DNA from: Micromonospora sp. WMMD1082
Lineage (GTDB): Bacteria; Actinomycetota; Actinomycetes; Mycobacteriales; Micromonosporaceae
DNA: 64,000 bases
Reading direction: 5' to 3'
NCBI RefSeq assembly: GCF_029626175.1
Contig: NZ_JARUBM010000002.1
Span: forward strand, 682,001-746,000
The notes under the pieces are model-generated. The model had not been told where the DNA came from, searched no databases, and worked only from the letters and a program-made list of their open reading frames with translations. Shown piece after piece: positions 1 to 64,000 of the stretch. Made by a program: the position numbers and the translations under genes. Each line of letters begins with the position of its first letter. Position 1 is the stretch's first letter.

Positions 1-271
1 TGACCGCGACACTTCCCTCGGGCGTGTGGTGCACGGTGCGCAGCACCAGCGACTGCCCCTGGTACGCCCGCTGCACCCGGTGGCCGGGGCTCCCCGTCGC
101 GACCGGCGCCAGCCGCCAGTGACCGCCGTCGGGATCGATCAGCCGGCCGAAGACCGAGGGCGAATCAAACCGGTTCGGGCACCACCAGTCGATCGAGCCG
201 GCCCGGCTCACCAAGGCACCCGAGCGGCAGTCGGAGAGGAACCCGTAGTCGGAGATCGCCGGCTGCTCCAT
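1..271 (-). CDS. Glycoside hydrolase family 15 protein, N-terminal part (runs off the window)
   Basis: Only the first 90 residues are present; the gene continues past the left edge. From the ATG at 271 the protein reads MEQPAISDYGFLSDC and goes on with a stretch on Ser-Ile-Asp-Trp-Trp-Cys and Phe-Asp-Ser-Pro-Ser-Val-Phe. This is the N-terminal signature of the bacterial glucoamylase/trehalase-like GH15 family. Members act on alpha-glucosides such as trehalose or malto-oligosaccharides in the cytoplasm; which one cannot be told, because the catalytic (alpha/alpha)6 barrel lies outside. No in-frame start was found further upstream. A hairpin at 307-337 separates it from the cupin gene upstream, so it probably has its own promoter in the short gap. 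Family call is firm, substrate open. Confidence 0.85.
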   Translation of the reverse strand, partial: MEQPAISDYGFLSDCRSGALVSRAGSIDWWCPNRFDSPSVFGRLIDPDGGHWRLAPVATGSPGHRVQRAYQGQSLVLRTVHHTPEGSVAV

Positions 272-306
272 CCGGCCGGCGTACCCCGGATCCTCGATCT
301 CATCAC

Positions 307-337
307 GCCCGCACCGCCGCCTGGCGGCGGTGCGGGC
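307..337 (-). terminator. Terminator hairpin after the cupin gene
   Basis: Perfect 13-bp inverted repeat (gcccgcaccgccg / cggcggtgcgggc) with a 5-nt loop, starting 10 nt beyond the cupin stop codon and ending before the GH15 start. There is no U-tract, as is usual in high-GC actinomycetes. Confidence 0.65.
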
Positions 338-347
338 CGGCGGGTGG

Positions 348-740
348 TCAGGAGGTCGGCGGCTCGTCCTCGCCGGCGGCCTCGGCGGCGTCGGCCTCCT
401 CCTTCGTCCGGTGGACCGCCTGGTCGGCGTGCTCCGGCGGCCCGTAGACGGTGTAGAGCACCAGCGGGTTCGGCCCGGTGTTGACGAAGTTGTGCCTGGT
501 GCCGGCGGGTACGACCACCAGGTCGCCCTGCACCACCTCGCGCGTCTCCCCGGCCACCCGCGCCTCGCCGGTGCCGCTGACGAAGGTGAGGATCTGGTCG
601 ATCTCCTCGTGGACCTCCTCACCGATCTCGCCGCCGGGCGGAATCGTCATGATCACCAACTGGGTGTGCTCGCCGGTCCACAGCACGCGTCGGAAGTCCG
701 GGCTCTTCTCGGCGACGGTCGCGATAGTGAAGTGCTCCAT
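348..740 (-). CDS. Cupin-domain protein
   Basis: A 130-residue single-domain cupin. The first motif is a relaxed form: EEVHEEIDQI, followed about ten residues later by SGTGEARV. The second motif is GDLVVVPAGTRHNF. Together they keep two His, a Gln and acidic residues able to hold a metal ion. The start is the ATG at 740 (MEHFTIATVAEK), preceded by AAGGGCG; longer readings add Arg/Pro-rich sequence that looks non-coding. The C-terminal 25 residues are Ala/Glu-rich and probably helical. Small cupins of this type are metal-dependent isomerases, dioxygenases or sugar-binding proteins, and the sequence does not decide which. It is probably cytoplasmic and is transcribed alone. Confidence 0.85.
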   Translation of the reverse strand: MEHFTIATVAEKSPDFRRVLWTGEHTQLVIMTIPPGGEIGEEVHEEIDQILTFVSGTGEARVAGETREVVQGDLVVVPAGTRHNFVNTGPNPLVLYTVYGPPEHADQAVHRTKEEADAAEAAGEDEPPTS

Positions 741-1010
741 GTACGCCCTTATACCCCACCGCGGTCCGACCCACGCCGGGCTTCGCAGATGGTGGAATTG
801 GTCACGGCCGGAGGGTTTGGCGCGGCACCTTTCGGGGATCGACACGGGCGGACCGGCATGACCGGTCACGCCAGGTCCCCGCTGACGTACCGCCGTACGG
901 CTGCGACGGTGGGAGACGGCCGAGCGCGGCGACGTTTCGACCTCCGGGTCAGACGGCGCCGCGCGCTCACGTGCGGCTTGGGCGACCCGGCCGGGCGCCC
1001 CGGCCGGCGG

Positions 1011-1418
1011 TCAGGAGAGCACGGCCAGGTGAAAGGCCCGGTCGGCGGCCTCCCCGGCGCCGTCGAAGGTGGTCACGAAGACGGCGTTCGGGATGCCGGT
1101 ACGACCGGCGACCGCGATCTGGCCGGCGGGTGCGAGCCCGGAACTGCCCGGCAGACCGACGGTGCCGACGAGACTGGCCCCGGTGACGTCCTGGTCGAAG
1201 ACCACCTGGTACATCCCGGTGCTGAAGCGGTTGGCCGTCGCCGCGCCCAGCCCTCGGACCAGGAGGCCATCGGCGTTGACCACCGCGAACGACACCCGCG
1301 CGGTCATTGGCATGCCGGCACCGGCACAGGTGGTGTGTGCGGCGTCGGCGCGGGCGGCGGCATCGTCCCCCGGAACCGGCTGTGCCGCCCCTGTGATCCT
1401 GGCTCTCGCGCTGGACAT
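1011..1418 (-). CDS. Conserved hypothetical protein, beta-rich
   Basis: A 135-residue protein I cannot assign to a named family. After an Ala-rich first 40 residues it shows a regular beta-strand pattern (ARVSFAVVNADGLLVRG, then STGMYQVVFDQDVTGASLVGTVG). This resembles a small beta-domain found in actinobacterial proteins, alone or at the end of collagen-like proteins. There is no clear signal peptide and only one Cys (residue 31), so disulfides are unlikely. The ATG at 1418 has a strong AAGGAG site 5 nt upstream, which supports both reality and start. Neighbouring genes are unrelated and it appears monocistronic. Confidence 0.7.
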   Translation of the reverse strand: MSSARARITGAAQPVPGDDAAARADAAHTTCAGAGMPMTARVSFAVVNADGLLVRGLGAATANRFSTGMYQVVFDQDVTGASLVGTVGLPGSSGLAPAGQIAVAGRTGIPNAVFVTTFDGAGEAADRAFHLAVLS

Positions 1419-1475
1419 TGCACTCCTTCCCAGCCGGCCGAGCCGCCCTGGCGTGTTGAGTTGGTTGTGGTAGCT

Positions 1476-1506
1476 AAAGGGGGATCAGCGCCGATCGGCC
1501 CCCTTT
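1476..1506 (-). terminator. Hairpin downstream of the 1626-2099 gene
   Basis: Inverted repeat aaaggggg / cccccttt with an imperfectly paired interior, about 120 nt beyond the stop of the membrane-anchored protein read leftwards. Either a terminator for that gene or a structured site in the promoter region of the 1011-1418 gene. Confidence 0.4.
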
Positions 1507-1625
1507 GTGCATCGAACGTATGTCGCGTTCCCCGCCGGTAACCAGGCGAACGACTGTCCGATCAAGGACAGAAGCCGTCCGTGATCATGCTGCTGACCTG
1601 CGCGAATCTCCGGTCGGCACGGTGC

Positions 1626-2099
1626 TCAGTCATCGTCGTCGGGGTCCTGGACGGGCACCCCGTCCACGCACCGCACCGACAACTCGTACTCGCCGCTCGG
1701 GCCGACGAACGTCACCTCGGCGTCGTCGTCCGGGCCACGGTCGACGTCGTCGACCCGGTACCCCTGCCGCGGCGACCAGTACTCCAGCCACACCCCGCCC
1801 GGCACGCACTCGGCGACCGCGCTTCCCCCTGCGGTAGAGAAGCTGCGCCGGTTGCCCGGCTCGGCGCTCGGGCTGGCCGGCGACGCGGTCGGGCCCGGCG
1901 GCGCGGTGCCGGGCGGTGGGGCCCCGGTCGGCGCGGGTTCGGCGAGGGCCCGGGCGATCTCCTCCTGACTGCGGACACCGCCCGGCGTCCCGGTGAGGCT
2001 CTCCCCCACCAGCTGGATCGCGGCGAGCCCGATCAGGGTGGCGGCGACCGCGGTGGCCAGCCACCCGGCAACGGCGAGAAAGGTACGACGGCCCATCAC
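1626..2099 (-). CDS. Membrane-anchored protein with acidic C-terminus, next to a two-component system
   Basis: A 157-residue protein. Residues 8-30 form one transmembrane segment or uncleaved signal. Residues 45-85 are a Pro/Ala/Thr-rich linker, followed by an extracytoplasmic domain with two Cys and a tail ending DPDDDD. No named family was recognised. The start is the GTG at 2099 (GGGGA 7 nt upstream) or the adjacent ATG at 2096. It is transcribed divergently from the response regulator, and their shared gap holds the motif TTAACCC-N3-CTTAG (2143-2157, minus strand). The same motif lies upstream of the PepSY gene. The topology and acidic tail resemble those of the PepSY protein, which suggests both belong to one envelope regulon. 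That link is inference. Confidence 0.7.
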   Translation of the reverse strand: MMGRRTFLAVAGWLATAVAATLIGLAAIQLVGESLTGTPGGVRSQEEIARALAEPAPTGAPPPGTAPPGPTASPASPSAEPGNRRSFSTAGGSAVAECVPGGVWLEYWSPRQGYRVDDVDRGPDDDAEVTFVGPSGEYELSVRCVDGVPVQDPDDDD

Positions 2100-2142
2100 C
2101 CGACTATCCCCGATCGTCGGTTGGGCCGACCTTCGGGCAGCG

Positions 2143-2157
2143 CTAAGGGAGGGTTAA
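2143..2157 (-). promoter_or_regulatory. Candidate response-regulator box TTAACCC-N3-CTTAG
   Basis: On the minus strand the site reads TTAACCC TCC CTTAG. The copy at 4197-4211 upstream of the PepSY gene reads TTAACCC GGG CTTAG on the plus strand. Twelve of fifteen positions match, and the sites flank the same two-component operon. It lies 44 nt before the membrane-protein start and 43 nt before the regulator start. Confidence 0.5.
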
Positions 2158-2199
2158 CGAACGCGGCCGACGGCCGTGGCCGGGGATACCCTGCCTGCT

Positions 2200-2895
2200 G
2201 TGGCCCGCCTGCTGTTGATCGAGGACGACCTGACCATCCGTACCCCGCTGGTGCGGGCGCTGCGCGAGCGGGGGCATGCGGTGGCGGCCGCCTCCACCGC
2301 GATGACCGGGCTGCGCGACGCCCTCGACGACCGCCCCGACCTGGTCGTGCTCGACCTCGGGCTGCCCGACCTTGACGGCCGCGAGTTGCTGCGGATGCTG
2401 CGGGCGGTCAGCGCCGTACCGGTCATCGTGGCCACCGCCCGGGACGACGAGCGGGAGATCGTCCAGGTGCTCGACGCCGGGGCCGACGACTACGTAGTCA
2501 AGCCGTTCACCGCCGCCCAGCTGGACGCGCGGGTACGCGCGGTGCTGCGCCGCGGACCCGGTGGGCAGGCCGACGAGGACCCGACGGTGGTGGTCGGCGG
2601 GCTCCGGATCGACCCCCGGTCCCGGCAGGTCAGCCTCGACGGCGAACCGGTCGAGCTGACCCCGCGCGAGTTCGACCTGCTGCGGCACCTGGCCACCCGG
2701 GTCGGCGAGGTGGTGACCAAGCGGGAGCTGCTGACCGAGGTGTGGCAGATCCCGTACGGCGGGGCGGACAAGACGGTCGACGTGCACCTGTCCTGGCTGC
2801 GCCGCAAGCTCGGCGAGAGCGCCCAGCAGCCGCGCTACCTGCACACGGTCCGTGGGGTCGGGGTGCGGCTGGTCTCCCCGGAGGTCGGCGGGTGA
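2200..2895 (+). CDS. OmpR/PhoB-family response regulator
   Basis: A 231-residue two-domain DNA-binding regulator. The receiver domain begins MARLLLIEDD, with acidic pocket residues 8-10. The phosphoacceptor is Asp52 in VVLDLGLPDLDG, and the conserved Lys is about 101 in YVVKPF. Residues about 130-228 form the winged helix, with the family signature PREFDLLRHL and a C-terminal RGVGVRL. The GTG at 2200 puts the receiver at the very N-terminus; a GTG at 2176 would add eight residues. The stop overlaps the start of the histidine kinase by GTGA, so the two are translationally coupled. The likely targets are genes carrying the TTAACCC-N3-CTTAG motif on both sides of the operon. Confidence 0.93.
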   Translation: MARLLLIEDDLTIRTPLVRALRERGHAVAAASTAMTGLRDALDDRPDLVVLDLGLPDLDGRELLRMLRAVSAVPVIVATARDDEREIVQVLDAGADDYVVKPFTAAQLDARVRAVLRRGPGGQADEDPTVVVGGLRIDPRSRQVSLDGEPVELTPREFDLLRHLATRVGEVVTKRELLTEVWQIPYGGADKTVDVHLSWLRRKLGESAQQPRYLHTVRGVGVRLVSPEVGG

Positions 2896-4166
2896 GGAGA
2901 CGCCTGGCGCTGCTGGTCGCCGCGGTCAGCGTGCTCATCGTGATCGCCTTCCTGGTGCCGCTGGCGCTGCTGCTGCGTACCGCCGCCGAGGACCGGGCGA
3001 CGGTGCGCGCCACGGCCGACGCACAGAGCCTCGCCCCGGTGGTCGGCACCGCCGACGTGGAGACCGTGCGGTTGACCGTCGGGCAGCTCGCCGCCGAGTC
3101 CGGCCGACCGGTCAGCGTGTTCCTGCCCGACGGCACCGTGCTCGGCTCGGCCGTGCCGCGTACGCCTGCGGTGGAGCTGGCCGGCCGGGGGCAGAGCCTC
3201 ACCGCGGAGACGGCCGACGGCCGGGAGGTGGTGATCGCGGTGCAGGGCCGGACGGACGGCACGGCGGTCATCCGGACAGTGGTGCCGTACGCCGAGATGA
3301 CCGCCGGGGTGGGTCGGGCCTGGCTGGTGCTGGCCCTGCTCGGCGTGCTGCTGGTGCTGATCGGCCTGGCCGTCGCCGACCGGCTGGCCCGGACCCTGGT
3401 CCGGCCCATCGGCGAGCTGTCGGCGGTGTCGCACCGGCTCGCCAACGCCGAGTTGGATGCGCGGGTGGTCCCCGCCGGGCCGGCGGAGCTGCGCGAGGTG
3501 GGCGGGGCGCTCAACCACCTGGCCGGCCGGATCCAGGAGCTGCTGGCGCAGGAACGGGAACGGGTGGCGGACTTGTCGCACCGGCTGCGCACCCCGATGA
3601 CGGCGCTACGCCTGGAGGCCGAGTCGCTGCGCGACCCGCAGGACGCCGCCCGGGTCACCGACGCGGTGGACGGGCTGGAGCGGGCGGTCACCGGTCTGAT
3701 CCGGCAGGCCCGCTGGCGCGCCCCCGCCGACGGCACGGTGGTCACCGACGCCGTGGCGACGGTGACCGACCGGGTGGCCTTCTGGTCGGTGCTGGCGGAG
3801 GAGACCGGCCGTGCGGTCGACCTCGATCTGGCGCCCGGTCCGCTGCCGGTGGCGGTCCCACCCGACGAGCTGGCCGCGGCGGTGGACGCGCTGCTCGGCA
3901 ACGTCTTCGCGCACACTCCGGACGGCACCGCCTTCGCCGTCCGGCTCGCCACCGTCGCCGACCAGGTGGTGTTGACGGTGGCCGACGAGGGCCCCGGCAT
4001 CGCGGCGGACTCGGTGCGCCGGGGGGCCAGCCAGGCCGGGTCGACCGGGCTCGGGCTGGACATCGCCCGCCGGGCGGCCCAGGCCAGCGGCGGCCGGCTG
4101 GAGCTGGGCGAGCGGCACGGCGGTGGAGCCGAGGTGATCCTCCGGCTCGGCCCGCCGAAGACCTGA
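2892..4166 (+). CDS. Sensor histidine kinase (HAMP, HisKA, HATPase)
   Basis: A 424-residue membrane kinase, partner of the regulator just upstream. Transmembrane segments are at about 5-28 and 142-162, enclosing an extracytoplasmic sensor of about 110 residues. HAMP covers about 163-215. The phospho-accepting His is residue 230 in the box SHRLRTPMTAL. The ATP-binding domain keeps an N-box-like NVFAHTP, the G1 motif ADEGPGI and the G2 motif GSTGLGLDIA. The GTG start overlaps the regulator stop by GTGA; longer readings would run into the regulator gene. The small sensor and the nearby PepSY gene suggest sensing of envelope or antibiotic stress; the ligand is unknown. Confidence 0.93.
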   Translation: MRRRLALLVAAVSVLIVIAFLVPLALLLRTAAEDRATVRATADAQSLAPVVGTADVETVRLTVGQLAAESGRPVSVFLPDGTVLGSAVPRTPAVELAGRGQSLTAETADGREVVIAVQGRTDGTAVIRTVVPYAEMTAGVGRAWLVLALLGVLLVLIGLAVADRLARTLVRPIGELSAVSHRLANAELDARVVPAGPAELREVGGALNHLAGRIQELLAQERERVADLSHRLRTPMTALRLEAESLRDPQDAARVTDAVDGLERAVTGLIRQARWRAPADGTVVTDAVATVTDRVAFWSVLAEETGRAVDLDLAPGPLPVAVPPDELAAAVDALLGNVFAHTPDGTAFAVRLATVADQVVLTVADEGPGIAADSVRRGASQAGSTGLGLDIARRAAQASGGRLELGERHGGGAEVILRLGPPKT

Positions 4167-4192
4167 CCGTCGGGATTCCCATGACCCGGCGA

Positions 4193-4211
4193 GGGCTTAA
4201 CCCGGGCTTAG
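4193..4211 (+). promoter_or_regulatory. Candidate response-regulator site upstream of the PepSY gene
   Basis: Contains a direct repeat GGGCTTA at 4193-4199 and 4204-4210 (11-bp period, one helical turn, typical of OmpR-family sites) and the motif TTAACCC GGG CTTAG at 4197-4211. The motif matches the site at 2143-2157. It lies about 70 nt before the PepSY start. Confidence 0.5.
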
Positions 4212-4281
4212 GGTTCGGACAGCGCGCCGCTATCGCGCCGGCACCGATCCTCGATGCAACAACCGAGGAGAGGTGGAGACG

Positions 4282-4788
4282 ATGAAGCGCAACCCCCTGA
4301 TCCTGGCGTCGGCCGGCGGCGCGGCGGCGGTCCTGGCGGTGACCGGGGTGCTGTTGGGTGTCGCGGCGGCGGACAACAGCCGGGCAGAGCAGGCGACCCT
4401 GACCGCCGCGACCAGTGCCCCGACGACGGCCGGCGTCCCGGACGACGCCACGCCGGACGACAGCGGCACCCTGGGCACGCCGGCCGAGCCGACCGGCGCC
4501 GCCACCCCGGCCGACCCGGGCAACGCCGGCACGCCGGCCACCGCGGCCGACGCGGTGAGCCTGGAGCGGGCCGGCGAGATCGCGGTGGCACACGTCGGTG
4601 GCGGCCGGATCACCGAGATCGAGCGGGACCGGGAGAAGGGCCGGCCGGTCTGGGAGGTCGAGATCGTCAGGGGTAACACCGAGCACGAGATCTACGTCGA
4701 CCGGGAGACCGGCACCGTGGTCAAGGCCGAGCAGGAGCCGGTTGACGACGACGATGACGATGACGACGACGACCGGTACGACGACTGA
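4282..4788 (+). CDS. PepSY-domain membrane-anchored protein with poly-Asp tail
   Basis: A 168-residue exported protein. Residues about 5-31 form a signal anchor (LILASAGGAAAVLAVTGVLL). A Thr/Pro/Asp-rich linker runs to about residue 95. One PepSY domain follows (AGEIAVAHVGGGRITEIE, then WEVEIVRG, EIYVDRETG and VVKAE). The C-terminus carries ten consecutive Asp codons (4744-4773). PepSY domains inhibit or chaperone peptidases and are often controlled by an adjacent two-component system, as seems true here. The ATG at 4282 is preferred because GAGGAGAGG lies 8-10 nt upstream; a GTG at 4273 would sit too close to it. The acidic tail could bind cations or peptides; this is conjecture. Confidence 0.85.
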   Translation: MKRNPLILASAGGAAAVLAVTGVLLGVAAADNSRAEQATLTAATSAPTTAGVPDDATPDDSGTLGTPAEPTGAATPADPGNAGTPATAADAVSLERAGEIAVAHVGGGRITEIERDREKGRPVWEVEIVRGNTEHEIYVDRETGTVVKAEQEPVDDDDDDDDDDRYDD

Positions 4789-4823
4789 CGCGCGCACCCG
4801 GGCCGGGTGACGGCCCACCCAAC

Positions 4824-4865
4824 CGGCAACCCCGGTACGGCATCCCCGCCGTGCCGGGGTTGCCG
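4824..4865. terminator. Strong terminator between convergent genes
   Basis: An 18-bp inverted repeat with one G-T mismatch (cggcaaccccggtacggc / gccgtgccggggttgccg), 6-nt loop, followed by TTT on the plus strand. It sits between the convergent PepSY and sulfotransferase genes and can serve both. Confidence 0.8.
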
Positions 4866-4920
4866 TTTCACCGGGCCGGTCGCTGCGACCGGGCGCGGGT
4901 CGGACATCGGGCGGGCCGCG

Positions 4921-5799
4921 TCAGCGGTCGCGGTGCAGCCAGGCGAGCAGGTCGGGCGGGGCCAACGCGGCGGCCCGCGCCCGGTAGCGGGCCCGGCCGG
5001 CGTCGTCGAGCAGGGCGCTGCCCTGACCGGAGCGACCGCTGCGGAAGAAGGCGCTCCGGTCCTTGAACACCCCGGCGGGGTCCGGCGCGAGCCGGTCGGC
5101 GCGGGCCCGCATGCGGTCGAAGGTCGCCGCCTCGACCAGGTCGGGCCCGGGCGGGTCGAGGCCCAGCCGGTCGGCGAGGTGGTGCATCTGCCCGGACAGG
5201 TCGCCCCGAAGGTCGTCGTAGTGGACGAGGTGGACGTTCGGCCGGTGCCGGCGGGCCCAGGCGTCACGCAGGTGCCACAGGACGCCGGGCAGCGAATCGA
5301 GTTCCTCGCGCGGATCCGGATCCGCGTCGATCCAGCGTACGAGCGCCTGCTCGACCGACGGCCCGTCCCGGTCCGGCGCCGTGGGCTGGCCGGTCAGCTC
5401 GGCGACGCGAGCGCGGTCGAGGTTCGCGCCCTGGTGGTGCAGGGACACCGCCATGTCGAGCGGATGGCGGGCCACCACCACGTAGTGCACCCGGGGATCG
5501 CTCGGCACACCGTCGAGCGGAGTGTGGGTCTTGATGAAGCGACGGTGCCGCTGGGCGGCCAGCCGCGCGTACACCTGCTCCTGGGGTTCGACCAGCCAGT
5601 CCAACCAGGGCGACAGCTCGGTCAGGGGTGCCGGCAGGTCGGGCGTACGCAGCACCAGCAGCGCGCAGATCATCTGCACCCAGGTCGTCCCGCTCTTGGA
5701 ACGGGTGCTGATCACGATGTCCCCCGGACGGCGGGGGAACCCCTGCCAGCGGGCGCTGTCCTCGTCGGGGGACCGGTATCGGGTCGGGGGTTCGGGCAC
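4921..5799 (-). CDS. Sulfotransferase-domain protein (PAPS-dependent)
   Basis: A 292-residue cytosolic-type sulfotransferase. The 5'-phosphosulfate-binding loop is KSGTTWVQM (residues 35-43). The 3'-phosphate-binding segment is VVVARHPLDMAVSLHH (about 107-122), with Arg111 and Ser119. His93 in FIKTHTPLD matches the catalytic-base position. A degenerate RxGxxG (RSGRSGQG, about 268) replaces the usual C-terminal RKGxxGDW. Such enzymes move sulfate from PAPS to hydroxyl or amine acceptors, often secondary metabolites. No biosynthetic partner lies beside it, so the acceptor is unknown. The start is a GTG with a weak ribosome site. Transcribed alone towards a shared terminator. Confidence 0.9.
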   Translation of the reverse strand: MPEPPTRYRSPDEDSARWQGFPRRPGDIVISTRSKSGTTWVQMICALLVLRTPDLPAPLTELSPWLDWLVEPQEQVYARLAAQRHRRFIKTHTPLDGVPSDPRVHYVVVARHPLDMAVSLHHQGANLDRARVAELTGQPTAPDRDGPSVEQALVRWIDADPDPREELDSLPGVLWHLRDAWARRHRPNVHLVHYDDLRGDLSGQMHHLADRLGLDPPGPDLVEAATFDRMRARADRLAPDPAGVFKDRSAFFRSGRSGQGSALLDDAGRARYRARAAALAPPDLLAWLHRDR

Positions 5800-5891
5800 C
5801 GACGTGACGATAGTCGGAGAGCTGACACCGGTCGGGGGATTTTGCCGCCGCAGGCCCTGTGAGGTGCGTAATCGCCTGGCTACATTGAATT

Positions 5892-6992
5892 ATGATGCCC
5901 GCCCCCGGGGGCCGGGCGGAGGATCCCGTCTACCGCCCCGTCCTCGCCGCACGGCGCGGGGAACTGGAGGCGCTCGGCCACCTCGACGACGCCCTCGCCC
6001 CGATGCTCAGCCCGATCCTGCAACTGTCCGAACTAGACAGCTCCATCGTGGCGACCGTGGCGCGGCTTCCGCCGGGCCTGGTTCCGGCCGTCGACATCAG
6101 CGCGCTACCCGAGCCGGCGGAATCCGCGCTGGCTCGCTGGGGCGTACCGCTGGTGCCGGTGATCGGTCTGGCGGACGGTGAGCGGCGGTTGGCGGCGCTC
6201 GGCGCGGTGGCCCGGGCACACACCCGGCGGGCCGTCGTGCGGCTGCGGATCCGCCAGGACCGGGCCCGCCCCGACGCGACCACCGTCGCCGTCGAGCGGA
6301 TCTGGCGGTACGCGCGGCTGGCGCCCGAGCAGTGCGACCTGCTGCTCGACTGCGGTGACGTCTGCTGCCCGGCGGACGTACGGCTGACCGAGCCCCGGGT
6401 CCGACGGGTGCTGGACTGGGCACGGCGGCACGACTGGCGTTCGGTGAGTGTGGTGGCCGGCGGGATGCCGCCGGCGCTGTCCCGCCTGCCCACCGACGAG
6501 CCCGTACGGCTGGACCGCTGGGACTGGCTGCTCTGGCAGCGACTGGCCGATCTCGGCGTCGGGTTCGGTGACTACGGCGTGGCCCCGGCGGCCGAACCAG
6601 CGGCGGCAGGGTCAGCACCGGCGGGCGACCGGCACCCGACGGTCCCCTACACCAGCGACGGCGCCTGGTGGGTGCACCGCTGGTCACGGCGCCGGGGCCG
6701 GGGCGACGAACGGGTCGCCGACCTGTGTCACACGCTGGTGTCCGGGCCGTACTGGCCGGCGACCGGCGCCGGCTTCTCCTGGGGCGATCACGAGATCCTG
6801 CGCCGGGCACGGCGGGTCGCCGGGGCCGGGTCGGCGACCAACTGGGTGGCGTGGAGCACCTCGCACCACCTGGCCCACGTGCTGGACGCGCTAAGGCGGC
6901 CGGCGCACGGCGGCGCGTGGCGACCCGCGGTGACCCGGCCGCCGACGAGCGGCCGTACGCGGCGCGGCGGCGAGACCCGCCGCGCCGGCTGA
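5892..6992 (+). CDS. T4 beta-protein family protein
   Basis: A 366-residue protein that opens with YRPVLAARRGELEALGHL, characteristic of the phage T4 beta-protein family (Pfam beta_protein). Members are found in phages and scattered in bacterial accessory regions, and none has a well-established function to my knowledge. The fold is expected to be a TIM-barrel-like alpha/beta protein. The last 30 residues are Arg/Gly-rich and probably disordered. ATG-ATG start without an obvious ribosome site, so a leaderless transcript is possible. It stands alone here; its usual neighbours (a regulator or a second phage-like gene) are absent. Family call fairly sure, role unknown. Confidence 0.75.
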   Translation: MMPAPGGRAEDPVYRPVLAARRGELEALGHLDDALAPMLSPILQLSELDSSIVATVARLPPGLVPAVDISALPEPAESALARWGVPLVPVIGLADGERRLAALGAVARAHTRRAVVRLRIRQDRARPDATTVAVERIWRYARLAPEQCDLLLDCGDVCCPADVRLTEPRVRRVLDWARRHDWRSVSVVAGGMPPALSRLPTDEPVRLDRWDWLLWQRLADLGVGFGDYGVAPAAEPAAAGSAPAGDRHPTVPYTSDGAWWVHRWSRRRGRGDERVADLCHTLVSGPYWPATGAGFSWGDHEILRRARRVAGAGSATNWVAWSTSHHLAHVLDALRRPAHGGAWRPAVTRPPTSGRTRRGGETRRAG

Positions 6993-6996
6993 ACCC

Positions 6997-7278
6997 CTAG
7001 TCCTTCTCGGTGAACCCGAACTGCACGACGCCCTCGTCGTCGACGGTCGCGTCGACCGAGGCGTCACCGAGCAGGTCGGCGGCGTCGGAGTCGAGGAAGA
7101 TCCGGGCGCCCTGGTTGTCGACCACATGGTCGCCCTCGACCGGCGCGGGGACCATCTCGACGGTGAGCGAACCGGCTGCGGTGTCCGCGGCGATGCGGAC
7201 GCCACCGCCCTCGGCGACGTCCTGCTGCGCGGCAAGATCACGGATCACCAGGACGGCGTTGTCGGTCATCGTGAGCAT
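6997..7278 (-). CDS. HesB/IscA-like protein without cysteines
   Basis: A 93-residue protein resembling A-type Fe-S carrier folds: an N-terminal helix, then GGVRIAADTAAGSLTVEMVPAP and a strand pair around HVVDNQGARIFLDSDAADLLGDASVDA. In true IscA/ErpA three cysteines (one central, then CxC near the C-terminus) bind the cluster. This protein has no cysteine at all and ends GVVQFGFTEKD. It therefore cannot act as a classical Fe-S carrier and may be a structural paralogue with a new role. The ATG at 7278 has GAGGAG 7 nt upstream; longer readings run into Arg/Pro-rich, non-coding-looking sequence. The stop is 4 nt from the convergent beta-protein gene. Confidence 0.75.
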   Translation of the reverse strand: MLTMTDNAVLVIRDLAAQQDVAEGGGVRIAADTAAGSLTVEMVPAPVEGDHVVDNQGARIFLDSDAADLLGDASVDATVDDEGVVQFGFTEKD

Positions 7279-7548
7279 GGTGCGACTCCTCGTGGGTGTT
7301 CTCGGGCTCCCGGCGCGGCCGCGCTTCGCGGATCCGCGGGCGGGCCGGACTCGGCCCGCGTACCGGCACAGACGTGTCGGCGGCGCCTTGCGCTGGTCAC
7401 CCCCCGACGGATTGCCGGGCGGTGCCACCCATGCCGCATCGGGGCAGCTCAGAGCCCCGCCACTGCCCACGGTGCCCCCTGTCCGGGCATCCGTCAAATA
7501 GAGGAATGTCAGTGCATGGCGGGGCGTCGGAGGGGTATGCGCATCCTC
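7279..7548. other. Intergenic stretch, no gene recognised
   Basis: Covers 270 nt between the HesB-like start and the stop of a leftward CxND-family gene. Only GC-rich chance open frames; the left end carries the HesB-like ribosome-binding site. Nothing else supported. Confidence 0.5.
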
Positions 7549-7947
7549 CTACGCCCGACCGCCGTCGGGCCGGCCACCGCGCCGGGCGGTAGGCCACGCC
7601 GGGCGGTGCGTCTCGTCGGGCGGGTCGCCGCGTCGGGCGGTGGGGTGGGGTGGCAGCGGCGCGGCCGGGTCGCCGCGCTCGATCAGCGCGGCGATGTCGG
7701 CGTCGTGCAGGCCGCGCAGCGCGAGCACCCGGGTACCCCAACGGTGCAGCCGGCACGGGTGCGGGCTGGCGTCGTTACGGCAGACCGTTCCCCCCGACCA
7801 GCTCCGTGGCGCGTGCACCACGACGGCTCGGACGGCGAACTGGGCATCCTCGGCGGTCACGTACGGCGGCAGCGGGATCTCCCGCAGCCCCACTCCTGCC
7901 CGCTCGCCGGTGGACGGTGACGGACGGACGGTACTGCTGCTGCTCAT
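7549..7947 (-). CDS. CxND/PCRLHRWG-motif protein, copy A
   Basis: A 132-residue protein of a small family seen three times in this window (also 16181-16663 and 42225-42479). The core covers about residues 18-82: a PLPPYVTAED entry, a helix FAVRAVVV, then CRNDASPHPCRLHRWGTRVL, then a helix ending IAALIERG. The invariant Cys, Asn-Asp, Pro-Cys, His and Arg-Trp-Gly suggest a small metal-stabilised or disulfide-linked fold. The two Cys lie 8 residues apart, with a His between or after them. The last 50 residues are Pro/Arg-rich and unconserved. The ATG at 7947 follows GGAGGCC. I know no function; widespread actinomycete family is my impression, not verified. It is monocistronic here. Confidence 0.7.
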   Translation of the reverse strand: MSSSSTVRPSPSTGERAGVGLREIPLPPYVTAEDAQFAVRAVVVHAPRSWSGGTVCRNDASPHPCRLHRWGTRVLALRGLHDADIAALIERGDPAAPLPPHPTARRGDPPDETHRPAWPTARRGGRPDGGRA

Positions 7948-8088
7948 CGGCCTGGCCTCCACACAGGACAGTCGAACACGGACAGCAGGACGCTACGACC
8001 CACCACCCCCACCCCGACGGACAAACTGTCCCGGCGACTCAGCCGGCAGCCCGCAGTCAGGATCAGGCATCCTCTCCTGGTCGTCGCG

Positions 8089-8526
8089 TCAGGCGCGTTC
8101 GAGCAGCACCACCGGGATGTCCCGGTCGGTCTTCGCCTGGTAGTCGTCGTAGGCTGGCCAGATGGCGGTCATGACCGGCCACAGCCGCGCCTTCTCATCG
8201 GGCGTCGCGGTCCGTGCCCGGGCGGTGAACCGATCGGCGCCGACCTGTACCTCGACGTGCGGATCGGCCAGCAGGTTGAGGTACCAGGCCGGGTGCCGGG
8301 GAGCGCCACCCTGGGAGCCGACCACCGCGTACGCGTCGCCGGATCGACCGTAGATCAACGCGGTGCGCCGCAACGTGCCACTGCGCCGGCCACGGGTGGT
8401 CAGCAGTAGCGTGAAGACGCCGGGCCGCCACTCGTGCCCGTCGGCGCCGTCGGTGTCGACGTACCGGTTGATGTGCTCGGCCACCCAGTTCGTCGGGCTG
8501 TCCAGCACCTCTTCGCCTGTGGTCAT
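8089..8526 (-). CDS. Ddn-family deazaflavin (F420)-dependent oxidoreductase
   Basis: A 145-residue member of the nitroreductase/Ddn split-barrel family. It shows the expected core LLTTRGRRSGTLRRTALIY, then YAVVGSQGGAPRHPAWYLNL and the F420-binding-type segment around WYLNLLADPHVEVQVGADRF. Family members use reduced F420H2 to reduce quinones or nitroaromatics at the membrane or in the cytosol; substrate unknown. It lies 30 nt downstream of the membrane-anchored 8557-9498 gene on the same strand, so the two may be cotranscribed. A second, shorter Ddn-like protein is at 60776-61129. Confidence 0.9.
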   Translation of the reverse strand: MTTGEEVLDSPTNWVAEHINRYVDTDGADGHEWRPGVFTLLLTTRGRRSGTLRRTALIYGRSGDAYAVVGSQGGAPRHPAWYLNLLADPHVEVQVGADRFTARARTATPDEKARLWPVMTAIWPAYDDYQAKTDRDIPVVLLERA

Positions 8527-8556
8527 AGGTCCCCCGGTCAGCCTGCTCCACCGCCG

Positions 8557-9498
8557 TCAGCGCAACGCTACGGCCTGTAGACCGACGTTACCGCAGCGGG
8601 AGGTGAAGGTCTCCGCCACCGTCCAGGTGAGCAGGAGTCGGGTGGCCTTCGGTGCCTGGAAGCGGATGGTCACCTCGGCGGACTGGCTGGTGTGCCGTTC
8701 CTCCAGCCGCAGCGTACGGCTCGGGCCACCGTCGGCCAGCCGCATCTCCAACCGGCCACGGGCCATCCACACACCGAGGTAGACGGTGACGGTGCGCGGT
8801 TGACCGTCGGCGACGACGGCGAGGCTGAAGCCGTTGCCCGCACCGCAGGTGTAGACCCCGTCGGGGGTGGCGTCGGTCGACCGCACCGGCGCGCCGTCGC
8901 GCCACCGGAACATCTCCTGGTTACCGTCCCAGCCGGCCCGCTCACCCCGACCGCCCAGGTCACGGATCTCGGCGGAGCCGTCGCGCTTGCGTACCGTCGC
9001 CCCGGCGCCGCCCAGTCCCCAGTGCACCCAGTCACGCTCACCCGCCCGGGTCAGGTTCACCGTCGCCGGGATGTCCGACCGGCTGACGGTGAGCAGCGGC
9101 GGTGCCGCCGTGGGTGCCGTGGAGGTGGGGCTCGGGCTCGGGGTGGGGCGGGGGCTCGGCGACCGCTCGCGCGGTTGCAGGCCCGGCACGGCCGGGGCGG
9201 TGGGCACGGTGCTGGGCAGGCTCGGGCGCCCGACCACCGCCGGCAGGCCGCCCAGATCCGCCCGGTCCTGCGGGCTGGGCTCCGACCACCATTGCACGTA
9301 CCCGACCAGCGCCAGCAGACCGGCGCCGGCGGCGACCGCCTCGACGACCCAGCGGCGGCGTCGACGGCCACGGGCCAGCCGGCGGGCGGCGGCGCGGCTC
9401 TCGCCGTCCGGCCCGGGCAGGTGCCGCCGGGGAGCAGGTACGCGATGCCGGGCGGGCTCGCCGGGCTGAGGCGCCCGTGCGGGTTCTTCCTCCGTCAC
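8557..9498 (-). CDS. Membrane-anchored protein with extracytoplasmic beta-domain
   Basis: A 313-residue protein. The N-terminal 50 residues are cytosolic and Arg-rich. A transmembrane helix lies at about 51-70 (VVEAVAAGAGLLALVGYVQW). A Ser/Pro/Thr-rich cell-wall-spanning linker covers about 75-135. A C-terminal beta-rich domain of about 175 residues follows. That domain begins SDIPATVNLTRAGERDWVHWG and has strands such as TVTVYLGVWMARGRLEM, which resembles carbohydrate-binding or galactose-binding-like modules of actinomycete surface proteins. The start is GTG at 9498 with GGAGGG 5 nt upstream; an upstream ATG would add a tract without conserved features. Role unknown; a cell-surface binding protein is the best reading. 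Confidence 0.75.
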   Translation of the reverse strand: MTEEEPARAPQPGEPARHRVPAPRRHLPGPDGESRAAARRLARGRRRRRWVVEAVAAGAGLLALVGYVQWWSEPSPQDRADLGGLPAVVGRPSLPSTVPTAPAVPGLQPRERSPSPRPTPSPSPTSTAPTAAPPLLTVSRSDIPATVNLTRAGERDWVHWGLGGAGATVRKRDGSAEIRDLGGRGERAGWDGNQEMFRWRDGAPVRSTDATPDGVYTCGAGNGFSLAVVADGQPRTVTVYLGVWMARGRLEMRLADGGPSRTLRLEERHTSQSAEVTIRFQAPKATRLLLTWTVAETFTSRCGNVGLQAVALR

Positions 9499-9641
9499 CG
9501 ACCCTCCACTTCTGCCGGACCGGGCTCGCACCGGCACACCGCACCCGGTTGTGCGGGCGCCTCACATTGGCACTACCAGGACCCTCCGCGCTACCCGGAT
9601 CGTCGCCTGGCCCGTCGCCGGCCCGGCGAGCGCGGGTGGGG

Positions 9642-10238
9642 TCAGCCGCGGATGTCGAAGCCGAGGGCCCGGGCGACGGCCACCGACTGCATCACGTCGA
9701 TGACCGTCCCGGCGCGCTGCACCGCCGTCGGGTCCAACCCGGCGAGGTCGCTGCCGCGAAGGTCCGCACCGGACAGCCGGGCACCTCGCCACTGCACGTC
9801 GGACAGGTCACCGCCGGTCACCGTCGCGCCGGTCAGATCGGCACCGGACAGGTCTGTCTCCCGCATGCGTACGCCGGTGAACCGCCCGCCGCGCAGGTCG
9901 GCGCCGGCGAGGGTGACGAACGACCAGTCGCCCCCGGTCACGGTCAACGGCCGCAGGTCGCACCGGTCGAAGGTGCTGCCCACCAGCTTGCAGCCGGTGA
10001 ACTCCGCCTCGAACAGGTTGCACCGGGTGAACACGCAGCGGGTGAAGGCCGAGTCGGTGTGCCGGGAGACGTTGAACGCCACGTCGCCGAAGGTGCAGCC
10101 GTCGAAGACCGCGCCCCGGCTGCTCGCCTCGGTCAGATCCACCCGGTGGAAGGTGCAGCCGACGAAGTGCCGGTCGGCCAGATCCTCCGCATACCAGTCC
10201 TCGTCGTGGAACGTGACGTCCTCGGTCGGCTCCGGCAT
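9642..10238 (-). CDS. Pentapeptide-repeat protein
   Basis: A 198-residue right-handed beta-helix protein. Repeats of the A(D/N)LxG type run almost throughout: early F-x-C-x-F forms (HFVGCTFHRVDLTEASS), later canonical SGADLTGATVTGGDLSD and SGADLRGSDLAGL. It ends in a helix (VIDVMQSVAVARALGFDIRG). Some members (Qnr, MfpA) mimic DNA and protect gyrase; most have no known role, and nothing here shows gyrase binding. The ATG at 10238 lacks a ribosome-binding site, so it may be leaderless. It is divergent from the serine hydrolase at 10311 with a 72-nt shared gap. Confidence 0.88.
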   Translation of the reverse strand: MPEPTEDVTFHDEDWYAEDLADRHFVGCTFHRVDLTEASSRGAVFDGCTFGDVAFNVSRHTDSAFTRCVFTRCNLFEAEFTGCKLVGSTFDRCDLRPLTVTGGDWSFVTLAGADLRGGRFTGVRMRETDLSGADLTGATVTGGDLSDVQWRGARLSGADLRGSDLAGLDPTAVQRAGTVIDVMQSVAVARALGFDIRG

Positions 10239-10310
10239 GCCAGGAGGGTAACCAGCGCCACCGACAGGTACGCCTTCCCGCCCTGCGTACCGGCCGGTAG
10301 GTTCGGTCGG

Positions 10311-11543
10311 GTGAGCATCGCACCCAGCATCGAGGCGGACCGGGTCGGTTTCGACCCGGCGCGGTTGGCCCGGATCGACCAGCACTTCGGCCCGTACGTC
10401 GACGACGGCCGGCTGGCGGGCTGGCAGGCGGTGGTGACCCGGCGCGGCGAGATCGCGCACAGCTCGACGTACGGGCTGCGCGACCGCGAGGCCGGCACGC
10501 CGGTGCAGGCGGACACCCTCTGGCGGATCTACTCCATGACCAAGCCGATCACCTCGGTGGCGGCGATGATGCTCTGGGAGGAGGGCCGCTTCGAGCTGAC
10601 CGACGAGATCGGGCGCTGGCTGCCCGAGTTCGCCGACATGCGGGTCTACTCGAAGGGCTCGACGCTCAAGCCCTACACCGTGCCGGCGATCGAGCCGATC
10701 CGGGTCTGGCACCTGCTCACCCACACCGCCGGGCTGACGTACGGCTTCATGCAGACCTCGGTGGTCGACGGCCTGTACCGGGCCGCCGGCTACGACCTGT
10801 ACCCGCCGGCGGAGGTCGACCTCGCCGAGGCCTGCCGGGTCTTCGGTGAGCTGCCGCTGCTGTTCCAGCCCGGCACCGCCTGGGGATACTCCGTCGCCAC
10901 CGACGTGCTCGGCCGGCTCGTCGAGGTGGTCGCCGGGCAGAGCCTGGACACGTTCCTCACCGACCGCATCCTGCGCCCGTTGGGCATGGCGGACACCCGC
11001 TGGCACGTCGACGGCGCCGACGCCGACCGGCTGGCCGCGCTCTACGTGCCGGACCCGGCGACCGGTCGGGCGGTACGCCACGACGCGCTCGGCGACCTGG
11101 CGTACGAGAAGCCGACGCTGCTCTCCGGCGGCGGCGGCCTGATCTCGTCGGCCGCCGACTACCACCGCTTCACCCAGCTGCTGCTCCGCGGTGGCGAACT
11201 GGACGGTACGCGCCTGCTCGGCCCCCGCACGGTGCGCTTCATGACCCGCAACCACCTGCCCGGCGGGCAGGACCTGGGCACCCTGTCCACCGGGGGGTTC
11301 GCCGAGACAACCCTGGACGGCATCGGGTTCGGCCTCGGCTTCGCGGTGGTGGACGACCCCGTACCGAGCCGGATGCCGAGCAGCACCGGCGAGTACTACT
11401 GGGGTGGGGTGGCCAGCACCGCGTTCTGGGTCGACCCGGCGGAGGAGATCACCGCCATGTTCTTCACCCAGCTGATGCCGTCGAGCACCTGGCCCATCCG
11501 GCCGCAGCTGCGCCAGCTGGTCTACTCCGCGCTGGTCGGCTGA
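10311..11543 (+). CDS. Serine hydrolase, class C beta-lactamase/EstB-like
   Basis: A 410-residue alpha/beta penicillin-recognising serine hydrolase. The nucleophile motif is S75-MTK78 (IYSMTKPI), the second motif is Y193-SV (WGYSVATD), and a WGG near residue 364 stands in for the KTG box, as in EstB-type esterases. No signal peptide, so it is probably cytoplasmic. These enzymes hydrolyse short-chain esters or D-amino-acid peptides rather than conferring beta-lactam resistance; substrate unknown. The GTG start at 10311 places the usual FDPARLARIDQHF helix near the N-terminus. A longer upstream reading crosses the pentapeptide gene and is spurious. Confidence 0.9.
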   Translation: MSIAPSIEADRVGFDPARLARIDQHFGPYVDDGRLAGWQAVVTRRGEIAHSSTYGLRDREAGTPVQADTLWRIYSMTKPITSVAAMMLWEEGRFELTDEIGRWLPEFADMRVYSKGSTLKPYTVPAIEPIRVWHLLTHTAGLTYGFMQTSVVDGLYRAAGYDLYPPAEVDLAEACRVFGELPLLFQPGTAWGYSVATDVLGRLVEVVAGQSLDTFLTDRILRPLGMADTRWHVDGADADRLAALYVPDPATGRAVRHDALGDLAYEKPTLLSGGGGLISSAADYHRFTQLLLRGGELDGTRLLGPRTVRFMTRNHLPGGQDLGTLSTGGFAETTLDGIGFGLGFAVVDDPVPSRMPSSTGEYYWGGVASTAFWVDPAEEITAMFFTQLMPSSTWPIRPQLRQLVYSALVG

Positions 11544-11605
11544 GAGACCGAGCGGGATCGCCGTTCCACCGACGACCGCCCGGGCCGCTCCCTAGCCTGG
11601 GAGGC

Positions 11606-11659
11606 GTGAGTGAGCGGAGCGAGCGAACCATCCGGCCCAGCAGCGTGGCAGCGACGTGA
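11606..11659 (+). other. Possible leader ORF inside a GTGAGTGAGCGGAGC repeat-like element
   Basis: A GTG-started 17-codon frame (MSERSERTIRPSSVAAT) lies just before the SDR-like gene. Its TGA overlaps that gene's GTG start as GTGA. The DNA gtgagtgagcggagcgagcg resembles a short GC-rich element I associate with 5' ends of genes in Micromonosporaceae; recurrence was not checked. Could be a translated leader or a chance reading of a dispersed repeat. Confidence 0.35.
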
Positions 11660-12300
11660 GTGACATCGTCGTGTTCGGTGCGGGCGGCACCGCGGGTTCG
11701 CGGATCACCAGGGAGGCGTTCGGCCGGGGGCACCGGGTGGTGGCCGCGGTGCGCCGGCCGGAGGCGGACGCGCCGTTCCTGCCGGCCGGGGTCCGCGTCG
11801 TCACCGGGGACGCGACCAGTGAACGCAGCGTGCGGGAACTGGCGCCGGAGGCGGACGCACTGGTGGTAGCGATTGGCGGCGGGGACCGTACGCTCTGGCC
11901 CGACGCGGCGCGGACCGTCCTGGACGTGCTGCACGGCATGCCGGCGGCTCCCCGGGTCATCCACGTCGGCGGCGGTGCCACCCTGCTCACGGCGGCCGGA
12001 ACCCGGCTGCTCGACGAGCCGGACTTTCCCGAGGAGTACCGTGACGCCGCCCGGGGGCAGGCGGAGGCCCTGGATGTCTACCGCTCCTCGGCCGACGGGG
12101 TCACCTGGACGTACGTCTCCCCTCCGCCATTGGAGTTCCACCCGGGGGAACGCACCGGCCGGTATCGCACCGGCACCGACCAGCCGGTGACCGACGCGCA
12201 GGGCCGCAGCGTGCTCAGCTACGAGGATCTGGCCGTCGCGGTGGTCGACGAGATCGAGAACCCTCGCTTCCGGAATGCGCGTTTCACCGCCGCGTACTGA
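11656..12300 (+). CDS. NAD(P)-binding atypical SDR (NmrA-like) protein
   Basis: A 214-residue Rossmann protein. The dinucleotide motif is GAGGTAGSRI (residues 8-17), followed by the classic short extended-SDR layout: VVAAVRRPE, the VVTGDATS strand, and PRVIHVGGGATLL. It lacks a YxxxK dyad, as atypical SDRs (NmrA/BVR-B-like) do, so it may be a redox sensor or a reductase. The C-terminal SYEDLAVAVVDEIENPRF is the usual family ending. Start GTG at 11656 overlaps the possible leader ORF by GTGA. Probably cytoplasmic and monocistronic. Confidence 0.88.
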   Translation: MSDIVVFGAGGTAGSRITREAFGRGHRVVAAVRRPEADAPFLPAGVRVVTGDATSERSVRELAPEADALVVAIGGGDRTLWPDAARTVLDVLHGMPAAPRVIHVGGGATLLTAAGTRLLDEPDFPEEYRDAARGQAEALDVYRSSADGVTWTYVSPPPLEFHPGERTGRYRTGTDQPVTDAQGRSVLSYEDLAVAVVDEIENPRFRNARFTAAY

Positions 12301-12406
12301 TCTCTGATCTTGAGAAACGCCAGCTCGCCAGATAGATTCGAGTCTCTGTGACTCGGGCGCCGCACCCCTGACGCCCAGGTCGGACCTTGAATCAGGAGGG
12401 CGCGTC

Positions 12407-13849
12407 TTGGCTTCGCTCGACGACACCGTGACATCCCCGCACGACTCCTCCCGCTCCACCGGATCAGGTTCGCTCAACCGCCGACGGATGCTGACCGTCG
12501 CGCTCGGCGGCGCCGCCACCGTGGCGCTGCCCGCGCCCGCCTGGGCCGCCACCGGTCAGCGGCCCGGCGCGCACCGCCCACCGGCCCTCACCCTCTTCGA
12601 CCGCCTCGTCGTCGCCCAGCTGTCGAGCAGCCGGGCGCTCCAGCACCTCAAGGTGCTCTCCGAGGACATCGGCCCGCGCATCGGCGGCACCGACTCGGAG
12701 CGCCGCGCCGCCCACTACATCGCCGGCCAGCTCGACAGGTTGCGCTACGACACCACGCTGCAACCCTTCCCGGTCGCCGACAAGTTCCTCGCCCAGCTCA
12801 GCTCGCCGGCCGGGCTGCCCAGGGACCTGAACTGGCAGGCCGGGGCGAGCGGGCACGCCGCGCTGGACACCACCGTCACCGCCGCCGTGGTCGACGTCGG
12901 TGCCGGAGCGCCGGGCGACTATCCGGCCGACGTCGGCGGCAAGATCGTGCTGGTCGACTACGTCGCGGCCGAGCGCGAGCAGCTCGCCGCCACCGCCGTG
13001 ACGGCCGGGGCGGCGGCCGTGGTCTTCCTCCCGGCCGACCTGGTCGAGCCCCGCCGGGCGTCGGCGTTCTCCCCCACGCTGCCCGGCGCCGAGTCCGCTC
13101 CGCTGCCGATCCCGGTGGTCGGGGTGGCCCAGGCGCAGAAGCACCGGCTCCGTGCCCTGCTGGCCGCCGGCCCGCTCACCCTGACCGTCGCCACCGCCGC
13201 GCACCGCGGCCTCACCTCGCACAACGTGCTGGCCGAGCGGCGTGGGCTGGCCGGCAAGCGCGGCCCGGTGGTCATGGTGAGCGCGCACTACGACTCGGTG
13301 ATCGGCGCACCGGGCGCCAACGACGACGGCTCCGGCACGGTGCTCAGCCTGGAGCTGGCCCGCGTGCTGCGGGCGATACCGACCTACGCCACCGTGCGGT
13401 TCGCCCTGTGGGGCTCGGAGGAGCAGGGGTTGATCGGGTCGCGCTACTACGTCGCCCAGTTGCCCCAGACCGAGCGCGACCGGATCCTCGCCGTCTACCA
13501 GACCGACATGGTCGCCACCAGTTGGGATCCGGCCACCCGCTACTGGCTGCTGTCGTTCACCGGTGAGAGCAACCGGGCCACCGACGAGGTCGCCGCCGCC
13601 GCGCGTCGGCTCGGCTACGAGCCGCAGATCTCCCCGGTGACCCAGCGCGGCGCCAGCGACCACCAGTCGTTCCAGGAGGTCGGCATCGCCAGCGCGAACT
13701 TCTCCTGGCGCGGCGAGGAGTCGCCGGCGCTGCTGGAACCGCCGTACCACAGCCCGGAGGACACCATCGCCAAGAACATCAGCCTGGAGCGGCTCCAGGT
13801 GTCGATGGAACTGATCGGCTGCGCCACGTACGCGACGGCGCGGTACTGA
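12407..13849 (+). CDS. Tat-exported M28 family metallopeptidase
   Basis: A 480-residue secreted zinc aminopeptidase. A twin-arginine signal (NRRRMLTVALGG, RR near 25-27) is followed by a hydrophobic stretch and AWA-A near 45-47. The catalytic domain carries the two-zinc ligands of family M28: His294 in SAHYDS, Asp306 in GANDDGSG and the Glu pair at 338-339 in WGSEEQGLIGS, plus Asp in the YQTDMV segment. A PA-like region covers about 155-265. It likely trims peptides outside the cell. Start is TTG at 12407 with AGGAGGG 7 nt upstream, a clear site. A terminator hairpin follows 5 nt after the stop. Confidence 0.92.
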   Translation: MASLDDTVTSPHDSSRSTGSGSLNRRRMLTVALGGAATVALPAPAWAATGQRPGAHRPPALTLFDRLVVAQLSSSRALQHLKVLSEDIGPRIGGTDSERRAAHYIAGQLDRLRYDTTLQPFPVADKFLAQLSSPAGLPRDLNWQAGASGHAALDTTVTAAVVDVGAGAPGDYPADVGGKIVLVDYVAAEREQLAATAVTAGAAAVVFLPADLVEPRRASAFSPTLPGAESAPLPIPVVGVAQAQKHRLRALLAAGPLTLTVATAAHRGLTSHNVLAERRGLAGKRGPVVMVSAHYDSVIGAPGANDDGSGTVLSLELARVLRAIPTYATVRFALWGSEEQGLIGSRYYVAQLPQTERDRILAVYQTDMVATSWDPATRYWLLSFTGESNRATDEVAAAARRLGYEPQISPVTQRGASDHQSFQEVGIASANFSWRGEESPALLEPPYHSPEDTIAKNISLERLQVSMELIGCATYATARY

Positions 13850-13854
13850 CCTGT

Positions 13855-13888
13855 CGGGCGGGGTGCGGTGTCGGCCGCACCCCGCCCG
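13855..13888. terminator. Bidirectional terminator
   Basis: Perfect 14-bp inverted repeat (cgggcggggtgcgg / ccgcaccccgcccg), 6-nt loop, squeezed between the convergent M28 peptidase and PPOX genes. Confidence 0.8.
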
Positions 13889-13891
13889 CGT

Positions 13892-14356
13892 TCAGTCGGC
13901 CAGCCGGGCCGGGAAGCCGCCGGTGGCGACCGGGCCCCACGAGGTGATGGTGACCCGGATCAGCGACTTGCCCTGCCGCAGCATCGCCTGCCGGTACTCG
14001 TCCCAGTCCGGGTGCTCGCCGGAGATGCTGCGGAAGTAGTCCACCAGCGGTTCGAGGGCCTCCGGCAGGTCCAGCACCTCGGCCGTGCCGTCGAGCTGCA
14101 CCCACGGGCCGTTCCAGTCGTCGGAGAGCACGCAGGCCGACACCCGGGGGTCGCGGCGGAGGTTGGCGACCTTCGCGCGTTCCGGATAGCTGGAGATCAC
14201 CAGCCGGCCTTCGGCGTCCACCCCGGCCGCGACCGGCGAGGACTGCGGCCGGCCGTCGGCGCGGGTGGTGATCAGCAGCACCCGGTGCCGGGGGCGGATG
14301 AAGTCGAGGAGAGCGTCCCGGTCGACCCGGGTGTTACGAGCGATCGTGCGTGGCAT
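13892..14356 (-). CDS. PPOX-class F420-dependent oxidoreductase
   Basis: A 154-residue split-barrel flavin/F420-binding protein. Typical landmarks: LLITTRADGRPQSSPVAAGVDAEGRLVISS, ERAKVANLRRDPRVSACVLSDDW and the closing RVTITSWGPVATGG. PPOX-type F420 enzymes in actinomycetes reduce quinones, biliverdin or xenobiotics; substrate not predictable. It follows the DUF6642-like gene by 21 nt on the same strand, so the pair may be one transcript, although an inverted repeat (14381-14391 with 14405-14415) at the end of that gene may attenuate read-through. Confidence 0.9.
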   Translation of the reverse strand: MPRTIARNTRVDRDALLDFIRPRHRVLLITTRADGRPQSSPVAAGVDAEGRLVISSYPERAKVANLRRDPRVSACVLSDDWNGPWVQLDGTAEVLDLPEALEPLVDYFRSISGEHPDWDEYRQAMLRQGKSLIRVTITSWGPVATGGFPARLAD

Positions 14357-14377
14357 CGTTCGTTTCTACCAGCCGTC

Positions 14378-15016
14378 CTACCAGCCGTCAGGTGAGCTGG
14401 CCGGCTGACGGCTGGCGGGCACCCGGGGCCGCACCGGCGGTCGCCAGGCGCGGCCGTTGGCGTAGATGACCCGGAAGCCGAGGTACGACGCCAGCGGCGC
14501 CCAGTGCGCCGAGCCCATCCGCAGCTCGGCGGCGTTGTGCCGCTGACCGTTGGCGAGCACGTCGAGCAGGACGGTCTCGAACGCCGCCGACTCGACCCAG
14601 TCCACCTCGCGGGTGAAGCCGCAGATCAACGCGGCGCCGGTGACCTCAAGGAACTCCCGCAGCACCGACTCGGAGGCGCGCAACACCGAACAGCTGCCGA
14701 AGTAGAGGCGCCGCCCCTCGCAGCGCCCGGCCATCAGCTCGGCCACCTCGGTGAGCTCCACCGACTGCCAGTCGGTCAGGCAGAGCCGGTTCGGCTCGCC
14801 GTGCATCGCGAAGAAGCCGAGCCGGTGGTCCGCGTACTGCTTCAGCAGCCAGCGGTCGATGAAGTAGAACAGCTCATCCCGGGTGGCGGCGTCCTTGTGG
14901 ATGAAGCGGATCCGGCCCAGCCGTTCGAGCAGTTCGAGGGTGGGCAGCACGGAGCCGCGCTCGTTGAGGTCCCGGTGCCACTGGCCCTCGACGCAGAAGA
15001 TGCCACCACGTGCCAC
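14378..15016 (-). CDS. DUF6642-like protein with a caspase-like His/Cys pair
   Basis: A 212-residue protein beginning ARGGIFCVEGQWHRDL, which I associate with the uncharacterised DUF6642 family. Two short motifs stand out. One is GFFAMHGEPN with His72-Gly73, the other LYFGSCSVL with Ser108-Cys109. Each follows a hydrophobic strand, and they lie 37 residues apart. That is the arrangement of the His-Gly and Cys of caspase-hemoglobinase fold (CHAT-like) peptidases, so a cysteine peptidase fold is plausible; this is inference. No signal peptide. GTG start at 15016 with GGGGAGG about 6 nt upstream. The last 25 residues are Pro/Arg-rich. Confidence 0.75.
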   Translation of the reverse strand: MARGGIFCVEGQWHRDLNERGSVLPTLELLERLGRIRFIHKDAATRDELFYFIDRWLLKQYADHRLGFFAMHGEPNRLCLTDWQSVELTEVAELMAGRCEGRRLYFGSCSVLRASESVLREFLEVTGAALICGFTREVDWVESAAFETVLLDVLANGQRHNAAELRMGSAHWAPLASYLGFRVIYANGRAWRPPVRPRVPASRQPASSPDGW

Positions 15017-15318
15017 GCCCGCCTCCCCGCCGTCGCCCGCGCTGACGTTACCGGGCCGCCGGCACCGGAGAACATCACCCTCCGTGTCGCCGGATGCGAC
15101 CTTCGGCGCGGAAGCGCCCCTTCTCCGACACCTCGGACGTGAATGCCTGTTTCGCAGATGGGCCTAATTCCCAGCTGATGCCCAGGTACGACGAATCATG
15201 AGGACAATTCTCGTTAATTGCCGCCAAACGGTCCGTCCGGTGCGAGGGTGGATCCACGGGACGGCCCGGTCGAAGTCCCGAACGCCACCCCATTCGCTCT
15301 CCTATCGGGAGGACTTCT
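15017..15318. other. Divergent intergenic region with promoters
   Basis: Covers 302 nt between the leftward DUF6642-like gene and the rightward M15 peptidase. It holds both promoters and the folded leader at 15246-15290. I looked for the c-di-AMP (ydaO) riboswitch, common before actinobacterial wall hydrolases, and did not find its conserved segments. Confidence 0.5.
15246..15290 (+). promoter_or_regulatory. Nested stem in the 5' leader of the M15 peptidase gene
   Basis: Outer stem gggtgg / ccaccc (15246-15251 with 15285-15290) encloses an inner stem cgggac / gtcccg (15257-15262 with 15275-15280). It ends 28 nt before the GTG start. It may control translation or mRNA stability; no known riboswitch class recognised. 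Confidence 0.35.
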
Positions 15319-16107
15319 GTGCGCGTACACACCCTGAAACGGGCAGTCGTCGCCCTCGCCCTGGCCCTGCCGGGCGCCGCGATCGCCTCGGTGGTCGCCG
15401 CGCCAGCGGCCCATGCCGACGCCTGCTACACCTGGAACCGCAACCTCTACCAGGGGCGCTCCGGCAGCGACGTACGTGAGCTGCAACTCCGGATGGCCGG
15501 CTGGGCCGGCAACAACAACATCGTGGAACTGGACGGGCGGTACGGCCCGAAGACCGCCGCCGCAGTACGCCGCTTCCAGTCCGCGTACGGCATCAGGGTC
15601 GACGGGATCGCCGGCCCGCAGACCTTCGCGAAGCTGTACCAGATCCAGGACAACGACTGCACGCCCCGGCACTTCAGCTGGAGCGAGCTGGACAACGGCT
15701 GTGGCGGCAGCGGATGGACCGGTGGACCGCTGACCACCGCGCAGACCCGGCAGAACGCCCTGCGCACGATGTGGAAGCTGGAGGCGCTGCGCAAGAGCCT
15801 CGGCGACCAGCCGGTCGTCGTCACCAGCGGCTTCCGCAGCCGCACCTGCAACAGCCAGGTGGGCGGGGCGACGGACAGCCAGCACCTCTACGGCAACGCC
15901 GCCGACCTCGTCTCGCGTACCAGGCCGCTGTGCGACATCGCCCGCCAGGCTCGTAACCACGGCTTCAGTGGAATCATCGGGCCGGGCGTGCAGGGGCACA
16001 ACAACCACGTCCACGTCGACTCACGGCGCGAGAACAACCAGGACCGCAGCCCGAACAACACCTACTGGGCCGCGCCCAACTGCGGGATCCCTGCCGGGTA
16101 CCGCTGA
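15319..16107 (+). CDS. Secreted D-Ala-D-Ala carboxypeptidase (M15), PG-binding plus catalytic domain
   Basis: A 262-residue exported peptidoglycan hydrolase. The signal peptide ends AHA-D at 33/34. A PG_binding_1 domain covers about 45-108 (GSDVRELQLRMAGW, then DGRYGPKTAAAVRRFQ). The M15 zinc peptidase domain covers about 115-255, with ligands His189 and Asp196 in SQHLYGNAADL and the HVH motif (230-232) in HNNHVHVD. This is the layout of the Streptomyces albus G carboxypeptidase, which cleaves the terminal D-Ala of wall peptides. Several Cys in the mature part may form disulfides. Start GTG at 15319 with GGGAGG upstream. A nested stem in its leader may regulate it. Confidence 0.93.
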   Translation: MRVHTLKRAVVALALALPGAAIASVVAAPAAHADACYTWNRNLYQGRSGSDVRELQLRMAGWAGNNNIVELDGRYGPKTAAAVRRFQSAYGIRVDGIAGPQTFAKLYQIQDNDCTPRHFSWSELDNGCGGSGWTGGPLTTAQTRQNALRTMWKLEALRKSLGDQPVVVTSGFRSRTCNSQVGGATDSQHLYGNAADLVSRTRPLCDIARQARNHGFSGIIGPGVQGHNNHVHVDSRRENNQDRSPNNTYWAAPNCGIPAGYR

Positions 16108-16180
16108 GATCGCGACGCCGGCCCGGGCCGGGCGGGGGAATGACCGCGCCCGGGCCGGCGTCGTACGCGGGTGAGCCCGC

Positions 16181-16663
16181 TCAGCTCGCCCGCGGCCAGC
16201 GCGGCGCGGTGGCGGGGGGTGCCACCGGCCGGCCGGAACCGGAGGGTCGGACACCGGTACGCACCGCCGGTGCGGGCACCCGGGGAACCGGACCACGCGC
16301 CGGGTGACCGGCGGCACGGTCCGGCCGCACCGGACGTGCGGCGGGGGTACGTCCCGCCGAAGGTCCGTTGATCAGGAACGGGAACGGCACGTGCACGAAC
16401 GGATTGCCGTGCCGGATGAGGGCGTCGAGCTGCCGCTCGTTGAGCCCGTGGTTCAGTAGCACCCGCCGACCCCAACGATGCAGCCGGCAGGGGAACCGGG
16501 CCCCATCGTTGCGGCACAGCGCCCCGGACGGCCACTCCTCCGCCGCGTGTACGACCACCGCCCGGACGGCCAGCCGGACGTCCTCAGGGGTCAACGGCGT
16601 CGGGACCGGCAACTCGCCCAGAATCTGATCGATGGGATCCGTCGACTGCTCATCAACTCGCAC
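16181..16663 (-). CDS. CxND/PCRLHRWG-motif protein, copy B
   Basis: A 160-residue paralogue of the proteins at 7549-7947 and 42225-42479. It begins MRVDEQSTDPIDQILGELP and shows the core LTPEDVRLAVRAVVVHAAEEW, then CRNDGARFPCRLHRWGRRVL, then LNERQLDALIRHGNP. The C-terminal 70 residues are Pro/Arg/Ala-rich and unconserved. GTG at 16663 follows GGGAGG. The DPIDxxLGELP entry is shared with the 42-kb copy and missing from copy A. No function known. It is monocistronic and divergent from a small secreted protein gene. Confidence 0.72.
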   Translation of the reverse strand: MRVDEQSTDPIDQILGELPVPTPLTPEDVRLAVRAVVVHAAEEWPSGALCRNDGARFPCRLHRWGRRVLLNHGLNERQLDALIRHGNPFVHVPFPFLINGPSAGRTPAARPVRPDRAAGHPARGPVPRVPAPAVRTGVRPSGSGRPVAPPATAPRWPRAS

Positions 16664-16949
16664 GGCAGACCTCCCGCAGCTCCGGTAGCGGTGCGCTTGA
16701 GCACCGCACCTCGGGCAGTGGTACGGCCCCCATGGCGGGATAGTTCAAAGTCCCGTTCCGGCAACCCGGCGACTCCGGGTCTACCTGTCGGGGGACGCGG
16801 GTGGCCGGACTCACCCGCCTGGTATACGCGGGCAGTCAGATCGTGGGCTGACGACCAGATCCCCTCCTCGGCGCAGCATGTAGCGCATCGTTCATCGACG
16901 GGACGCCCTCGGCCGGACATCCGGCCCGGGCGCGTGGGAGGAGAGCCCG

Positions 16950-17237
16950 ATGCGCAAACAATCGCTGCGGCAGCGACTGGCCCGGACAATCGTGGTGGTC
17001 ACCCTGGTGGCCAGTGGCCTGGGCACGACGGGCGGGGCTGCCCAAGCCGCCCCGGTTCCCGTCGTCAACGCGGCGGTGAGTGCCGCGCCGGTCACGCTGG
17101 CTGCGGCGGGCGGCTGGGGACTCCAGGGTGTCTTTCCCGACCCGATCACCTGCCACATCGCCGGAATCGCCTCCGGGCGGGAGTACGTCTGTGTCTGGTA
17201 CGTCCTCGTCTGGGCCCTGAACGTCTGGCAGGACTAG
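16950..17237 (+). CDS. Small secreted hypothetical protein
   Basis: A 95-residue protein with a clear Sec signal: basic RKQSLRQRLAR, a hydrophobic core VVVTLVASGLG and AQA-A near 33-35. The mature part is short, with an Ala/Val-rich middle, two Cys (CHIAGIASGREYVC) and a hydrophobic aromatic end (VWYVLVWALNVWQD). The two Cys could pair. ATG at 16950 has GGAGGAG 7 nt upstream. I do not recognise the family. The size and Trp-rich end might suit a surface-active or signalling peptide, but no maturation genes are near. Confidence 0.65.
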   Translation: MRKQSLRQRLARTIVVVTLVASGLGTTGGAAQAAPVPVVNAAVSAAPVTLAAAGGWGLQGVFPDPITCHIAGIASGREYVCVWYVLVWALNVWQD

Positions 17238-17249
17238 CGAGCCCAGCGT

Positions 17250-17277
17250 CGCCCGGTCCGCGATCGCGGACCGGGCG
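17250..17277. terminator. Bidirectional terminator
   Basis: Perfect 12-bp inverted repeat (cgcccggtccgc / gcggaccgggcg) with loop GATC, between the convergent secreted-protein and response-regulator genes. Confidence 0.75.
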
Positions 17278-17293
17278 AGCCCGTCACCGCCGG

Positions 17294-18004
17294 TCAGACC
17301 AGCCCGGCGTCGTGGACGAGCAGGGCCACCTGCACCCGGTTGTTCAGGCCGAGGCGGGTCAGCAGCCGGGAGACGTACGCCTTGACGGTGGCCACGCTCA
17401 TGAACAGCTCCCCGGCGATCTCGGCGTTGGTCCGCCCCTGGCCCAGGGCCACCGCGACGGCGCGTTCCCGCTCGGTCAGACCCGCCAGTTGCTGGGCGGC
17501 CCGGTCGCGGCGCGGGTCGGCCGTCATCGTTGCGGCCGTGACGTGCGCGATCAGGGTGCGGGTAACCGTCGGGGACAGGGTCGCCTCGCCCGCCGCCACC
17601 CGGCGCACCGCTCGCACGATCTCGACCGGCGGGGTGTCCTTGAGCAGGAACCCGCCGGCGCCGGCCCGCAGCGCCCGCAGCACGTGCTCGTCGGTGTCGA
17701 AGGTGGTCAGCACGAGCACCTCGGGTGGTCTCGGCAACGCGCGAAGCGCCTCGGTGGCGGCCAGCCCGTCCAGGCGGGGCATCCGGATGTCCATCAGCAC
17801 CACGTCCGGCCGGCACGCGGCGACCGCGGTGACCACCTCGCTGCCGTCGGCCGCCTCGCCGACCACCTTCAGGTCGGGGGTACCGCCGAGGATCATCGAC
17901 AGCCCGGCGCGTACCAACGCGTCGTCGTCCACGATCAGGATCCGTACCGGGCCGGCCGTGGTCGGCTCCGCCGCATCGGCCGGTGCCGGTTGGTCTCCGG
18001 TCAC
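17294..18004 (-). CDS. NarL/LuxR-family response regulator
   Basis: A 236-residue regulator. Receiver domain at about 20-140, with acidic pocket D26-D28, phospho-acceptor Asp72 in LMDIRMPRLDG, Thr in LVLTTFD and Lys in GFLLKDTPP. A LuxR-type helix-turn-helix occupies about 170-230 (LTERERAVAVALGQGRTNAEIA, then VATVKAYVSRLLTRLGL). The GTG start overlaps the stop of the upstream histidine kinase by 4 nt, so the pair is coupled. The divergent ABC exporter operon starting at 19375 is the likely target, as is common for such pairs in actinomycetes. Confidence 0.94.
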   Translation of the reverse strand: MTGDQPAPADAAEPTTAGPVRILIVDDDALVRAGLSMILGGTPDLKVVGEAADGSEVVTAVAACRPDVVLMDIRMPRLDGLAATEALRALPRPPEVLVLTTFDTDEHVLRALRAGAGGFLLKDTPPVEIVRAVRRVAAGEATLSPTVTRTLIAHVTAATMTADPRRDRAAQQLAGLTERERAVAVALGQGRTNAEIAGELFMSVATVKAYVSRLLTRLGLNNRVQVALLVHDAGLV

Positions 18005-19242
18005 GACGCCGGCCAGGGCAGCCAGGCGGCCAGCCGGAAGTCCCCGTTGCCGTCGCGGCCGTGTTCCAGCCGCCCGCCGGCGAGGTTGACCCGCTCGGCG
18101 ATGCCGACCAGGCCGGTGCCGGCGCCGGGGATCGGGGCGGCGGCGGGTTCACCCACCGGCCAGCGGTTGCGGATCTCCACGGTCAGCCCGTCGCCCGGTG
18201 CGCCGCTGAGGCCGACCGTGACGGCGGCGCCGGCGGCGTGCTTGCGGGCGTTGGTCAGCCCCTCCTGCACGATCCGGTAGATGCTCCGGCCGGCCACGTC
18301 GGGCAGCCCGTCGGCCGCGCGGACCCGGTCGCGCAGGTCGACACGGATCCCGGCGGCGCGGGACTCGGCGACCAGCGCGGGCAGGTCGTCGAGGGTGGGC
18401 TGCGGACGTTCCGGTTCCGCGGGCAGGGAGGGCTCGGCCCGCAGCACGCCGATCACCTCGCGCAGATCCTGCAGGGCGGCATGGGCACTGCCCCGGATCA
18501 CCCCGGCCGCCCGCGCCACCTCCTCGGCGGGGGCGTCGGGGCGGAACTCCAGCGCCCCGGCGTGCAGGCTGAGCAGCGAGATCCGGTGAGCGAGCACATC
18601 GTGCATCTCCCGGGCGATGCGGGTGCGTTCCAGCTGGCGGGCCTGGGCCACCCGCAGCTGCTGCTCGGCCTCGGCCCGCTCGGCGCGTTCCCGCAGCGAC
18701 AGCACCAGCTGCCGGCGGGCCCGCACGAACATCCCCCACGCCAGCAGGCACAGGGTGATGACCGTGGCCCACGCGAGGCTCACCCAGTACGCGGTGCCCG
18801 GTTCGGGACGGACCAGGTAGTAGACGGCGTTGGCCACCAGGCCGGCCACGGTGAGGCCGACCGTGACCGCCGTGCGGCAGTGCACCGCCACGGTGAGATA
18901 GATGACCACCAGGGCCACCGCCGCGGCCACCGAGAACATGATCACCGGCAGCGACACCAGCGCCAACCCGACCGGCCAGCGGCGGCGGAACCAGAGCGCC
19001 GCCGCGCCGAGCAGGCCGATGAACGCGTCCGCGGCGATCATCCACGGGTGGGGCAACCGTTCCGCGATGATCGGCTCCATGGCGAAGGCGTCGCCGGTGG
19101 CCACCGGGATCCAGAGCAGGGCGGCCAGGAAGCAGAAGCTGTCCACCAGCCAGTCGCGGGTGGTGCGCCGGGGGTGGCGACGCGTCGGGCTCAACGACCC
19201 GGGCAGCAGCCACGGGTGTTCGAGTACGTCGGCGCTGGTCAC
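18001..19242 (-). CDS. NarL-type sensor histidine kinase (HisKA_3)
   Basis: A 413-residue membrane kinase. About five transmembrane segments fall at 35-50, 67-85, 95-120, 126-143 and 155-173. A short coiled coil (about 177-205) leads to the dimerisation/phosphoacceptor helix with His214 in IAREMHDVLAHRISLLSLH. The HATPase domain keeps RIVQEGLTNARKHA, GAGTGLVGIAERV and a C-terminal glycine-rich lid. There is no large extracytoplasmic domain, so it probably senses membrane or intramembrane signals. Start GTG at 19242; the longer reading leftwards from 19629 overlaps the ABC gene region and is unlikely. Divergent from an ABC exporter operon, which it may control. Confidence 0.92.
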   Translation of the reverse strand: MTSADVLEHPWLLPGSLSPTRRHPRRTTRDWLVDSFCFLAALLWIPVATGDAFAMEPIIAERLPHPWMIAADAFIGLLGAAALWFRRRWPVGLALVSLPVIMFSVAAAVALVVIYLTVAVHCRTAVTVGLTVAGLVANAVYYLVRPEPGTAYWVSLAWATVITLCLLAWGMFVRARRQLVLSLRERAERAEAEQQLRVAQARQLERTRIAREMHDVLAHRISLLSLHAGALEFRPDAPAEEVARAAGVIRGSAHAALQDLREVIGVLRAEPSLPAEPERPQPTLDDLPALVAESRAAGIRVDLRDRVRAADGLPDVAGRSIYRIVQEGLTNARKHAAGAAVTVGLSGAPGDGLTVEIRNRWPVGEPAAAPIPGAGTGLVGIAERVNLAGGRLEHGRDGNGDFRLAAWLPWPAS

Positions 19243-19374
19243 GGCGCAATGGTAGGCAGCTGTCCGGCCACCGGGCCAGCTACCAAAGTCGACGCCTGAC
19301 GGTCGACCTTGGTCGGGGTGAGGCAGACCGTCGGCCGCTGCGGGCAGCCCGGCGGTCCGGGCAGGCTGGCGTAC

Positions 19375-20319
19375 ATGATCGTTGTCGACCAGCTCACCAA
19401 ACGGTACGGACGGCACACCGCCGTCGAGAACGTGTCGTTCCACTGCGAGCCGGGCACCGTCACCGGCTTCCTGGGGCCCAACGGGGCCGGCAAGTCCACC
19501 ACCATGCGGATGATCTGCGGGCTCACCCCGCCGACCGCCGGTACCGCCGCCGTCGCCGGACGCCCGTACCGCCAACTGCCCAACCCGGGCCGCACGGTCG
19601 GGGTGCTGCTGGACGCCTCCGCACAGCACGCCGGGCGGACCGGCCGGGAGGCGCTGACCGTGGCCGCCGCCACGATGGGAGTGGACCGGCGGGCGGTGGG
19701 CGAGGTGCTCGACCGGGTCGGGCTGGACGCGGTCGCGGCCCGGCGCCGGGTCCGGGCGTACTCGCTGGGGATGCGCCAGCGCCTCGGCATCGCGCTCGCG
19801 CTACTCGGCAACCCCCGGGTGCTGATCCTGGACGAGCCGGCCAACGGCCTGGACCCGGAGGGCATCTTCTGGATGCGCGGCCTGCTGCGCGACTTCGCCG
19901 ACCGGGGCGGCACCGTGCTGCTCTCCTCCCACCTGTTGCGCGAGGTGGAGGCGGTCGCGGACCGGCTGGTGGTGATCGGGGGCGGCCGGATCGTGGCGCA
20001 GGGCGGCAAGGACGAACTGCTGGCCGGCGACGGCACGCTGGTGCGGGCCCGCGACCGGGCGGCCCTGCGCGGCGCGCTGCAACGCGCTGGCCTGACGGCC
20101 CGCGACGGCACCGACGGGCTGCTGGTCAGCGCCGACCCGGAGGCCGTCGGGCAGGCCGCCGCGACGGCCGGGGTCGCCCTCACCGAGCTGCGCCCGGCCG
20201 GCACCGGTGGCCTGGAGCAGCTCTTCCTCACCCTCACCACGGCCGAGCCGGCCGTCGCCGAGACCCGCCCCGCCGAGACCCGTACCGACGCCGCGCCGAC
20301 CGAGGAGGCCGTCCGATGA
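19375..20319 (+). CDS. ABC transporter ATP-binding protein
   Basis: A 314-residue ATPase of the drug/lipid exporter class. Walker A GPNGAGKS (about 34-41), signature YSLGMRQRLGIA, Walker B LILDEPANGLDPEG and the switch His in LLSSHLLREVE are all present. The C-terminal 90 residues are a regulatory extension typical of DrrA/BcrA-like ATPases. ATG at 19375 lets the protein begin IVVDQLTKRYG. It overlaps the permease gene by ATGA. It is divergent from the NarL-type two-component system. Likely role: energising export of an antibiotic or lipid; substrate unknown. Confidence 0.94.
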   Translation: MIVVDQLTKRYGRHTAVENVSFHCEPGTVTGFLGPNGAGKSTTMRMICGLTPPTAGTAAVAGRPYRQLPNPGRTVGVLLDASAQHAGRTGREALTVAAATMGVDRRAVGEVLDRVGLDAVAARRRVRAYSLGMRQRLGIALALLGNPRVLILDEPANGLDPEGIFWMRGLLRDFADRGGTVLLSSHLLREVEAVADRLVVIGGGRIVAQGGKDELLAGDGTLVRARDRAALRGALQRAGLTARDGTDGLLVSADPEAVGQAAATAGVALTELRPAGTGGLEQLFLTLTTAEPAVAETRPAETRTDAAPTEEAVR

Positions 20320-21101
20320 CCACCACCGCCGCACCCGAGGTCACCCCGGACGCCCGGCCGGCGCAGCGCCGGCCGTCGCTGGGCCGGCTGACCGCCGTGG
20401 AGCTGCGGAAGCTCGTCGACACCCGGGCCGGCCGCTGGTTGCTGATCACCATCGGCCTGGTCGCCGCCCTCATCGTCACCCTCCAACTGGTGTACGCGCC
20501 CGACGCGGAGCAGACCTTCGTCAACTTCTTCCTCCCGTCGCTGTTCCCGGTCGGGCTGCTGCTGCCGGTGCTCGGCATCCTCTCGATCACCAGCGAGTGG
20601 TCGCAGCGCACCGCGCTGACCACCTTCGCGCTGGTGCCCCGGCGGGAACGGGTGATCGCCGCCAAGCTTGCCGCGGTGGTACTGGCCGCCCTGGCCTCGG
20701 TGCTGGCGAGCCTCGCCCTCGCCGCCGCCGGGACGCTGGTCGCCGGCGCGACCGGCGGCGCGGGCAGCTGGCGGATCGAGGGCACGCTGATCCTGCACGC
20801 CGCCGTGTTCCAGGTGGCCAACGTGCTGATGGGGGCGGGGTTCGGCCTGCTGCTCCTGCACACCCCGCTGGCCATCGTGGCCTACCTGATCCTGCCGATC
20901 GCCTGGTCGATCGTGGGCGAGCTGGTCCGGCCGCTGAGCCGGGCCGCGGAGTGGCTGGACACCGGGCGCACCATGGAGCCGTTGTTCACCACCGAGATGA
21001 CCGCCGGGCAGTGGGGGCGGCTGGGGGTGTCACTGCTGGTGTGGCTGGTGGTGCCGCTGGTCGCCGGGCTGGTCCGGACGATGCGTCGGGAGGTGGCGTG
21101 A
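20316..21101 (+). CDS. ABC-2 type transporter permease
   Basis: A 261-residue integral membrane protein with about six helices (first at 43-61, others around 73-92, 115-142, 158-177, 181-200 and 238-254). The N-terminal 38 residues are cytosolic. The layout, with an amphipathic EWSQRTALTTFALVPRRERVIAAK stretch after helix 2, matches ABC-2/BcrB-like permeases. Translation is coupled to the ATPase upstream by ATGA and to the next gene by GTGA. It forms the channel of the exporter predicted from the ATPase. Confidence 0.9.
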   Translation: MTTTAAPEVTPDARPAQRRPSLGRLTAVELRKLVDTRAGRWLLITIGLVAALIVTLQLVYAPDAEQTFVNFFLPSLFPVGLLLPVLGILSITSEWSQRTALTTFALVPRRERVIAAKLAAVVLAALASVLASLALAAAGTLVAGATGGAGSWRIEGTLILHAAVFQVANVLMGAGFGLLLLHTPLAIVAYLILPIAWSIVGELVRPLSRAAEWLDTGRTMEPLFTTEMTAGQWGRLGVSLLVWLVVPLVAGLVRTMRREVA

Positions 21102-21799
21102 CGGCGTACGGGAAGCCGACGGTGGTCAGCGGCGGCGTCGGGGAGTTGCTGGTGCTCTGGGTCGGTATCCCGGTGCTCGGCGCCGCGGCGGGCGGTCTGC
21201 TGGCGGCGGGCGCGGGCTGGGTGGTCGGCCTGCCGTGGGCCCCGATGCAGGGCCTGTTCCGGCTGGTCGACGGGCTGCCCGAGGGGTACGCCCTGGCCGG
21301 CGGGGTGGGGGTCGGCGTACTGGCCGGCCTGGTGATCGCCGCCGTCGGCACCGCCGAGGCGGTGCACGTCACCGTGGACGGCACCCGGGTCCGCCTGCGG
21401 GTCGGCAGCTCCGAGCGGGAGGTCGGCCGGGCGCAGACGCGGGCGGTCTTCGCCGACGGCAAGGATCTGGTCCTGCTCGACGCGGACGACGGTGAGCTGG
21501 CCCGGCAGCGGTCCGACCTGCCGGCCGATCAACTGGCCGGCGCCTTCCGCGAGCACGGCTGGCCCTGGGTGGAGGCGGATCCGCACCGGGCGGCGTACCG
21601 GCGCTGGGTGCCCGACCTTCCCGGCCTGCCGGCCGGCGCGGACGCACTGCTGCGGGCCCGGCAGGAGGCGCTGGAACGCGACCGGGGCGACGAGACCCGG
21701 GAACTGCGGGCGGAGCTGGCCCGCTACGGCGTGGTGCTCCGCGACGAGGGCAAGCGGCAACACTTCCGGCTGTCCCGGTCCGCCCTGCCACCCGGCTGA
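21098..21799 (+). CDS. YqeB-like membrane protein, third gene of the exporter operon
   Basis: A 233-residue protein. Two hydrophobic hairpins (about 15-45 and 65-87) are followed by a cytosolic region with strands TVDGTRVRLRVG and AVFADGKDLVLLDADDGELARQ, then a helical C-terminus. This matches the actinobacterial YqeB-like family as I remember it. The GTG start overlaps the permease stop by GTGA, so it belongs to the same operon and may be an accessory or PH-like membrane regulator of the exporter. A strong terminator follows 27 nt after the stop. Confidence 0.75.
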   Translation: MTAYGKPTVVSGGVGELLVLWVGIPVLGAAAGGLLAAGAGWVVGLPWAPMQGLFRLVDGLPEGYALAGGVGVGVLAGLVIAAVGTAEAVHVTVDGTRVRLRVGSSEREVGRAQTRAVFADGKDLVLLDADDGELARQRSDLPADQLAGAFREHGWPWVEADPHRAAYRRWVPDLPGLPAGADALLRARQEALERDRGDETRELRAELARYGVVLRDEGKRQHFRLSRSALPPG

Positions 21800-21826
21800 C
21801 GCAGCACGCTGGGTCGCCGGCCGACG

Positions 21827-21866
21827 CGATCGGGCCGGGCCCCGTGGTGGTGGCCCGGCCCGATCG
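21827..21866. terminator. Bidirectional terminator
   Basis: Perfect 15-bp inverted repeat (cgatcgggccgggcc / ggcccggcccgatcg), 10-nt loop, between the convergent YqeB-like and M28 peptidase genes. Confidence 0.8.
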
Positions 21867-21880
21867 GGGCGTCTCGCGGG

Positions 21881-23506
21881 TTATCGCCAGTGGTGCTTGT
21901 GGCCGTGCTTGTGGCCGTGCGACTTGCCCTTCTTGCCCTTACCCTTGCCGGGCGCCTTGCCCGGCACGCCGTTCACGGCCGAGGTGTCGAACGCGAAGGT
22001 GATCACCGAGGTGGCGATGGCGTCGGCGTTGACGTCGAGCGCGAAGACGTTCACGTTGCCCTGGAGCTTGTACTTCTTGCCCAGCGCCTTGTAGACGGCG
22101 GCGTCGCCGCCGTCGGCGACCGGCGTGCGGCTGTCACACGCCTGGTGGTAGCAGGGGTCGTAGGAGACCCCGGCCAGCCCGCCGAACAGGGCGGCCTCGG
22201 CCTCCGTCTTGACGCCCTCGGCGCCGGTGAAGAGGCCACCGGCGGGGATGTCGACGTCGATGAACGCCCCGTAGTCCGAGCGGCCGGTGAAGTCGGACGG
22301 CACGGTGGGCAGCTTGCGGGAGGCGAAGAACTTCTCGAACACCTGCTCGATCTGCGCCGAACCCTCCGGCCCCGGGCCGGAGCCCTCCTCCGCCGAGTCG
22401 TCACCGTCGTACACCCCGAAGACGTAGTTCGGCGAGCCGACCATGTCGAAGTTGAGGTAGAGGGCGATGTCGGCGACCTGCTGCTCGGTCAGACTGTCCA
22501 CGTAGTACTGCGAGCCGACCAGGCCGGCCTCCTCCGCACCCCACCAGGCGAAGCGCACCGCGTTGTACGGCTTCACCTTGGCCATCTGCAGCGCGACCTC
22601 GAGCAGCGCGGCGCTGCCGGTGCCGTTGTCGTTGTAGCCCGGCCCCGCCGGGTCCGAGTCGAGGTGCGCCCCGGCCACGACCACATTGTCGGTGCGGCCC
22701 TGCTTGGTCTGGGCGAAGACGTTCTCGGTGCTCCGGATCTCCGACGTGGTGTCGGCCTCGATCCGCAGGACCAGGCCGGCCGTCGCGGCGAACTGCGCCC
22801 CGGTGTCGTACGACACGGCGACGGTCGGGATGCCGACCGGCGCGCCGAGGGTGCCGGCGTACAGGTCGTAGCGGTCCGCGTTCGCCTCCGGGGTGCCGTT
22901 GCCCTGGTTCATGATGATCGCGCCGGCCGCACCGGCGGCCTCGGCGTTGACCGCCTTGTCGCCGAACGCGCAGGTGCCGCGCTGCAACAGGGCGATCTTG
23001 CCGGCCACGTCCACGCCGTCGAAGTCACTGGCCTCACAGCCCGACGTCGAGGCGCGCGGTGGTTCGAGGGCGAGGTCCACCGGGACGACGAGCCCTTCCG
23101 CGACGCCGGCGCCCGAGTAGCTCATCAGCTCGTAGTCGACGCCGTCGGCGTACGTGGTCGGGTTCGGTGCCACCTGGGCGAACGACGAGCCGAACTCCTC
23201 GTAGAACGCGAAGTCGAACTGCTGCCGGGTCACCTGGTAGCCAGCCTTCTTCAGCAGCTTGGCCACGTAGTCGGCGCTCGCGTCGTAGCCCGGGGTGCCG
23301 GAGGCGCGGGTGCCGTTGTTGGCGTTGGCGATGGCCTGGAACTTGTCGAGGTGCTTGAGGACCCCCTTGACCGTCACCGCCTTGGTCAGCTTCTTGGCCG
23401 AGTTGTTGTTCGGGCTGGCCAACGCCGGGCTTACCAGCGCCGTCGTGCCCAAGAGAACGCCGGCCGCGATGGCGGCCAGCACTTTCCTGCCGGAGAAAGG
23501 CACCAC
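21881..23506 (-). CDS. Secreted M28 aminopeptidase with PA domain and His/Lys-rich tail
   Basis: A 541-residue exported zinc aminopeptidase related to aminopeptidase Y/S types. The signal peptide ends at about 30 (PALA-S). A PA domain is inserted at about 135-235 (CEASDFDGVDVAGKIALLQRG). The M28 ligands are His281 in AGAHLDSD, Asp293 in YNDNGTGS, Glu325-326 in WWGAEEAGLVGS, Asp in LNFDMVGS and a distal His in CYHQACDS. The last 20 residues are a Lys/Gly then His-rich tail, which may bind the wall or zinc. The first GTG of a pair at 23506 is chosen as start, with GAGGAAGGA about 11 nt upstream. It probably releases N-terminal residues from peptides outside the cell. Confidence 0.92.
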   Translation of the reverse strand: MVPFSGRKVLAAIAAGVLLGTTALVSPALASPNNNSAKKLTKAVTVKGVLKHLDKFQAIANANNGTRASGTPGYDASADYVAKLLKKAGYQVTRQQFDFAFYEEFGSSFAQVAPNPTTYADGVDYELMSYSGAGVAEGLVVPVDLALEPPRASTSGCEASDFDGVDVAGKIALLQRGTCAFGDKAVNAEAAGAAGAIIMNQGNGTPEANADRYDLYAGTLGAPVGIPTVAVSYDTGAQFAATAGLVLRIEADTTSEIRSTENVFAQTKQGRTDNVVVAGAHLDSDPAGPGYNDNGTGSAALLEVALQMAKVKPYNAVRFAWWGAEEAGLVGSQYYVDSLTEQQVADIALYLNFDMVGSPNYVFGVYDGDDSAEEGSGPGPEGSAQIEQVFEKFFASRKLPTVPSDFTGRSDYGAFIDVDIPAGGLFTGAEGVKTEAEAALFGGLAGVSYDPCYHQACDSRTPVADGGDAAVYKALGKKYKLQGNVNVFALDVNADAIATSVITFAFDTSAVNGVPGKAPGKGKGKKGKSHGHKHGHKHHWR

Positions 23507-23676
23507 GATGTGCCACGTCCTTCCTCTGTGGTTGTCCGGCTCCCCAACCCCCGTGTGCCGGATCTTCCGGCCATCCTGATGCACCTCGATGCCCGATGCA
23601 AAGGGCCTGTTCAGTCGAGCCGGACCGACGTTCGGCCCGGCACGGCCGTCGATGCCCCTCGCCACCGAGCCGGCAC

Positions 23677-25149
23677 TCAGGAGAGGAGGGCGGCCGTCAG
23701 CGCGACGGCGGCGGCCGACGAGGCGGTCACCGAGGCCACCCGTCGCCACGGCACGGTGGCACCGTTGACCGGCAGTTCCCGCCAGCGGTGGACGGCCAGG
23801 GCCAGCCCGGCGCCCGAGGCCGCGAGCCCGACCGGCCAGAGCCAGCCCGGCACGGCCGACCAGTCGCCGAGCTGGTGGCCCAGGGCTGGATAGACCAGCG
23901 CCCAGACGGCGGCCGCCAGCGCGGTCAGCCGGTCCAGCGTGGGGCGTAGGACGGTGCCGAGCAGCGACAGACCACCGATGAAGGTGAACAGCAGCGCGAT
24001 GCCGGCGCCGGCCCAGGTGGGCAGCGCCGGCGAGGCGGTGCCGGCCTGCTCCCGGGGTACGCCGAGCAGCCGCAGCCCGATCGGTTCCACGCCCTTGTCG
24101 GTATTGCCGAGCACCACCACCCCGTTGCCGGTGGCCCGGTCGAAGCCGATGTAGGAGTGGAAGCCGCTGGTGGCACCGTTGTGCCAGGTGATCTCGCGGT
24201 CGCCGTAGCGGGTGGTGAACCAGCCGTACCCGATGCGGGTGCGCTCGGTGTCGTCGAAGCGCGGCTCACGGGCGTCGACGCCCGGCGCGGTGCCGGCGGC
24301 GGTGGCGGAGACGAGCCGGGCGAGGTCCGCCGCGGTGGACCAGTATCCGATGCCGGCGGGGGCATACCCGGCGCCGATCCAGGGGTCCGGGGTGCGTCCG
24401 CTGCTCCGGGCACCCTCGGCCCGCCCGGCGGGCACCGCGTCCGGGTCGGTGACCTGCACGGTCGCGGTCATGCCCAGCGGGGTCAGCAGCTCCCGGTCGA
24501 GCAGCTCGGGGTAGCCGGTGCCGGCGTTCGCCGCGAGTGCCTGGCCGAGCAGCGCCATCCCGAGGTTGGAGTAGCCGACCCGGCCCCGGTCGTCCCCGGG
24601 CCGGTGGTCGTCGGTCGCGGCGCGGACCCGGTCGACGTCCTGCCCGGCGTACGGGTTGCCGGCCGCGAAGTTGGCCCAGAGGACGCGCACCCAGTCGCGC
24701 ACCGAGCCGAGGGGTACCCGGGGCAGGCCGGTGCGGTGGCTGGCCAGTTCGGCCAGGGTCACCTCGTGCGCCGGGCCGGTGACCTCGGGCCAGGTCGCGC
24801 CGAGGGTGTCGTCGGGGCGTACGGCCCCGGCGCTGGCCTGGTGGGCCAGCAGCATGCCGGTGAGGACCTTGGGCACCGAACCGATCTCGAACGGGGTGTC
24901 GGCCTCGACCGGGTTGCCGTCGCGGTCGCGGTCGCCGAGGCCGGCGGTGCGGACCTGGCCGCCGTCGATCAGCGCCACGGAGAGCCCACGGTATCCACCG
25001 GGATCGGCCACCGCGGCGCGGACCTCGGCGGCGAGGTTCGCGTCGCCGGTGGTCTGCGCGGTCAGTCGGGGTTCGCGGGGCATGACGCCGAGTCCGGCGA
25101 GGCCGGCGACGATCCCGGCGACGAGAGCGATGACGGGCGGCTTGCGCAT
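23677..25149 (-). CDS. Membrane serine hydrolase (beta-lactamase fold) with C-terminal helices
   Basis: A 490-residue protein. Residues 5-22 are a signal anchor. The hydrolase domain (about 35-365) shows S91-VPK94, Y193-SN195 and H323-NG325, the three active-site motifs of class C/DD-peptidase relatives. Four further transmembrane helices occupy about 383-485. This layout is common in actinomycete penicillin-binding-like proteins, and substrates could be wall peptides or esters. It is preceded on the same strand, 79 nt away, by an ArsR-like regulator gene, which suggests local control. A 170-nt gap separates it from the M28 peptidase downstream. Confidence 0.88.
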   Translation of the reverse strand: MRKPPVIALVAGIVAGLAGLGVMPREPRLTAQTTGDANLAAEVRAAVADPGGYRGLSVALIDGGQVRTAGLGDRDRDGNPVEADTPFEIGSVPKVLTGMLLAHQASAGAVRPDDTLGATWPEVTGPAHEVTLAELASHRTGLPRVPLGSVRDWVRVLWANFAAGNPYAGQDVDRVRAATDDHRPGDDRGRVGYSNLGMALLGQALAANAGTGYPELLDRELLTPLGMTATVQVTDPDAVPAGRAEGARSSGRTPDPWIGAGYAPAGIGYWSTAADLARLVSATAAGTAPGVDAREPRFDDTERTRIGYGWFTTRYGDREITWHNGATSGFHSYIGFDRATGNGVVVLGNTDKGVEPIGLRLLGVPREQAGTASPALPTWAGAGIALLFTFIGGLSLLGTVLRPTLDRLTALAAAVWALVYPALGHQLGDWSAVPGWLWPVGLAASGAGLALAVHRWRELPVNGATVPWRRVASVTASSAAAVALTAALLS

Positions 25150-25228
25150 GATGCTCCTTCCGTCGGTACGGCCGGTAGCTGGGCGGCCGGGGGCGGGTGG
25201 CCGGACGCTGGCGGGTGGCCTGGTGCGG

Positions 25229-25729
25229 TCAGCGGCCGGCGGCGGCGAGGATGGCTAGCAGCGGCACCACCCGCTCGCCGGGGATGGCGTACCGGCCACG
25301 GCCGGCGCTGCGCAGCCAGCCGGCGGCGGTGAGCTGGCGCAGGTGATGATGCAGCTGGCCGGTGGTGCCGAGTTCCTCGATCCCGGCCAGCTCGCCGGTG
25401 CCCTGCCGGCCACCGAGGATCTCGCGCAGCAGCCGCAGACGCACCGGGTGGGCCAGGGCGGAGAGGGTGGCCGGCAGGTCGGCCCAGTCGCCGGCCAGCA
25501 GATCGTCGACGCCCCGGCCGTACTGCCAGTCGAACTGCTGGTCGGCGAGGTGGACGGTGCCGGTGTAGAGCACCGCGCCGGCGCTGCCGGCGGGGATCCG
25601 CTGTTTGAGCCCGTCGAGGGCCCAGAAGGTGCCCTCCGGCTCGGCCGCCGGCACACCCCCGTCGAGCCGCTCCCGCAGCGCGCCGACCTGCGCCTCCAGC
25701 GCGGCCAGCCGCTCCTCCACGTCGGTCAT
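25229..25729 (-). CDS. ArsR-like winged-helix regulator
   Basis: A 166-residue DNA-binding protein. An N-terminal coiled coil (VEERLAALEAQVGALRERL) could mediate dimerisation. The middle part carries GAVLYTGTVHL. The winged helix at about 88-150 has the ArsR pattern LSALAHPVRLRLLREIL, then the recognition helix GTTGQLHHHLRQLTAAGWL. No Cys, so no classical metal site. A 6-bp-arm palindrome lies immediately upstream (25738-25755) and probably mediates autoregulation. The downstream serine hydrolase gene (79 nt) is a likely operon partner. ATG 25729 or the adjoining GTG 25732 are both possible starts. Confidence 0.88.
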   Translation of the reverse strand: MTDVEERLAALEAQVGALRERLDGGVPAAEPEGTFWALDGLKQRIPAGSAGAVLYTGTVHLADQQFDWQYGRGVDDLLAGDWADLPATLSALAHPVRLRLLREILGGRQGTGELAGIEELGTTGQLHHHLRQLTAAGWLRSAGRGRYAIPGERVVPLLAILAAAGR

Positions 25730-25737
25730 CACTCGAT

Positions 25738-25755
25738 ACTACGAACTTACGTAGT
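25738..25755. promoter_or_regulatory. Palindromic operator of the ArsR-like gene
   Basis: ACTACG-AACTTA-CGTAGT, a perfect 6-bp inverted repeat with a 6-nt spacer, in an AT-richer spot 9 nt upstream of the regulator start. Position and symmetry fit ArsR-dimer binding. Confidence 0.5.
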
Positions 25756-25838
25756 TACGTGCAAACGACAGAAGGCGGGGGATGATCGAACTCTGCCGCG
25801 GCGGCCCGCTACCGTCACCCGTCTGGGGAGGTACGTCG

Positions 25839-26771
25839 ATGTACGTCGTGTCCGTGATCAACTACAAGGGTGGGGTCGGCAAGACCACGGTGACCGGCAA
25901 CCTCGGGGCCGAGCTGGCCAACCGGGGGATGAAGGTGCTGCTCATCGACCTCGACCCGCAGGCCAGCCTGACCTTCGGCTTCTACGACCCCGACGACTGG
26001 CGGGATCGGCTGCGCGACAGCCGCACCGTGAAGCGCTGGTACGACGGCCTGCGCCAGGGCAACCCCTCGGTCACCCTGGGTGAGCTGGTGGTGTCCCCCG
26101 GCCCCGTGAACGCCCGGCTCACCGGCGCCGGGCGACTCGACCTGATCGCGTCCCACCTGCAACTGGTGGACATCGATCTGGCCCTCGCCCGCAACGTCGC
26201 CGGTGGGGAGGAGTACGACGCCGAACTGTTCCGGGTCCGCGGCTCGCTCGCCGACGGACTGCTCGCCGACGGACTGGACCCGTACGACATGGTGCTGATC
26301 GACTGCCCGCCGAACTTCAACGTGGTCACCCAGTCGGCCATCATCGCCAGCGACCACCTCGTCATCCCGGCCAAGGCCGACTACCTGTCCACCCTCGGCA
26401 TCGACTACCTGCACGGCAACGTGCGGGAGCTGGTCGAGCAGTACAACGCCGACGCCCGCCGGTTCGCCACCGTACGCCGGCACCAGAAGGTCGCCCCCGG
26501 CGTGGCCGGGGTGGTCTTCACGATGATCCAGTTGCTGGCGCAGCGACCGATCGCCACCCACCAGGGCTACATGGACCAGGTCCGTAACCTGGGCCTGCCG
26601 GTCTTCCCGACCGCGCTGCGGGAGAACGTCACCCTCTACGCCACGAACACCCCACGGGGAGTGCCGGTGGTGCTACGCGACCGGGTCACCGTGCCCGCCG
26701 TCCGCGACGAGCTGCGCCGGCTCGCCACCGAGTTCCTCGACCACCTCCAGCCCGACCGGCAGCCGACGTGA
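25839..26771 (+). CDS. ParA/MinD-like ATPase (AAA family)
   Basis: A 310-residue deviant Walker ATPase. It begins MYVVSVINYKGGVGKTT, with Lys and GKTT of the ParA Walker A; a Walker A' VLLIDLDPQASLTFGF and Walker B MVLIDCPPNFNVVTQSAI follow. ATG at 25839 has GGGAGG 7 nt upstream. No ParB-type gene follows. Instead it overlaps by GTGA an 85-residue SAP/Rho-N-like protein that may supply DNA binding. Together they could be an orphan positioning or partition module. Its 3' end converges on the NACHT gene. Confidence 0.9.
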   Translation: MYVVSVINYKGGVGKTTVTGNLGAELANRGMKVLLIDLDPQASLTFGFYDPDDWRDRLRDSRTVKRWYDGLRQGNPSVTLGELVVSPGPVNARLTGAGRLDLIASHLQLVDIDLALARNVAGGEEYDAELFRVRGSLADGLLADGLDPYDMVLIDCPPNFNVVTQSAIIASDHLVIPAKADYLSTLGIDYLHGNVRELVEQYNADARRFATVRRHQKVAPGVAGVVFTMIQLLAQRPIATHQGYMDQVRNLGLPVFPTALRENVTLYATNTPRGVPVVLRDRVTVPAVRDELRRLATEFLDHLQPDRQPT

Positions 26772-27025
26772 GTTGCCCGGACGGCGACCCGACCGTCAAC
26801 GCCGGACCGTTGGCGGCGGAGGCCGCCGCGCGGTTGGCGGCGATGACCAGCCGCGCCGACGGTACGGCGTACCTCTCGCCCTGGCCGGTGCGCGACCTGC
26901 GGGAGCTGGCCGCGAACCTGGGGTTGCGCGGCGTCGGCGCGCTGCGCAAGGCGGAACTGGTCGAGCGCGTGGTCGAGCACACCATCGGCTACCGCCTCAC
27001 CTCCACCGCCCTGCGGCAACGCTGA
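26768..27025 (+). CDS. Small SAP/Rho-N-like protein coupled to ParA
   Basis: An 85-residue protein. Residues about 43-72 (RDLRELAANLGLRGVGALRKAELVERVVEH) form the helix-extended loop-helix of the Rho N-terminal/SAP class, which binds nucleic acid. GTG start overlaps the ParA-like stop by GTGA, and coupling suggests a complex. The stop lies 5 nt from the convergent NACHT gene. The proposed role, the DNA-tethering partner of the ATPase, is inference. Confidence 0.7.
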   Translation: MSCPDGDPTVNAGPLAAEAAARLAAMTSRADGTAYLSPWPVRDLRELAANLGLRGVGALRKAELVERVVEHTIGYRLTSTALRQR

Positions 27026-27030
27026 CCCGC

Positions 27031-30000
27031 TTAGCCCGCGCTGGACGTTTGTTCTTCACCCGCCAGGACCGCCTGGCGCGGGCTGCGGCTGCCCCTGGTC
27101 GCCTGGCGGCCGATCACCGTCGGCTCGGCGACGCGGGCCGACGGCACCCGATCAAGCAGGGCCCGAAAGGGATTGCGCAGCGCCCGCTGCCGGCGGCTGG
27201 TCCACCGCACGAGCACGACGTTCACGCCCATGAGCGCGACGACCGCCACGACCGTCTGCGGAATGCCGATCCAACCGGCCACGGTGGCGAACGCCACCGG
27301 CGCACCCAAACCTACTACGCCTAACAGGCCGATCAACATTAGTAAGCCGATCAACCCGTCCAGATTGGGGTCGGACGTCGCCCGCGCTTCGACCACGATT
27401 CCGGTGACCACGAGTGCCGCGCAGAACACCACGACCGCCGCCCCCACCACTGGCCCCCAGGCCCACCAGCCGATCAGAGTCCCGAACGACCGGATGAGCG
27501 CGACGCCGATCAGAGCCACGCCAGCCAGCACCCCGAGCGTGACCGCGACGTTGCGCAGGTAGGCCAGGACCGTCGGCGCCTCCGCGCGCTCGTTGAGCGT
27601 CCGCCAGTCCCGCAGGTCGGCGTCGAGCGTGCCGCGCGTCCACAGGCGACTGACCAACTCCGTCAGCACCGGCGTCGGGAGGCCGGCCAACAGCACAGCC
27701 TGGCAGCCGGATGCCCGCTGCTCCAGCGCCCGCACCGCGATGTCGCGTGCTGTCCCAGGGTCCCGCCGGGTGACCTGGTCAAACATGCCGCAGATCTCAT
27801 TCGTGCTGAAAGAACCGGAGAGCACCCGCTTGTAGCCGAAACGGTGCGCCGTGTGGCTCAGTTCCTCGGTCAGCTCCTCGGGCATCTGACCGGAAGCGAA
27901 CGTGCCGCGCCGGGCGACGAGACCGATCGCGACACGCACGTCGACGGCGCCGAGATCGCTCGGGACGTCCTCGGCCGAGGACTCCAGGATCAGCCAGCCG
28001 AGGCGGCCCATCGTCCGGGCCAGATCGGTGCCCGCTTCGAAGGGCGCCCACAGCCAGTCGTACCACTCCCTGATCCGCACACGCCCCGACTTGTCGGCCA
28101 GCTCCATCGATACGGTCTCTGCGGGCGCGGGGTCGAACCTGCGGAGCTCGTTCTCCACGTCTGCCGCGCTGACCAGGACGGCCAGTCGCCACGCCGCACG
28201 CACGGAGACCTGCCGGTGGCGTCCCCACAGGTGTTCCGCGAGCGCGACGGCCGCCGCCGGAGTGCCGATGGCGGCCAGGTCGTCGACGGCCGCCACCGAA
28301 CCGGAGCCGGCCCGGGCGGCCAGCGTCGGAATGGCCAGCTCGCCGGTGGCCCGCAACGCCGCACGGGCCACCGGTACCCGCTCCGCCATCTCGCTCAGCA
28401 GCTCGATCGCCTCGCGGCGTCGGGACTCGGCGAGAACCACCACGGCGTCCTCGGCCACGGCTCCGCCGGATCGCGCCTGGTGCCGCAGGCTCTCGAAAAG
28501 CTGCTGGCCGAACGGCCCCGGATTGCCGGCCACCGCGCCGAGCGCCGCCAGGACCAGGTGCTTGTCGGCGACCGGCGTACCGAGCAGCCGGACATGACTG
28601 TCCACGATCGCCGAAGCCAGCTCCTCGTCGAGCTGTCGGGCCTCGGCGACGCACTCCAGGGCCAGCAGCCGGTCCCGGTCGTCGCCGGCGAAGATCTGCC
28701 GCACCACACCGGACGCATCGCGGTTGGCTCCGGCACACCAGAGCTTCACCGTCTCCCGCCACCTGCCCGGGTTCTCCCGGTACAGCCCGAGCAGCCGGTC
28801 GGGGTCGTCCGCGAGTTCCACCGCAGCCAGGTATTCCTGCAGTGTCAGGTGGGCGAACTCGTAGAGCAGATTGTTGTCGTCGATACGGATCAGCAGACCG
28901 CTGCGCTCGACTATCTCGTCGACCATCCGGGGCAGGTGCTCCTCGGCCAGGCGAAACCGGGGCAGGATGCGGGCAAGTTCGGCGTACACCTCCGCCTCGC
29001 CGATCACCCGACGGTCCGTGCCCTGAGATCGGCCACCCTGCGCGGCCAGCGCGATCGCCCGCAGCGCCATGAGCTTGTGACCGGCCTGGTAACGGGCGAG
29101 GTGACGGTGCCGGCCGAGATCCCGGTCCCGGCGGAGCAGGTGGTCCACGGCCTGCTGGTAGAACTCCGCCCGCGAGTTGGTCAACATTGGGCCGGTGCCC
29201 GCGTCCGCCTCGTACAAGGTGCTGATCATGGTCAGCATGAGCGGACTGCGCGCCAGCCTCATCACCGTCGGGCTCGACCGCAGTTCCGCCATGAGCTGCT
29301 CGATGACATGCCGGGGGTCCGCCGGCATGTCGTCGCCGCCCTGCTCGGATCCCCGGTGTTCTTCGCGGATATCCCGCCGCCGGCCAAACCAGAGCCGCAG
29401 GAAGTGCCGGATCCCGGCGTCATCGAAGCCGGCCACCCGGACTTCCCGCTCGAAGACGGGCCGCAGGTCGCCGTCGTAGACCGCGTCGCGACAGGTGACC
29501 ACGATCTGGGTCGTCGGATGACGCTCGGCGAACTCCTTGATGTCCTCCGCGACCGTGGCCCGCCGGTCGGTGACCACCTCATCGAGCCCGTCCAGGAACA
29601 CACAGAGCCGGCCGCTGGCGAGCGCCACCTCGGCGACCTGGTCCGCGTCGGTGACGAGCGGGCGGTGCGATGCCGACGGCGGCGGGCGGGTTCGTCGTCG
29701 AGCCGACCGAGGGCCTCCGCGATCAGCTGCCGGATCGTGCGCCCGTCCCGGTTCGACCGGGCCAGTTCCACGAGGACCGGTACCCGGTCGAACCGCTCGG
29801 GCGCCGCCGCCCACCGCACCATCGAGTGCCGCAGCAGCATCGACTTTCCCGCCCCGGCCGCACCGAGGATGACCGTGCGTCGATGCCCCTGGACATCGCG
29901 GTAGATGTCGACCCGCTTGCCGCCCTGTTCGTACTCCAGTGGCACGTACACCTCGTCGAGGGTGATCGAGACGTCCCGGAGAAACCCCAGCTCCATACGG

Positions 30001-30212
30001 TTGTAGGTGCGGGCGACCCAGGCACGGTAGCGGCGCCACTCGTCCGGACGGATGCCACGGCGTCGGCCCGCGACGAGGCCCCACAGGCGGGCCAACACGG
30101 ATCTGATCCAGTCGGCGAAGAACTGCTGCACCACCCCGAGGAGCATGGCCAGCAGAAAGAGCCCGAGTGCCGCGTACTCCAAGCCGAATGGCAGGTCCGG
30201 CAACTGTGGCAC
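27031..30212 (-). pseudogene. Membrane NACHT-ATPase (STAND) gene with an apparent frameshift
   Basis: The coding length of 3182 nt is not a multiple of three. The N-terminal frame (GTG at 30212) has a transmembrane helix (about 11-35) and Walker A GAAGAGKS (117-124), and reads sensibly to about residue 176. The continuation lies in another frame from about 29690: VCVFLDGLDEV-type Walker B (LCVFLDGLDEV), IVVTCRD sensor, winged-helix end FAHLTLQEYLAA, a HEAT-like helical region, and about four C-terminal transmembrane helices. The shift falls in a run of ccg triplets near 29675-29690. Intact, the protein would be about 1060 residues. NACHT STAND proteins sense signals and can act in phage defence. 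Whether this is a real mutation, programmed frameshift or sequencing error is open. Confidence 0.8.
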
Positions 30213-30463
30213 GGCACAACCCTTCTACGCACCGAGATCGGACAGGAACACACCGTATGCGCAGGGCCGGACGTACGCACCGGGCTCAGGGGCCGCAGGC
30301 AATGGACCTTCGGACGGGTACGCGCGGTCAGTCGGGTCGCCGAACGGCCCGAGCGGCGGGTGTGCCTCAGACCGGCCCTGCCACGGTGGGGTTGACCTCG
30401 AGTGCGCTCGAAGACGCAGGCTGGTGCCGCGTCCATCCGCTCGGGCGCACGAGAGGAGTTTCC

Positions 30464-31450
30464 ATGCGGTACCGCACGATCGGCACGGACCCGCGTACCC
30501 GCCGCGAGGTCAGCGTGCTCAGCCTCGGCGCGATGCTCTTCGGCACGAAGACCGACGAGGCCACCTCCTACGCGATCCTGGACCGCTTCGTCGAGGCGGG
30601 CGGCACCTTCATCGACACGTCGGACAACTACGCGTTCTGGATGAACGGCGGGCAGGGCGGGGAGAGCGAGGAACTGCTGGGCCGGTGGCGGCGCAGCCGG
30701 GGCATCGGCGACGAGATCGTCATCGCCACGAAGCTCGGCGCGCGGCCGCTGGCACCGGGCACCAGCTACCTCGACAACCCGGAAGGGCTGTCGGCCGCGG
30801 TGATCCGGGAGTCCGCCGAGCGCAGCCGGCAGCGCCTCGGGGTGGGCAAGCTGGACCTGCTCTACGCCCACATCGAGGATCACCGGGTGCCGGTCCGGGA
30901 GACCGTGGAGGGCTTCGCCGAACTGGTCGCCGAGGGCACGGTCGGGCTGCTCGGCGCGAGCAACCACCGCACGTGGCGGGTGGAGCGGGCTCGCGCGCTG
31001 GCCGCCGCGGCCGGTCTGCCCGGGTACGAGGTGCTCCAGTACCACCGCAGCTACCTGCCGCGTCGCCTGGACGGGCCGACCGACCTCGACGCCGACGGCG
31101 ACGTGGGCGCCGTCGGCGGCGAGCTGATCGGCTACCTGCGGGCCGAGCCCGGCCTGACCCTGGTGTCGTACGGGTCGCTGCTGTGGGGTGCCTACAGCCG
31201 GGCGGACCGGCCGCTGGGCCCGGAGTACGACCTGCCGAGCGCGCCGGTCCGGCTGGCCGCGCTGCGGGAGGTGGCGCAACAGACCGGCGCGACGGTGAAC
31301 CAGGTGGTGCTGTCCTGGCTGATCGACGGCGATGTGCCCACCATCCCGCTGGTGGGAGCCTCCTCCGTGGCCCAGCTGGAGGAGAGTCTCGCCGCCGTCG
31401 ACCTGAAGCTGACGCCCGAGCAACGGCACCGGCTCGACACCGCCTGGTAA
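30464..31450 (+). CDS. Aldo/keto reductase
   Basis: A 328-residue (beta/alpha)8 NADPH-dependent oxidoreductase. Catalytic-tetrad features: DTSDNY (Asp, Tyr), ATKLG (Lys) and LLYAHIEDH (His). C-terminal cofactor-binding IPLVGASSVAQLEESL also fits. Active on carbonyls or sugars; substrate unknown. ATG at 30464 with GAGAGGAG 5 nt upstream. Longer readings cross the promoter region. It is monocistronic, ended by a hairpin at 31520-31550. Confidence 0.93.
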   Translation: MRYRTIGTDPRTRREVSVLSLGAMLFGTKTDEATSYAILDRFVEAGGTFIDTSDNYAFWMNGGQGGESEELLGRWRRSRGIGDEIVIATKLGARPLAPGTSYLDNPEGLSAAVIRESAERSRQRLGVGKLDLLYAHIEDHRVPVRETVEGFAELVAEGTVGLLGASNHRTWRVERARALAAAAGLPGYEVLQYHRSYLPRRLDGPTDLDADGDVGAVGGELIGYLRAEPGLTLVSYGSLLWGAYSRADRPLGPEYDLPSAPVRLAALREVAQQTGATVNQVVLSWLIDGDVPTIPLVGASSVAQLEESLAAVDLKLTPEQRHRLDTAW

Positions 31451-31519
31451 CGGGGGTTGGCAGCGGCCCGAGGCCACTGCCGGCGGGTGGCGCGCGGGCC
31501 AGTGCCGCGGGGTCGGAAC

Positions 31520-31550
31520 AGCCGCCGCTAGATCTGATCTAGCGGCGGCT
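31520..31550. terminator. Terminator hairpin after the aldo/keto reductase
   Basis: Perfect 14-bp inverted repeat (agccgccgctagat / atctagcggcggct), 3-nt loop, 70 nt beyond the stop codon. The rest of the 296-nt gap holds a 13-bp direct repeat (gtgggatgagccg, twice around 31570-31595) and the DrrA-like promoter; no gene seen. Confidence 0.7.
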
Positions 31551-31746
31551 GCTCGTCGTCTCGCGCCTGTGGGATGAGCCGGTGGGATGAGCCGGCCACC
31601 ACCGCCGGCCGCCGTCGTTGTAGCAGGCGGAGGCCACGGGAGAGACTATTTCTGTCGTACCCGTGGAGTGTGCTGGGGTGGCGGGTCGCGGAAGGTGACG
31701 CGCGACCGGCTCGCAGGTGTGACGAGCGGAAGGAAGTTTCAAGATC

Positions 31747-32760
31747 ATGAGTAGAAGCACCGGCCTCGCCATCGAGGCCGAGGGCCTGACCCGGTCCTTC
31801 GGTGAGACCCGGGCGCTCGCCGGCATCGACCTACAGGTCCCCGCCGGCGCGGTGTACGGGCTGCTCGGCCCGAACGGTGCCGGCAAGACCACGGCCGTGC
31901 GCGTCCTGGCCACGCTGCTGCGTCCGGACGGTGGGCGGGCGCGGGTGTTCGGCCACGACGTGGTCGCCGAAGCCGACGCCGTCCGCGCACGGGTCAGCCT
32001 CACCGGGCAGTACGCCTCGGTCGATGAGGACCTGACCGGCTCGGAGAACCTCATCCTGCTGGGCAGGTTGCTCGGGCTGCGCAGGCCCGCCGCCCAGCAG
32101 CGGGCGGAGCAGCTGCTGGGCGCGTTCGGGCTGACCGACGCGGCCGGGCGGCAGGTCAAGAAATACTCGGGTGGCATGCGGCGGCGGATCGACATCGCGG
32201 CGAGCATCCTCAACACGCCCGACCTGCTGTTCCTCGACGAGCCGACGACCGGGCTGGATCCACGCAGCCGCAACCAGGTGTGGGAGATCATCCGGGCGGT
32301 GGTGGCCCACGGCACGACCGTGCTGCTGACCACACAATATCTGGACGAGGCCGACCGACTGGCCAGCCGGATCGCGGTGGTCGACCACGGCCGGGTGATC
32401 GCGGAGGGCACCCCGGGCGAGTTGAAGTCGTCGGTCGGCTCCGGCACGGTCCACCTGCGGTTGCGGGATCCGGCCCAGCGGCCCGAGGCCGAGCGGGTGC
32501 TGCACGCGGTGCTGGACGTGCCGGTGCAGCTGGAGGCCGACCCGGTGGCGATGACCGCCCGGGTCGGCGGCGACGGCAGCGACCTGGACGCCAGCGCGGG
32601 AGCCGCCCGTGCCCTGGGCGAGCTGTCCCGCGCCGGGATCGTGGTGGACGACTTCTCCCTCGGCCAGCCGAGCCTGGACGAGGTCTTCCTGGCCCTGACC
32701 GACCACCCCGCGGTGCCCGCCGAGGACGAGCGGGACGACGAGCTGGAGGTAGCCCGATGA
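31747..32760 (+). CDS. DrrA-type daunorubicin-resistance ABC ATPase
   Basis: A 337-residue ATPase. Walker A GPNGAGKT (41-48), the DrrA-specific [20 protein letters not shown] segment, signature [12 protein letters not shown], Walker [14 protein letters not shown] and switch [13 protein letters not shown]. The C-terminal extension ([13 protein letters not shown]) is a DrrA hallmark. Exports hydrophobic compounds with the permease coupled by ATGA downstream. The substrate is unknown; no biosynthetic genes adjoin. ATG at 31747 is preceded by GGAAGG-type sequence. Confidence 0.93.
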
Positions 32761-33614
32761 GTAGCGACACCGCCACCTCGACCGGCCGGGCGCCGACCGT
32801 CTACGTGCCCTCGACCGAGGCGTTGGGTACGGTCCTCGCGCCCGGCGCACGACCGCCGCGGCCGAGCCCGCTGTCGGCCTCGCTCACCTTCAGCTGGCGC
32901 GCCCTGCTGAAGATCAAGCATGTGCCGGAGCAGCTGTTCGACGTGACCGCGTTCCCGATCATCATGGTGCTGATGTTCACGTACCTGTTCGGCGGCGCGC
33001 TCGCCGACAGCCCACGTGACTACCTGCAGTTCTTCCTGCCGGGCATCATGGTGACCAGCGTCGTGATGATCACCATGTACACGGGCGTCGGGCTGAACAC
33101 CGACATCGAGAAGGGCGTCTTCGACCGGTTCCGTACGCTGCCGGTGTGGCGGCCGGCGGCCCTGGTCGGCATGATCGTCGGGGACGTGCTGCGCTACGTG
33201 CTCGCGGCAGTGGTGATCCTGACCGTCGGGCTGGTGCTCGGCTTCCGTCCCGACGGCGGCGTCATCGGTGTCCTCGCCGGGATCGGCCTGCTGGTGGTCT
33301 TCTCCTTCGCGTTCTCCTGGGTCTGGACGTTCTTCGGCCTGGTCCTGCGCAGCGAGAAGTCCGTGATGGGGGTCAGCATGATGGTGCTGTTCCCGCTGAC
33401 CTTCCTGAGCAACGTCTTCGTCGACCCGAGCACCATGCCCGGTTGGCTCCAGGCCTTCGTCAAGGCGAACCCGATCACGCACCTGGTGTCGTCGGTCCGC
33501 GCGGCGATGGCCGGCACCACCGACGCCTCGGCCATGATGTGGATGCTCCTCTGGAGCGCCGCCTTCATAGTGATCTTCGGCACCCTGACCATGTACCGCT
33601 ACAACCGCCGCTGA
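32757..33614 (+). CDS. DrrB-type ABC-2 permease
   Basis: A 285-residue permease. About 45 cytosolic residues precede six transmembrane helices (about 60-80, 92-112, 135-155, 166-190, 205-222 and 255-275). Family landmarks include [34 protein letters not shown] and [16 protein letters not shown]. The start overlaps the DrrA stop as ATGA. With the ATPase it forms a two-gene exporter, whose transcript probably ends at the hairpins beyond 33633. Confidence 0.93.
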
Positions 33615-33632
33615 CCACCGACAACCGCTGTT

Positions 33633-33687
33633 GATCATGAGGTTAGCGGCATCCGTGAAGATCGAACTCGCCGCTAACCTCATGATC
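33633..33687. repeat. Large inverted repeat with gatcatgaggttagcggc arms
   Basis: Perfect 18-bp arms (33633-33650 and 33670-33687) around a 19-nt loop, 18 nt after the DrrB stop. The AT-richer arms differ from surrounding DNA. It resembles dispersed hairpin elements I associate with Micromonospora intergenic regions, and may act as a terminator. Confidence 0.65.
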
Positions 33688-33710
33688 GCCATGATCTCCA
33701 CAACTTCACC

Positions 33711-33748
33711 GATGTTGCTGCCTCGTCAGCGCTGGAGGCAGCAACATC
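33711..33748. repeat. Second inverted repeat, gatgttgctgcctc arms
   Basis: Perfect 14-bp arms (33711-33724 and 33735-33748) with a 10-nt loop, 23 nt after the first hairpin. Together they separate the convergent exporter and STAND ATPase genes. Confidence 0.65.
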
Positions 33749-33866
33749 CCTGAAACTGCGCGGATCTTGCAGGCCGAGGGCGGGAGGACCCAGCCGGTCT
33801 CGCGGCGGCCGAGGTGCACGCCGACAGTGGGGTTCGTCCTTGTCTCTCCGCTACGCACGCCGGCAG

Positions 33867-36800
33867 TTAGAGGAGCCAGGGGTGGGGGTTCTGGGGGAGG
33901 TAGCGGCAGGAGACGCCGGTCGAGACGGTGTCGCGCAGGTGGGCGGCGAGCGGCGGATGTCGCTCGTCCAGGCGGCGCAACGTGTCGCGGATGCGTGCCG
34001 TGACCGTCTTGCGGGCCCGCTCCGCCTCGTCGCCGAGCCGCCGGGTGCGCCCGGCCAGCCCGGCAGCCGTGCGCAACTGGTCGATCAGCGCCTGCCGCTC
34101 GGCGTCCAGCGCGGCCATCTTCACCTGGTCGCCGCGCCCGGCCGCCCGGTCGATCTCGTCGTCGAGCTGCTCCAGACGACGCCGGTAGCGGCTCTTCGCC
34201 TCGTCGTCGAGCACCTGGTCACCGCCCATCCGGCGGGCAGCGACGAGTTCCGGCCCCGCGGCCGGGTCGAGCAGCTCGACCGCGGGCACGTCGATACCCG
34301 GGCGGCCGAGCAGCAGGCGCAGGTCGTGCAGCCCCTTGGCGTCGGGCAGATGGGTGGTGGTGCCGTCGTACGTGAGCCGCCAGACCGCTCCATCGCGGCG
34401 GAACTCGTACACCCGGCCCGACCCATCGCCGTCGCCGGCCGACCCTGCCCGCACTGATCCTGCCCGCACTGACCCGGCCAGCATGGACTCCGCCGGCGCC
34501 GACCCGGCCGGCGTCGGCCCTCCCGGAACCCCGTCCGCTCTCCCGCCACCCGGCACCGCACCGCCGGACATCGCACCATCCGATGCCCCGTCACCGGGCA
34601 CCGCACCACCCGACGCACCACCGCCGGGCGTCGCCGCACCGCCACCCGACGTACCGCCGCCGGGCGCCGACGCACCGCCACCGCTCGTCGCGTCGGCTAG
34701 TCGGGTGAGCAGTTGCGGCATGCCGAGGTCGCGGGCCTCCGGCTCGGCGGCGGCACGCAGGGCGGCGGCGCTCGCCGCGTCGCCCGGGCCACCCCGGCCG
34801 GTCAGGGCATCGGCGAGCGCCACCCGGGCGATCAGCGACCAGGGGCGGGCGCCCATCCGGTCGGCGTTGGCGCGGGCGGCGGAAAAACCGGCGACCGCGT
34901 CGTCCCACCGCTGTTCGGCGGCGTCGATCACGGCCAACCAGTGGTCGACCGGGCCGCTGACGTCGCAGCCGAACAGCGACACCAGCCACTGGCCACGGTA
35001 CGGCCGCAGGGCCTGCCGGGCCTCGGCGCAGCGACTCGGGTCGGCGACGGTGGCCTGGGCGCGCAGCCGCAGCCACAGCGGGGAGATCGAGCCGCCGCGC
35101 CCGGTCCCGCTGGCTTCGAGTCGTGCGGTGATGCGGGCCGCGCTCCGGTGGTCGCCGCGCTCGGCGGCGGTGATCGCCCGGAGCAGTTCCAGGTGCGGGT
35201 AGTCACCGCCGGCGAGCCCGTCGAGCAGGGCGTCGATCTCGTCGAAGCGGCCCCGCAGCAGCAGCAACGACCAGCGCAGGTGGTGGCCGAGGAAGGCGTG
35301 GTCGGCGTGCTCCCATTCGGCGAGGTCGCCCAGCTCGGCGTAGCTGGCCTCGGCGCCGGCGAAGTCGCCCCGGAAGGCGCTGGTGATACCGCCGTCGATG
35401 GCGGTGGCCATCCGGTGCCGGGGCCTCTCGGTCTGCCGGCCCTCGGTCACGAAGGCGGTGAGTTCGTCCAGGTAGCGGGGATCACCGAGCTCCAGCAGGG
35501 CCACCCAGCGCAGGGAGGTGGACCAGAGTTCGGTCTCCCGGTCGCCGGTGCGGCGGGCGAGGTCGCGGATCTCCCTGGTCAGGGCGGCTCGGTCGGCGGC
35601 GGTGCCCAACCCCCAGATGGCGTCGTGGCGGGCCCAGAGGGCGAAGGTCAGCGCCTCGTCGTCGTCAATCCGTCGGGCCAGTGCCTCGGTGGCGGCGATC
35701 AGGCCGGCTTCGAGGGTGCTGACCGGGGCGATGTCGTCGGGCTCACCGATGAGCCGCCGGTACGCCTCCCGCACCAGCGCGTCCGTGTCGACGGCCAGCG
35801 CCGCGTTGATCTGACAGTGGCGGTGCACGCGGAGGGCGAACCGGGCCAGCAGCGCCGGATCGTCGATCGTCAGGGCCAGCGCGGCGGTGTCGGCGAGCAG
35901 TCGCCGCGCTTCCTCACCGTCACCGCCGTGGGACAGCCGGTCGGCCAGATCCATCATGATCTTCACCCGTTGGGTATCGTCCCGCACCACCGCCAGCGCC
36001 CGGCGCAGGTGCACGGTGGACTCCTCCAGCGCCAGCCGGCAGCTGGCGTCCCGGGCGGCGGTGACCAGCAGCTCGGTGGAACGGGCCGCGTCGAGGTGCG
36101 CGCCGGCGAGCCAGGCGTGGCGGGCCAGGTCGGCCGGGATCAGCAACCGGTCCAGCGCGACGTGCTCGTCGACGGCACGGACCACGGCGGCATGCCGGGC
36201 CTTGCGGTCGTCGTCGGCCAGACCGTCGTAGAGCGTCTCGCGGACCAGATCGTGGGCGAAGGAGTACCGACCGCCGCCCACGGCGAGCAGCAGTCGCGCG
36301 GTGACCGCGACGTCGAGCAGTTCACCGACCCGCGCCGGCGGCAGACCGGCGCTGGCCGCGAGAACCTCGCCGTGGAACTCCCCGCCCAGCACGGCGGCCA
36401 CGGTGAGCGCGTCCACCACCACGGCGGGCAGGTGATCCAGCCGGCGCCGCACCACCTCCCGTACGCCGGGCGGGATGGCGGTCAGCGTGCCGTCGGCGTG
36501 CCACAGCCGGGCGGTCTGCTCGACGAAGAACGGGTTGCCGCCGGTGCGCCGGTGCACGTCGTCGACGCAGTCGGGGTCGGGCATCCGGCCGGCGGTACGG
36601 GTCATCAGCGCGCCAACCTCGTCGCGGGCCAGGCCGGTGAGGCTGATCGTGGTGGCCTTGGCCACCAGCGACATCAGCAACGGGCGCAGCGGATGGTCAC
36701 CGGCCTCCACCTCCGCGTCCCGGTACGTGCCGACGAGCAGCAGGCGCTCGAACCAGGTGTGCTGTGCCGCGAACTGGAGCAGCCGCACCGACGCCGCGTC

Positions 36801-37469
36801 GGCCCAGTGCAGGTCGTCGAGGATCACCATGACCGGCCGGTGCTGGGAGACGGTGACCAGGGCGGTGGTGACCGCGTCGTAGAGGGCGAACGCCTCCTGC
36901 TCCGCGGCGTCACCCTCGCCGTGCAGGACAGCCGAGGTAAACATGCCATCGCCGGCCGGAGTCAACCCACCGGCGCCGGCCACCATCAGCCTCCCGCCGC
37001 CGGCCGGCGTGGGCGTTTCGCCGCCGGGCACCGCAGCGGGCCCCAGGACTCCCGGGCCCGCCGGGATGGGCGGGCCGCCGCCGGGCGCCGCGGCGGACCT
37101 CAGGATTCCCGGGCCGGAGGTTGCCCCGGAAGGGTACGTGTCACCGAGCAGCAGGGCGAGCGCCGGCTCGGCGGACTCCCGGGCCACCGCCCAGTCGCCG
37201 GACGACCGTCGCAGCCCGCGCAGCACCTGGGTCCAGGGCCAGTAGCCGGGCGCGCTCGCCGAGTCCCAACAGGCGGCGCCGAGCACCAGCGCGCCCTGCC
37301 GGCGGGCCTCGTCGGCGGCGTCGGTCACCAGGGTTGTCTTGCCGATGCCGGGCTCGCCGGCCACCAGGACGAGGCCGCCGTGGCTGCCCGCGGCCCGGTC
37401 CACCTCGGCGCGCAGCAGGCCGGCGGGGTGGTCCCGCCCGATCATGACTCCGCCGGACCGCGCCTTCAT
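33867..37469 (-). CDS. Large STAND AAA-ATPase with low-complexity insertions
   Basis: A 1200-residue signal-transduction ATPase of the LuxR/MalT-like type but without a LuxR helix-turn-helix. Walker A GEPGIGKT (38-45) and Walker B MVILDDLHWADAAS (about 214-227) are separated by a Gly/Pro/Ala-rich insertion (about 113-188). A winged-helix-like region and a TPR-like helical region (about 400-970) follow, then a second low-complexity linker. The C-terminal 200 residues carry YEFRRDGAVWRLTYDG, HLPDAKGLHDLRLLL and a long helix, a module common in actinomycete ATPases of this class. ATG 37469 or ATG 37445 (with GGAG just before it) could start it. Likely a sensor or transcriptional co-regulator; ligand unknown. 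Confidence 0.85.
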   Translation of the reverse strand: MKARSGGVMIGRDHPAGLLRAEVDRAAGSHGGLVLVAGEPGIGKTTLVTDAADEARRQGALVLGAACWDSASAPGYWPWTQVLRGLRRSSGDWAVARESAEPALALLLGDTYPSGATSGPGILRSAAAPGGGPPIPAGPGVLGPAAVPGGETPTPAGGGRLMVAGAGGLTPAGDGMFTSAVLHGEGDAAEQEAFALYDAVTTALVTVSQHRPVMVILDDLHWADAASVRLLQFAAQHTWFERLLLVGTYRDAEVEAGDHPLRPLLMSLVAKATTISLTGLARDEVGALMTRTAGRMPDPDCVDDVHRRTGGNPFFVEQTARLWHADGTLTAIPPGVREVVRRRLDHLPAVVVDALTVAAVLGGEFHGEVLAASAGLPPARVGELLDVAVTARLLLAVGGGRYSFAHDLVRETLYDGLADDDRKARHAAVVRAVDEHVALDRLLIPADLARHAWLAGAHLDAARSTELLVTAARDASCRLALEESTVHLRRALAVVRDDTQRVKIMMDLADRLSHGGDGEEARRLLADTAALALTIDDPALLARFALRVHRHCQINAALAVDTDALVREAYRRLIGEPDDIAPVSTLEAGLIAATEALARRIDDDEALTFALWARHDAIWGLGTAADRAALTREIRDLARRTGDRETELWSTSLRWVALLELGDPRYLDELTAFVTEGRQTERPRHRMATAIDGGITSAFRGDFAGAEASYAELGDLAEWEHADHAFLGHHLRWSLLLLRGRFDEIDALLDGLAGGDYPHLELLRAITAAERGDHRSAARITARLEASGTGRGGSISPLWLRLRAQATVADPSRCAEARQALRPYRGQWLVSLFGCDVSGPVDHWLAVIDAAEQRWDDAVAGFSAARANADRMGARPWSLIARVALADALTGRGGPGDAASAAALRAAAEPEARDLGMPQLLTRLADATSGGGASAPGGGTSGGGAATPGGGASGGAVPGDGASDGAMSGGAVPGGGRADGVPGGPTPAGSAPAESMLAGSVRAGSVRAGSAGDGDGSGRVYEFRRDGAVWRLTYDGTTTHLPDAKGLHDLRLLLGRPGIDVPAVELLDPAAGPELVAARRMGGDQVLDDEAKSRYRRRLEQLDDEIDRAAGRGDQVKMAALDAERQALIDQLRTAAGLAGRTRRLGDEAERARKTVTARIRDTLRRLDERHPPLAAHLRDTVSTGVSCRYLPQNPHPWLL
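34435..34685. repeat. Low-complexity minisatellite in the STAND ATPase linker
   Basis: Degenerate short tandem units, including cctgcccgcactga twice, encode an 80-residue Gly/Ser/Ala/Pro linker (units such as GGGASAPGGGTS and GSVRAGSVRAGSAG). Length is probably variable between strains. Confidence 0.6.
36906..37133. repeat. Low-complexity insertion between Walker A and B of the STAND ATPase
   Basis: Encodes about 76 residues of PAG/PGG-rich units (AAAPGGGPPIPAGPG, then AAVPGGETPTPAGGG), absent from normal members at this position. Likely an expandable surface loop. Confidence 0.55.
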
Positions 37470-37703
37470 GGCAACCGACGGTAGCCGACGCCACCGACAC
37501 GGCGAGGGCCCCGGCCTCGTGGATGGGCCCCGGCTCGTGGCTCGGCGGGGCGCTGACCAGCGGCGACGGAATGCAGGATGAATGGACTCACGCCGTCGTC
37601 TATCACCGGGATTCATGTCGGCGTCCCGATAGAACGGCGATTCAGATGATCTGTTGCCGTCTATAGCGTGGAGTGTGCGCAGGCCGTCAGAGAAAGGCGG
37701 ACC

Positions 37704-38366
37704 ATGAAATCCCTATCTGCTTCGTTGTCCCGGCGCGGGCTGCTCGCCGGCACCGCGGTCGCCTCGGCCGCCGCCGTCACCGCAACCGTCGCCACCTCAC
37801 CCGCCGTCGCGGCCAGCCCGGTCCGCGCGGCACCACCGGCGGTCACCCGCGACGGGATCGCCACCGCACGACTGGCCGCCCCGGCGGCCCTCCAACCCGA
37901 CCTGCACGAGCGGCTGGGCGCCTGGCTGGCCTTCTGGTCGGCGAACTCGCCGCGTGGTTGGAGCGTCCCCACCGAGGTGGCCGGCGAAGCCGACCCCGCC
38001 GGGGACGCGTTCACCCTGCACGCCGTCTGGGTCGTGGTGGACGATCGGCCGTTCGACGCCTTCGTCGCCGGTCGGGCCGACCTCGCCCACCTGGGCACCC
38101 TGGCCAGCCTGCACCACCACTTCGGGCAGGTCACCGCCGACGCCGGTGGTGGGCTGCGGGTGGTCGACAGTGAGCCCGGGTTCACCGGTACGCCCGAGCA
38201 GGTGGCCTTCGCGGTCGCGGCCTGCCGCCAGCTGTGGGGCGTGCGTACCGCCGGTGTCGCGACGTGGCGGCACCAGGTCGGCTCCCTCGACGCGGCCTCC
38301 CGCTCCGGCTGGGCGGCCTTCACCAGGGCGGCCCTGCGGCGCGGGCTGCGGACCGACACGTACTGA
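37704..38366 (+). CDS. Tat-exported protein of unknown function, first gene of a three-gene operon
   Basis: A 220-residue protein. A twin-arginine signal (SLSRRGLLAGTAVASAAA, RR at 10-11) ends near AVA-A at 36/37. The mature domain of about 170 residues has no family I recognise. Features are an HHHFG stretch near 140 that could bind metal, WVVVDDRPFDAFVAG, and a C-terminal WRHQVGSLDAASRSGWAAF. ATG at 37704 has AAAGGCGG upstream. It is followed after 18 nt by the 86-residue gene and then the Cys-rich gene, so all three probably act together. Tat export suggests a folded, cofactor- or metal-loaded protein. Confidence 0.72.
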   Translation: MKSLSASLSRRGLLAGTAVASAAAVTATVATSPAVAASPVRAAPPAVTRDGIATARLAAPAALQPDLHERLGAWLAFWSANSPRGWSVPTEVAGEADPAGDAFTLHAVWVVVDDRPFDAFVAGRADLAHLGTLASLHHHFGQVTADAGGGLRVVDSEPGFTGTPEQVAFAVAACRQLWGVRTAGVATWRHQVGSLDAASRSGWAAFTRAALRRGLRTDTY

Positions 38367-38384
38367 CGAACCGGAGGAAACAGC

Positions 38385-38645
38385 ATGGCACGCCACGAGT
38401 TCCGCTTCGTGGTCGACGGCGTCGACCTCACACCCGACCAGCAGAGTCAGATCGCCGGTGAGATCCAGAAGGCCGGCCTGGCCGCGCTCTCGGTCGCCGG
38501 CACCAAGCTCACCAACCCGCTCGCCCTCGGCCACGCCAACCTGCGGCTGCGGCCCGAGTGGTACGGCCTGTGGGTGATCGACGGTCCGTTCGCCCAGGAC
38601 CTCGGCCAGAAGATCAATGACATCGGCTTCTGGTTGCAGAAGTGA
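38385..38645 (+). CDS. 86-residue conserved protein, second gene of the Tat/Cys-rich operon
   Basis: Begins MARHEFRFVVDGVDLTPDQQ and continues with a helix (IAGEIQKAGLAALSVAG), a middle part TNPLALGHANLRLRPEWYGLWVIDG and ends in an aromatic GFWLQK. GGAGGAAA 5 nt before the ATG is the strongest ribosome site in the operon, so it may be the most abundant product. No signal peptide. The size and the N-terminal helical part followed by a short C-terminal segment could suit a peptide precursor or a small partner protein. No function known. Confidence 0.72.
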   Translation: MARHEFRFVVDGVDLTPDQQSQIAGEIQKAGLAALSVAGTKLTNPLALGHANLRLRPEWYGLWVIDGPFAQDLGQKINDIGFWLQK

Positions 38646-39046
38646 CCCCAACGTCAGACCGGCCGGTCCCGCCGGAGCGGATGTGCCCGAGTACGCCCGC
38701 GGACAACGCCACGGTCTTCCTCGGCATGATCACTCCGGCGGGTCGGGTCGCCTATGTCACCCCGGCGATGCCCGCCGAGGTGGCCGTCACCGCGGCGGCG
38801 GAGGCCGACGCCCCGGTGGAGGCGAGGTACCGCCTCGCCGGTCCCTGCGTCACCAGCCGGTGCGGCTTCTGGACCGGCGAGCACTGCGGGCTGGGCGAAC
38901 GCCTCGCCGCCTCGTACGCGGAGATCGCCGGTGAACCGGAGGCGGACCTGCCGCGCTGCGCCATCCGGCGGACCTGCCGCTGGTTCGCCGAGCAGGGTTC
39001 CGCCGCCTGCGCCGCCTGCGCCCACGTGGTCACCGACGCCCGCTGA
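38642..39046 (+). CDS. Cys-rich protein, third gene of the operon
   Basis: A 134-residue protein. Seven Cys crowd the C-terminal half with spacing C-x4-C-x7-C-x23-C-x5-C-x10-C-x2-C (residues 69, 74, 82, 106, 112, 123, 126), plus Cys15. Segments RCGFWTGEHCGLG and CRWFAEQGSAACAACAHVV resemble metal- or Fe-S-binding loops. GTG start overlaps the 86-residue gene stop by GTGA. No signal peptide, so it is probably cytosolic, where it could load or modify the small protein. Not a family I can name. Confidence 0.7.
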   Translation: MTPTSDRPVPPERMCPSTPADNATVFLGMITPAGRVAYVTPAMPAEVAVTAAAEADAPVEARYRLAGPCVTSRCGFWTGEHCGLGERLAASYAEIAGEPEADLPRCAIRRTCRWFAEQGSAACAACAHVVTDAR

Positions 39047-39139
39047 CCGCCCACTCCCCCGCCCCCCACGACATGCCGCAACTCGGGCCATCTCGCGAGC
39101 GCGAACGCCCGACATGCCGCACGTCGCTGCCGGAGCCAG

Positions 39140-39167
39140 TCCGCCGGCGGACCGATCCGCCGGCGGA
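39140..39167. terminator. Double-palindrome terminator
   Basis: Two copies of the self-complementary tccgccggcgga separated by ccga pair as a 12-bp hairpin. It lies between the Cys-rich gene and the convergent DHA2 exporter. Confidence 0.65.
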
Positions 39168-39171
39168 GGGC

Positions 39172-40770
39172 TCAGTGCACGACGACGGGGGTGCTGGGTT
39201 GGTCGCCGGGCTGGTCGTCGAGCAGGTGTGACCGCTCCCGCCGCCTGGGCAGGAACGCGGCCGGGATGAACGTCGCCGCCACCAGCGCGAAGGCCACCCA
39301 GAAGGTCGTGGCGAAGGAGTTGGCGGCGAAGTCGAGACCACGCTCGATGATCGAGGGGTCGGGAAGCTGCTGCGCCAGTTCCGGCCGCTGCTGGGCGGCG
39401 ATCGCCAGGCCGGCCTCGGTGACCGGCTCGCCGTTCGGGCCGGCCAGGCCGGGGATCGGCCGGGAGCCGTTCAGCTCGTTGGTGAGGATCACCGACATCA
39501 CGGCGGCACCAACGGAACCACCGATCTGCTGGAGGATGTTCACCAGCGTGGAGCCTCGGGCCACCTCGTGCCCGGTCAGCGTCTTCAGCGCCGACGTCAT
39601 GATCGGCATCATCGTGCCGCCCATGCCCAGGCCCATGACGAACAGCGAGCCGCAGAGCAGCACGTACGAGGTGTCCGCGTCGAGTTGGGTGAAGGTGAAG
39701 AACCCGGCGACGATGAGCGCCAGCGCGAACGGCACCGTCCGGCCTACCGGCACCTTGTCGGCGAGCATGCCGGCGATCGGCATGGTGACCATGGCGCCGA
39801 TGCCCTGCGGCGCCATCAGCAGGCCGGCGTGCAGCGTCGACTCACCGCGCACCTGCAGGAAGTAGCTCGGGAACAGCAGCCCGGCGCCCATGAACGCGAT
39901 GATGAAGACGAACAGGGTCACCGCCGCGATGGTCAGCCGGCGGTTGCGGAACAGCCGCAGGTCGAGCAGCGGGTGCTGCGGCTTGAAGCTGTAGATGACG
40001 AACGACACCACCAGCGCGGCGCCGATCAGCATCGGCACCCACACCTTGGCGTCGGCAAACGTGCCGGCCTCGGGCAGCGTGGAGACGCCGTAGAGGAAGA
40101 GGGCGAGGCCCGGCGAGAGCATCAGCATGCCGAGGAAGTCGAACGACTCGGATGGCTGGGGGTTGTCCTTCGGCAGGGCCCACTGCGCGTAGGCCAGCGC
40201 GAGAACGCCGATCGGCAGGTTGATCAGGAAGATCCAGTGCCAGCTCGCCACGTCGATCAGCCAGCCGCCGAGGATCGGGCCGCCGATCGGGCCGAGCAGC
40301 ATCGGGATGCCGAGGACGGCCATCAACCGGCCGATCCGGTTCGGCCCGGCCGCCCGGGTCATGATCGCCATGCCGATCGGCATGAGCATGCCGCCGCCGA
40401 GGCCCTGCAGGACCCGGTACGTGATCAACTCACCGATCGTGTCGGCGGTGGCGCAGAGGCCGGAGCCGATGGTGAACAGCGCCAGGGCCATCATGTAGAG
40501 GCGTTTGGTGCCGAACCGGTCGGCGGCCCACCCGCTGAGCGGGATGACCGTGGCCAGCGCGAGCGTGTAACCGGTCATCGTCCACGCGACCCGGGCGTAC
40601 GACGCGTCGAACTCGCTCTGGAACGTCGGCAGCGCGACGCTGACCACCGTCACGTCGAGGATCGACATGATCGCACCGAGCACGACGACGCCGGCCACCT
40701 TGAGCACCGCGGCGTCGAGCTTGTCCGAGGTCGGGACAGGCTGCGGTGCCGCGACGGATTGCTGTGTCAC
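39172..40770 (-). CDS. DHA2-family (14-TMS) MFS drug exporter
   Basis: A 532-residue proton-driven multidrug exporter with 14 predicted helices. Motif D-like ILDVTVVSVALPTFQ, motif A GWAADRFGTKRLY (after helix 2), motif B LITYRVLQGLGGGMLMP and motif C LGIPMLLGPIGGPILGGWL identify the DHA2/EmrB class. A GTG at 40770 with AGGAGAC 5 nt upstream is preferred. Its promoter region holds a palindrome AAACCG-N4-CGGTTT, a possible repressor site, but no TetR gene adjoins. Substrate unknown. Confidence 0.93.
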   Translation of the reverse strand: MTQQSVAAPQPVPTSDKLDAAVLKVAGVVVLGAIMSILDVTVVSVALPTFQSEFDASYARVAWTMTGYTLALATVIPLSGWAADRFGTKRLYMMALALFTIGSGLCATADTIGELITYRVLQGLGGGMLMPIGMAIMTRAAGPNRIGRLMAVLGIPMLLGPIGGPILGGWLIDVASWHWIFLINLPIGVLALAYAQWALPKDNPQPSESFDFLGMLMLSPGLALFLYGVSTLPEAGTFADAKVWVPMLIGAALVVSFVIYSFKPQHPLLDLRLFRNRRLTIAAVTLFVFIIAFMGAGLLFPSYFLQVRGESTLHAGLLMAPQGIGAMVTMPIAGMLADKVPVGRTVPFALALIVAGFFTFTQLDADTSYVLLCGSLFVMGLGMGGTMMPIMTSALKTLTGHEVARGSTLVNILQQIGGSVGAAVMSVILTNELNGSRPIPGLAGPNGEPVTEAGLAIAAQQRPELAQQLPDPSIIERGLDFAANSFATTFWVAFALVAATFIPAAFLPRRRERSHLLDDQPGDQPSTPVVVH

Positions 40771-40891
40771 GAAGTCTCCTGAAGTCGGATCGACCGAACG
40801 GACGAGCGGTGGTGGCGGCGTCGACCTGCCAGGGTCGGCACGACGTGCGGAAGAGGCAGGCCCGCAGGGCAGACTAGCCGCCGGCACCGAC

Positions 40892-40907
40892 AAACCGCCG
40901 CCGGTTT
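40892..40907. promoter_or_regulatory. Candidate operator upstream of the DHA2 exporter
   Basis: AAACCG-CCGC-CGGTTT, a perfect 6-bp inverted repeat about 120 nt before the exporter start. Size and place fit a TetR or MarR dimer site; the regulator is not in view. Confidence 0.35.
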
Positions 40908-40993
40908 AGCGGCTGGCAGACCGCTCTGTGAGCACCGCCACGCCGCGCCGGCGCCGAGCACGCCGACAAGGGGACAGACGGGTCAGCTGAGCC

Positions 40994-41599
40994 CTACTGC
41001 TGGGGTTGCAGACCGGCGACCTCGTGCCGGAAGAAGGAGTCGAAGGACTCGGCCTCGGTGAGCAGCGACTCGATCTGCACCCGGCAGGCCCGGACCACGC
41101 CCGGCTCGACCACCTTCCGGGCGCCCACCGGCGTGCCCGACGGGTCGTACATCACCTCGTAGAGGACCCGGTCGCCGAGCACCATCAGCTCCGGGATCCG
41201 GCCATGCTTGCCCTCGAAGCCGGCCAGCCGGTCCGCGCCGAGTATCCGGATCCGTTCGCCGGCGGCCGCGCGGTGGCGCAGGGTGTGCAGTTCCCAGATC
41301 AGATACGGCGACAACGGCCGCTCCACGATCCGCAGCCGGCGCAACCCGGAGCCGGCCCGATCGAGCGCCTCGAAGAACCGGACGGTCTCCGGATCCGGCT
41401 CCGCCGCGAGTCCCATCGCCTCGTCCCAGCGCCCCTGCGCGAAGGCCTCCCAGGCGGGGTTGCCGGGCTCACGCAACGTCTGCAAGCGCTGCGTCCGCAG
41501 GATCGGACCGTCGACCGAGCCCACGGCCTCGGCGAAGTCCTCGTCGTAGCCGGCGAGACTCAACCGCTCCCCGGCCGCAGACCTGAGCACGTCACGCAT
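40994..41599 (-). CDS. DUF6879-family protein
   Basis: A 201-residue protein matching what I know as DUF6879. It has ILRTQRLQTLREPGNPAWEAFAQGRWDEA near residue 34, RLRIVERPLSPYLIWELHTLRHRAAAGERIRILG in the middle and a C-terminal SLLTEAESFDSFFRHEV. DUF6879 proteins usually occur beside XRE regulators and DUF397-type partners in actinomycetes, in loci that may affect development or defence. Here the nearest XRE gene is 1.1 kb away. ATG at 41599 with GGAG 4-5 nt upstream. Monocistronic; function not established. Confidence 0.82.
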   Translation of the reverse strand: MRDVLRSAAGERLSLAGYDEDFAEAVGSVDGPILRTQRLQTLREPGNPAWEAFAQGRWDEAMGLAAEPDPETVRFFEALDRAGSGLRRLRIVERPLSPYLIWELHTLRHRAAAGERIRILGADRLAGFEGKHGRIPELMVLGDRVLYEVMYDPSGTPVGARKVVEPGVVRACRVQIESLLTEAESFDSFFRHEVAGLQPQQ

Positions 41600-41658
41600 C
41601 CGACTCCACCACGCTCCCTCACGGTGACGGATCGAACACTCACAATATGACAGCGTCT

Positions 41659-41700
41659 CCCGACACGCCCGCCAAGGGAATCGCGCCAGCGCGTGTCGGG
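41659..41700. terminator. Terminator-like hairpin after the CxND-DivIVA operon
   Basis: Ten-bp arms cccgacacgc / gcgtgtcggg around a 22-nt loop, 17 nt beyond the stop of the 83-residue gene and upstream of the DUF6879 gene. Confidence 0.45.
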
Positions 41701-41716
41701 CATGCCGGGGAGGCTA

Positions 41717-41968
41717 CTACTCTTCGGTGGCCGCGCACGGCCCGTCGTGGTCGTCGCGACGCCGGCAGCGGCCAGCGCCGCCGATCTTGAGATCACACCA
41801 CACTCGGGTACGCACCAACTGGTGGTCCTCCTCGCTGAGCGTTGCCTCGCCGAAGTCGATGCTCGGGATGTGCCCGAGCGAGTCGCGCAGCGCCTCGGCG
41901 AGCCTGGTCGCCTCGTCGCGGCTGGTCAGCGTCGTGGCGAGGTGGATGATCCAGCGGGGTGCGATCAT
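41717..41968 (-). CDS. 83-residue hypothetical protein, third gene of the CxND-DivIVA operon
   Basis: From the ATG at 41968 (ATGA overlap with the DivIVA-like stop) it reads MIAPRWIIHLATTLTSRDEATRLAEALRDSLGH and ends with CDLKIGGAGRCRRRDDHDGPC. The helix of about 25 residues and the Cys/Arg-rich tail have no family I recognise. A longer start at 42034 would overlap the DivIVA-like gene by 70 nt and is less likely. Translational coupling suggests a complex with its two partners. Confidence 0.65.
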   Translation of the reverse strand: MIAPRWIIHLATTLTSRDEATRLAEALRDSLGHIPSIDFGEATLSEEDHQLVRTRVWCDLKIGGAGRCRRRDDHDGPCAATEE

Positions 41969-42228
41969 CGCGGCCGCCGGGTGTTCGGTGAGCCATGTGG
42001 CGCATGCCGACAGCCGGTGTGCCGGGACTGCCACTGCCGCAACGCCTGCCGGATGCGTTCCGTCTCGGTGTTCGCCGTCGTCAGCTCCCGGTGCAGCCGT
42101 TCGAGTTCGTCGGCCACCCGGTCGAGGTAGTCGCGCACCTGGTCCGCGTCGAGGCCACGCCAGCGACTGTCGAAGACAGCGGTGCGAAGGTGATGCGGAT
42201 GCAACCGCTCCCCGGGCACGTAGATCAT
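41965..42228 (-). CDS. Short DivIVA-domain protein
   Basis: An 87-residue protein. The N-terminal half matches the DivIVA crossed-loop and first coiled coil: TAVFDSRWRGLDADQVRDYLDRVADELERLHREL. A further helix follows to about 68 and then a basic tail (CRHAPHGSPNTRRPR). True DivIVA/Wag31 recruits polar growth machinery at curved membrane. This version lacks the long tetramerising coiled coil and may only bind membrane or partners. The ATG overlaps the CxND gene stop by ATGA and its own stop overlaps the next gene likewise. Confidence 0.8.
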   Translation of the reverse strand: MIYVPGERLHPHHLRTAVFDSRWRGLDADQVRDYLDRVADELERLHRELTTANTETERIRQALRQWQSRHTGCRHAPHGSPNTRRPR

Positions 42229-42479
42229 GACTGCGGCACCCCCCGCTCGGCGATCAGCGCCTGGACCTGCCGGTCGGAAAGACCCCGCCGATCAAGCACC
42301 CGCCGACCCCAGCGATGCAGCCGACACGGGTGCGGTGCACGATCGTTGCCGCAGCGCGGACCCTCGGGCCACTGCTCCGCCACGCGTACGGCCAACGCCT
42401 TGACGGCGAAGCCGACATCCTCAGCGGTCACGTACGGCGGCATCGGCAGCTCGCCGAGCACCTCGTCGATCGGATCCAT
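42225..42479 (-). CDS. CxND/PCRLHRWG-motif protein, copy C (minimal form)
   Basis: An 84-residue protein that is almost all core: MDPIDEVLGELPMPPYVTAEDVG, helix AVKALAVRVAEQWPEG, CGNDRAPHPCRLHRWGRRVL and a final helix VQALIAERG. It defines the family without the variable tails of copies A and B. Invariant across copies: W-x2-G-x2-C, N-D, P-C-R-L-H-R-W-G, R-V-L, A-L-I. GGGAGGG 3-4 nt before the ATG. First gene of an operon with DivIVA-like and 83-residue proteins, divergent from an XRE regulator. Function unknown. Confidence 0.75.
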   Translation of the reverse strand: MDPIDEVLGELPMPPYVTAEDVGFAVKALAVRVAEQWPEGPRCGNDRAPHPCRLHRWGRRVLDRRGLSDRQVQALIAERGVPQS

Positions 42480-42621
42480 GTCCCTCCCTCACCAGGCTTC
42501 GGCACCGAGGCGGGCGGGGGACGGCACTCGCCGCTCGGGTCGACGCCACCGGAGCCCAGCACCCGCCCCGGGCCATGCCTCCACCCTGTTCGCGAGGTCA
42601 CCCAATCGACATGACTACGGA

Positions 42622-42669
42622 CTGCACCTTGGCGGTAACTGCGCTGCACGCTCAGGCGATAGGCTGCAC
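42622..42669 (+). promoter_or_regulatory. Three CTGCAC repeats upstream of the XRE gene
   Basis: CTGCAC occurs at 42622-42627, 42644-42649 and 42664-42669, spaced 22 and 20 bp (two helical turns), in the divergent gap. The last copy is 35 nt from the XRE start. A plausible cooperative operator for the XRE regulator. Confidence 0.4.
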
Positions 42670-42703
42670 TTCAGCCGATGCCGACGCGACAGAAGGCGGC
42701 ACG

Positions 42704-43519
42704 ATGACCACGGTGCACCGGTGGACCGGTCGGGAAACGCGAGCGCTACGCCAAGCGCTGCGGATGAGCATTCGAGACTTCTCTGCCCACCTCGGGGTGG
42801 CCGAACGGACGGTGTCGAAGTGGGAAGCCGGGCAGGACGCGGTTTGCCCTCGGCCAGAAATGCAAGCGGCGCTCGACACGGTCCTCGACAAGTCCGCCGA
42901 GGACGCACGCCATCGGTTCGATGCCGCGCTCGTCGCCACGCGAGGAGGGCCAAGCGACACGTCACTTTCTTCCGCTGCCGATGTGTTGGGTGGCCTGACG
43001 GCGGTCTACCAGAGTCGATCCCATCTCACTGCTGCCATGCCTGCTGACCAACTCCTCGACCGTGCGCGAGTTGTGCGGGCAGTCGGCCTGTCCCTCAACA
43101 TGCTCTGCCAGGATTACGCCGACCGACGTTGGCTGGAACTCCTGGAGCGGGGTGCCCATGCCCGCTGCCTGTTCCTTGACCCCGATGGGGCATCGACTCA
43201 GGCCCGAGAGCGGGAGGAAGGGTTTCCACCCGGCCAACTGTCGGCGTTGACCAAGCTGAACATCGAAACCCTGCTCCGGGTCCGCGACCGCCTTCCCATC
43301 GCACTACGGGAGCGTCTGGAACTGGCAACGTACAACGAGACTCTGCGCTTTAACATCATCGTGGTAGATGACCTTTGTGTTGCCCAGCCCTATCTAACAG
43401 ACAGCCGTGGCGTCGACTCCCCTGCGTTCGTGATGTACCGAGGAGAGTCGGGGGCAGGGCTGTATCCGGTTTTTGAGCAGGTCTTCGAGTCGCAGTGGCA
43501 GTGGAGGCGGGCACTGTGA
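42704..43519 (+). CDS. XRE-family regulator with DUF5919-like sensor domain
   Basis: A 271-residue protein. The helix-turn-helix is at about 8-60 (RALRQALRMSIRDFSAHLGVAERTVSKWEAG). The C-terminal 165 residues (VRAVGLSLNMLCQDYADRRW, CLFLDPDG, LATYNETLRFNIIVVDD, SPAFVMYRG) match the DUF5919 domain, a phospholipase-D-like sensor fold of unknown ligand. ATG at 42704 with AAGGCGG upstream. It overlaps the inositol-monophosphatase-like gene by GTGA and heads a four-gene operon. Codon use is noticeably less GC-biased than in neighbours, which suggests acquisition. CTGCAC repeats upstream may be its site. Confidence 0.85.
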   Translation: MTTVHRWTGRETRALRQALRMSIRDFSAHLGVAERTVSKWEAGQDAVCPRPEMQAALDTVLDKSAEDARHRFDAALVATRGGPSDTSLSSAADVLGGLTAVYQSRSHLTAAMPADQLLDRARVVRAVGLSLNMLCQDYADRRWLELLERGAHARCLFLDPDGASTQAREREEGFPPGQLSALTKLNIETLLRVRDRLPIALRERLELATYNETLRFNIIVVDDLCVAQPYLTDSRGVDSPAFVMYRGESGAGLYPVFEQVFESQWQWRRAL

Positions 43520-44322
43520 GCAGCTACAAAGAGCACCTGCCTATCGCAGTCGAGGCTACGCGGCGGGCGGCGGAAGCGATGCGGCAGCAGTCGCCCGGAG
43601 CGCTCGCCTCCAAGGGTGATCGGGACGTCGTCTCGGAGCTGGACTACGCGATCGAGCGGGACCTCCGAGCCTTCCTGAGTACCGAGACTCCCGACATCGG
43701 CTTCCATGGTGAAGAGGAAGGACCGAGCGGATCGTCAAGCAAGCGATGGGTTCTCGACCCTATCGACGGCACGTCGAACTACGTGCGCGGCCTGCCGTTG
43801 TGCGCGGTGTCGCTGGCGCTCGTGCAGGGAAACGAGGCGGTAGTCGGTGTCATCGAACTGCCGTTTCTCTCCGCTACCTACACCGCCGCGAAGGGATGGG
43901 GTGCCCACGCCAACGGGCAGCGGATCACGGTCAGTAACACCACCTGCCTGAGTCAGGCACTGGTGGCTGTCGGGGACTATGCGGTGGGTCCTGACGCGGA
44001 GACACGCAACCAGCTGCGGCTCGCCTTGACCGGCCAGCTGGCAGCCGAGGTCCAGCGAATACGAATGACCGGCAGTGCGGCACTGGACCTGGCATGGCTT
44101 GCCCACGGCAAACTTGACGCCGCCCTGACCCTATCCAACCATCCGTGGGACATGGCTTCCGGAGTGATCATTGCGCGCGAGGCGGGAGCCGTCGTGATCG
44201 ACGGCCATGGCGCGCGTCATGACATGACATCCACAACCACCCTCGCCATCACACCCGAACTCACCGACCCCATCCTGGCGGCATATCAGAAGGCCATCAC
44301 CATTGTTGCGGATGCACGATGA
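43516..44322 (+). CDS. Inositol-monophosphatase-family protein
   Basis: A 268-residue Mg-dependent phosphatase. Metal-site motifs are intact: HGEEEG (residues 64-69), WVLDPIDGTSNYVRGLPLCAVSL (78-100) and the distal HPWDMASGVIIAREAG (about 213). Family members dephosphorylate myo-inositol phosphate, fructose bisphosphate, histidinol phosphate or PAP; this one is not assignable. GTG at 43516 overlaps the XRE stop, with GGAGG upstream. The ATGA junction with the GNAT gene continues the operon. The nearby regulator and acetyltransferase suggest a small-molecule modification pathway. Confidence 0.88.
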   Translation: MSSYKEHLPIAVEATRRAAEAMRQQSPGALASKGDRDVVSELDYAIERDLRAFLSTETPDIGFHGEEEGPSGSSSKRWVLDPIDGTSNYVRGLPLCAVSLALVQGNEAVVGVIELPFLSATYTAAKGWGAHANGQRITVSNTTCLSQALVAVGDYAVGPDAETRNQLRLALTGQLAAEVQRIRMTGSAALDLAWLAHGKLDAALTLSNHPWDMASGVIIAREAGAVVIDGHGARHDMTSTTTLAITPELTDPILAAYQKAITIVADAR

Positions 44323-44924
44323 CGTGGCGAAGGACGAACTATGCGGCTGGCCACAGCCGCAGCCCGGACCTACAGACCTACGACTCTGACGAGGCCGAGC
44401 AGCTCATCGACGACCTCGTGGCGCTCTATCTGGAAGTTCACGCCGACGAGGGTGAGTTCTACGGTGAGGATCGCTACCGCCGCCAGCTCGGCGCACACCG
44501 GGAACGAACAGAGTGGCAGCTCGTCACCGCCGTGGTCGACGGCGAGCTGATCGGCTACATCTACGGCTTTCCACTTCCGCCGCAGAGCCGGTGGTGGGAG
44601 GGCATCAGGGGTACGGTTCCCGTCGGGTTCACCGACGAGGACGGCCGGCGTACCTTCGCGATCAGCGAGCTGCTGGTGCGGGCCAACTGGCGACGCCAGG
44701 GCGTAGCGCGAGCACTTCACGACCGACTACTCGGCAGCCGTGCCGAGGAGCGCGCCACCCTCCTCGTCCGTCCCGACAACGCGATCGCCCGAAGCGCCTA
44801 CGACTCGTGGGGCTGGGCGCAGCAGGCTCGATTGCGGCCAGGGTGGGAAGACGCACCGGAGTTCATCGTTCTCACCAGAGCCCTACCTCTACCCCCAACC
44901 CCCGACCGCGCAAGGGCCTCGTGA
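44319..44924 (+). CDS. GNAT N-acetyltransferase
   Basis: A 201-residue acetyltransferase. Core motifs: ELIGYIYGF (beta4), FAISELLVRANWRRQGVARALHDRLL (motif A, with R-R-Q-G-V-A for acetyl-CoA pyrophosphate) and ATLLVRPDNAIARSAYDSWGW (motif B). The start overlaps the previous gene by ATGA. A Pro/Arg-rich C-terminus. It probably acetylates an amine product of the same operon or a small toxin or antibiotic; the substrate is unknown. Confidence 0.88.
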   Translation: MTWRRTNYAAGHSRSPDLQTYDSDEAEQLIDDLVALYLEVHADEGEFYGEDRYRRQLGAHRERTEWQLVTAVVDGELIGYIYGFPLPPQSRWWEGIRGTVPVGFTDEDGRRTFAISELLVRANWRRQGVARALHDRLLGSRAEERATLLVRPDNAIARSAYDSWGWAQQARLRPGWEDAPEFIVLTRALPLPPTPDRARAS

Positions 44925-44965
44925 GCGCCACACCGCGACTTCCTGAACGAGGCAAGCTGTGCGGT

Positions 44966-45478
44966 ATGACCAGTCAAAGGGTGCTGGCCCTCGTCGTTTG
45001 CGCCGCCCCGCCGGCACTGCGCATCGGTGAGCTGATCGACTTTCTACAGGAAGACGGCTGGACCGTTTGCCTTACCGCTACGCCAACCGCCGCGACCTGG
45101 ATCGACCGGGAGGCACTGGCGAACCAGACCGGTTACCCCGTCCGGGTCGAGTGGCGAAAGCCTGGCGAGCCCGAGCCGCATCCACCGGCCACGGCCGTCG
45201 CCGTAGTACCGGCTACCTTCAACGTCATCAACAAGTGGGCCCAGGGGATCAACGACACCCTCGCGCTCGGCATCCTCAACGAGACACTCGGTGCCGGCAT
45301 CCCCGTCTACGCCTTTCCGAATGTCAAGGCGCAGCTCGCCGCCCACCCCAGCTACGATCGGCACCTGCGACTAATCCAGGAGGCCGGCGTCGCAGTTTCG
45401 CCACTCCCCAGCGAATGGGATTGGCATGCTGTCGCCAACCGACTCAACGCTCCGGGCAGCGATGCCGCCAGACCGTAG
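44966..45478 (+). CDS. Flavoprotein (PPC-decarboxylase-like fold)
   Basis: A 170-residue protein of the flavoprotein/CoaC-like Rossmann family. VLALVVCAAPPALRIGELIDFLQEDGWTVCLTATPTAATWID is the phosphate-binding first half, and PATFNVINKWAQGINDTLALGILNETLGAGIPVYAFPNVKAQLA the family signature. It would bind FMN or a similar cofactor. ATG 44966 or GTG 44921 (GTGA overlap with the GNAT gene) could start it. Last gene of the operon with XRE, IMPase-like and GNAT. A decayed copy of its gene lies 0.8 kb downstream. Confidence 0.85.
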   Translation: MTSQRVLALVVCAAPPALRIGELIDFLQEDGWTVCLTATPTAATWIDREALANQTGYPVRVEWRKPGEPEPHPPATAVAVVPATFNVINKWAQGINDTLALGILNETLGAGIPVYAFPNVKAQLAAHPSYDRHLRLIQEAGVAVSPLPSEWDWHAVANRLNAPGSDAARP

Positions 45479-45657
45479 CCACGCCGACCGCCACCGTCCG
45501 GGCATTTGCTGGCGAAACGTCGACCACGCTCGTGCCGCATCGAGCAGCGGCTGGCGAGACGGCGCAGGATCTGAACGTGAGACACCTGGTGGTGTCAGGC
45601 GGCTGGACATGCGCAGCTGCCCGTGGGACGACCAACAGTTGGGCTCACCCTGACGCG

Positions 45658-45706
45658 AGATCTTGGACAGTTTCCGTCCAGCGCTAACGGGAACTGTCCA
45701 AGATCT
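45658..45706. repeat. Long inverted repeat between the flavoprotein gene and its decayed copy
   Basis: Twenty-bp arms (45658-45677 and 45687-45706) beginning agatcttggacag, one mismatch, 9-nt loop. The AT-richer arms stand out from the flanking DNA. It resembles a dispersed hairpin element and may terminate the flavoprotein operon. The remainder of 45479-45796 holds no gene. Confidence 0.65.
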
Positions 45707-45796
45707 GGACCCGATGCCGTAGCCGGCCCCGGATTGCCCGTTCACGGTTGCATGACGGGGCACTAACAACACTCACTGCCGAACTCATCTCCTCCC

Positions 45797-46066
45797 GTGC
45801 TGAGCATCGGTGAGCTGATCGACTTACTACAGGAAGACGACTGGACCATCTGCCTCACCGCTACGCCGACCGCCGCAAGCTGGATCGACCGTGAGGCACT
45901 GGCGAAGCAGACCGGCTACCCCGTACGGGCTGAGTGGCGAAAGCCCGGCGAGCCCGAGCCGCATCCACCGGCCACCGCCGTCGCCGTGGTACCGGCCACC
46001 TTCAACGTGATCAACAAGTGGGCTCACGGGATCAACGCTCCGGACAGCGATGCCGCCGCACCGTAG
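45797..46066 (+). pseudogene. Decayed tandem copy of the flavoprotein gene
   Basis: From GTG 45797 it encodes 89 residues nearly identical to the flavoprotein from GELIDFLQEDGW to NKWAxGIN, then jumps to the same last residues (APxSDAAxP). It lacks the N-terminal phosphate-binding strand and about 60 internal residues. The similarity continues downstream to about 46115 (gtcgaccaggctcgtgcc against gtcgaccacgctcgtgcc near 45525). The internal deletion falls where both sides share tcaacg, pointing to microhomology deletion after a tandem duplication. Too short to fold as a flavoprotein. Confidence 0.7.
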
Positions 46067-46117
46067 CCAGGCCCGACCGTCGACCAGGCTCGTGCCACAT
46101 CGCGCAGGGCCGCGCGT

Positions 46118-46501
46118 CTACTGCCAGGACTGCGAACGAGACGCGAAGGTCTCCGGATCGCCGTGGCACGGAATGACGCACACGAGGTGACCGCCCGGAG
46201 CCCGTAAGGTTACGCACTCCAGCCAGCGTCCGACCTCGACGGCGCCGAGGGCGATCAGTCGGCGCGTTTCGGCCTCGACGTCGTCGGTCTCGATGTCGAC
46301 GTGATATCGAGCCTGGTCATCCACGGCCTGAACCGCCAGAATCAGCTCGGGCAATGCGCCGTGCAGAGAGGTGAACTGCTGCTCATCGGGGACCGCACGT
46401 GCCGGCACACCAAGTGCTTCCGACCAGAAGGCGGTGGCCGCGGGTGCCTCACCGCTGGGTACGTCAATGAGGATCGTCGAGAGTCTGCTGCGATGCGCCA
46501 C
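46118..46501 (-). CDS. VOC (glyoxalase/bleomycin-resistance fold) protein
   Basis: A 127-residue single-domain VOC protein: RSRLSTILIDVPSGEAPAATAFWSEALGVPA, then FTSLHGALPELILAVQAVDDQARYHVDIETDDVEAE and VTLRAPGGHLVCVIPC. His and Glu residues of a metal site are partly kept. The family includes glyoxalases, antibiotic-binding proteins and dioxygenases; no specific assignment. GTG 46501 is chosen; a TTG at 46507 is possible. It faces the decayed flavoprotein copy. Confidence 0.82.
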   Translation of the reverse strand: MAHRSRLSTILIDVPSGEAPAATAFWSEALGVPARAVPDEQQFTSLHGALPELILAVQAVDDQARYHVDIETDDVEAETRRLIALGAVEVGRWLECVTLRAPGGHLVCVIPCHGDPETFASRSQSWQ

Positions 46502-46593
46502 GATCAATCATTATCCACATCCAGCTGAACATCCGCCTGCCGCACCGTGACCATCGACTGAGACGAAGCCGACCCACCATTGTGGAGGAAAGC

Positions 46594-46749
46594 ATGGCAA
46601 AGTGCCTGCAACAGGTCAGATCGGTCTACGGCGGCGCCGTCGCACGGAACGGCACCATGGCGCGAGCGATTCGCCGACGACTATTTATCGATCTTGTCCG
46701 CGCGTTGCCTGCACAAACGGGTACGGGCGCGGCGGCAGGGAGGATCTGA
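46594..46749 (+). CDS. Possible 51-residue ORF with a strong ribosome-binding site
   Basis: GGAGGAAAG lies directly before the ATG at 46594. The frame gives MAKCLQQVRSVYGGAVARNG and a basic middle (RAIRRRLFIDLVRALP). Codons such as CTA, TTT and ATT are unlike the neighbours. Either a foreign small gene or a remnant; no family recognised. Confidence 0.25.
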   Translation: MAKCLQQVRSVYGGAVARNGTMARAIRRRLFIDLVRALPAQTGTGAAAGRI

Positions 46750-47251
46750 CGACCGAAGTGGGGTGGACTTGCGCTGCGGACCCGGCGTAGCATCCTGCCC
46801 CATAGAGATCGTCAAACGACTGCCGCTGGTGATCCTCGACAGCGGAACGGGGGAGGTAACGGTCTATGTACTGCCACCGAAACGTCGTTCCCCTGGCGCT
46901 GCTATAGCACCGCGCCCCTTCGGGCTTGGGCGTTGGTTTCCGGAGACCATCACAAGCCTATTGGCCTGATGCCGACTGATGTTCGCCAGCCGCTGACCGA
47001 ACCGCGGACCGCGGTGGCCCGGATCACCTCCTCGCATCCGTAATCGCGACACACACGCCCGAACGCGGCCCGGTCACCACCGCCCAGGGGATGACGTCCA
47101 CCTCCCTCCGCACAGCGGCTACGCGCCGGCCGGCCTCGCCTCGGCCGCCGGTGCGCCGCCGCCTGGAGCGATGCCGCCGACAACTCGGGCAGCAGGTCCG
47201 CTACATGGCCAGATGCACACGGGGCACCAGATGAGAGGGGTTACGCGAACC
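46750..47251. other. Gene-poor stretch before the alpha-oxoamine-synthase operon
   Basis: About 500 nt without a convincing gene. A frame across 46580-46969 has no recognisable domain or codon bias. The operon promoter should lie here. AGAGGGG at about 47235 is the ribosome site of the first biosynthetic gene. No regulator gene is present. Confidence 0.5.
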
Positions 47252-48436
47252 GTGGTGACAGTGGATATCTTCGGTCGCTGCCGGTCATACACCGAGAGCA
47301 GGGAGGCCCGCGCGGCCGGGCTCTACCCGTACTTCACTCCCTTCGAGGGGCAGGACGCGACCGTCGCGCAGACCGCGGACGGCGACATCCTGATGTGCGG
47401 CTCGAACAACTACCTCGGACTCACCTCCGACCCGCGCGTCAAAGCGGCGGCGCAGGCGGCGATCGAGGAGTACGGATCCTCACGTACGGGCTCGCGGCTG
47501 CTCAACGGCAACACACCGCTGCACGAGAAGCTGGAACACGAGCTGGCCGACTTCCTCGGCATGCCGGCCGCACTGGTGTTTCCGACCGGATACCAGGCAA
47601 ACGTCGGGGTGATCGCGTCGCTGCTGTCGCGTCACGACGTGGCCATCCTCGACCGCGAGGCGCACGCCTCGGTCTACGACGGCTGCGGCATGAGCCGAGC
47701 GAAGATCCGCCGATTCGCCCACAACAACATGGACGACCTGGAGCGGCAACTGGCAGCCAGCCCCTCGGACGCCGGCCGGCTGGTCGTGGTGGACGGGGTG
47801 TACTCGATGGCGGGCGATCTGTGCCCGCTGACCGACGTCGTACGGCTGTGCCAGCAGTACGGCGCCCGCCTGCTCGTCGACGACGCGCACGGCATCGGCG
47901 TGCTCGCCGAAGGCCGGGGTACCAGCGCACACTTCGGCGTCACCGATCAGGTCGACCTCGTCACGGTCACCTTCAGCAAGTCGCTGGCGTCGATCGGCGG
48001 TGCGGTGCTCGGTCCGGAGGATGTCATCGAGTACCTGCGCCACCACGCGCGCAGCCTCATCTTCAGCGCGTCCGCGCCACCGGCGAACCTGGCCGCCGCG
48101 TACGCCTCGTTGCGCATCCTGCGGGCGCAGCCGTGGCTGTGCCAGCAGGCGGCGGAGAACGCGTCGTATGTGCGTCGCGAACTCGCCGCCCTGGGTTATG
48201 ACCCGATCCCCAGCGAAACGCCGATCGTGTCGGTGCTGCTCGACGGCATGCAGCAGACCCTGCGCGCGTGGCGCAGCCTGCTGGACCGCGGCGTGTACGT
48301 CAACGCGGTGATCCCCCCGGCGGCTTCGCCCCGGCTGCGCGCAAGCTTCTCCACCACGCATACATCGGAGCAGCTCAAGCGCGTCGTCGCCGCGTTTGCC
48401 GAAGTCCGCGACCTGATGCCCCGGGAGGACCGATGA
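47252..48436 (+). CDS. Alpha-oxoamine synthase (serine-palmitoyltransferase/AONS-like)
   Basis: A 394-residue PLP enzyme that condenses an amino acid with an acyl thioester and loses CO2. PLP-Lys243 sits in TVTFSKSLASIGG; Asp210 and His213 in LLVDDAHGIG; the stacking His138 in REAHAS; substrate loop SSRTGSRLLNGNTPLHEKLE. The SKSLASIGG form is closer to serine palmitoyltransferase than to BioF (SKALG). GTG 47252 follows AGAGGGG; ATG 47231 is the alternative. First gene of a seven-gene operon with UbiA, ThiL-like, epimerase, DAG-kinase-like, glycosyltransferase and acyltransferase. The product is predicted to be an amino-ketone lipid head; the actual acyl and amino-acid substrates are unknown. 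Confidence 0.9.
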   Translation: MVTVDIFGRCRSYTESREARAAGLYPYFTPFEGQDATVAQTADGDILMCGSNNYLGLTSDPRVKAAAQAAIEEYGSSRTGSRLLNGNTPLHEKLEHELADFLGMPAALVFPTGYQANVGVIASLLSRHDVAILDREAHASVYDGCGMSRAKIRRFAHNNMDDLERQLAASPSDAGRLVVVDGVYSMAGDLCPLTDVVRLCQQYGARLLVDDAHGIGVLAEGRGTSAHFGVTDQVDLVTVTFSKSLASIGGAVLGPEDVIEYLRHHARSLIFSASAPPANLAAAYASLRILRAQPWLCQQAAENASYVRRELAALGYDPIPSETPIVSVLLDGMQQTLRAWRSLLDRGVYVNAVIPPAASPRLRASFSTTHTSEQLKRVVAAFAEVRDLMPREDR

Positions 48437-49419
48437 CCGTCAGCCAGCTCGAACCCACAGTCACCGTCCGAGATCAGGTGGTGGCCTGGGCGCGGATGTG
48501 GCGGCTCCACTTCGTGCCCTTCTCGCTGTCGGCCGGTCTGGTCGGCATGACCGCGCCGCCGGTCGGGGCCAGCGCCGCGAGCATCGTGATCGGGCTGCTG
48601 TTCTGCACCCTCGGATACGGCGTCGGCGTGGTCATCAACGACTGGTTCGACCGCAAGGCCGACGCGGTCAACGCGCCGGACCGCCCGTTCGTCACCGGGC
48701 TGATAAACCCCCACGTCGGCCTCGGGCTGACGCTCGCGATGTCCACCGCCCTGATGGTGGTGGCCATCGTTGTCGCACCGACGCTGGCGCTGTGGAGTGT
48801 CATCGCGATCGGCGGGCATCTGGTCTACTCCTGGACCAAGCGCATTCCCATGCTGGGCAACCTCGTCAACGGCGTCGACATGGCGCTGTTCACGGTGCTC
48901 GGGGCCGTGGCCGTCCGACCCGACGCCGGATGGCTCGACATCCCGGCGGTGACCTGGTTCCAGACGGCGCTCGTCGCGGTCGTGTTCAGCGGCTTCTGCC
49001 TCGTCGGGTACTTCAAGGACATCGAGGGCGACCGGGTCGCGGGCTACCGCACGCTGCCGGTGGCCATCGGCACCAGGGCCTCCGCCCGGATCGCCGTGGT
49101 GTTCCCGGTCGTGGCGGTGGTGGCCGCGGGCGCGGCCGCCGTGGCGGGCTCCGGCCGCACGGGTACCTATGCCGAGATCGCCTTCTGGGGGCTACTCGTC
49201 GCGGCCGGGCTCGGGTTCACACAGAGCCTCGTGACGCTCATCCGGGCACCGGAGACCCGGGCGTACGAGGCGCTGGTCTGGTTCATCCGGGCGACCACAC
49301 TGTTCTTCCTGTCGCTCGGCGCGCTGCACCGACCGACGCTCTTCCTTGTCGCCGCCGTTCCGATGATGGCCTATCTGGAGCTGACGCTGCGCGCGACCCA
49401 ATCGTCCCGGCAGGCGTGA
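48433..49419 (+). CDS. UbiA-family prenyltransferase
   Basis: A 328-residue integral-membrane prenyltransferase with eight to nine helices. The first Asp-rich motif is NDWFDRKADAVNAPDRP (69-85, N-D-x2-D-x3-D). The second is GYFKDIEGDRVAGYRTLPV (D-x3-D), closest to the DGGGP/chlorophyll-synthase/UbiA-like type. It transfers an isoprenyl group from a diphosphate to an acceptor at the membrane. ATGA overlap with the oxoamine synthase. No prenyl-diphosphate synthase is in the window, so the donor comes from primary metabolism. It suggests that the pathway product is prenylated or that the acceptor is an amino-lipid. Confidence 0.92.
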   Translation: MTVSQLEPTVTVRDQVVAWARMWRLHFVPFSLSAGLVGMTAPPVGASAASIVIGLLFCTLGYGVGVVINDWFDRKADAVNAPDRPFVTGLINPHVGLGLTLAMSTALMVVAIVVAPTLALWSVIAIGGHLVYSWTKRIPMLGNLVNGVDMALFTVLGAVAVRPDAGWLDIPAVTWFQTALVAVVFSGFCLVGYFKDIEGDRVAGYRTLPVAIGTRASARIAVVFPVVAVVAAGAAAVAGSGRTGTYAEIAFWGLLVAAGLGFTQSLVTLIRAPETRAYEALVWFIRATTLFFLSLGALHRPTLFLVAAVPMMAYLELTLRATQSSRQA

Positions 49420-49420
49420 C

Positions 49421-50470
49421 GTGACCTCTACCGCCTGGAACCGGCTGTCCCTGAACGCGGCCGAGGGCAGCCTGATCACCGCGATACGCGAGTGCATGGT
49501 CCGGTCGCCGCGGCAACTCAACAACGCCTTCGAGGCCGACGCCGAGCTACTCGATCTGGGTGCCGCCGGGCTCCTGGCGATGACGATCGACACGTTAAAC
49601 AACGGAGCCGAACTTGCCACCGTCACCACGCCGTACGCGAAGGGGTGGTTGACCACCACCGTCAGCGTCAGTGACCTCGCCGCGGTGGCCGCCGACCCGG
49701 TCGCGGTGCTTGTCTCCTGCTCGCTGCGCCGCGACAAGTGGACCCTCGATGACGCCCGCGAGTTCGGGCGCGGCGCGTCCGACGCCGCCGAACGGTACGG
49801 CTGCCACATCGTGGGCGGCGACACCAACTGGGCCGACGAGGAAAGCTTCACCTCGTGCGCCCTCGGCACCGTCCCTCGCGGATCGGTGCTGAGCCGGGTC
49901 GGTGCTCGGCCCGGCGACGCGCTGTATGTGACCGGCCCGATCGGCGCCGGCAACGCGGTCGGCTTCCGTGCCCTGGCCCTCGGCGGTACGGGGGAAGGCG
50001 AGCCGTGGCTTCCTGAGGCGCGGGTGGCCGCGGGCGATCCACTGCGCCGGTACGCGCGGGCGTGCATCGACACCAGTGACGGGCTGTTGAGCGCGGCGGT
50101 CAGCCTCGCCGAGCTGAACGGTCTGGGGACCGAGGTGGTGCTGCGCGATGAGGTGTACGCACCGATCGTTTCCGCCATCGCCGACTCGGCGCAGCTGCCT
50201 CGGTGGTGTTCGGCCGCTGCCGAGTGGGGCGAGTTCGAGCTGCTGTACGCGGTCGACCCCGCCGACGCGGAGCAATGCGCCCAGGCGCTGTCGGAACGCG
50301 GCCTGCATCCCACCCACGTGGGACAGCTGGTCGCCGGCCCGGAGCTGTTGCTCTTCGACGAGTCGGGCGAACGCCGAGAACTACGGAACCTGCTGCTGCG
50401 CATGCGGGCGCTCGACCCGGCCGGGTCGTTGCTGGCCGATCTGCGGGCCCTGCTGGCGGGAGGCACCTGA
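49421..50470 (+). CDS. ThiL-like (AIR-synthase-fold) kinase
   Basis: A 349-residue member of the PurM/ThiL/SelD/HypE superfamily. It keeps ThiL features: TIDTLNNGAELA, GWLTTTVSVSDLAAVAADP, IVGGDTNWADE and CIDTSDGLLSAAVSLAE. The N-terminal GDDAA metal loop of thiamine-phosphate kinase is replaced by FEADAELLD. It is unlikely to be the cell's thiamine kinase because of its context between UbiA and an epimerase; it may phosphorylate or activate a pathway intermediate. GTG start 1 nt after the UbiA stop. Substrate unknown. Confidence 0.85.
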   Translation: MTSTAWNRLSLNAAEGSLITAIRECMVRSPRQLNNAFEADAELLDLGAAGLLAMTIDTLNNGAELATVTTPYAKGWLTTTVSVSDLAAVAADPVAVLVSCSLRRDKWTLDDAREFGRGASDAAERYGCHIVGGDTNWADEESFTSCALGTVPRGSVLSRVGARPGDALYVTGPIGAGNAVGFRALALGGTGEGEPWLPEARVAAGDPLRRYARACIDTSDGLLSAAVSLAELNGLGTEVVLRDEVYAPIVSAIADSAQLPRWCSAAAEWGEFELLYAVDPADAEQCAQALSERGLHPTHVGQLVAGPELLLFDESGERRELRNLLLRMRALDPAGSLLADLRALLAGGT

Positions 50471-51465
50471 TGGGGTCCGGTGTCGCGCTGGTGACGGGGG
50501 TCACCGGCTGTGTCGGCCGCGCGGTCGCCGCCGCGCTGCGGGAACAGGGCTGGTCGGTGCGCGGGCTGGTGCGGGCGCCCACGCCGGAGCACGCGGCGTA
50601 CGCGACGCACGTCGGTGACCTGACCGATCCGGAGTCGCTACGCGGCTCCTGCGCGGACGTGGAACTCGTGGTGCACGCAGCCGCCGATCTGACCGACTGG
50701 CGACCTGGCCGTCGCATCTGGCGAGTGAACCAGGACGGCACCCGCGCAATGCTGGACGAGGCGCGGCGCGGCGGCGTCTCCCGATTCGTCTACCTGAGCA
50801 CCGTCGACGTCTTCGGTTTTCACGCGGCGAAGGTCATCGACGAGGCGTCGCCACGGCGGGTACCGCGATACCCGTACCCGCAGTCGAAAGCTGCCGGGGA
50901 GGAGCTGGCGTGGTCATACCACGGGAACGGTCTGGATGTCACGGTGGTGTACCCCGCCTGGGTGTTCGGCCCCGGCGACCGCAACTTCCTGCCCGAGCTC
51001 GTGCGCGGGCTGCGGGACAACAGGCTCGTCCAGTTCGACCGCGGCGCACCCCCGATCGAGGTGACCTACAGCGCCAACCTGGCCGACGCGATCGTGCTGG
51101 CCGGCACCACCCCCGGCTGCGCGGGCGGCCGGTTCATCGTGGGCGACTCGTACGGCCTGTCCCTGGGTGAGCTGATCGCCGCGGTGGCCGAGCGGATCGG
51201 GGCACGGCCGCCTACCTCGTCGATCCCCTTCGGTGCGGCGCTGGCGGCGGGAGCACTGTCCGAACTGGCCGGGTGGGCCGGCGTCGGCACCAGATCCGGA
51301 CGGCCGCTGCTCACCCGCTACGCGGTTCGGTCCGTTGCCGGAGGAATGCGGTACGACGTCGGCCGGATCCGGTCGATCGGCTACTCACCCCGGTTCGGGT
51401 TCGCGGAGGCACTGAGCCACACCCTGGCGAAACTGGCGATGGAGCAGGCGCATGGCAGCCGATGA
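50470..51465 (+). CDS. NAD-dependent epimerase/3-ketoreductase-like SDR
   Basis: A 331-residue extended SDR. NAD motif TGVTGCVG at the N-terminus; YLSTVDVFGF carries the catalytic Ser/Thr; YPQSK is the Tyr-x3-Lys dyad; WVFGPGD and NLADAIVLAG follow. The form resembles 3-beta-HSD/CerR-type reductases more than sugar epimerases. Bacterial ceramide synthesis uses such an enzyme (CerR) to reduce the 3-keto group made by the oxoamine synthase. ATG overlaps the ThiL-like stop by 1 nt (TGATG). It is the plausible second step of this pathway. Confidence 0.9.
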   Translation: MGSGVALVTGVTGCVGRAVAAALREQGWSVRGLVRAPTPEHAAYATHVGDLTDPESLRGSCADVELVVHAAADLTDWRPGRRIWRVNQDGTRAMLDEARRGGVSRFVYLSTVDVFGFHAAKVIDEASPRRVPRYPYPQSKAAGEELAWSYHGNGLDVTVVYPAWVFGPGDRNFLPELVRGLRDNRLVQFDRGAPPIEVTYSANLADAIVLAGTTPGCAGGRFIVGDSYGLSLGELIAAVAERIGARPPTSSIPFGAALAAGALSELAGWAGVGTRSGRPLLTRYAVRSVAGGMRYDVGRIRSIGYSPRFGFAEALSHTLAKLAMEQAHGSR

Positions 51466-52372
51466 GCACGACCCGGTCGTCTGCATCGTCAACCCCGCGT
51501 CCGGGGTCCAGCGCGGGCGCACGATCGAGCAGCGGATCGCCGCAGAGCTACCCGAAGCGCAGTGCTGGTCCACCCGCCATCCCGGGCACGGCATCGCCCT
51601 CGGGCGGCAGGCAGTCGAGGACGGGTACGGCACGGTGGTGGCCGTCGGCGGCGACGGCACGCTGTCCGAGGTGGCCAACGGGATGCTGGCGGCGGGCGGG
51701 GAGAAGGTGCGGCTCGCGTACGTGCCGGCCGGTACCTGCAACGACTTCGCTCGCGGCCGGCAGCCGGTCGCCCACCTCGGTGACCTGCTCGATCGTACCC
51801 GCGACCGGGAAACCGACGTCGGCACGGTGACCTTCACCCGCCCCGACGGTACGCCGGGCCACCGGTACTTTCTCGTCAGCGGTACGGTCGGCCTGATCAG
51901 TGTGATCGGTCAGCGGTTCACCGAGAAGACACCGGTCAACCGGGTGCTCAAGCGGCTCAACCTGCCACTCGCCCAGACGGCGTCCAGCCTCGGGACACTG
52001 GCCCGCTGGCGGCCCGTCGCGGTGCGGTGGGAACTCGACGGCGAACCGTCCCACCAGATCGTCACCAATCTCGCCGTGCTCAAGGTGCCGTACTTCGCCG
52101 GTGGGCTGACCTTCGGTCGCACCCAGCCGGCGCAGGCGGGATACCTGGACGCGGTGCGGGTGGCGGGTGTCGGCCGCATCGGCGTGGTCGGGCTGATGTG
52201 GCGAGTGTTCCGCGGTGCCGCTGCGGGACACCCGGCAATCCACCGGCAGGAGGTCCGCACCGTGCGCATCGACGCGGACAGCCCGCTGCCGGTGGAGGTG
52301 GACGGCGAGATCGTCGGACACACCCCGGCCGAGTTCTCGATACATCCGTCGTGCCTGGCGACGGTGGTATGA
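51452..52372 (+). CDS. Diacylglycerol/sphingosine-kinase-family lipid kinase
   Basis: A 306-residue DAGK-catalytic protein: VCIVNPASG, VVAVGGDGTLSEVANGML and VRLAYVPAGTCNDFARG, followed by the typical beta-domain (KVPYFAGGLTFGRTQPAQAGYLD) and a PVEVDGEIVG ending. The family phosphorylates diacylglycerol, sphingosine or ceramide at the membrane. With an oxoamine synthase and a ketoreductase beside it, a sphingoid-base or ceramide-like acceptor is plausible (compare CpgB of Caulobacter). Starts inside the previous gene (14-nt overlap). Confidence 0.9.
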   Translation: MAADEHDPVVCIVNPASGVQRGRTIEQRIAAELPEAQCWSTRHPGHGIALGRQAVEDGYGTVVAVGGDGTLSEVANGMLAAGGEKVRLAYVPAGTCNDFARGRQPVAHLGDLLDRTRDRETDVGTVTFTRPDGTPGHRYFLVSGTVGLISVIGQRFTEKTPVNRVLKRLNLPLAQTASSLGTLARWRPVAVRWELDGEPSHQIVTNLAVLKVPYFAGGLTFGRTQPAQAGYLDAVRVAGVGRIGVVGLMWRVFRGAAAGHPAIHRQEVRTVRIDADSPLPVEVDGEIVGHTPAEFSIHPSCLATVV

Positions 52373-52392
52373 ACCCAGCGAGGGAGCGACCC

Positions 52393-53709
52393 ATGTCCAC
52401 TCCGCGTGCGTTTCACATCGGACTCGTGGTTCCCGACTACACCGGTCACCTCAGTCCGATGGCCACGCTCGGCAGGGAACTGGTTCGGCGCGGCCACCGG
52501 GTCACCCTGGTTTCCCTGCCGGACGCCGCAACGAAGTCGTTCACGGCCAGGTTCGCCTTCGCGCCGATCGGCGAGCGCGAGTTTCCGGTGGGCTCGCTGG
52601 CCCGCTTCTCCGAGGAGCAGGGCCGGCTGAGTGGCCTGGCCGCGATCCGCTTCATCGTCCGCGGGTACGTGCGCGAGGTCGAGGTTCTGCTGCGGGATCT
52701 GCCGGTCCTGGTGGCGAAGCACGGCATGGACGCACTGCTGGTGGACCAGGTCTACGGCGCGGGCAACTCCGTCGCGGAACACCTCGACATTCCGGTCGTG
52801 AACGTGTGCAACGCGCTGGCGCTGAACACCGAGCCGGGTGTGCCGCCGTTCATGACGGCGTGGCCGTACCATCCGTCGCTGCTCGCGCGGGCCCGCAACA
52901 TGCTGGGTGACCAGGTGATCGCCTGGGTCATCCGGCCGGTGCTGCAACGGATCAACGAACGTCGCGCCGCGTGGGGCCTGCGGCCGGTCAACGGAGTCAA
53001 CGACGGATCGGACCTCGCCCAGATCACCCAACAGCCGCCGTTCTTCGACTTCCCGCGTATGCGACTGCCGGACTCGTTCCACTACACCGGCCCGTTCCAC
53101 GACGAGGACAGCACCGAGCCGGTGCCGTTCCCCTGGGAGAAGCTCGACGACCGCCCGTTGATCTACGCCTCGATGGGTACCCTCCAGAACCGCCTCCCGC
53201 GCATATTCGAGGCGATCGCCGAGGCGTGTGCCGGGCGTGACGCGCAACTGGTCGTCTCCCTCGGCAGCACGGACGTCGAGCCGCCGACCGGCCTCGCCGG
53301 CAACCCGATCGTGGTCCGGTACGCGCCTCAGCTCGATCTGCTGGCGCGGGCGTCTCTCGTCATCACGCACGCCGGAATCAACACCGCGCTGGAGTCACTC
53401 GCCCACGGCGTACCGATCGTCGCACTGCCCGTGGGCAACGACCAGCCGGGCGTGGCCGCCCGGCTCAAGTACCTCGGCGCGGGCGAGTTCATCCCGGTGC
53501 ACAAGGTGACTCCGGCGCGGCTGCGGGCGGCCATCGACACGGTGCGCGGCGACCCTGCCTACCGGGCGAAGGCGCAGCACTACAAACGCCGAATCGCGGA
53601 GTTGGACGGGGTGCGGCGCGCGGCCGACATCGCGGAGGAGGCGTTCCGGACGCGTCAGCCGGTACGCAGACAGGAGTTGTCCGACACCACGGAGGGTGGC
53701 CGCCGATGA
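52393..53709 (+). CDS. CrtX-like GT1 glycosyltransferase
   Basis: A 438-residue GT-B glycosyltransferase. N-terminal acceptor domain IGLVVPDYTGHLSPMATLGREL; nucleotide-sugar domain with YAPQLDLLARASLVITHAGINTALESLAHGVPIVALPVGNDQPGVAARL, the PSPG-like box. Nearest type is zeaxanthin glucosyltransferase/MGT. ATG 52393 has AGGGAG 7 nt upstream; an ATG at 52369 overlaps the kinase stop by 4 nt. It probably adds a sugar to a hydroxyl on the operon's lipid product. ATGA overlap with the acyltransferase. Confidence 0.92.
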   Translation: MSTPRAFHIGLVVPDYTGHLSPMATLGRELVRRGHRVTLVSLPDAATKSFTARFAFAPIGEREFPVGSLARFSEEQGRLSGLAAIRFIVRGYVREVEVLLRDLPVLVAKHGMDALLVDQVYGAGNSVAEHLDIPVVNVCNALALNTEPGVPPFMTAWPYHPSLLARARNMLGDQVIAWVIRPVLQRINERRAAWGLRPVNGVNDGSDLAQITQQPPFFDFPRMRLPDSFHYTGPFHDEDSTEPVPFPWEKLDDRPLIYASMGTLQNRLPRIFEAIAEACAGRDAQLVVSLGSTDVEPPTGLAGNPIVVRYAPQLDLLARASLVITHAGINTALESLAHGVPIVALPVGNDQPGVAARLKYLGAGEFIPVHKVTPARLRAAIDTVRGDPAYRAKAQHYKRRIAELDGVRRAADIAEEAFRTRQPVRRQELSDTTEGGRR

Positions 53710-54896
53710 CAGCGCAGGCGGGACGCATGGCCCGGCAGTTGCCGACGCTCAACGGGTTGCGGGGGGTCGCCGCGGTCACGGTCTTCTTCTCCCACACGAC
53801 GCTGTTCGGCTTCTTCGCCGACCAGCGGATCGACGACTGGTGGTACGCCACCCTCAGCCGTACCGGATCTGCTGCCCTCGGCTTCTTCTTCATCCTCAGC
53901 GGTTTCGTCCTGACCTGGTCGGCTGCCGACTACGAGCCGAAACGCCGGTTCTGGCGCCGCCGAGCCGCCCGGATCCTGCCGAACCACCTGGTCGTCTGCG
54001 CCGCGGTCATCGTGCTCATGGTCCTGGTCCGCGGTGGCGCGCCGCTGTGGCCGACGCTGGCGAACGTCACGCTGGTGCAGAGCTGGATTCCAAACGAGTT
54101 CATCTTCAACGGAATCAATCCACCGAGCTGGTCGCTGAGCTGTGAGATCTTCTTTTACGCGTCGTTCCCGTGGCTGCTCGCCGGGTTTCGGCGGCTCTCC
54201 CCTACCTGGCTCTGGTCGATCGCAGCCGGCATCGTCGCCGCGACGCTGGTCGCACCCGTCTTCTCCACCACGTTCCTTCCGGCCGAGCCGACGTACACCT
54301 ACGCGGACGCAGCATTCCCGCAGTTCTGGTTCGTGCAACAGTTTCCGTTGATCCGGATGCTGGACTTCGTCCTCGGGATCGTCATCGCCCAGCTCGTCAT
54401 GCGGGGCAAGTGGTTCAGGCTAAGCCTGCCCGCCGCCGCCCTCATCACGGTGGCCTTCTACGGCATCTCCCAGGTCGTGCCGCTGCTCTACTCGGTGGTC
54501 GCGGCGATGATCATCCCGCTCTCGTTGCTGGTGGCTGCCGCGGCGCGGGCGGACGTCGAGGGACACCGCTCACCGCTGCGCGGGCGGGTCGCCGGCTGGC
54601 TGGGCGACACGTCCTTCGCCTTCTACCTCATTCACATCCTGGTCTTGTACGGCGCCAGCAACGTGTCCCCGGACGGTTTCGGTATCACGGCTGCGCTGGC
54701 CGTCATGGTCGGCGCCTACCTGGCCACGCTCGGCCTGGCATGGCTGCTCCACGCCCGCGTGGAACGGCCGATGATGCGCCGGTTCGCCAGCTCCCGACCC
54801 CGAGAGCGGGCCGCCGGGCCTGCGCCCGCCGTGCCGCCCGCCATCGAGCCGTTGCCGGTGACGACGGGTGACGGGACGCCAGTCCGCGAGCGTTAG
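53706..54896 (+). CDS. Acyltransferase-3 (OafA/NodX-like) membrane protein
   Basis: A 396-residue membrane O-acyltransferase with about ten helices. Family landmarks: LPTLNGLRGVAAVTVFFSHTTLFGFF (with the conserved His), FFFILSGFVLTW, RRRAARILPNHL, SWSLSCEIFFYASFPWL and a late FAFYLIHILVL. These proteins add acetyl or longer acyl groups to sugars at the membrane, so this one may acylate the sugar placed by the glycosyltransferase. Last gene of the operon; ends at a terminator shared with the P450. The 40-residue C-terminus is Pro/Arg-rich. Confidence 0.92.
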   Translation: MTAQAGRMARQLPTLNGLRGVAAVTVFFSHTTLFGFFADQRIDDWWYATLSRTGSAALGFFFILSGFVLTWSAADYEPKRRFWRRRAARILPNHLVVCAAVIVLMVLVRGGAPLWPTLANVTLVQSWIPNEFIFNGINPPSWSLSCEIFFYASFPWLLAGFRRLSPTWLWSIAAGIVAATLVAPVFSTTFLPAEPTYTYADAAFPQFWFVQQFPLIRMLDFVLGIVIAQLVMRGKWFRLSLPAAALITVAFYGISQVVPLLYSVVAAMIIPLSLLVAAAARADVEGHRSPLRGRVAGWLGDTSFAFYLIHILVLYGASNVSPDGFGITAALAVMVGAYLATLGLAWLLHARVERPMMRRFASSRPRERAAGPAPAVPPAIEPLPVTTGDGTPVRER

Positions 54897-54918
54897 ACGA
54901 CCGCCGGCGGCGAACGGC

Positions 54919-54953
54919 TGCCCTGGCTGATCCTGTCCGGATCAGCCAGGGCA
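54919..54953. terminator. Terminator between the seven-gene operon and the P450
   Basis: Perfect 15-bp inverted repeat (tgccctggctgatcc / ggatcagccagggca) with a 5-nt loop. Serves both convergent transcripts. Confidence 0.85.
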
Positions 54954-54958
54954 CCAGC

Positions 54959-56299
54959 TCACCTGAGGTTCAGCGTTGCCCGGACCGCGCCAGCCGGACG
55001 CAAGGTGACCCTCGGCACGACATCCAGCCGCTCGCCGCGCGTGTCGACCCGGTAGCGGGCGAGCAACGCGCTCAGCAGTACGGTCATCTCCAGCAGCGCG
55101 AAGTGTTCCCCGATGCAGCTGCGCGGCCCACCACCGAAGGGGAAGTACGCGTAGCGCGGCCGCTCCTGCCGGCCGAGGAACCGGTCGGGCTCGAAGCGCT
55201 CCGGATCGGGCCAGAACTCCGGATGCCGGTGGGTGACCCAGGGGGTGATCACCACCTTGGTGTTGGCCGGGATCCGGTAGCCGGAGACGACAACGTCGGA
55301 TTCGGACATCCGCTCCATGCTGTACACCGGCGGGTACAGCCGCATGCCCTCCATGATTGCGGCCCGCACCAACTCGTCGTCGCCCGTGCCGATCTCGGCC
55401 GCGACCCGCTCCTGCACCTCGGGATGCCGACCCAGCAGGTGCATGGTGAAGGCCAGCCCGGCCGAGGTCGTCTCGTGTCCGGCGAGCAGGAACACCAGCA
55501 CCTGATCCCGGATCTCTTCGATGGACAGCGCCTGCCCGGTCTCCGGATCTTCGGCCGCGAACAATCGACCGAGGAGATCCTCGTTCTCCTCGCCGCCCGC
55601 CCGGCCCTGGCGGTCGGCGATGATGCGGTCGACGATCTCGTACTGCGTCGCGCGTACCTGCGCGATCCGGCGCGACCGCGGCGTCGGCCAGCGCAGCGGC
55701 AACTTGACCACCTGTAGGGCGCGCGCCAGCGCGAGATCACCCAGAATCGGCATGAGCTCCTGCAGACGGGGGACGACCTCGTCGATGTCGTCGCCGAACA
55801 GCGCCCGGCCGACCACCCGCATGGTATAGCGCTGCATGACCTGGTACAGATCCACGACGGATCCCGCGGTGACCGCCATGTCGTCGACGACGCGGGCCGC
55901 TTCCTCGGCCATCAGCTCGGTGTAGCGGGCCACCCGGCGCGGCGTGAACAGCGGTTGCAGCGTCCGTCGCTGCCGCCGCCACCGGTCTTCCTCGCTGGTC
56001 AGCAGGCCCTCGCCGATGAACTCACGAAGGATCTCGTACGCGCTCGCGCGGCGGCTGAAGACCTGCGGCGTGGTAAGGACCTGGTGGATGCCGTCGGGGT
56101 GGTGCACGTTCACCACGTCCACGCTCACCGCGCGCGGACCCCAGGGCAGTCCGACGTGGTATGCCACCACGTCGCCGTACTGATGGAAGCCGTCCAGGAT
56201 CGATCCCAGCAGGTCCTCGCGGAGTGCCGGCAGCATGCCGAGGAGCGGATGCCCGGTCGGACCCGGTACGGCGGCGGCCTTGGAAACCTGTGTCGTCAC
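54959..56299 (-). CDS. Cytochrome P450
   Basis: A 446-residue heme monooxygenase. I-helix AGHETTS (273-279), K-helix E317-x2-R320 (EGMRLYP), PERF region (FEPDRFLG) and the heme loop FPFGGGPRSCIGEHF with Cys395. The extended N-terminus (PGPTGHPLLGMLPALRED) and overall form are of the class II/fatty-acid-hydroxylase-like type, also similar to CYP102-type domains. GTG at 56299 has GGGGGA upstream. Convergent with the seven-gene operon and probably part of the same pathway, where it could hydroxylate the acyl or prenyl chain. Redox partners are not in the window. Confidence 0.94.
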   Translation of the reverse strand: MTTQVSKAAAVPGPTGHPLLGMLPALREDLLGSILDGFHQYGDVVAYHVGLPWGPRAVSVDVVNVHHPDGIHQVLTTPQVFSRRASAYEILREFIGEGLLTSEEDRWRRQRRTLQPLFTPRRVARYTELMAEEAARVVDDMAVTAGSVVDLYQVMQRYTMRVVGRALFGDDIDEVVPRLQELMPILGDLALARALQVVKLPLRWPTPRSRRIAQVRATQYEIVDRIIADRQGRAGGEENEDLLGRLFAAEDPETGQALSIEEIRDQVLVFLLAGHETTSAGLAFTMHLLGRHPEVQERVAAEIGTGDDELVRAAIMEGMRLYPPVYSMERMSESDVVVSGYRIPANTKVVITPWVTHRHPEFWPDPERFEPDRFLGRQERPRYAYFPFGGGPRSCIGEHFALLEMTVLLSALLARYRVDTRGERLDVVPRVTLRPAGAVRATLNLR

Positions 56300-56412
56300 G
56301 GTGATCCCCCGTTCAGCGAATCGACGTACGTCGACCATGTTTCCACACGCCGCGCCACTGCATCAGCCGGTGAACGGTGCGCACGCCCGGCCGCGCCCGC
56401 GGTGGCCGCTAC

Positions 56413-58068
56413 TCACCAGTGGCGGTACGCGGCCCAGTCGAAGTCCGCGTACCCGCCCTCGGCGCCCAGATCCTGAACCCACAGGCCGACGAACGCCCCG
56501 GTGAAGCCCCAGCCGTCCGGCTCACCATCCACAAGGGTCGCCGCATACTCGTCCGACAGGATCGTGGCGTCCAGCTCCACCGGCAGGTCGACCCAGCCCG
56601 CCGCACCGGCCAGCTGATAGGCGAACGTGACGCGCGGACCGTCGAAGGTGACCCGCAGCGTGATCTCGTCCACCTCCGGTAGTTCGATGCGGCACGCGTC
56701 GTGCATGGTGCGCCGGCCGTTGTCCGACGACAGCACCTCCAGCACCGGCCGCCCGTTGTCGTCGGCGGTCACATAGGCGTAGTGCCAGTTGCGGGTGTTG
56801 TAGTAGGCGGTGACGCCAGCGAGCTGGCGGTAGTTGGCCGGCGCGAAATGCAGGTGTGCGGTCAGCTCGCACTGCTTCGAGGTCACGCGACGCGCGACCA
56901 GGCTCGGGCGCTGCCGGCCGACCGGCGACTGCCCACCCTGAATCCGCAGGAACGAGGGGCGCGACGTGAGATCCACCCAGTCCGCAGTGGCGGGGCGGCG
57001 CAGCGTCGACCACTCCGGGCCGAGCACCGGCTCGGTAAAGTCGTCACGCTCCTCCGCCAGGTCCGCTGCCGGCTCAGCCTCACCCGGCACGGGTACGACC
57101 ACCGCCGGAATGCCCCCCTCGATGCTCGGCCACTCCCCCTGCGGCCATTGCACCGCCTGGATTGCGGTCTCCCGGCCAAGCACGCACCGACCGAGTGGGG
57201 TGTACGGCCGGGCGGTCAGGTGCGCCAGGTACCAACGCCCGTCCGGGGTGGACACCAGGCTGCCGTGGCCGGCCTTCTGCAGCTCCAGCTCCGGGCGACC
57301 GTACGAGGTGAGCAACGGGCCGGCCGGATCGGCCTCGTACGGCCCGAACAGGCTACGGGAGCGGGCCACGGTCACCTGGTGCTCCCAGGACGTGCCACCC
57401 TCCGCGGTCACCAGGTAGTACCAGCCATCCTTCTGGTACAGGTGCGGACCTTCGGTGACACCGACGGAGGTGCCCTGGAAGATGATCCGTTCGGCACCGA
57501 CAAGGCGCCGGGCCTCGCGGTCGTACTGCTGGATCTGAATGCCCGCGAACCGATCGCGGCCCGGCCGCCAGTCGGCGGTCATCGACAGCATCCAGGTGGT
57601 GCCGTCCTCGTCGTGGAACAGCTCCGCGTCGAACCCGCGCCCATGCAGCACCACCGGGTCCGACCAGGGCCCGGCCAGGTCGCGCGCGGTCACCAGATAG
57701 TTCTGCGGATCCCAGTACCCGCTGGCGAAGCTTGCCACGTCGGCGTACAGGAGATAGAACTCGCCGTCCATATAGGATAGATCGGGCGCCCAGACACCGC
57801 AGGAGTCACCCGCTCCGGTGAGGTCGAGAAGCCGCCGCTCGGTGAGGACGCCACCGAGCGGACGCCAGTTGACCAGGTCGGTCGAGTGGTGCAGCCGGAC
57901 GCCGGGGTACCACTCGAAAGTCGACGTGGCGATGTAGTAGTCGGTGCCGACGCGCAAAATCGACGGGTCAGGGTTGAAGCCGGGTAGCACCGGGTTTCGA
58001 ATCAGCCGGCCGGGCACCTCGCCGCCGTGGGGCCCAACCGTTGTCGGGCTCTTTGTTGCGGTCGTCAT
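56413..58068 (-). CDS. GH43 beta-xylosidase/arabinofuranosidase
   Basis: A 551-residue cytoplasmic glycoside hydrolase. Five-bladed propeller with catalytic Asp in NPDPSI (base), SCGVWAPDLSYMDG (pKa modulator) and Glu in VTEGPHLY (acid). The C-terminal beta-sandwich (about 345-551, GQSPVGRQRPSLVARR) is typical of GH43 subfamily XynB1 exo-xylosidases. It releases xylose from xylo-oligosaccharides. GGAGAATCGAC precedes the ATG at 58068. The operator CGAAA-G-TTTCG lies 28 nt upstream; expression is probably controlled by a xylan-responsive regulator outside the window. Lies 113 nt upstream of the P450 gene but is functionally unrelated. Confidence 0.94.
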   Translation of the reverse strand: MTTATKSPTTVGPHGGEVPGRLIRNPVLPGFNPDPSILRVGTDYYIATSTFEWYPGVRLHHSTDLVNWRPLGGVLTERRLLDLTGAGDSCGVWAPDLSYMDGEFYLLYADVASFASGYWDPQNYLVTARDLAGPWSDPVVLHGRGFDAELFHDEDGTTWMLSMTADWRPGRDRFAGIQIQQYDREARRLVGAERIIFQGTSVGVTEGPHLYQKDGWYYLVTAEGGTSWEHQVTVARSRSLFGPYEADPAGPLLTSYGRPELELQKAGHGSLVSTPDGRWYLAHLTARPYTPLGRCVLGRETAIQAVQWPQGEWPSIEGGIPAVVVPVPGEAEPAADLAEERDDFTEPVLGPEWSTLRRPATADWVDLTSRPSFLRIQGGQSPVGRQRPSLVARRVTSKQCELTAHLHFAPANYRQLAGVTAYYNTRNWHYAYVTADDNGRPVLEVLSSDNGRRTMHDACRIELPEVDEITLRVTFDGPRVTFAYQLAGAAGWVDLPVELDATILSDEYAATLVDGEPDGWGFTGAFVGLWVQDLGAEGGYADFDWAAYRHW

Positions 58069-58095
58069 GTCGATTCTCCGTAGCGGTAGCCGCGT

Positions 58096-58106
58096 CGAAA
58101 GTTTCG
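58096..58106. promoter_or_regulatory. Xylan-regulator operator CGAAA-G-TTTCG
   Basis: A perfect 5-bp inverted repeat around one base, 28 nt before the GH43 start. The same CGAA-N-TTCG core is bound by BxlR-type LacI repressors of xylan operons in Streptomyces (known for that family). The rest of the 345-nt gap to 58413 shows no gene. Confidence 0.55.
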
Positions 58107-58413
58107 GCGACGTTCCATCGCCGGATCGGCACAGGGTAGCCCCCGGTACGCCTTAGTGACAATGTCGACGGCCAGTACGTCTTGCCATGTTCGACGCCCC
58201 TTGTTTTCCGGAAGTTGTTCCGACAGTTCCCGGATCGAACACGGCGGTAGGGGAGACCTCGACCTGACCGGCTCATCGGATCGATTGCGCGCCGAGGTCT
58301 TGCCTGATCGATGCCCGGCTGCACAGGATACGGAGACGCTCGATCAGCGTACGTAGATCCACCGACGCCTGGGTCACTCCGGCGGGTAGGTCTTCCACCT
58401 ATGAGGAGGTTCC

Positions 58414-60630
58414 GTGGCACGACGCCGCTTCGCGGGGATAGCAGCCAGCGCCATCGTCCTACCGTTGCTCTACGTCATCACTCAGCCGGCCTCGGCATCG
58501 GCCACCACGGAGACCGCGACGGTGAAACCCGTCCCGGCACCGGCCACCGGGCTGGCCAGCGACGTCCGCGAGCTGACGCGCAAGGACTTCACGTTCAACG
58601 GCCAGCGCCTTGAGGCGCCGACCGAGTACCAGCCCCGCACCCAGGCGCGGCAGTCACAGGCCGCCGAGACGCCGCCGGTCGGTACGGTGCGGCAGTGGCT
58701 CGCCCTGGACGACTACCAGGGCGTGATCTACCTGAAGGACTACACGCTGCGGGGCGTGGGCGACCACATCGAGGTGTGGGTCGCCAACGACACCGAGTTC
58801 CCGGAGGGTGACTGCCGCCGGCAGATCCCGAACTCGACGGTGGTCACCGACGCGCAGGTCGCGCACCTGGTCAACGAGTTCGACACCAACATGTACCCGA
58901 AGTCCACGGCCGCGTTCAGCACTCCGCCGGAGCGCGACGGCAGCAACGCCGCCATCGCCGGGGACTACACCGGCGCCGGCAACCGGACGGTCACGCTCGT
59001 CGACAACGTACGCGACGACAACTTCTACGACTTCCCGGCCGCGCCCAGCTACATCGCCGGGTTCCACTTCTCGCTCTTCAACGAGCTGCTCGACCGCAAC
59101 ATCATGACGGTCGACGCGTTCGACTGGGCGCACCGCACCGGTGCGAACCCGCCGAACGAGCCGACCGACGACCTGTGCACCAGCCGGCCGGCCCGCCCGA
59201 ACCTGTACGAGGGCACGTTCATCCACGAATGGCAGCACCTGGCGCACTACTACGCCGACCCGTTCGAGACGGTCTGGCTCAACGAGGGCCTCTCCGACTT
59301 CGTGCAGACGCTCGCCGGTTACGTCGACGCCACGGCCCGAGTCGACCAGCGCGGCACGGACAGCCACATCCACTGTTTCCAGGGCTTCGGCATCGTCCAG
59401 ACGGACTACAACACGAATCCACGCGACTGCGGTGGCCCGGAGAACTCGATCAATCTGTGGAACGAGGGCAGTACCTCCAGCGGAGTGCTCGCCGACTACG
59501 GCAACGTCTACTCGTTCTTCCTGTTCCTCTACGACCGCTACGGCCTGGACTTCATCTCCCGGCTGCACCGCGACGGCGACCTGCAGGGGCTGGCCAGCCT
59601 TGAGGCCGCACTCAGGGCCGAGGGCGTCAAGGACATGTACGACGTGATCCACGACTACCAGACGATGAACCTGGTCGACCGGATCGTCGGCAACTCCAAG
59701 CTCGGTATCACGCTCGGTGTCGACAAGCGGCGGGTCACCACGGCCAGCCTCAACGCCACGGTGAACCTCGCCAACCCGGCCTCGTACGCCACGCCGGGCG
59801 CGGCACCCAACGGCGCCGACTACATCCCCTTGCAGAAGGCGGATGGCAAGCCGCTGAGCCGCGGCGACCTGCGTTCGATCAAGTTCGCGGGCGCGAAGAC
59901 GCTGCCGCCGGTCCCGCTGGCCTGGCGTACGGTGACCGACGACCCGGACCGGCCGGGCAACTCGGTGCTCTGGTCCGGCAACGCCAGCAGCCTCGACGTC
60001 GCGGCGGTCACGCCGGTGACGGTGCCGGTCGCCGACCCGACGCTGACCTTCCTCGCGAAGTACGGCGCCGAGCCCGGCTACGACTACGGCTACGTCAGCG
60101 TCTCCGCCGACGGCGGGGAGACCTACACCGTCATCGCCGGTGAGGAGACCGTCGCCGGTCCGCTCGGCCCGGCCCTGAACGGCACCACCGAGGGCTTCGA
60201 GCCGCACTCGTTCGACCTGTCGGCGTACGCCGGGCAGGAGGTGCTGGTGAGCTTCCGCTACGTCAGCGACGGCGGCGTCAACGAGGGCGGCCTACTGATC
60301 GACGACATCGCCGTCGGCGGCACACTGGTCAGCGACGGGTCGAGCCTGGCGCCGTTCAGCTCGCCGTCGGAGATCCACCCGACGCCGGTGGCGAACTGGA
60401 ACGTCCGGTTCGTCGGCATCGACGAGAAGCTCAAGCTGGCCCTCCAGGTCGAGGTCGACGGCAAGTCGGGCTTCACCCTCGGGCTGGTCCAGACGGCGCT
60501 GCTGACCGCCTTCCCGAAGGTGGTCGCCATCGTCGCCTACGACGAGCCGACCGAGCAGGTGACCCAGTACGCGCCGTACACCCTCACGGTGAACAACGTG
60601 GTCCAGCCCGGCGGCGCGCCGCTGAGCTGA
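58414..60630 (+). CDS. Secreted HExxH zinc peptidase
   Basis: A 738-residue exported peptidase. A signal-like N-terminus (MARRRFAGIAASAIVLPLLY) leads to a secreted protein. The catalytic site is H271-EWQH275 (FIHEWQHLAHYY), with a Glu291 in WLNEGLSD 16 residues later as third ligand. This is an immune-inhibitor-A-like/M6-relative arrangement. The remainder includes a beta-sandwich (TLTFLAKYGAEPGYDYGYVSVSADGGETYTVIAG) like the carbohydrate-binding module at the end of InhA proteins. GTG at 58414 with GAGGAGG 4-5 nt upstream. It probably degrades extracellular proteins. A strong terminator follows. Confidence 0.9.
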   Translation: MARRRFAGIAASAIVLPLLYVITQPASASATTETATVKPVPAPATGLASDVRELTRKDFTFNGQRLEAPTEYQPRTQARQSQAAETPPVGTVRQWLALDDYQGVIYLKDYTLRGVGDHIEVWVANDTEFPEGDCRRQIPNSTVVTDAQVAHLVNEFDTNMYPKSTAAFSTPPERDGSNAAIAGDYTGAGNRTVTLVDNVRDDNFYDFPAAPSYIAGFHFSLFNELLDRNIMTVDAFDWAHRTGANPPNEPTDDLCTSRPARPNLYEGTFIHEWQHLAHYYADPFETVWLNEGLSDFVQTLAGYVDATARVDQRGTDSHIHCFQGFGIVQTDYNTNPRDCGGPENSINLWNEGSTSSGVLADYGNVYSFFLFLYDRYGLDFISRLHRDGDLQGLASLEAALRAEGVKDMYDVIHDYQTMNLVDRIVGNSKLGITLGVDKRRVTTASLNATVNLANPASYATPGAAPNGADYIPLQKADGKPLSRGDLRSIKFAGAKTLPPVPLAWRTVTDDPDRPGNSVLWSGNASSLDVAAVTPVTVPVADPTLTFLAKYGAEPGYDYGYVSVSADGGETYTVIAGEETVAGPLGPALNGTTEGFEPHSFDLSAYAGQEVLVSFRYVSDGGVNEGGLLIDDIAVGGTLVSDGSSLAPFSSPSEIHPTPVANWNVRFVGIDEKLKLALQVEVDGKSGFTLGLVQTALLTAFPKVVAIVAYDEPTEQVTQYAPYTLTVNNVVQPGGAPLS

Positions 60631-60639
60631 CCCGACCCG

Positions 60640-60676
60640 GAACTCCCGGTGCCGCGCCGCGCGGCACCGGGAGTTC
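60640..60676 (+). terminator. Terminator of the HExxH peptidase gene
   Basis: Perfect 17-bp inverted repeat (gaactcccggtgccgcg / cgcggcaccgggagttc) with a 3-nt loop, 9 nt after the stop, followed shortly by TTTC. Confidence 0.85.
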
Positions 60677-60775
60677 GCCGTTTCGAGGGGTAGGTGGCGG
60701 AACCGGCGGCGCGAGCCGGCGGCGCTGCCTAGCCTGTCGGCAGAGGCACCGTCGGGCGCACGCACGGAGGACATC

Positions 60776-61129
60776 ATGACCAACGCGATCGGTGACGCCC
60801 TCGACGGCGTACGCGAGGTCGAGCTGACCGTGACCGGCCGGAAGACCGGGCGGCAGATCTCGCACCCGGTGTGGTTCGTGCAGCAGGACGACAACGTGTT
60901 CCTGGTACCGGTAACCGGCTCGGACAGCCAGTGGTACAAGAACGTCCAGCAGACGCCGATGGTCCAGTTGACGGCCAACGGCGCCGCGTTGAGTTCGAGC
61001 GCCACCCCGATCACGGCGACCGACCAGGTCGACCGGATCGTGGCGATGTTCCGCGACAAGTACGGCGCCGACCAGTTCGAGTCGTACTACCCGAAGCACG
61101 ACGTCGCCGTCCAGGTCCCCCTCGGATAA
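60776..61129 (+). CDS. Small Ddn-like F420/flavin-dependent oxidoreductase
   Basis: A 117-residue split-barrel protein: VELTVTGRKTGRQISHPVWFV, VFLVPVTGSDSQWYKNVQQTPMVQLTANG. This matches the nitroreductase/Ddn-type family. ATG at 60776, with GGAGGAC upstream. Substrate unknown. It is the second such protein in the window, unrelated in position to that at 8089. Convergent with the GRAM-like membrane protein. Confidence 0.87.
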   Translation: MTNAIGDALDGVREVELTVTGRKTGRQISHPVWFVQQDDNVFLVPVTGSDSQWYKNVQQTPMVQLTANGAALSSSATPITATDQVDRIVAMFRDKYGADQFESYYPKHDVAVQVPLG

Positions 61130-61176
61130 CCCGTTGCTCGGTCATCGCGGCGAAGAACGGCGCTCTCCCCTCCTGA

Positions 61177-61202
61177 CCCGCCGCCCGCCCGGATGCGGCG
61201 GG
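61177..61202. terminator. Terminator between convergent genes
   Basis: Eight-bp arms cccgccgc / gcggcggg with a 10-nt loop, between the small Ddn-like and GRAM-like genes. Confidence 0.5.
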
Positions 61203-61212
61203 ACCGGTCAGC

Positions 61213-62358
61213 TCAGTCGGAGACGGTGCGGCGCACGCCGCCGTGCAGGCCGCAGGCCCGAGGGCTGCCACCGGCCAGGCTGATCTTCCCGTTCTCGCAC
61301 TGCACCAGGTAGCCCCTGCCCTCCCAGAACCCGGGTACGCAGTCGAAGTGGTCACACACCTCGCGGGCCGGCTCGCGGATCCGTTCCCCGCCGCAGAAGT
61401 CGTATCCCATCGGGTTGGCGGGGGCGCCGCAGCGCCGCTCGGGCGTCGGGCTGGGCCGGCGCGGCGCGGGTGAGTCGCCGGCACGCGGCGAAGCGGTGGT
61501 GCGCGGTGAGCCGGTGGCGCGCGGCGCCGTCGCGGCGCTGGCGGTGGCCGGTGCCGGGGTGGCGGCGACCGCGGTTTCCGTGCGGGTCGGGGCGGACGGG
61601 CCGGAGTTGGCCAGCGCCACCGGCACCATCACGGCGAGCGCGGCGGCGACCACGGCGGTCCGGCGGCCACCGGGGATCAGCGCCGACAGCCGGGCCTGCC
61701 CGGGGGTGGCGATGCCCGGTCGGGACGGGCGTAGCCGGGCGTGCTCGGCGATCAGCTCGTCGAGCTGGTCGATGACCGCCTGGCGCTGCTCGATGGCGTC
61801 GGCGAAGGCCAGGGTGAGCACGAACCGGAACTCGGCCGCCGCGTCCACACGCAGCAGCACCCCGGAGGTACGCCGCCGGTCCAGCACCTGGATCAGGGTC
61901 ACCGACGCGTGCGGGTCGTGCGCCAGACCGGTCATCCGCCGGTACGCCCAGTCGCGCCGGCCCCGCCCGCCGAGCAGGACCAGCCGACGGTTGGTGATCA
62001 CCGCCATGCCGGCGTCGGTGATCCGTACCCCGTCGGGAAGGCGCTTGCGCAGGCGGCCGGTCTCGGCGCCGACGGTCAGGTCGGGGGCGGGCAGCACGGC
62101 GGTGTGTCGCATCTCGACCAGTTGCGCGGCCGGCACCACCCGGAGCACGACCTCGTCGGCGACCAGTTCCAGGGGAAGCCCGTCGCCCGCCCCCGCCGAG
62201 CCGTGACACTGCTCGGCCAGCGTACGCAGGCGGCGCAGCTCGTCGTCGCGTCGCCGCCACGTTCCCTCGACGCTGCGGAACAGCCGCAGCCGGCGCTCGT
62301 TCTGCCGGCGCGCCCACCGGTACCGCCATGTCGAACCCGTCGAATCAGTCCTTGCCAC
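61213..62358 (-). CDS. Membrane protein with PH/GRAM-like domain and Cys-rich exterior
   Basis: A 381-residue protein. The cytosolic half (1-230) holds an Arg-rich coiled segment and a strand-rich domain around GMAVITNRRLVLLGGRGRRDWAYRRMTGL, similar to bacterial PH/GRAM-like modules. A helix at about 233-250 crosses the membrane. A Pro/Ser/Thr-rich linker follows, and the last 65 residues carry seven Cys (RRCGAPANPMGYDFCGGER, EVCDHFDCVPGFW, VQCENGK, RACGLHGG), so probably disulfide-knotted outside. GTG at 62358 with AAGGAG 6 nt upstream. A wall sensor or lipid-binding protein is a guess; no function is known. Confidence 0.8.
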   Translation of the reverse strand: MARTDSTGSTWRYRWARRQNERRLRLFRSVEGTWRRRDDELRRLRTLAEQCHGSAGAGDGLPLELVADEVVLRVVPAAQLVEMRHTAVLPAPDLTVGAETGRLRKRLPDGVRITDAGMAVITNRRLVLLGGRGRRDWAYRRMTGLAHDPHASVTLIQVLDRRRTSGVLLRVDAAAEFRFVLTLAFADAIEQRQAVIDQLDELIAEHARLRPSRPGIATPGQARLSALIPGGRRTAVVAAALAVMVPVALANSGPSAPTRTETAVAATPAPATASAATAPRATGSPRTTASPRAGDSPAPRRPSPTPERRCGAPANPMGYDFCGGERIREPAREVCDHFDCVPGFWEGRGYLVQCENGKISLAGGSPRACGLHGGVRRTVSD

Positions 62359-62534
62359 GCCGACTCCTTCGCCGCGCATGCCACCAACCGCAGGCCACCA
62401 AGTGGGGTGTCACAGTGTTAACGGCTGCGGGCACCGGCAGGGACACGGCCCCGACCGGGCGAATTACCCGATCGGTGGACCAATACGGACGAGACGGTGG
62501 TTTCGCCACGACGACGAGCGGCCCACGCCGAACG

Positions 62535-63293
62535 TCAGGCGCGGGTGATCGCGTTGGCGTGGATCGCCTCGGCCAGGTACGCGGCCAGCCCCGGCGCCAT
62601 CGCTTCGTAATGGGCGGTGAACCGCTCGTCGGCCAGGTACATGTCAGCCAGCCCGGTGTGGATCTCGTACGAGCACTCGTAGAACCACCGGCTGATCAGC
62701 TGCCGGTGCTCCTCGGCCAGGTCCCTCGCCTGCGGGCCGTCCGCGGGCGCGCCCGAGGCCAGCAATGCGACGATCCGCCGCCCCCAGTCCTCGTTCTCGG
62801 CCTTGATCCGCTGCCAGTCCTCCTTGGTGTGGCGCGACGCCCGCCGGTTCGACTCCCGGTACGCGTCGGTGCCGCCCCACCGCTGCTCCGCCTCCTCGGC
62901 GTGCGCCTCCGGGTCGAAGTCACCGAACACCTCGAAGCGCTCCTGCGGGGTCAGTCGGATGTCCAACTTGCTCGCCTCCATCGCGAACTCGATCGCCGCG
63001 ACCATCTCCTGCAGGCGCCTGATCCGCACCGTCAGCAACTCGTGCTGTCGGCGCAGGTGGGCGCCGGGGTCGCTCGCCGGGTCGTCGAGGATCACGGCGA
63101 TCTCTTCCAGCGGGAACCCCAGCTCGCGGTAGTACCGGATCAGCTGCAACCGCTCCAGATCGGCATCGGAGTAACGGCGGTAGCCCGCCGCGCTGCGCCC
63201 GCTGGGCGACAACAGCCCGATCTCGTCGTAGTGATGCAGCGTCCGGACCGTCACCCCGGCGAGTCGGGCCACCTGGCCCACGCCGTACGCCAT
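62535..63293 (-). CDS. TipA-like MerR regulator with TipAS domain
   Basis: A 252-residue regulator. MerR helix-turn-helix and wing at 1-70 (YGVGQVARLAGVTVRTLHHYDEIGLLSPS). A dimerisation coiled coil at about 75-105. The C-terminal TipAS antibiotic-recognition domain lies at about 115-250 (EVFGDFDPEAHAEEAEQRW, then HRQLISRWFYECSYEIHTGLADMYLADERF). TipA proteins bind thiopeptides and similar drugs and activate resistance genes by twisting the promoter spacer. Monocistronic; its targets are not obvious here. Confidence 0.93.
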   Translation of the reverse strand: MAYGVGQVARLAGVTVRTLHHYDEIGLLSPSGRSAAGYRRYSDADLERLQLIRYYRELGFPLEEIAVILDDPASDPGAHLRRQHELLTVRIRRLQEMVAAIEFAMEASKLDIRLTPQERFEVFGDFDPEAHAEEAEQRWGGTDAYRESNRRASRHTKEDWQRIKAENEDWGRRIVALLASGAPADGPQARDLAEEHRQLISRWFYECSYEIHTGLADMYLADERFTAHYEAMAPGLAAYLAEAIHANAITRA

Positions 63294-63332
63294 GGTTCCC
63301 TCCCTTCCTGGGAACCACGGTCCCGCCTGCCG

Positions 63333-64000
63333 TTACGTGAGGGTCAAGTCCGATTCTGCGACGCCGGTCACCCCGGACGGGTCGGTCTGCGCCAGGAGGG
63401 TTCGCAGCTCGGCCAGGGCGGTCGGGCGGCCGTACCGGTAACCCTGCCCGTGCAGGCAGCCGATCGCGACCACCGCGTCGTGCTGCCGTTCGGTCTCCAC
63501 CCCCTCGGCCACCACGTCCAGGTCGAACGCGCCGGCCAGCCGGGTCACCATCTCCACCGTCGCGTACGCCCGGGTGTCCTCGGGGATCCGGGCCACGAAC
63601 GAACGGTCGATCTTCAGCTCGGTCGCCGGGATCCGGTGCAGGTAGCTCAGTGACGAGTACCCGGTGCCGAAGTCGTCGATGGCGATCCGGATGCCCAGCT
63701 CCCGCAGCTGCCCCAGCCGGTCGAGCACCGCGTCGCTGCCCTCGATCAGCGCCGACTCGGTCAGCTCCAGGGTCAGCGCCCGGGGGGCCAACCCGGCCCC
63801 GGCGGTGGCTTCCGTGACGGTCGCGATCAGGTCGGGCCGGCGCAGGTGCGACGCGGCGATGTTCACCGCCACCGTCACCGCCGGCACCTGCTGCTGCCAG
63901 GTGGCCGCCGCCCGGCACGCCTCGTGGATCACCCACCGGTCGATCGCCAGGATCAGCCCGGTCTCCTCGGCCAGCGGCAGGAACCGGGCCGGGCTGAGCA
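63333..64000 (-). CDS. EAL-domain cyclic-di-GMP phosphodiesterase, C-terminal part (partial)
   Basis: The C-terminal about 220 residues of a larger protein; the N-terminus is beyond the right edge. EAL catalytic signatures are intact: LELTESALI (metal Glu), IDDFGTGYSSLSYL (Asp pair and loop 6), LKIDRSFV (Lys) and VVAEGVET (Glu). It should hydrolyse c-di-GMP to pGpG. The missing upstream part probably carries GGDEF and sensory domains, as in most actinobacterial hybrids. Controls development and secondary metabolism in the group through BldD; inference here. Confidence 0.92.
   Translation of the reverse strand, partial: LSPARFLPLAEETGLILAIDRWVIHEACRAAATWQQQVPAVTVAVNIAASHLRRPDLIATVTEATAGAGLAPRALTLELTESALIEGSDAVLDRLGQLRELGIRIAIDDFGTGYSSLSYLHRIPATELKIDRSFVARIPEDTRAYATVEMVTRLAGAFDLDVVAEGVETERQHDAVVAIGCLHGQGYRYGRPTALAELRTLLAQTDPSGVTGVAESDLTLT

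Follow-up and report, generated by a model that had tools for sequence, protein, structure and literature searches.

Bacterial ceramide pathways draw on an alpha-oxoamine synthase (AOS), an epimerase-type SDR (CerR) and a DAGK-type kinase as enzyme classes, and in some bacteria ceramide is itself a substrate of lipid kinases of the DAGK family. Ceramide genes in Actinobacteria are mentioned in PMC12134224, which also describes sgaAB of Pseudomonas fluorescens MYb115 as a PKS-derived sphingolipid cluster.

The locus described here lies in the window, the whole stretch of 64,000 nucleotides that was analysed, in which seven tightly coupled genes on the forward strand (47252-54896) are followed by a convergent cytochrome P450 gene. 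The original prediction was of a coupled block of these eight genes with no described counterpart. All eight were found with the families given to them (Pfam, NCBIfam) and the coupled joints were confirmed from the sequence. The eight-gene block is real, but the unit proved to be longer, adding a glyoxalase-like gene and a GH43 gene. No described pathway with this gene set was matched in the literature searched, which checks its novelty only in part.

Layout and distribution of the unit

The first gene of the operon encodes an SPT-like AOS (47252-48436, forward strand), for which the GTG start at 47252 was preferred, 47231 or 47261 being possible. It is joined through an ATGA (48433-48436) to the gene for a UbiA-family prenyltransferase of a rare branch (48433-49419, forward). 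The end of the latter at 49419 and the start of the gene for a ThiL-like protein of the AIR-synthase superfamily (49421-50470, forward) are one base apart. A TGATG at 50470 leads into the gene for an extended SDR of the epimerase/3beta-HSD type, a candidate 3-keto reductase (50470-51465, forward; Pfam, NCBIfam), and its reading frame overlaps (51452-51465) that of a DAGK/YegS-type lipid kinase (51452-52372, forward; PF00781 and PF19279). The gene for a UDP-glycosyltransferase (GT) of the macrolide/UDPGT type (52393-53709, forward) starts either with the ATG at 52393 behind GAGGGAG or with an ATGA joint to the kinase gene at 52369, and is itself joined by an ATGA (53706-53709) to the gene for an acyltransferase-3 (AT3) membrane protein (53706-54896, forward; PF01757).

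On the reverse strand follow the P450 gene (54959-56338; PF00067) and a gene for a GH43 glycosidase with a beta-xylosidase-type C-terminal domain (56413-58068; PF04616, 310 bits; PF17851, 183 bits). Upstream, a glyoxalase_6/VOC-fold protein of 127 aa is encoded divergently from the operon (46118-46501, reverse; PF18029, 61.8 bits). The interval 46720-47251 (forward) is the presumed promoter region and is partly conserved in the window's lineage (lineage A), with gapped blastn matches in the relatives L005-L010 and L025. A perfect hairpin with a 15-bp stem (54919-54953), evident from the sequence and the RNA fold, lies between the convergent genes. The fold of 54905-54965 had an energy of -38.7 kcal/mol (z -5.1), and the stretch was matched in reverse complement in L006, L007, L009 and L025; this hairpin is likely a bidirectional terminator. 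An Rfam scan of 45500-58600 gave zero matches, and as the window contains no tRNA genes, no tRNA attachment site was found.

The UbiA gene was carried by 12 of 354 family genomes, the window's own included, and the same 12 genomes, and no others, had the closest AOS, at 77-100% identity. Further UbiA relatives exist at 39-66% identity. When 38 UbiA clusters (of 50 listed) and 21 AOS clusters (of 120 listed) were compared by the length of their longest contig, five UbiA clusters agreed in length with an AOS cluster, and all five came from UbiA proteins at 74-77%. At all 11 other loci the six core genes (AOS, UbiA, ThiL-like, SDR, DAGK and GT; about 6.5 kb) occurred in the same order. The eight-gene co-occurrence raised by the original prediction therefore holds for the core six, whereas AT3 was present in 9 of the 11 relatives and the P450 in 7, so that both are optional and outside the core. 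GH43 was found in 7/11 and a glyoxalase-like protein (85-91% identical) also in 7/11, all of the latter in lineage A, to which the P450 and GH43 are likewise confined. The conserved unit in lineage A spans about 46107-58229, with the 3' edge placed by blastn at about 58229. For each relative these edges were tested on 1.7-7.6 kb of flanking sequence upstream and on no more than 0.6-1.2 kb downstream. In a second lineage (lineage B) the core is kept and the periphery is changed, with GH3 and other tailoring genes; the two lineages are about 75% identical and have different surroundings, with the order of the six genes fixed.

The core genes are under purifying selection (dN/dS against the window of about 0.14-0.45). 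Constraint on AT3 was weaker, since the AT3 of lineage B had the highest dN/dS (0.57-0.71). The flanks of the relatives differ from those of the window and two placements cross genus lines, which marks this as a mobile biosynthetic unit; it is horizontally mobile within Micromonosporaceae. There is good support for its genes belonging to one pathway.

Outside the family, a phylum/class sample searched with UbiA at E <= 1e-30 gave no further close carriers (1/396, the own genome). With AOS, 4/396 sampled genomes matched at E <= 1e-110, namely the own genome and three at 46%, and only the own genome matched at E <= 1e-90 (1/394). One locus, from a Lentisphaeria MAG (L013; 40% over the matched segment), on which the high-GC-tuned gene caller called one gene, was excluded before the synteny count, out of 9 loci. 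The AOS search of plasmids matched 701 records, the best 50 of which were listed. Neighbourhoods were viewed in Streptomyces NBC_00015, Rubrobacter, Priestia and Bacteroides, and those of Rubrobacter and Bacteroides were informative. Plasmid matches to UbiA (15 records) were 28-33% identical over about half of the protein, and those with a named gene were ChlG or archaeal-type.

Families and motifs of the encoded proteins

The AOS is a fold type I PLP enzyme that keeps every residue aligned with N52, S81, H138, D210, H213, K244 and R367 of the S. multivorum SPT, which we take to be the AOS catalytic residues, including the PLP lysine. Its TFSKS motif was present in 12/12 carriers. SerpalmtaseCFB was the best NCBIfam model, and because the SPT equivalog cut-offs were missed (NF047600, 420 against 640 bits; NF047599, 379 against 500; NF047603, 317 against 670) the protein was filed as SPT-like only. 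With the same SPT model, the AOS of a coriobacterial-type genome (522 bits) and that of Rubrobacter (444 bits) both scored above the window AOS. In the tree, AOS was split from BioF/KBL with a support of 94/95, the references being two BioF and one KBL only, all on long branches, and four SPTs, which did not fall into a single group. As judged from sequence, AOS is nearest to the serine palmitoyltransferases.

A bioF-like gene is located elsewhere in the genome (best model bioF, 381.8 against 426 bits), beside bioD (110.7 against 83.3). Together with the tree and the NCBIfam ranking, this rejects AOS as the BioF of biotin synthesis and agrees with its prediction as an SPT-like enzyme.

The UbiA protein has the UbiA fold and two Asp-rich motifs. 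Its profile scored 57.9 bits against DGGGP synthase, 53 against chlorophyll synthase and 44 against a chain labelled 4-hydroxybenzoate octaprenyltransferase (the Aeropyrum UbiA homolog), which by fold ranked highest. Among the chains listed in the fold comparison, only UbiA and prenyl-synthase-type chains stood out. The protein remained below the cut-offs for geranylgeranylglycerol-phosphate geranylgeranyltransferase (NF009522, 76/353 bits; NF009521, 73/296; NF009512, 37/278), and may work like DGGGP synthase. Polyprenyl synthases are encoded by four genes of the genome, none of them in the unit, which means that prenyl donors can be made outside the unit.

The ThiL-like protein scored 161.5 bits against a ThiL cut-off of 184.15 (TIGR01379). 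It keeps the GGDT and SDG motifs, and its substrate motifs, in the EGxHF and GGDDYE regions, are changed. A better ThiL (256 bits) is encoded at another locus, and the ThiL-like gene was therefore discarded as the thiamine kinase of the genome. The BioF-type gene and this better ThiL indicate that the unit's genes are not housekeeping copies.

For the SDR, a first motif pattern was found in 8/12 sequences and the looser YxxSK active-site pattern in 12/12; its best NCBIfam models were far below their cut-offs (OleD, 137 against 580 bits; HpnA, 126 against 368). The DAGK catalytic domain scored 82.1 bits (PF00781, cut-off 23.6), with GGDGT in 12/12, and was under the cut-offs of finer NCBIfam models; this kinase is one of five DAGK_cat matches in the genome. 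The GT scored 172 bits against a cut-off of 260 (TIGR01426), was present in 11/11 relatives, and showed its motif in 10/12 with the first pattern and in 12/12 with a looser one.

Among the peripheral proteins, the first AT3 patterns were found in 6/10 and 7/10, and in the extracted reading frames of L007 and L012 the looser AT3 pattern was missing from the first 60 residues. The GH43 patterns were present in 7/8 and 3/8, and the VOC pattern in 7/8. The best solved relative of the P450 was 7wzl, followed by CYP102-type chains and 3dbg. By their annotated families, none of the unit's genes is a bCerS-type GNAT or N-acyltransferase; a GNAT is encoded at 44319-44924, beyond the conserved unit. A genome search with the Rubrobacter GNAT as query, run without a positive control, gave zero matches at E <= 0.001.

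Possible products of the unit

The product tentatively proposed is a glycosylated, isoprenoid-bearing amino-alcohol lipid, an assignment that is quite possible while falling short of probable. It speaks in part for the original working idea of a sphingoid-like base, prenylated or joined to a terpenoid, that is glycosylated and acylated. In its favour are the fixed order of the core six, the shared occurrence of UbiA and AOS, the separation of AOS from BioF/KBL, its retained catalytic residues, the pairings of AOS with SDR or DAGK in other bacteria, and the UbiA profile. Against it stand the AOS score under the SPT cut-off and below those of two other AOS, the SPT references that are not united in the tree, the ketoacyl-synthase setting of the L071 AOS, the limited similarity of the SDR and DAGK to their Rubrobacter and Bacteroides counterparts, and the lack of an N-acyltransferase and of a prenyl-diphosphate synthase among the unit's genes. 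We infer its chemistry throughout (product, step order and enzyme roles), and most weakly the role of the ThiL-like protein. From its family and active site, AOS would catalyse the condensation of an acyl thioester with an amino acid, which is probably serine, to an alpha-amino-beta-ketone, which the SDR, by its family, would reduce. The DAGK-type kinase might then act like a sphingoid or ceramide kinase and phosphorylate the primary alcohol. UbiA, whose nearest solved chain by sequence is DGGGP synthase, an archaeal enzyme that adds a prenyl chain to a hydroxyl group of a phosphorylated lipid, could place such a chain on the O or N of the amino-alcohol phosphate. The ThiL-like protein might perform a further ATP-dependent step, possibly from phosphate to diphosphate, and the GT would add a sugar. 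AT3, P450 and the linked glycosidase would be optional tailoring enzymes, different between lineages.

A more detailed version, in which a DGGGP-synthase-like UbiA replaces the ceramide synthase and O- or N-prenylates a sphingoid-type amino-alcohol phosphate that is then glycosylated, with DAGK and the ThiL-like protein acting in series, is unlikely as a whole. Such a compound would be part sphingolipid and part archaeal-type ether lipid, and its synthesis a third way to membrane-type or secreted lipids.

If the proposed amino-alcohol lipid is correct, a small transferable gene set would unite sphingoid bases with prenyl-ether lipids in actinobacteria from which drugs are sought, and AOS, UbiA and the ThiL-like protein would each widen the known substrate range of their own family. 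The annotated genes of the unit include no ketosynthase or peptide synthetase, so cluster finders keyed on those might be expected to miss it. Being compact, the core can be expressed whole in a laboratory Streptomyces strain, so that its product is open to direct test.

A somewhat unlikely alternative, though one to be weighed, is that AOS uses a short or polyketide acyl group bound to ACP or CoA, and that an aromatic or heterocyclic scaffold (e.g. pyrrole or pyridone) is C-prenylated to yield a glycosylated meroterpenoid. UbiA enzymes commonly prenylate aromatic rings, the GT is of a macrolide/natural-product type, and the nearest AOS outside the unit among family genomes (L071) adjoins ketoacyl synthase, MFS, methyltransferase and MMPL genes. 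However, ketosynthase and ACP are absent from the ten annotated genes of the window unit (the flanks of the relatives being mostly unscanned), and an aromatic product would leave the DAGK-type lipid kinase of the core hard to account for. The UbiA profile also prefers DGGGP synthase and chlorophyll synthase to the octaprenyltransferase chain, although the fold ranks that chain highest.

In plants, phytol kinase and phytyl-phosphate kinase work as a pair, and ThiL is an enzyme that converts a monophosphate into the diphosphate. On an analogous model, DAGK would form the monophosphate and the ThiL-like protein the diphosphate of one lipid alcohol, which would serve as the UbiA donor, with AOS and SDR making the acceptor. 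Both kinase-type genes belong to the core (11/11), the retained and altered motifs of the ThiL-like protein are consistent with this, and the unit has no prenyl synthase of its own. Yet such salvage is unneeded in a genome with four polyprenyl synthase genes, and the structural model of the ThiL-like protein was unusable (pLDDT 33), and we consider this arrangement improbable.

Plain synthesis of bacterial ceramide or ceramide phosphate with extra decoration is very unlikely. It would account for AOS, SDR and DAGK, which are of ceramide pathway classes, and accords with the actinobacterial ceramide genes mentioned above, but the unit lacks a GNAT, and UbiA and the ThiL-like protein are core and have no place in ceramide synthesis. 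Unrelated genes held together by chance or hitch-hiking would suit the variation of AT3, P450 and GH43/GH3 but are scarcely credible for six coupled genes under purifying selection that keep a fixed order in two lineages about 75% identical and differently surrounded.

Comparison with known systems

At the family level, the unit has an SPT-like AOS and an epimerase-type SDR in common with bacterial ceramide clusters (SPT, CerR, bCerS). A likely example of the latter is found on a Rubrobacter radiotolerans plasmid (L051), where an SPT-like AOS is beside a GNAT, an epimerase-type SDR and an LTA-synthase-family gene; the SDR of the unit and that of Rubrobacter are 36% identical over 187 residues only. 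In a Bacteroides finegoldii plasmid record, an SPT above its curated cut-off adjoins a DAGK-family gene (25% identical over 157 to that of the unit). These two neighbourhoods indicate that the pairings of AOS with SDR and of AOS with DAGK occur elsewhere. Unlike ceramide clusters, the unit is without a GNAT and adds UbiA, ThiL-like and GT genes as a fixed core.

The likeness to sgaAB is that of a secondary-metabolite AOS with SPT activity and a presumed keto reductase, SgaC (PMC12134224). The sgaAB cluster has an iterative PKS, whereas the window unit has none, and the main text of PMC12134224 contains no words starting with 'prenyl' or 'glycosyl'. The Jidongwangia-type cluster (L071) has an AOS 68% identical to that of the unit, and no match to the SDR, DAGK, UbiA, ThiL-like or GT genes was found in its neighbourhood. 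ThiL, the thiamine-monophosphate kinase, is of the same superfamily as the ThiL-like protein and has GGDT and SDG in common with it, but the latter differs in its score below the cut-off and in the altered EGxHF and GGDDYE regions. Archaeal DGGGP synthase (6m31, 7bpu) has the UbiA fold and, among solved chains, comes closest in sequence to the UbiA of the unit, with an identity of about 18% by structure alignment.

Gene content and conservation of the unit

The genes around the SPT-like alpha-oxoamine synthase (AOS) form a biosynthetic unit that is real, conserved and mobile and that combines an unusual set of enzymes. The genome is 7.44 Mb on two contigs, and the window covers positions 682001-746000 of its contig. 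Pfam and NCBIfam profile searches recovered all eight genes of the original prediction, with families in agreement, and the sequence bore out its account of the joints: seven plus-strand genes, nearly all touching or overlapping, are followed by a P450 gene on the minus strand. A perfect hairpin with a 15-bp stem (54919-54953) separates the convergent 3' ends of the acyltransferase-3 (AT3) and P450 genes. A matching inverted stretch is also present in four relatives.

Relatives of the unit's UbiA were rare, with only 50 at E <= 1e-20 (7998 scored candidates). At E <= 1e-50, UbiA was carried by 12 of the 354 family genomes, eight Micromonospora (window included) and four Plantactinospora (g269). 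At E <= 1e-30, no carrier was found in the phylum sample besides the window's own genome (1/396). Each of the 11 other carriers (L005-L012, L025-L027) was inspected at the DNA level, and every one had the order AOS, UbiA, ThiL-like gene, candidate keto reductase (SDR), lipid kinase (DAGK) and glycosyltransferase (GT). AT3 was found in 9/11 and the P450 in 7/11; the glyoxalase-like and GH43 genes were each also present in seven. Core proteins were 85-95% identical to those of the window in a group of seven carriers and 72-82% in a group of four. By a simple estimate of each sequence against the window's, dN/dS was 0.14-0.25 for the AOS and 0.15-0.45 for the remaining core genes, and reached 0.71 for AT3 in lineage B (L011, L012, L026 and L027). 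The motifs of the AOS, UbiA, ThiL-like protein and DAGK were found in 12/12 sequences, as were those of the SDR and GT with a looser pattern.

Edges and mobility

Lineage A comprised the window, L005-L010 and L025. When window positions 40000-64000 were compared, the DNA common to this lineage ran with a few gaps from ~46107 to ~58229, and none was shared beyond, in flanks reaching 1.7-7.6 kb on the upstream side and 0.6-1.2 kb on the downstream side. Because the common DNA stops there, these positions are the edges of the unit in lineage A. The predicted genes stood but the predicted limits did not, since the lineage A unit adds two minus-strand genes. One, for a glyoxalase_6/VOC-fold protein (46118-46501), is divergent from the AOS operon and kept in 7/7 lineage A relatives; its product may bind the final compound or confer resistance to it. 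The other, within the shared DNA, encodes a GH43 glycosidase (56413-58068). Beyond the conserved edge, on the 3' side, lies a TipAS/MerR-type regulator (62535-63293, minus strand). ORFs at 42575-45690, also beyond the unit and overlooked by codon-bias gene calling, encode HTH/DUF5919, inositol monophosphatase, GNAT and flavoprotein-domain proteins, and the GC content of this stretch is somewhat below that of its surroundings. No tRNA was found in the whole 64-kb window.

The core six were kept in lineage B, in other surroundings. A minus-strand GH3 gene is located upstream in L011 (5406-7772), L012 (5590-7845) and L026 (5147-7408); L027 has no GH3 there but an epimerase-type and a UDP-glucose-dehydrogenase-type gene. 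The downstream genes also vary: L011 has a different P450 (28% identical), L012 an anthrone-oxygenase-like gene, L026 a metallo-beta-lactamase-fold gene and L027 an MFS transporter. In the AOS tree, L025, from the genus Plantactinospora, nests in lineage A, and L012, from M. sonchi, nests in lineage B. These two cross-genus placements, together with the changing surroundings, mean that the unit moved horizontally.

Identity and relatives of the oxoamine synthase

The top NCBIfam model for the AOS was the Bacteroidetes-type serine palmitoyltransferase (SPT), at 420 bits, below its cut-off of 640; beta-proteobacterial SPT (379), BioF (368) and KBL-type models (325 and 321 bits) ranked lower. Its closest solved relative was SPT (chains 8guh and 3a2b, from S. 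multivorum), and it retains the residues aligned to SPT N52, S81, H138, D210, H213, K244 and R367, catalytic residues of that enzyme. In a 52-row tree, with few references and long branches, the AOS was placed apart from BioF/KBL (support 94/95), within a broader SPT-like family found in actinobacteria and Chloroflexi; the four SPT references did not form one group. Elsewhere in the genome, a gene with bioF as its best model adjoins bioD, the latter above its cut-off. The AOS therefore does not group firmly with BioF, and its prediction as SPT-like was upheld.

At E <= 1e-90 an AOS was found in 18/354 family genomes, and the closest 12 were exactly the 12 UbiA carriers. The remaining six, none from UbiA carriers, were 46-68% identical. 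Genes were called in five of these six regions (L071-L075), and no called gene matched the unit's UbiA, ThiL-like protein, SDR or GT (E <= 1e-5). A gene ~30% identical to the unit's DAGK was near the AOS in L072, L073 and L075, and no DAGK-like gene was among those called near it in L074. The L071 AOS (68% identical to the window's) belongs to a Jidongwangia-type cluster (7534-15453) with ketoacyl synthase, MFS, methyltransferase, MMPL and CAAX-protease-like genes. The differing neighbourhoods indicate that this enzyme family serves several settings, and the acyl partner in the unit is not readable from sequence.

Proposed pathway and known systems

The AOS, reductase and lipid kinase suggest that the product is an amino-alcohol lipid; a prenyl chain is suggested by the fixed UbiA and a sugar by the GT. 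No GNAT, the bCerS-type N-acyltransferase class of ceramide clusters, is among the unit's genes, and in the preferred reading prenylation occupies the place that N-acylation has in ceramides. The nearest solved chain to the UbiA by sequence is the archaeal DGGGP synthase, which transfers a prenyl group onto the hydroxyl of a phosphorylated lipid; this fits a kinase step preceding prenylation. The kinase would act first, UbiA would then prenylate the phosphorylated lipid, and the ThiL-like protein might perform a second phosphorylation. A glycosidase is linked to the unit in 11/12 carriers (GH43 in 8/8 of lineage A, GH3 in 3/4 of lineage B), which hints, speculatively, that the sugar is cleaved off again at some point, whether to export or activate the product or to protect the producer. 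The family of the linked glycosidase differs by lineage while the GT belongs to the core. The original idea of an amino-lipid/prenyl pathway, refined in its extent and in its division into core and periphery, is plausible.

In a literature search of limited coverage, none of the titles and abstracts listed described this gene set. The most relevant paper among those found, PMC12134224, describes a Pseudomonas fluorescens PKS cluster whose AOS has SPT activity and yields sphingolipids as secondary metabolites, and, citing Stankeviciute et al. 2022, several Actinobacteria with sphingolipid-making potential. PMC9278070 reports that the Bacteroides keto reductase BT_0972 does not form a cluster with SPT. 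A compact set on a Rubrobacter radiotolerans plasmid (L051, 5908-11500), with AOS, GNAT, epimerase-type SDR and LTA-synthase-family genes, is likely an actinobacterial ceramide-lipid operon; unlike the GNAT-free unit of the window, it has a GNAT beside its AOS and SDR.
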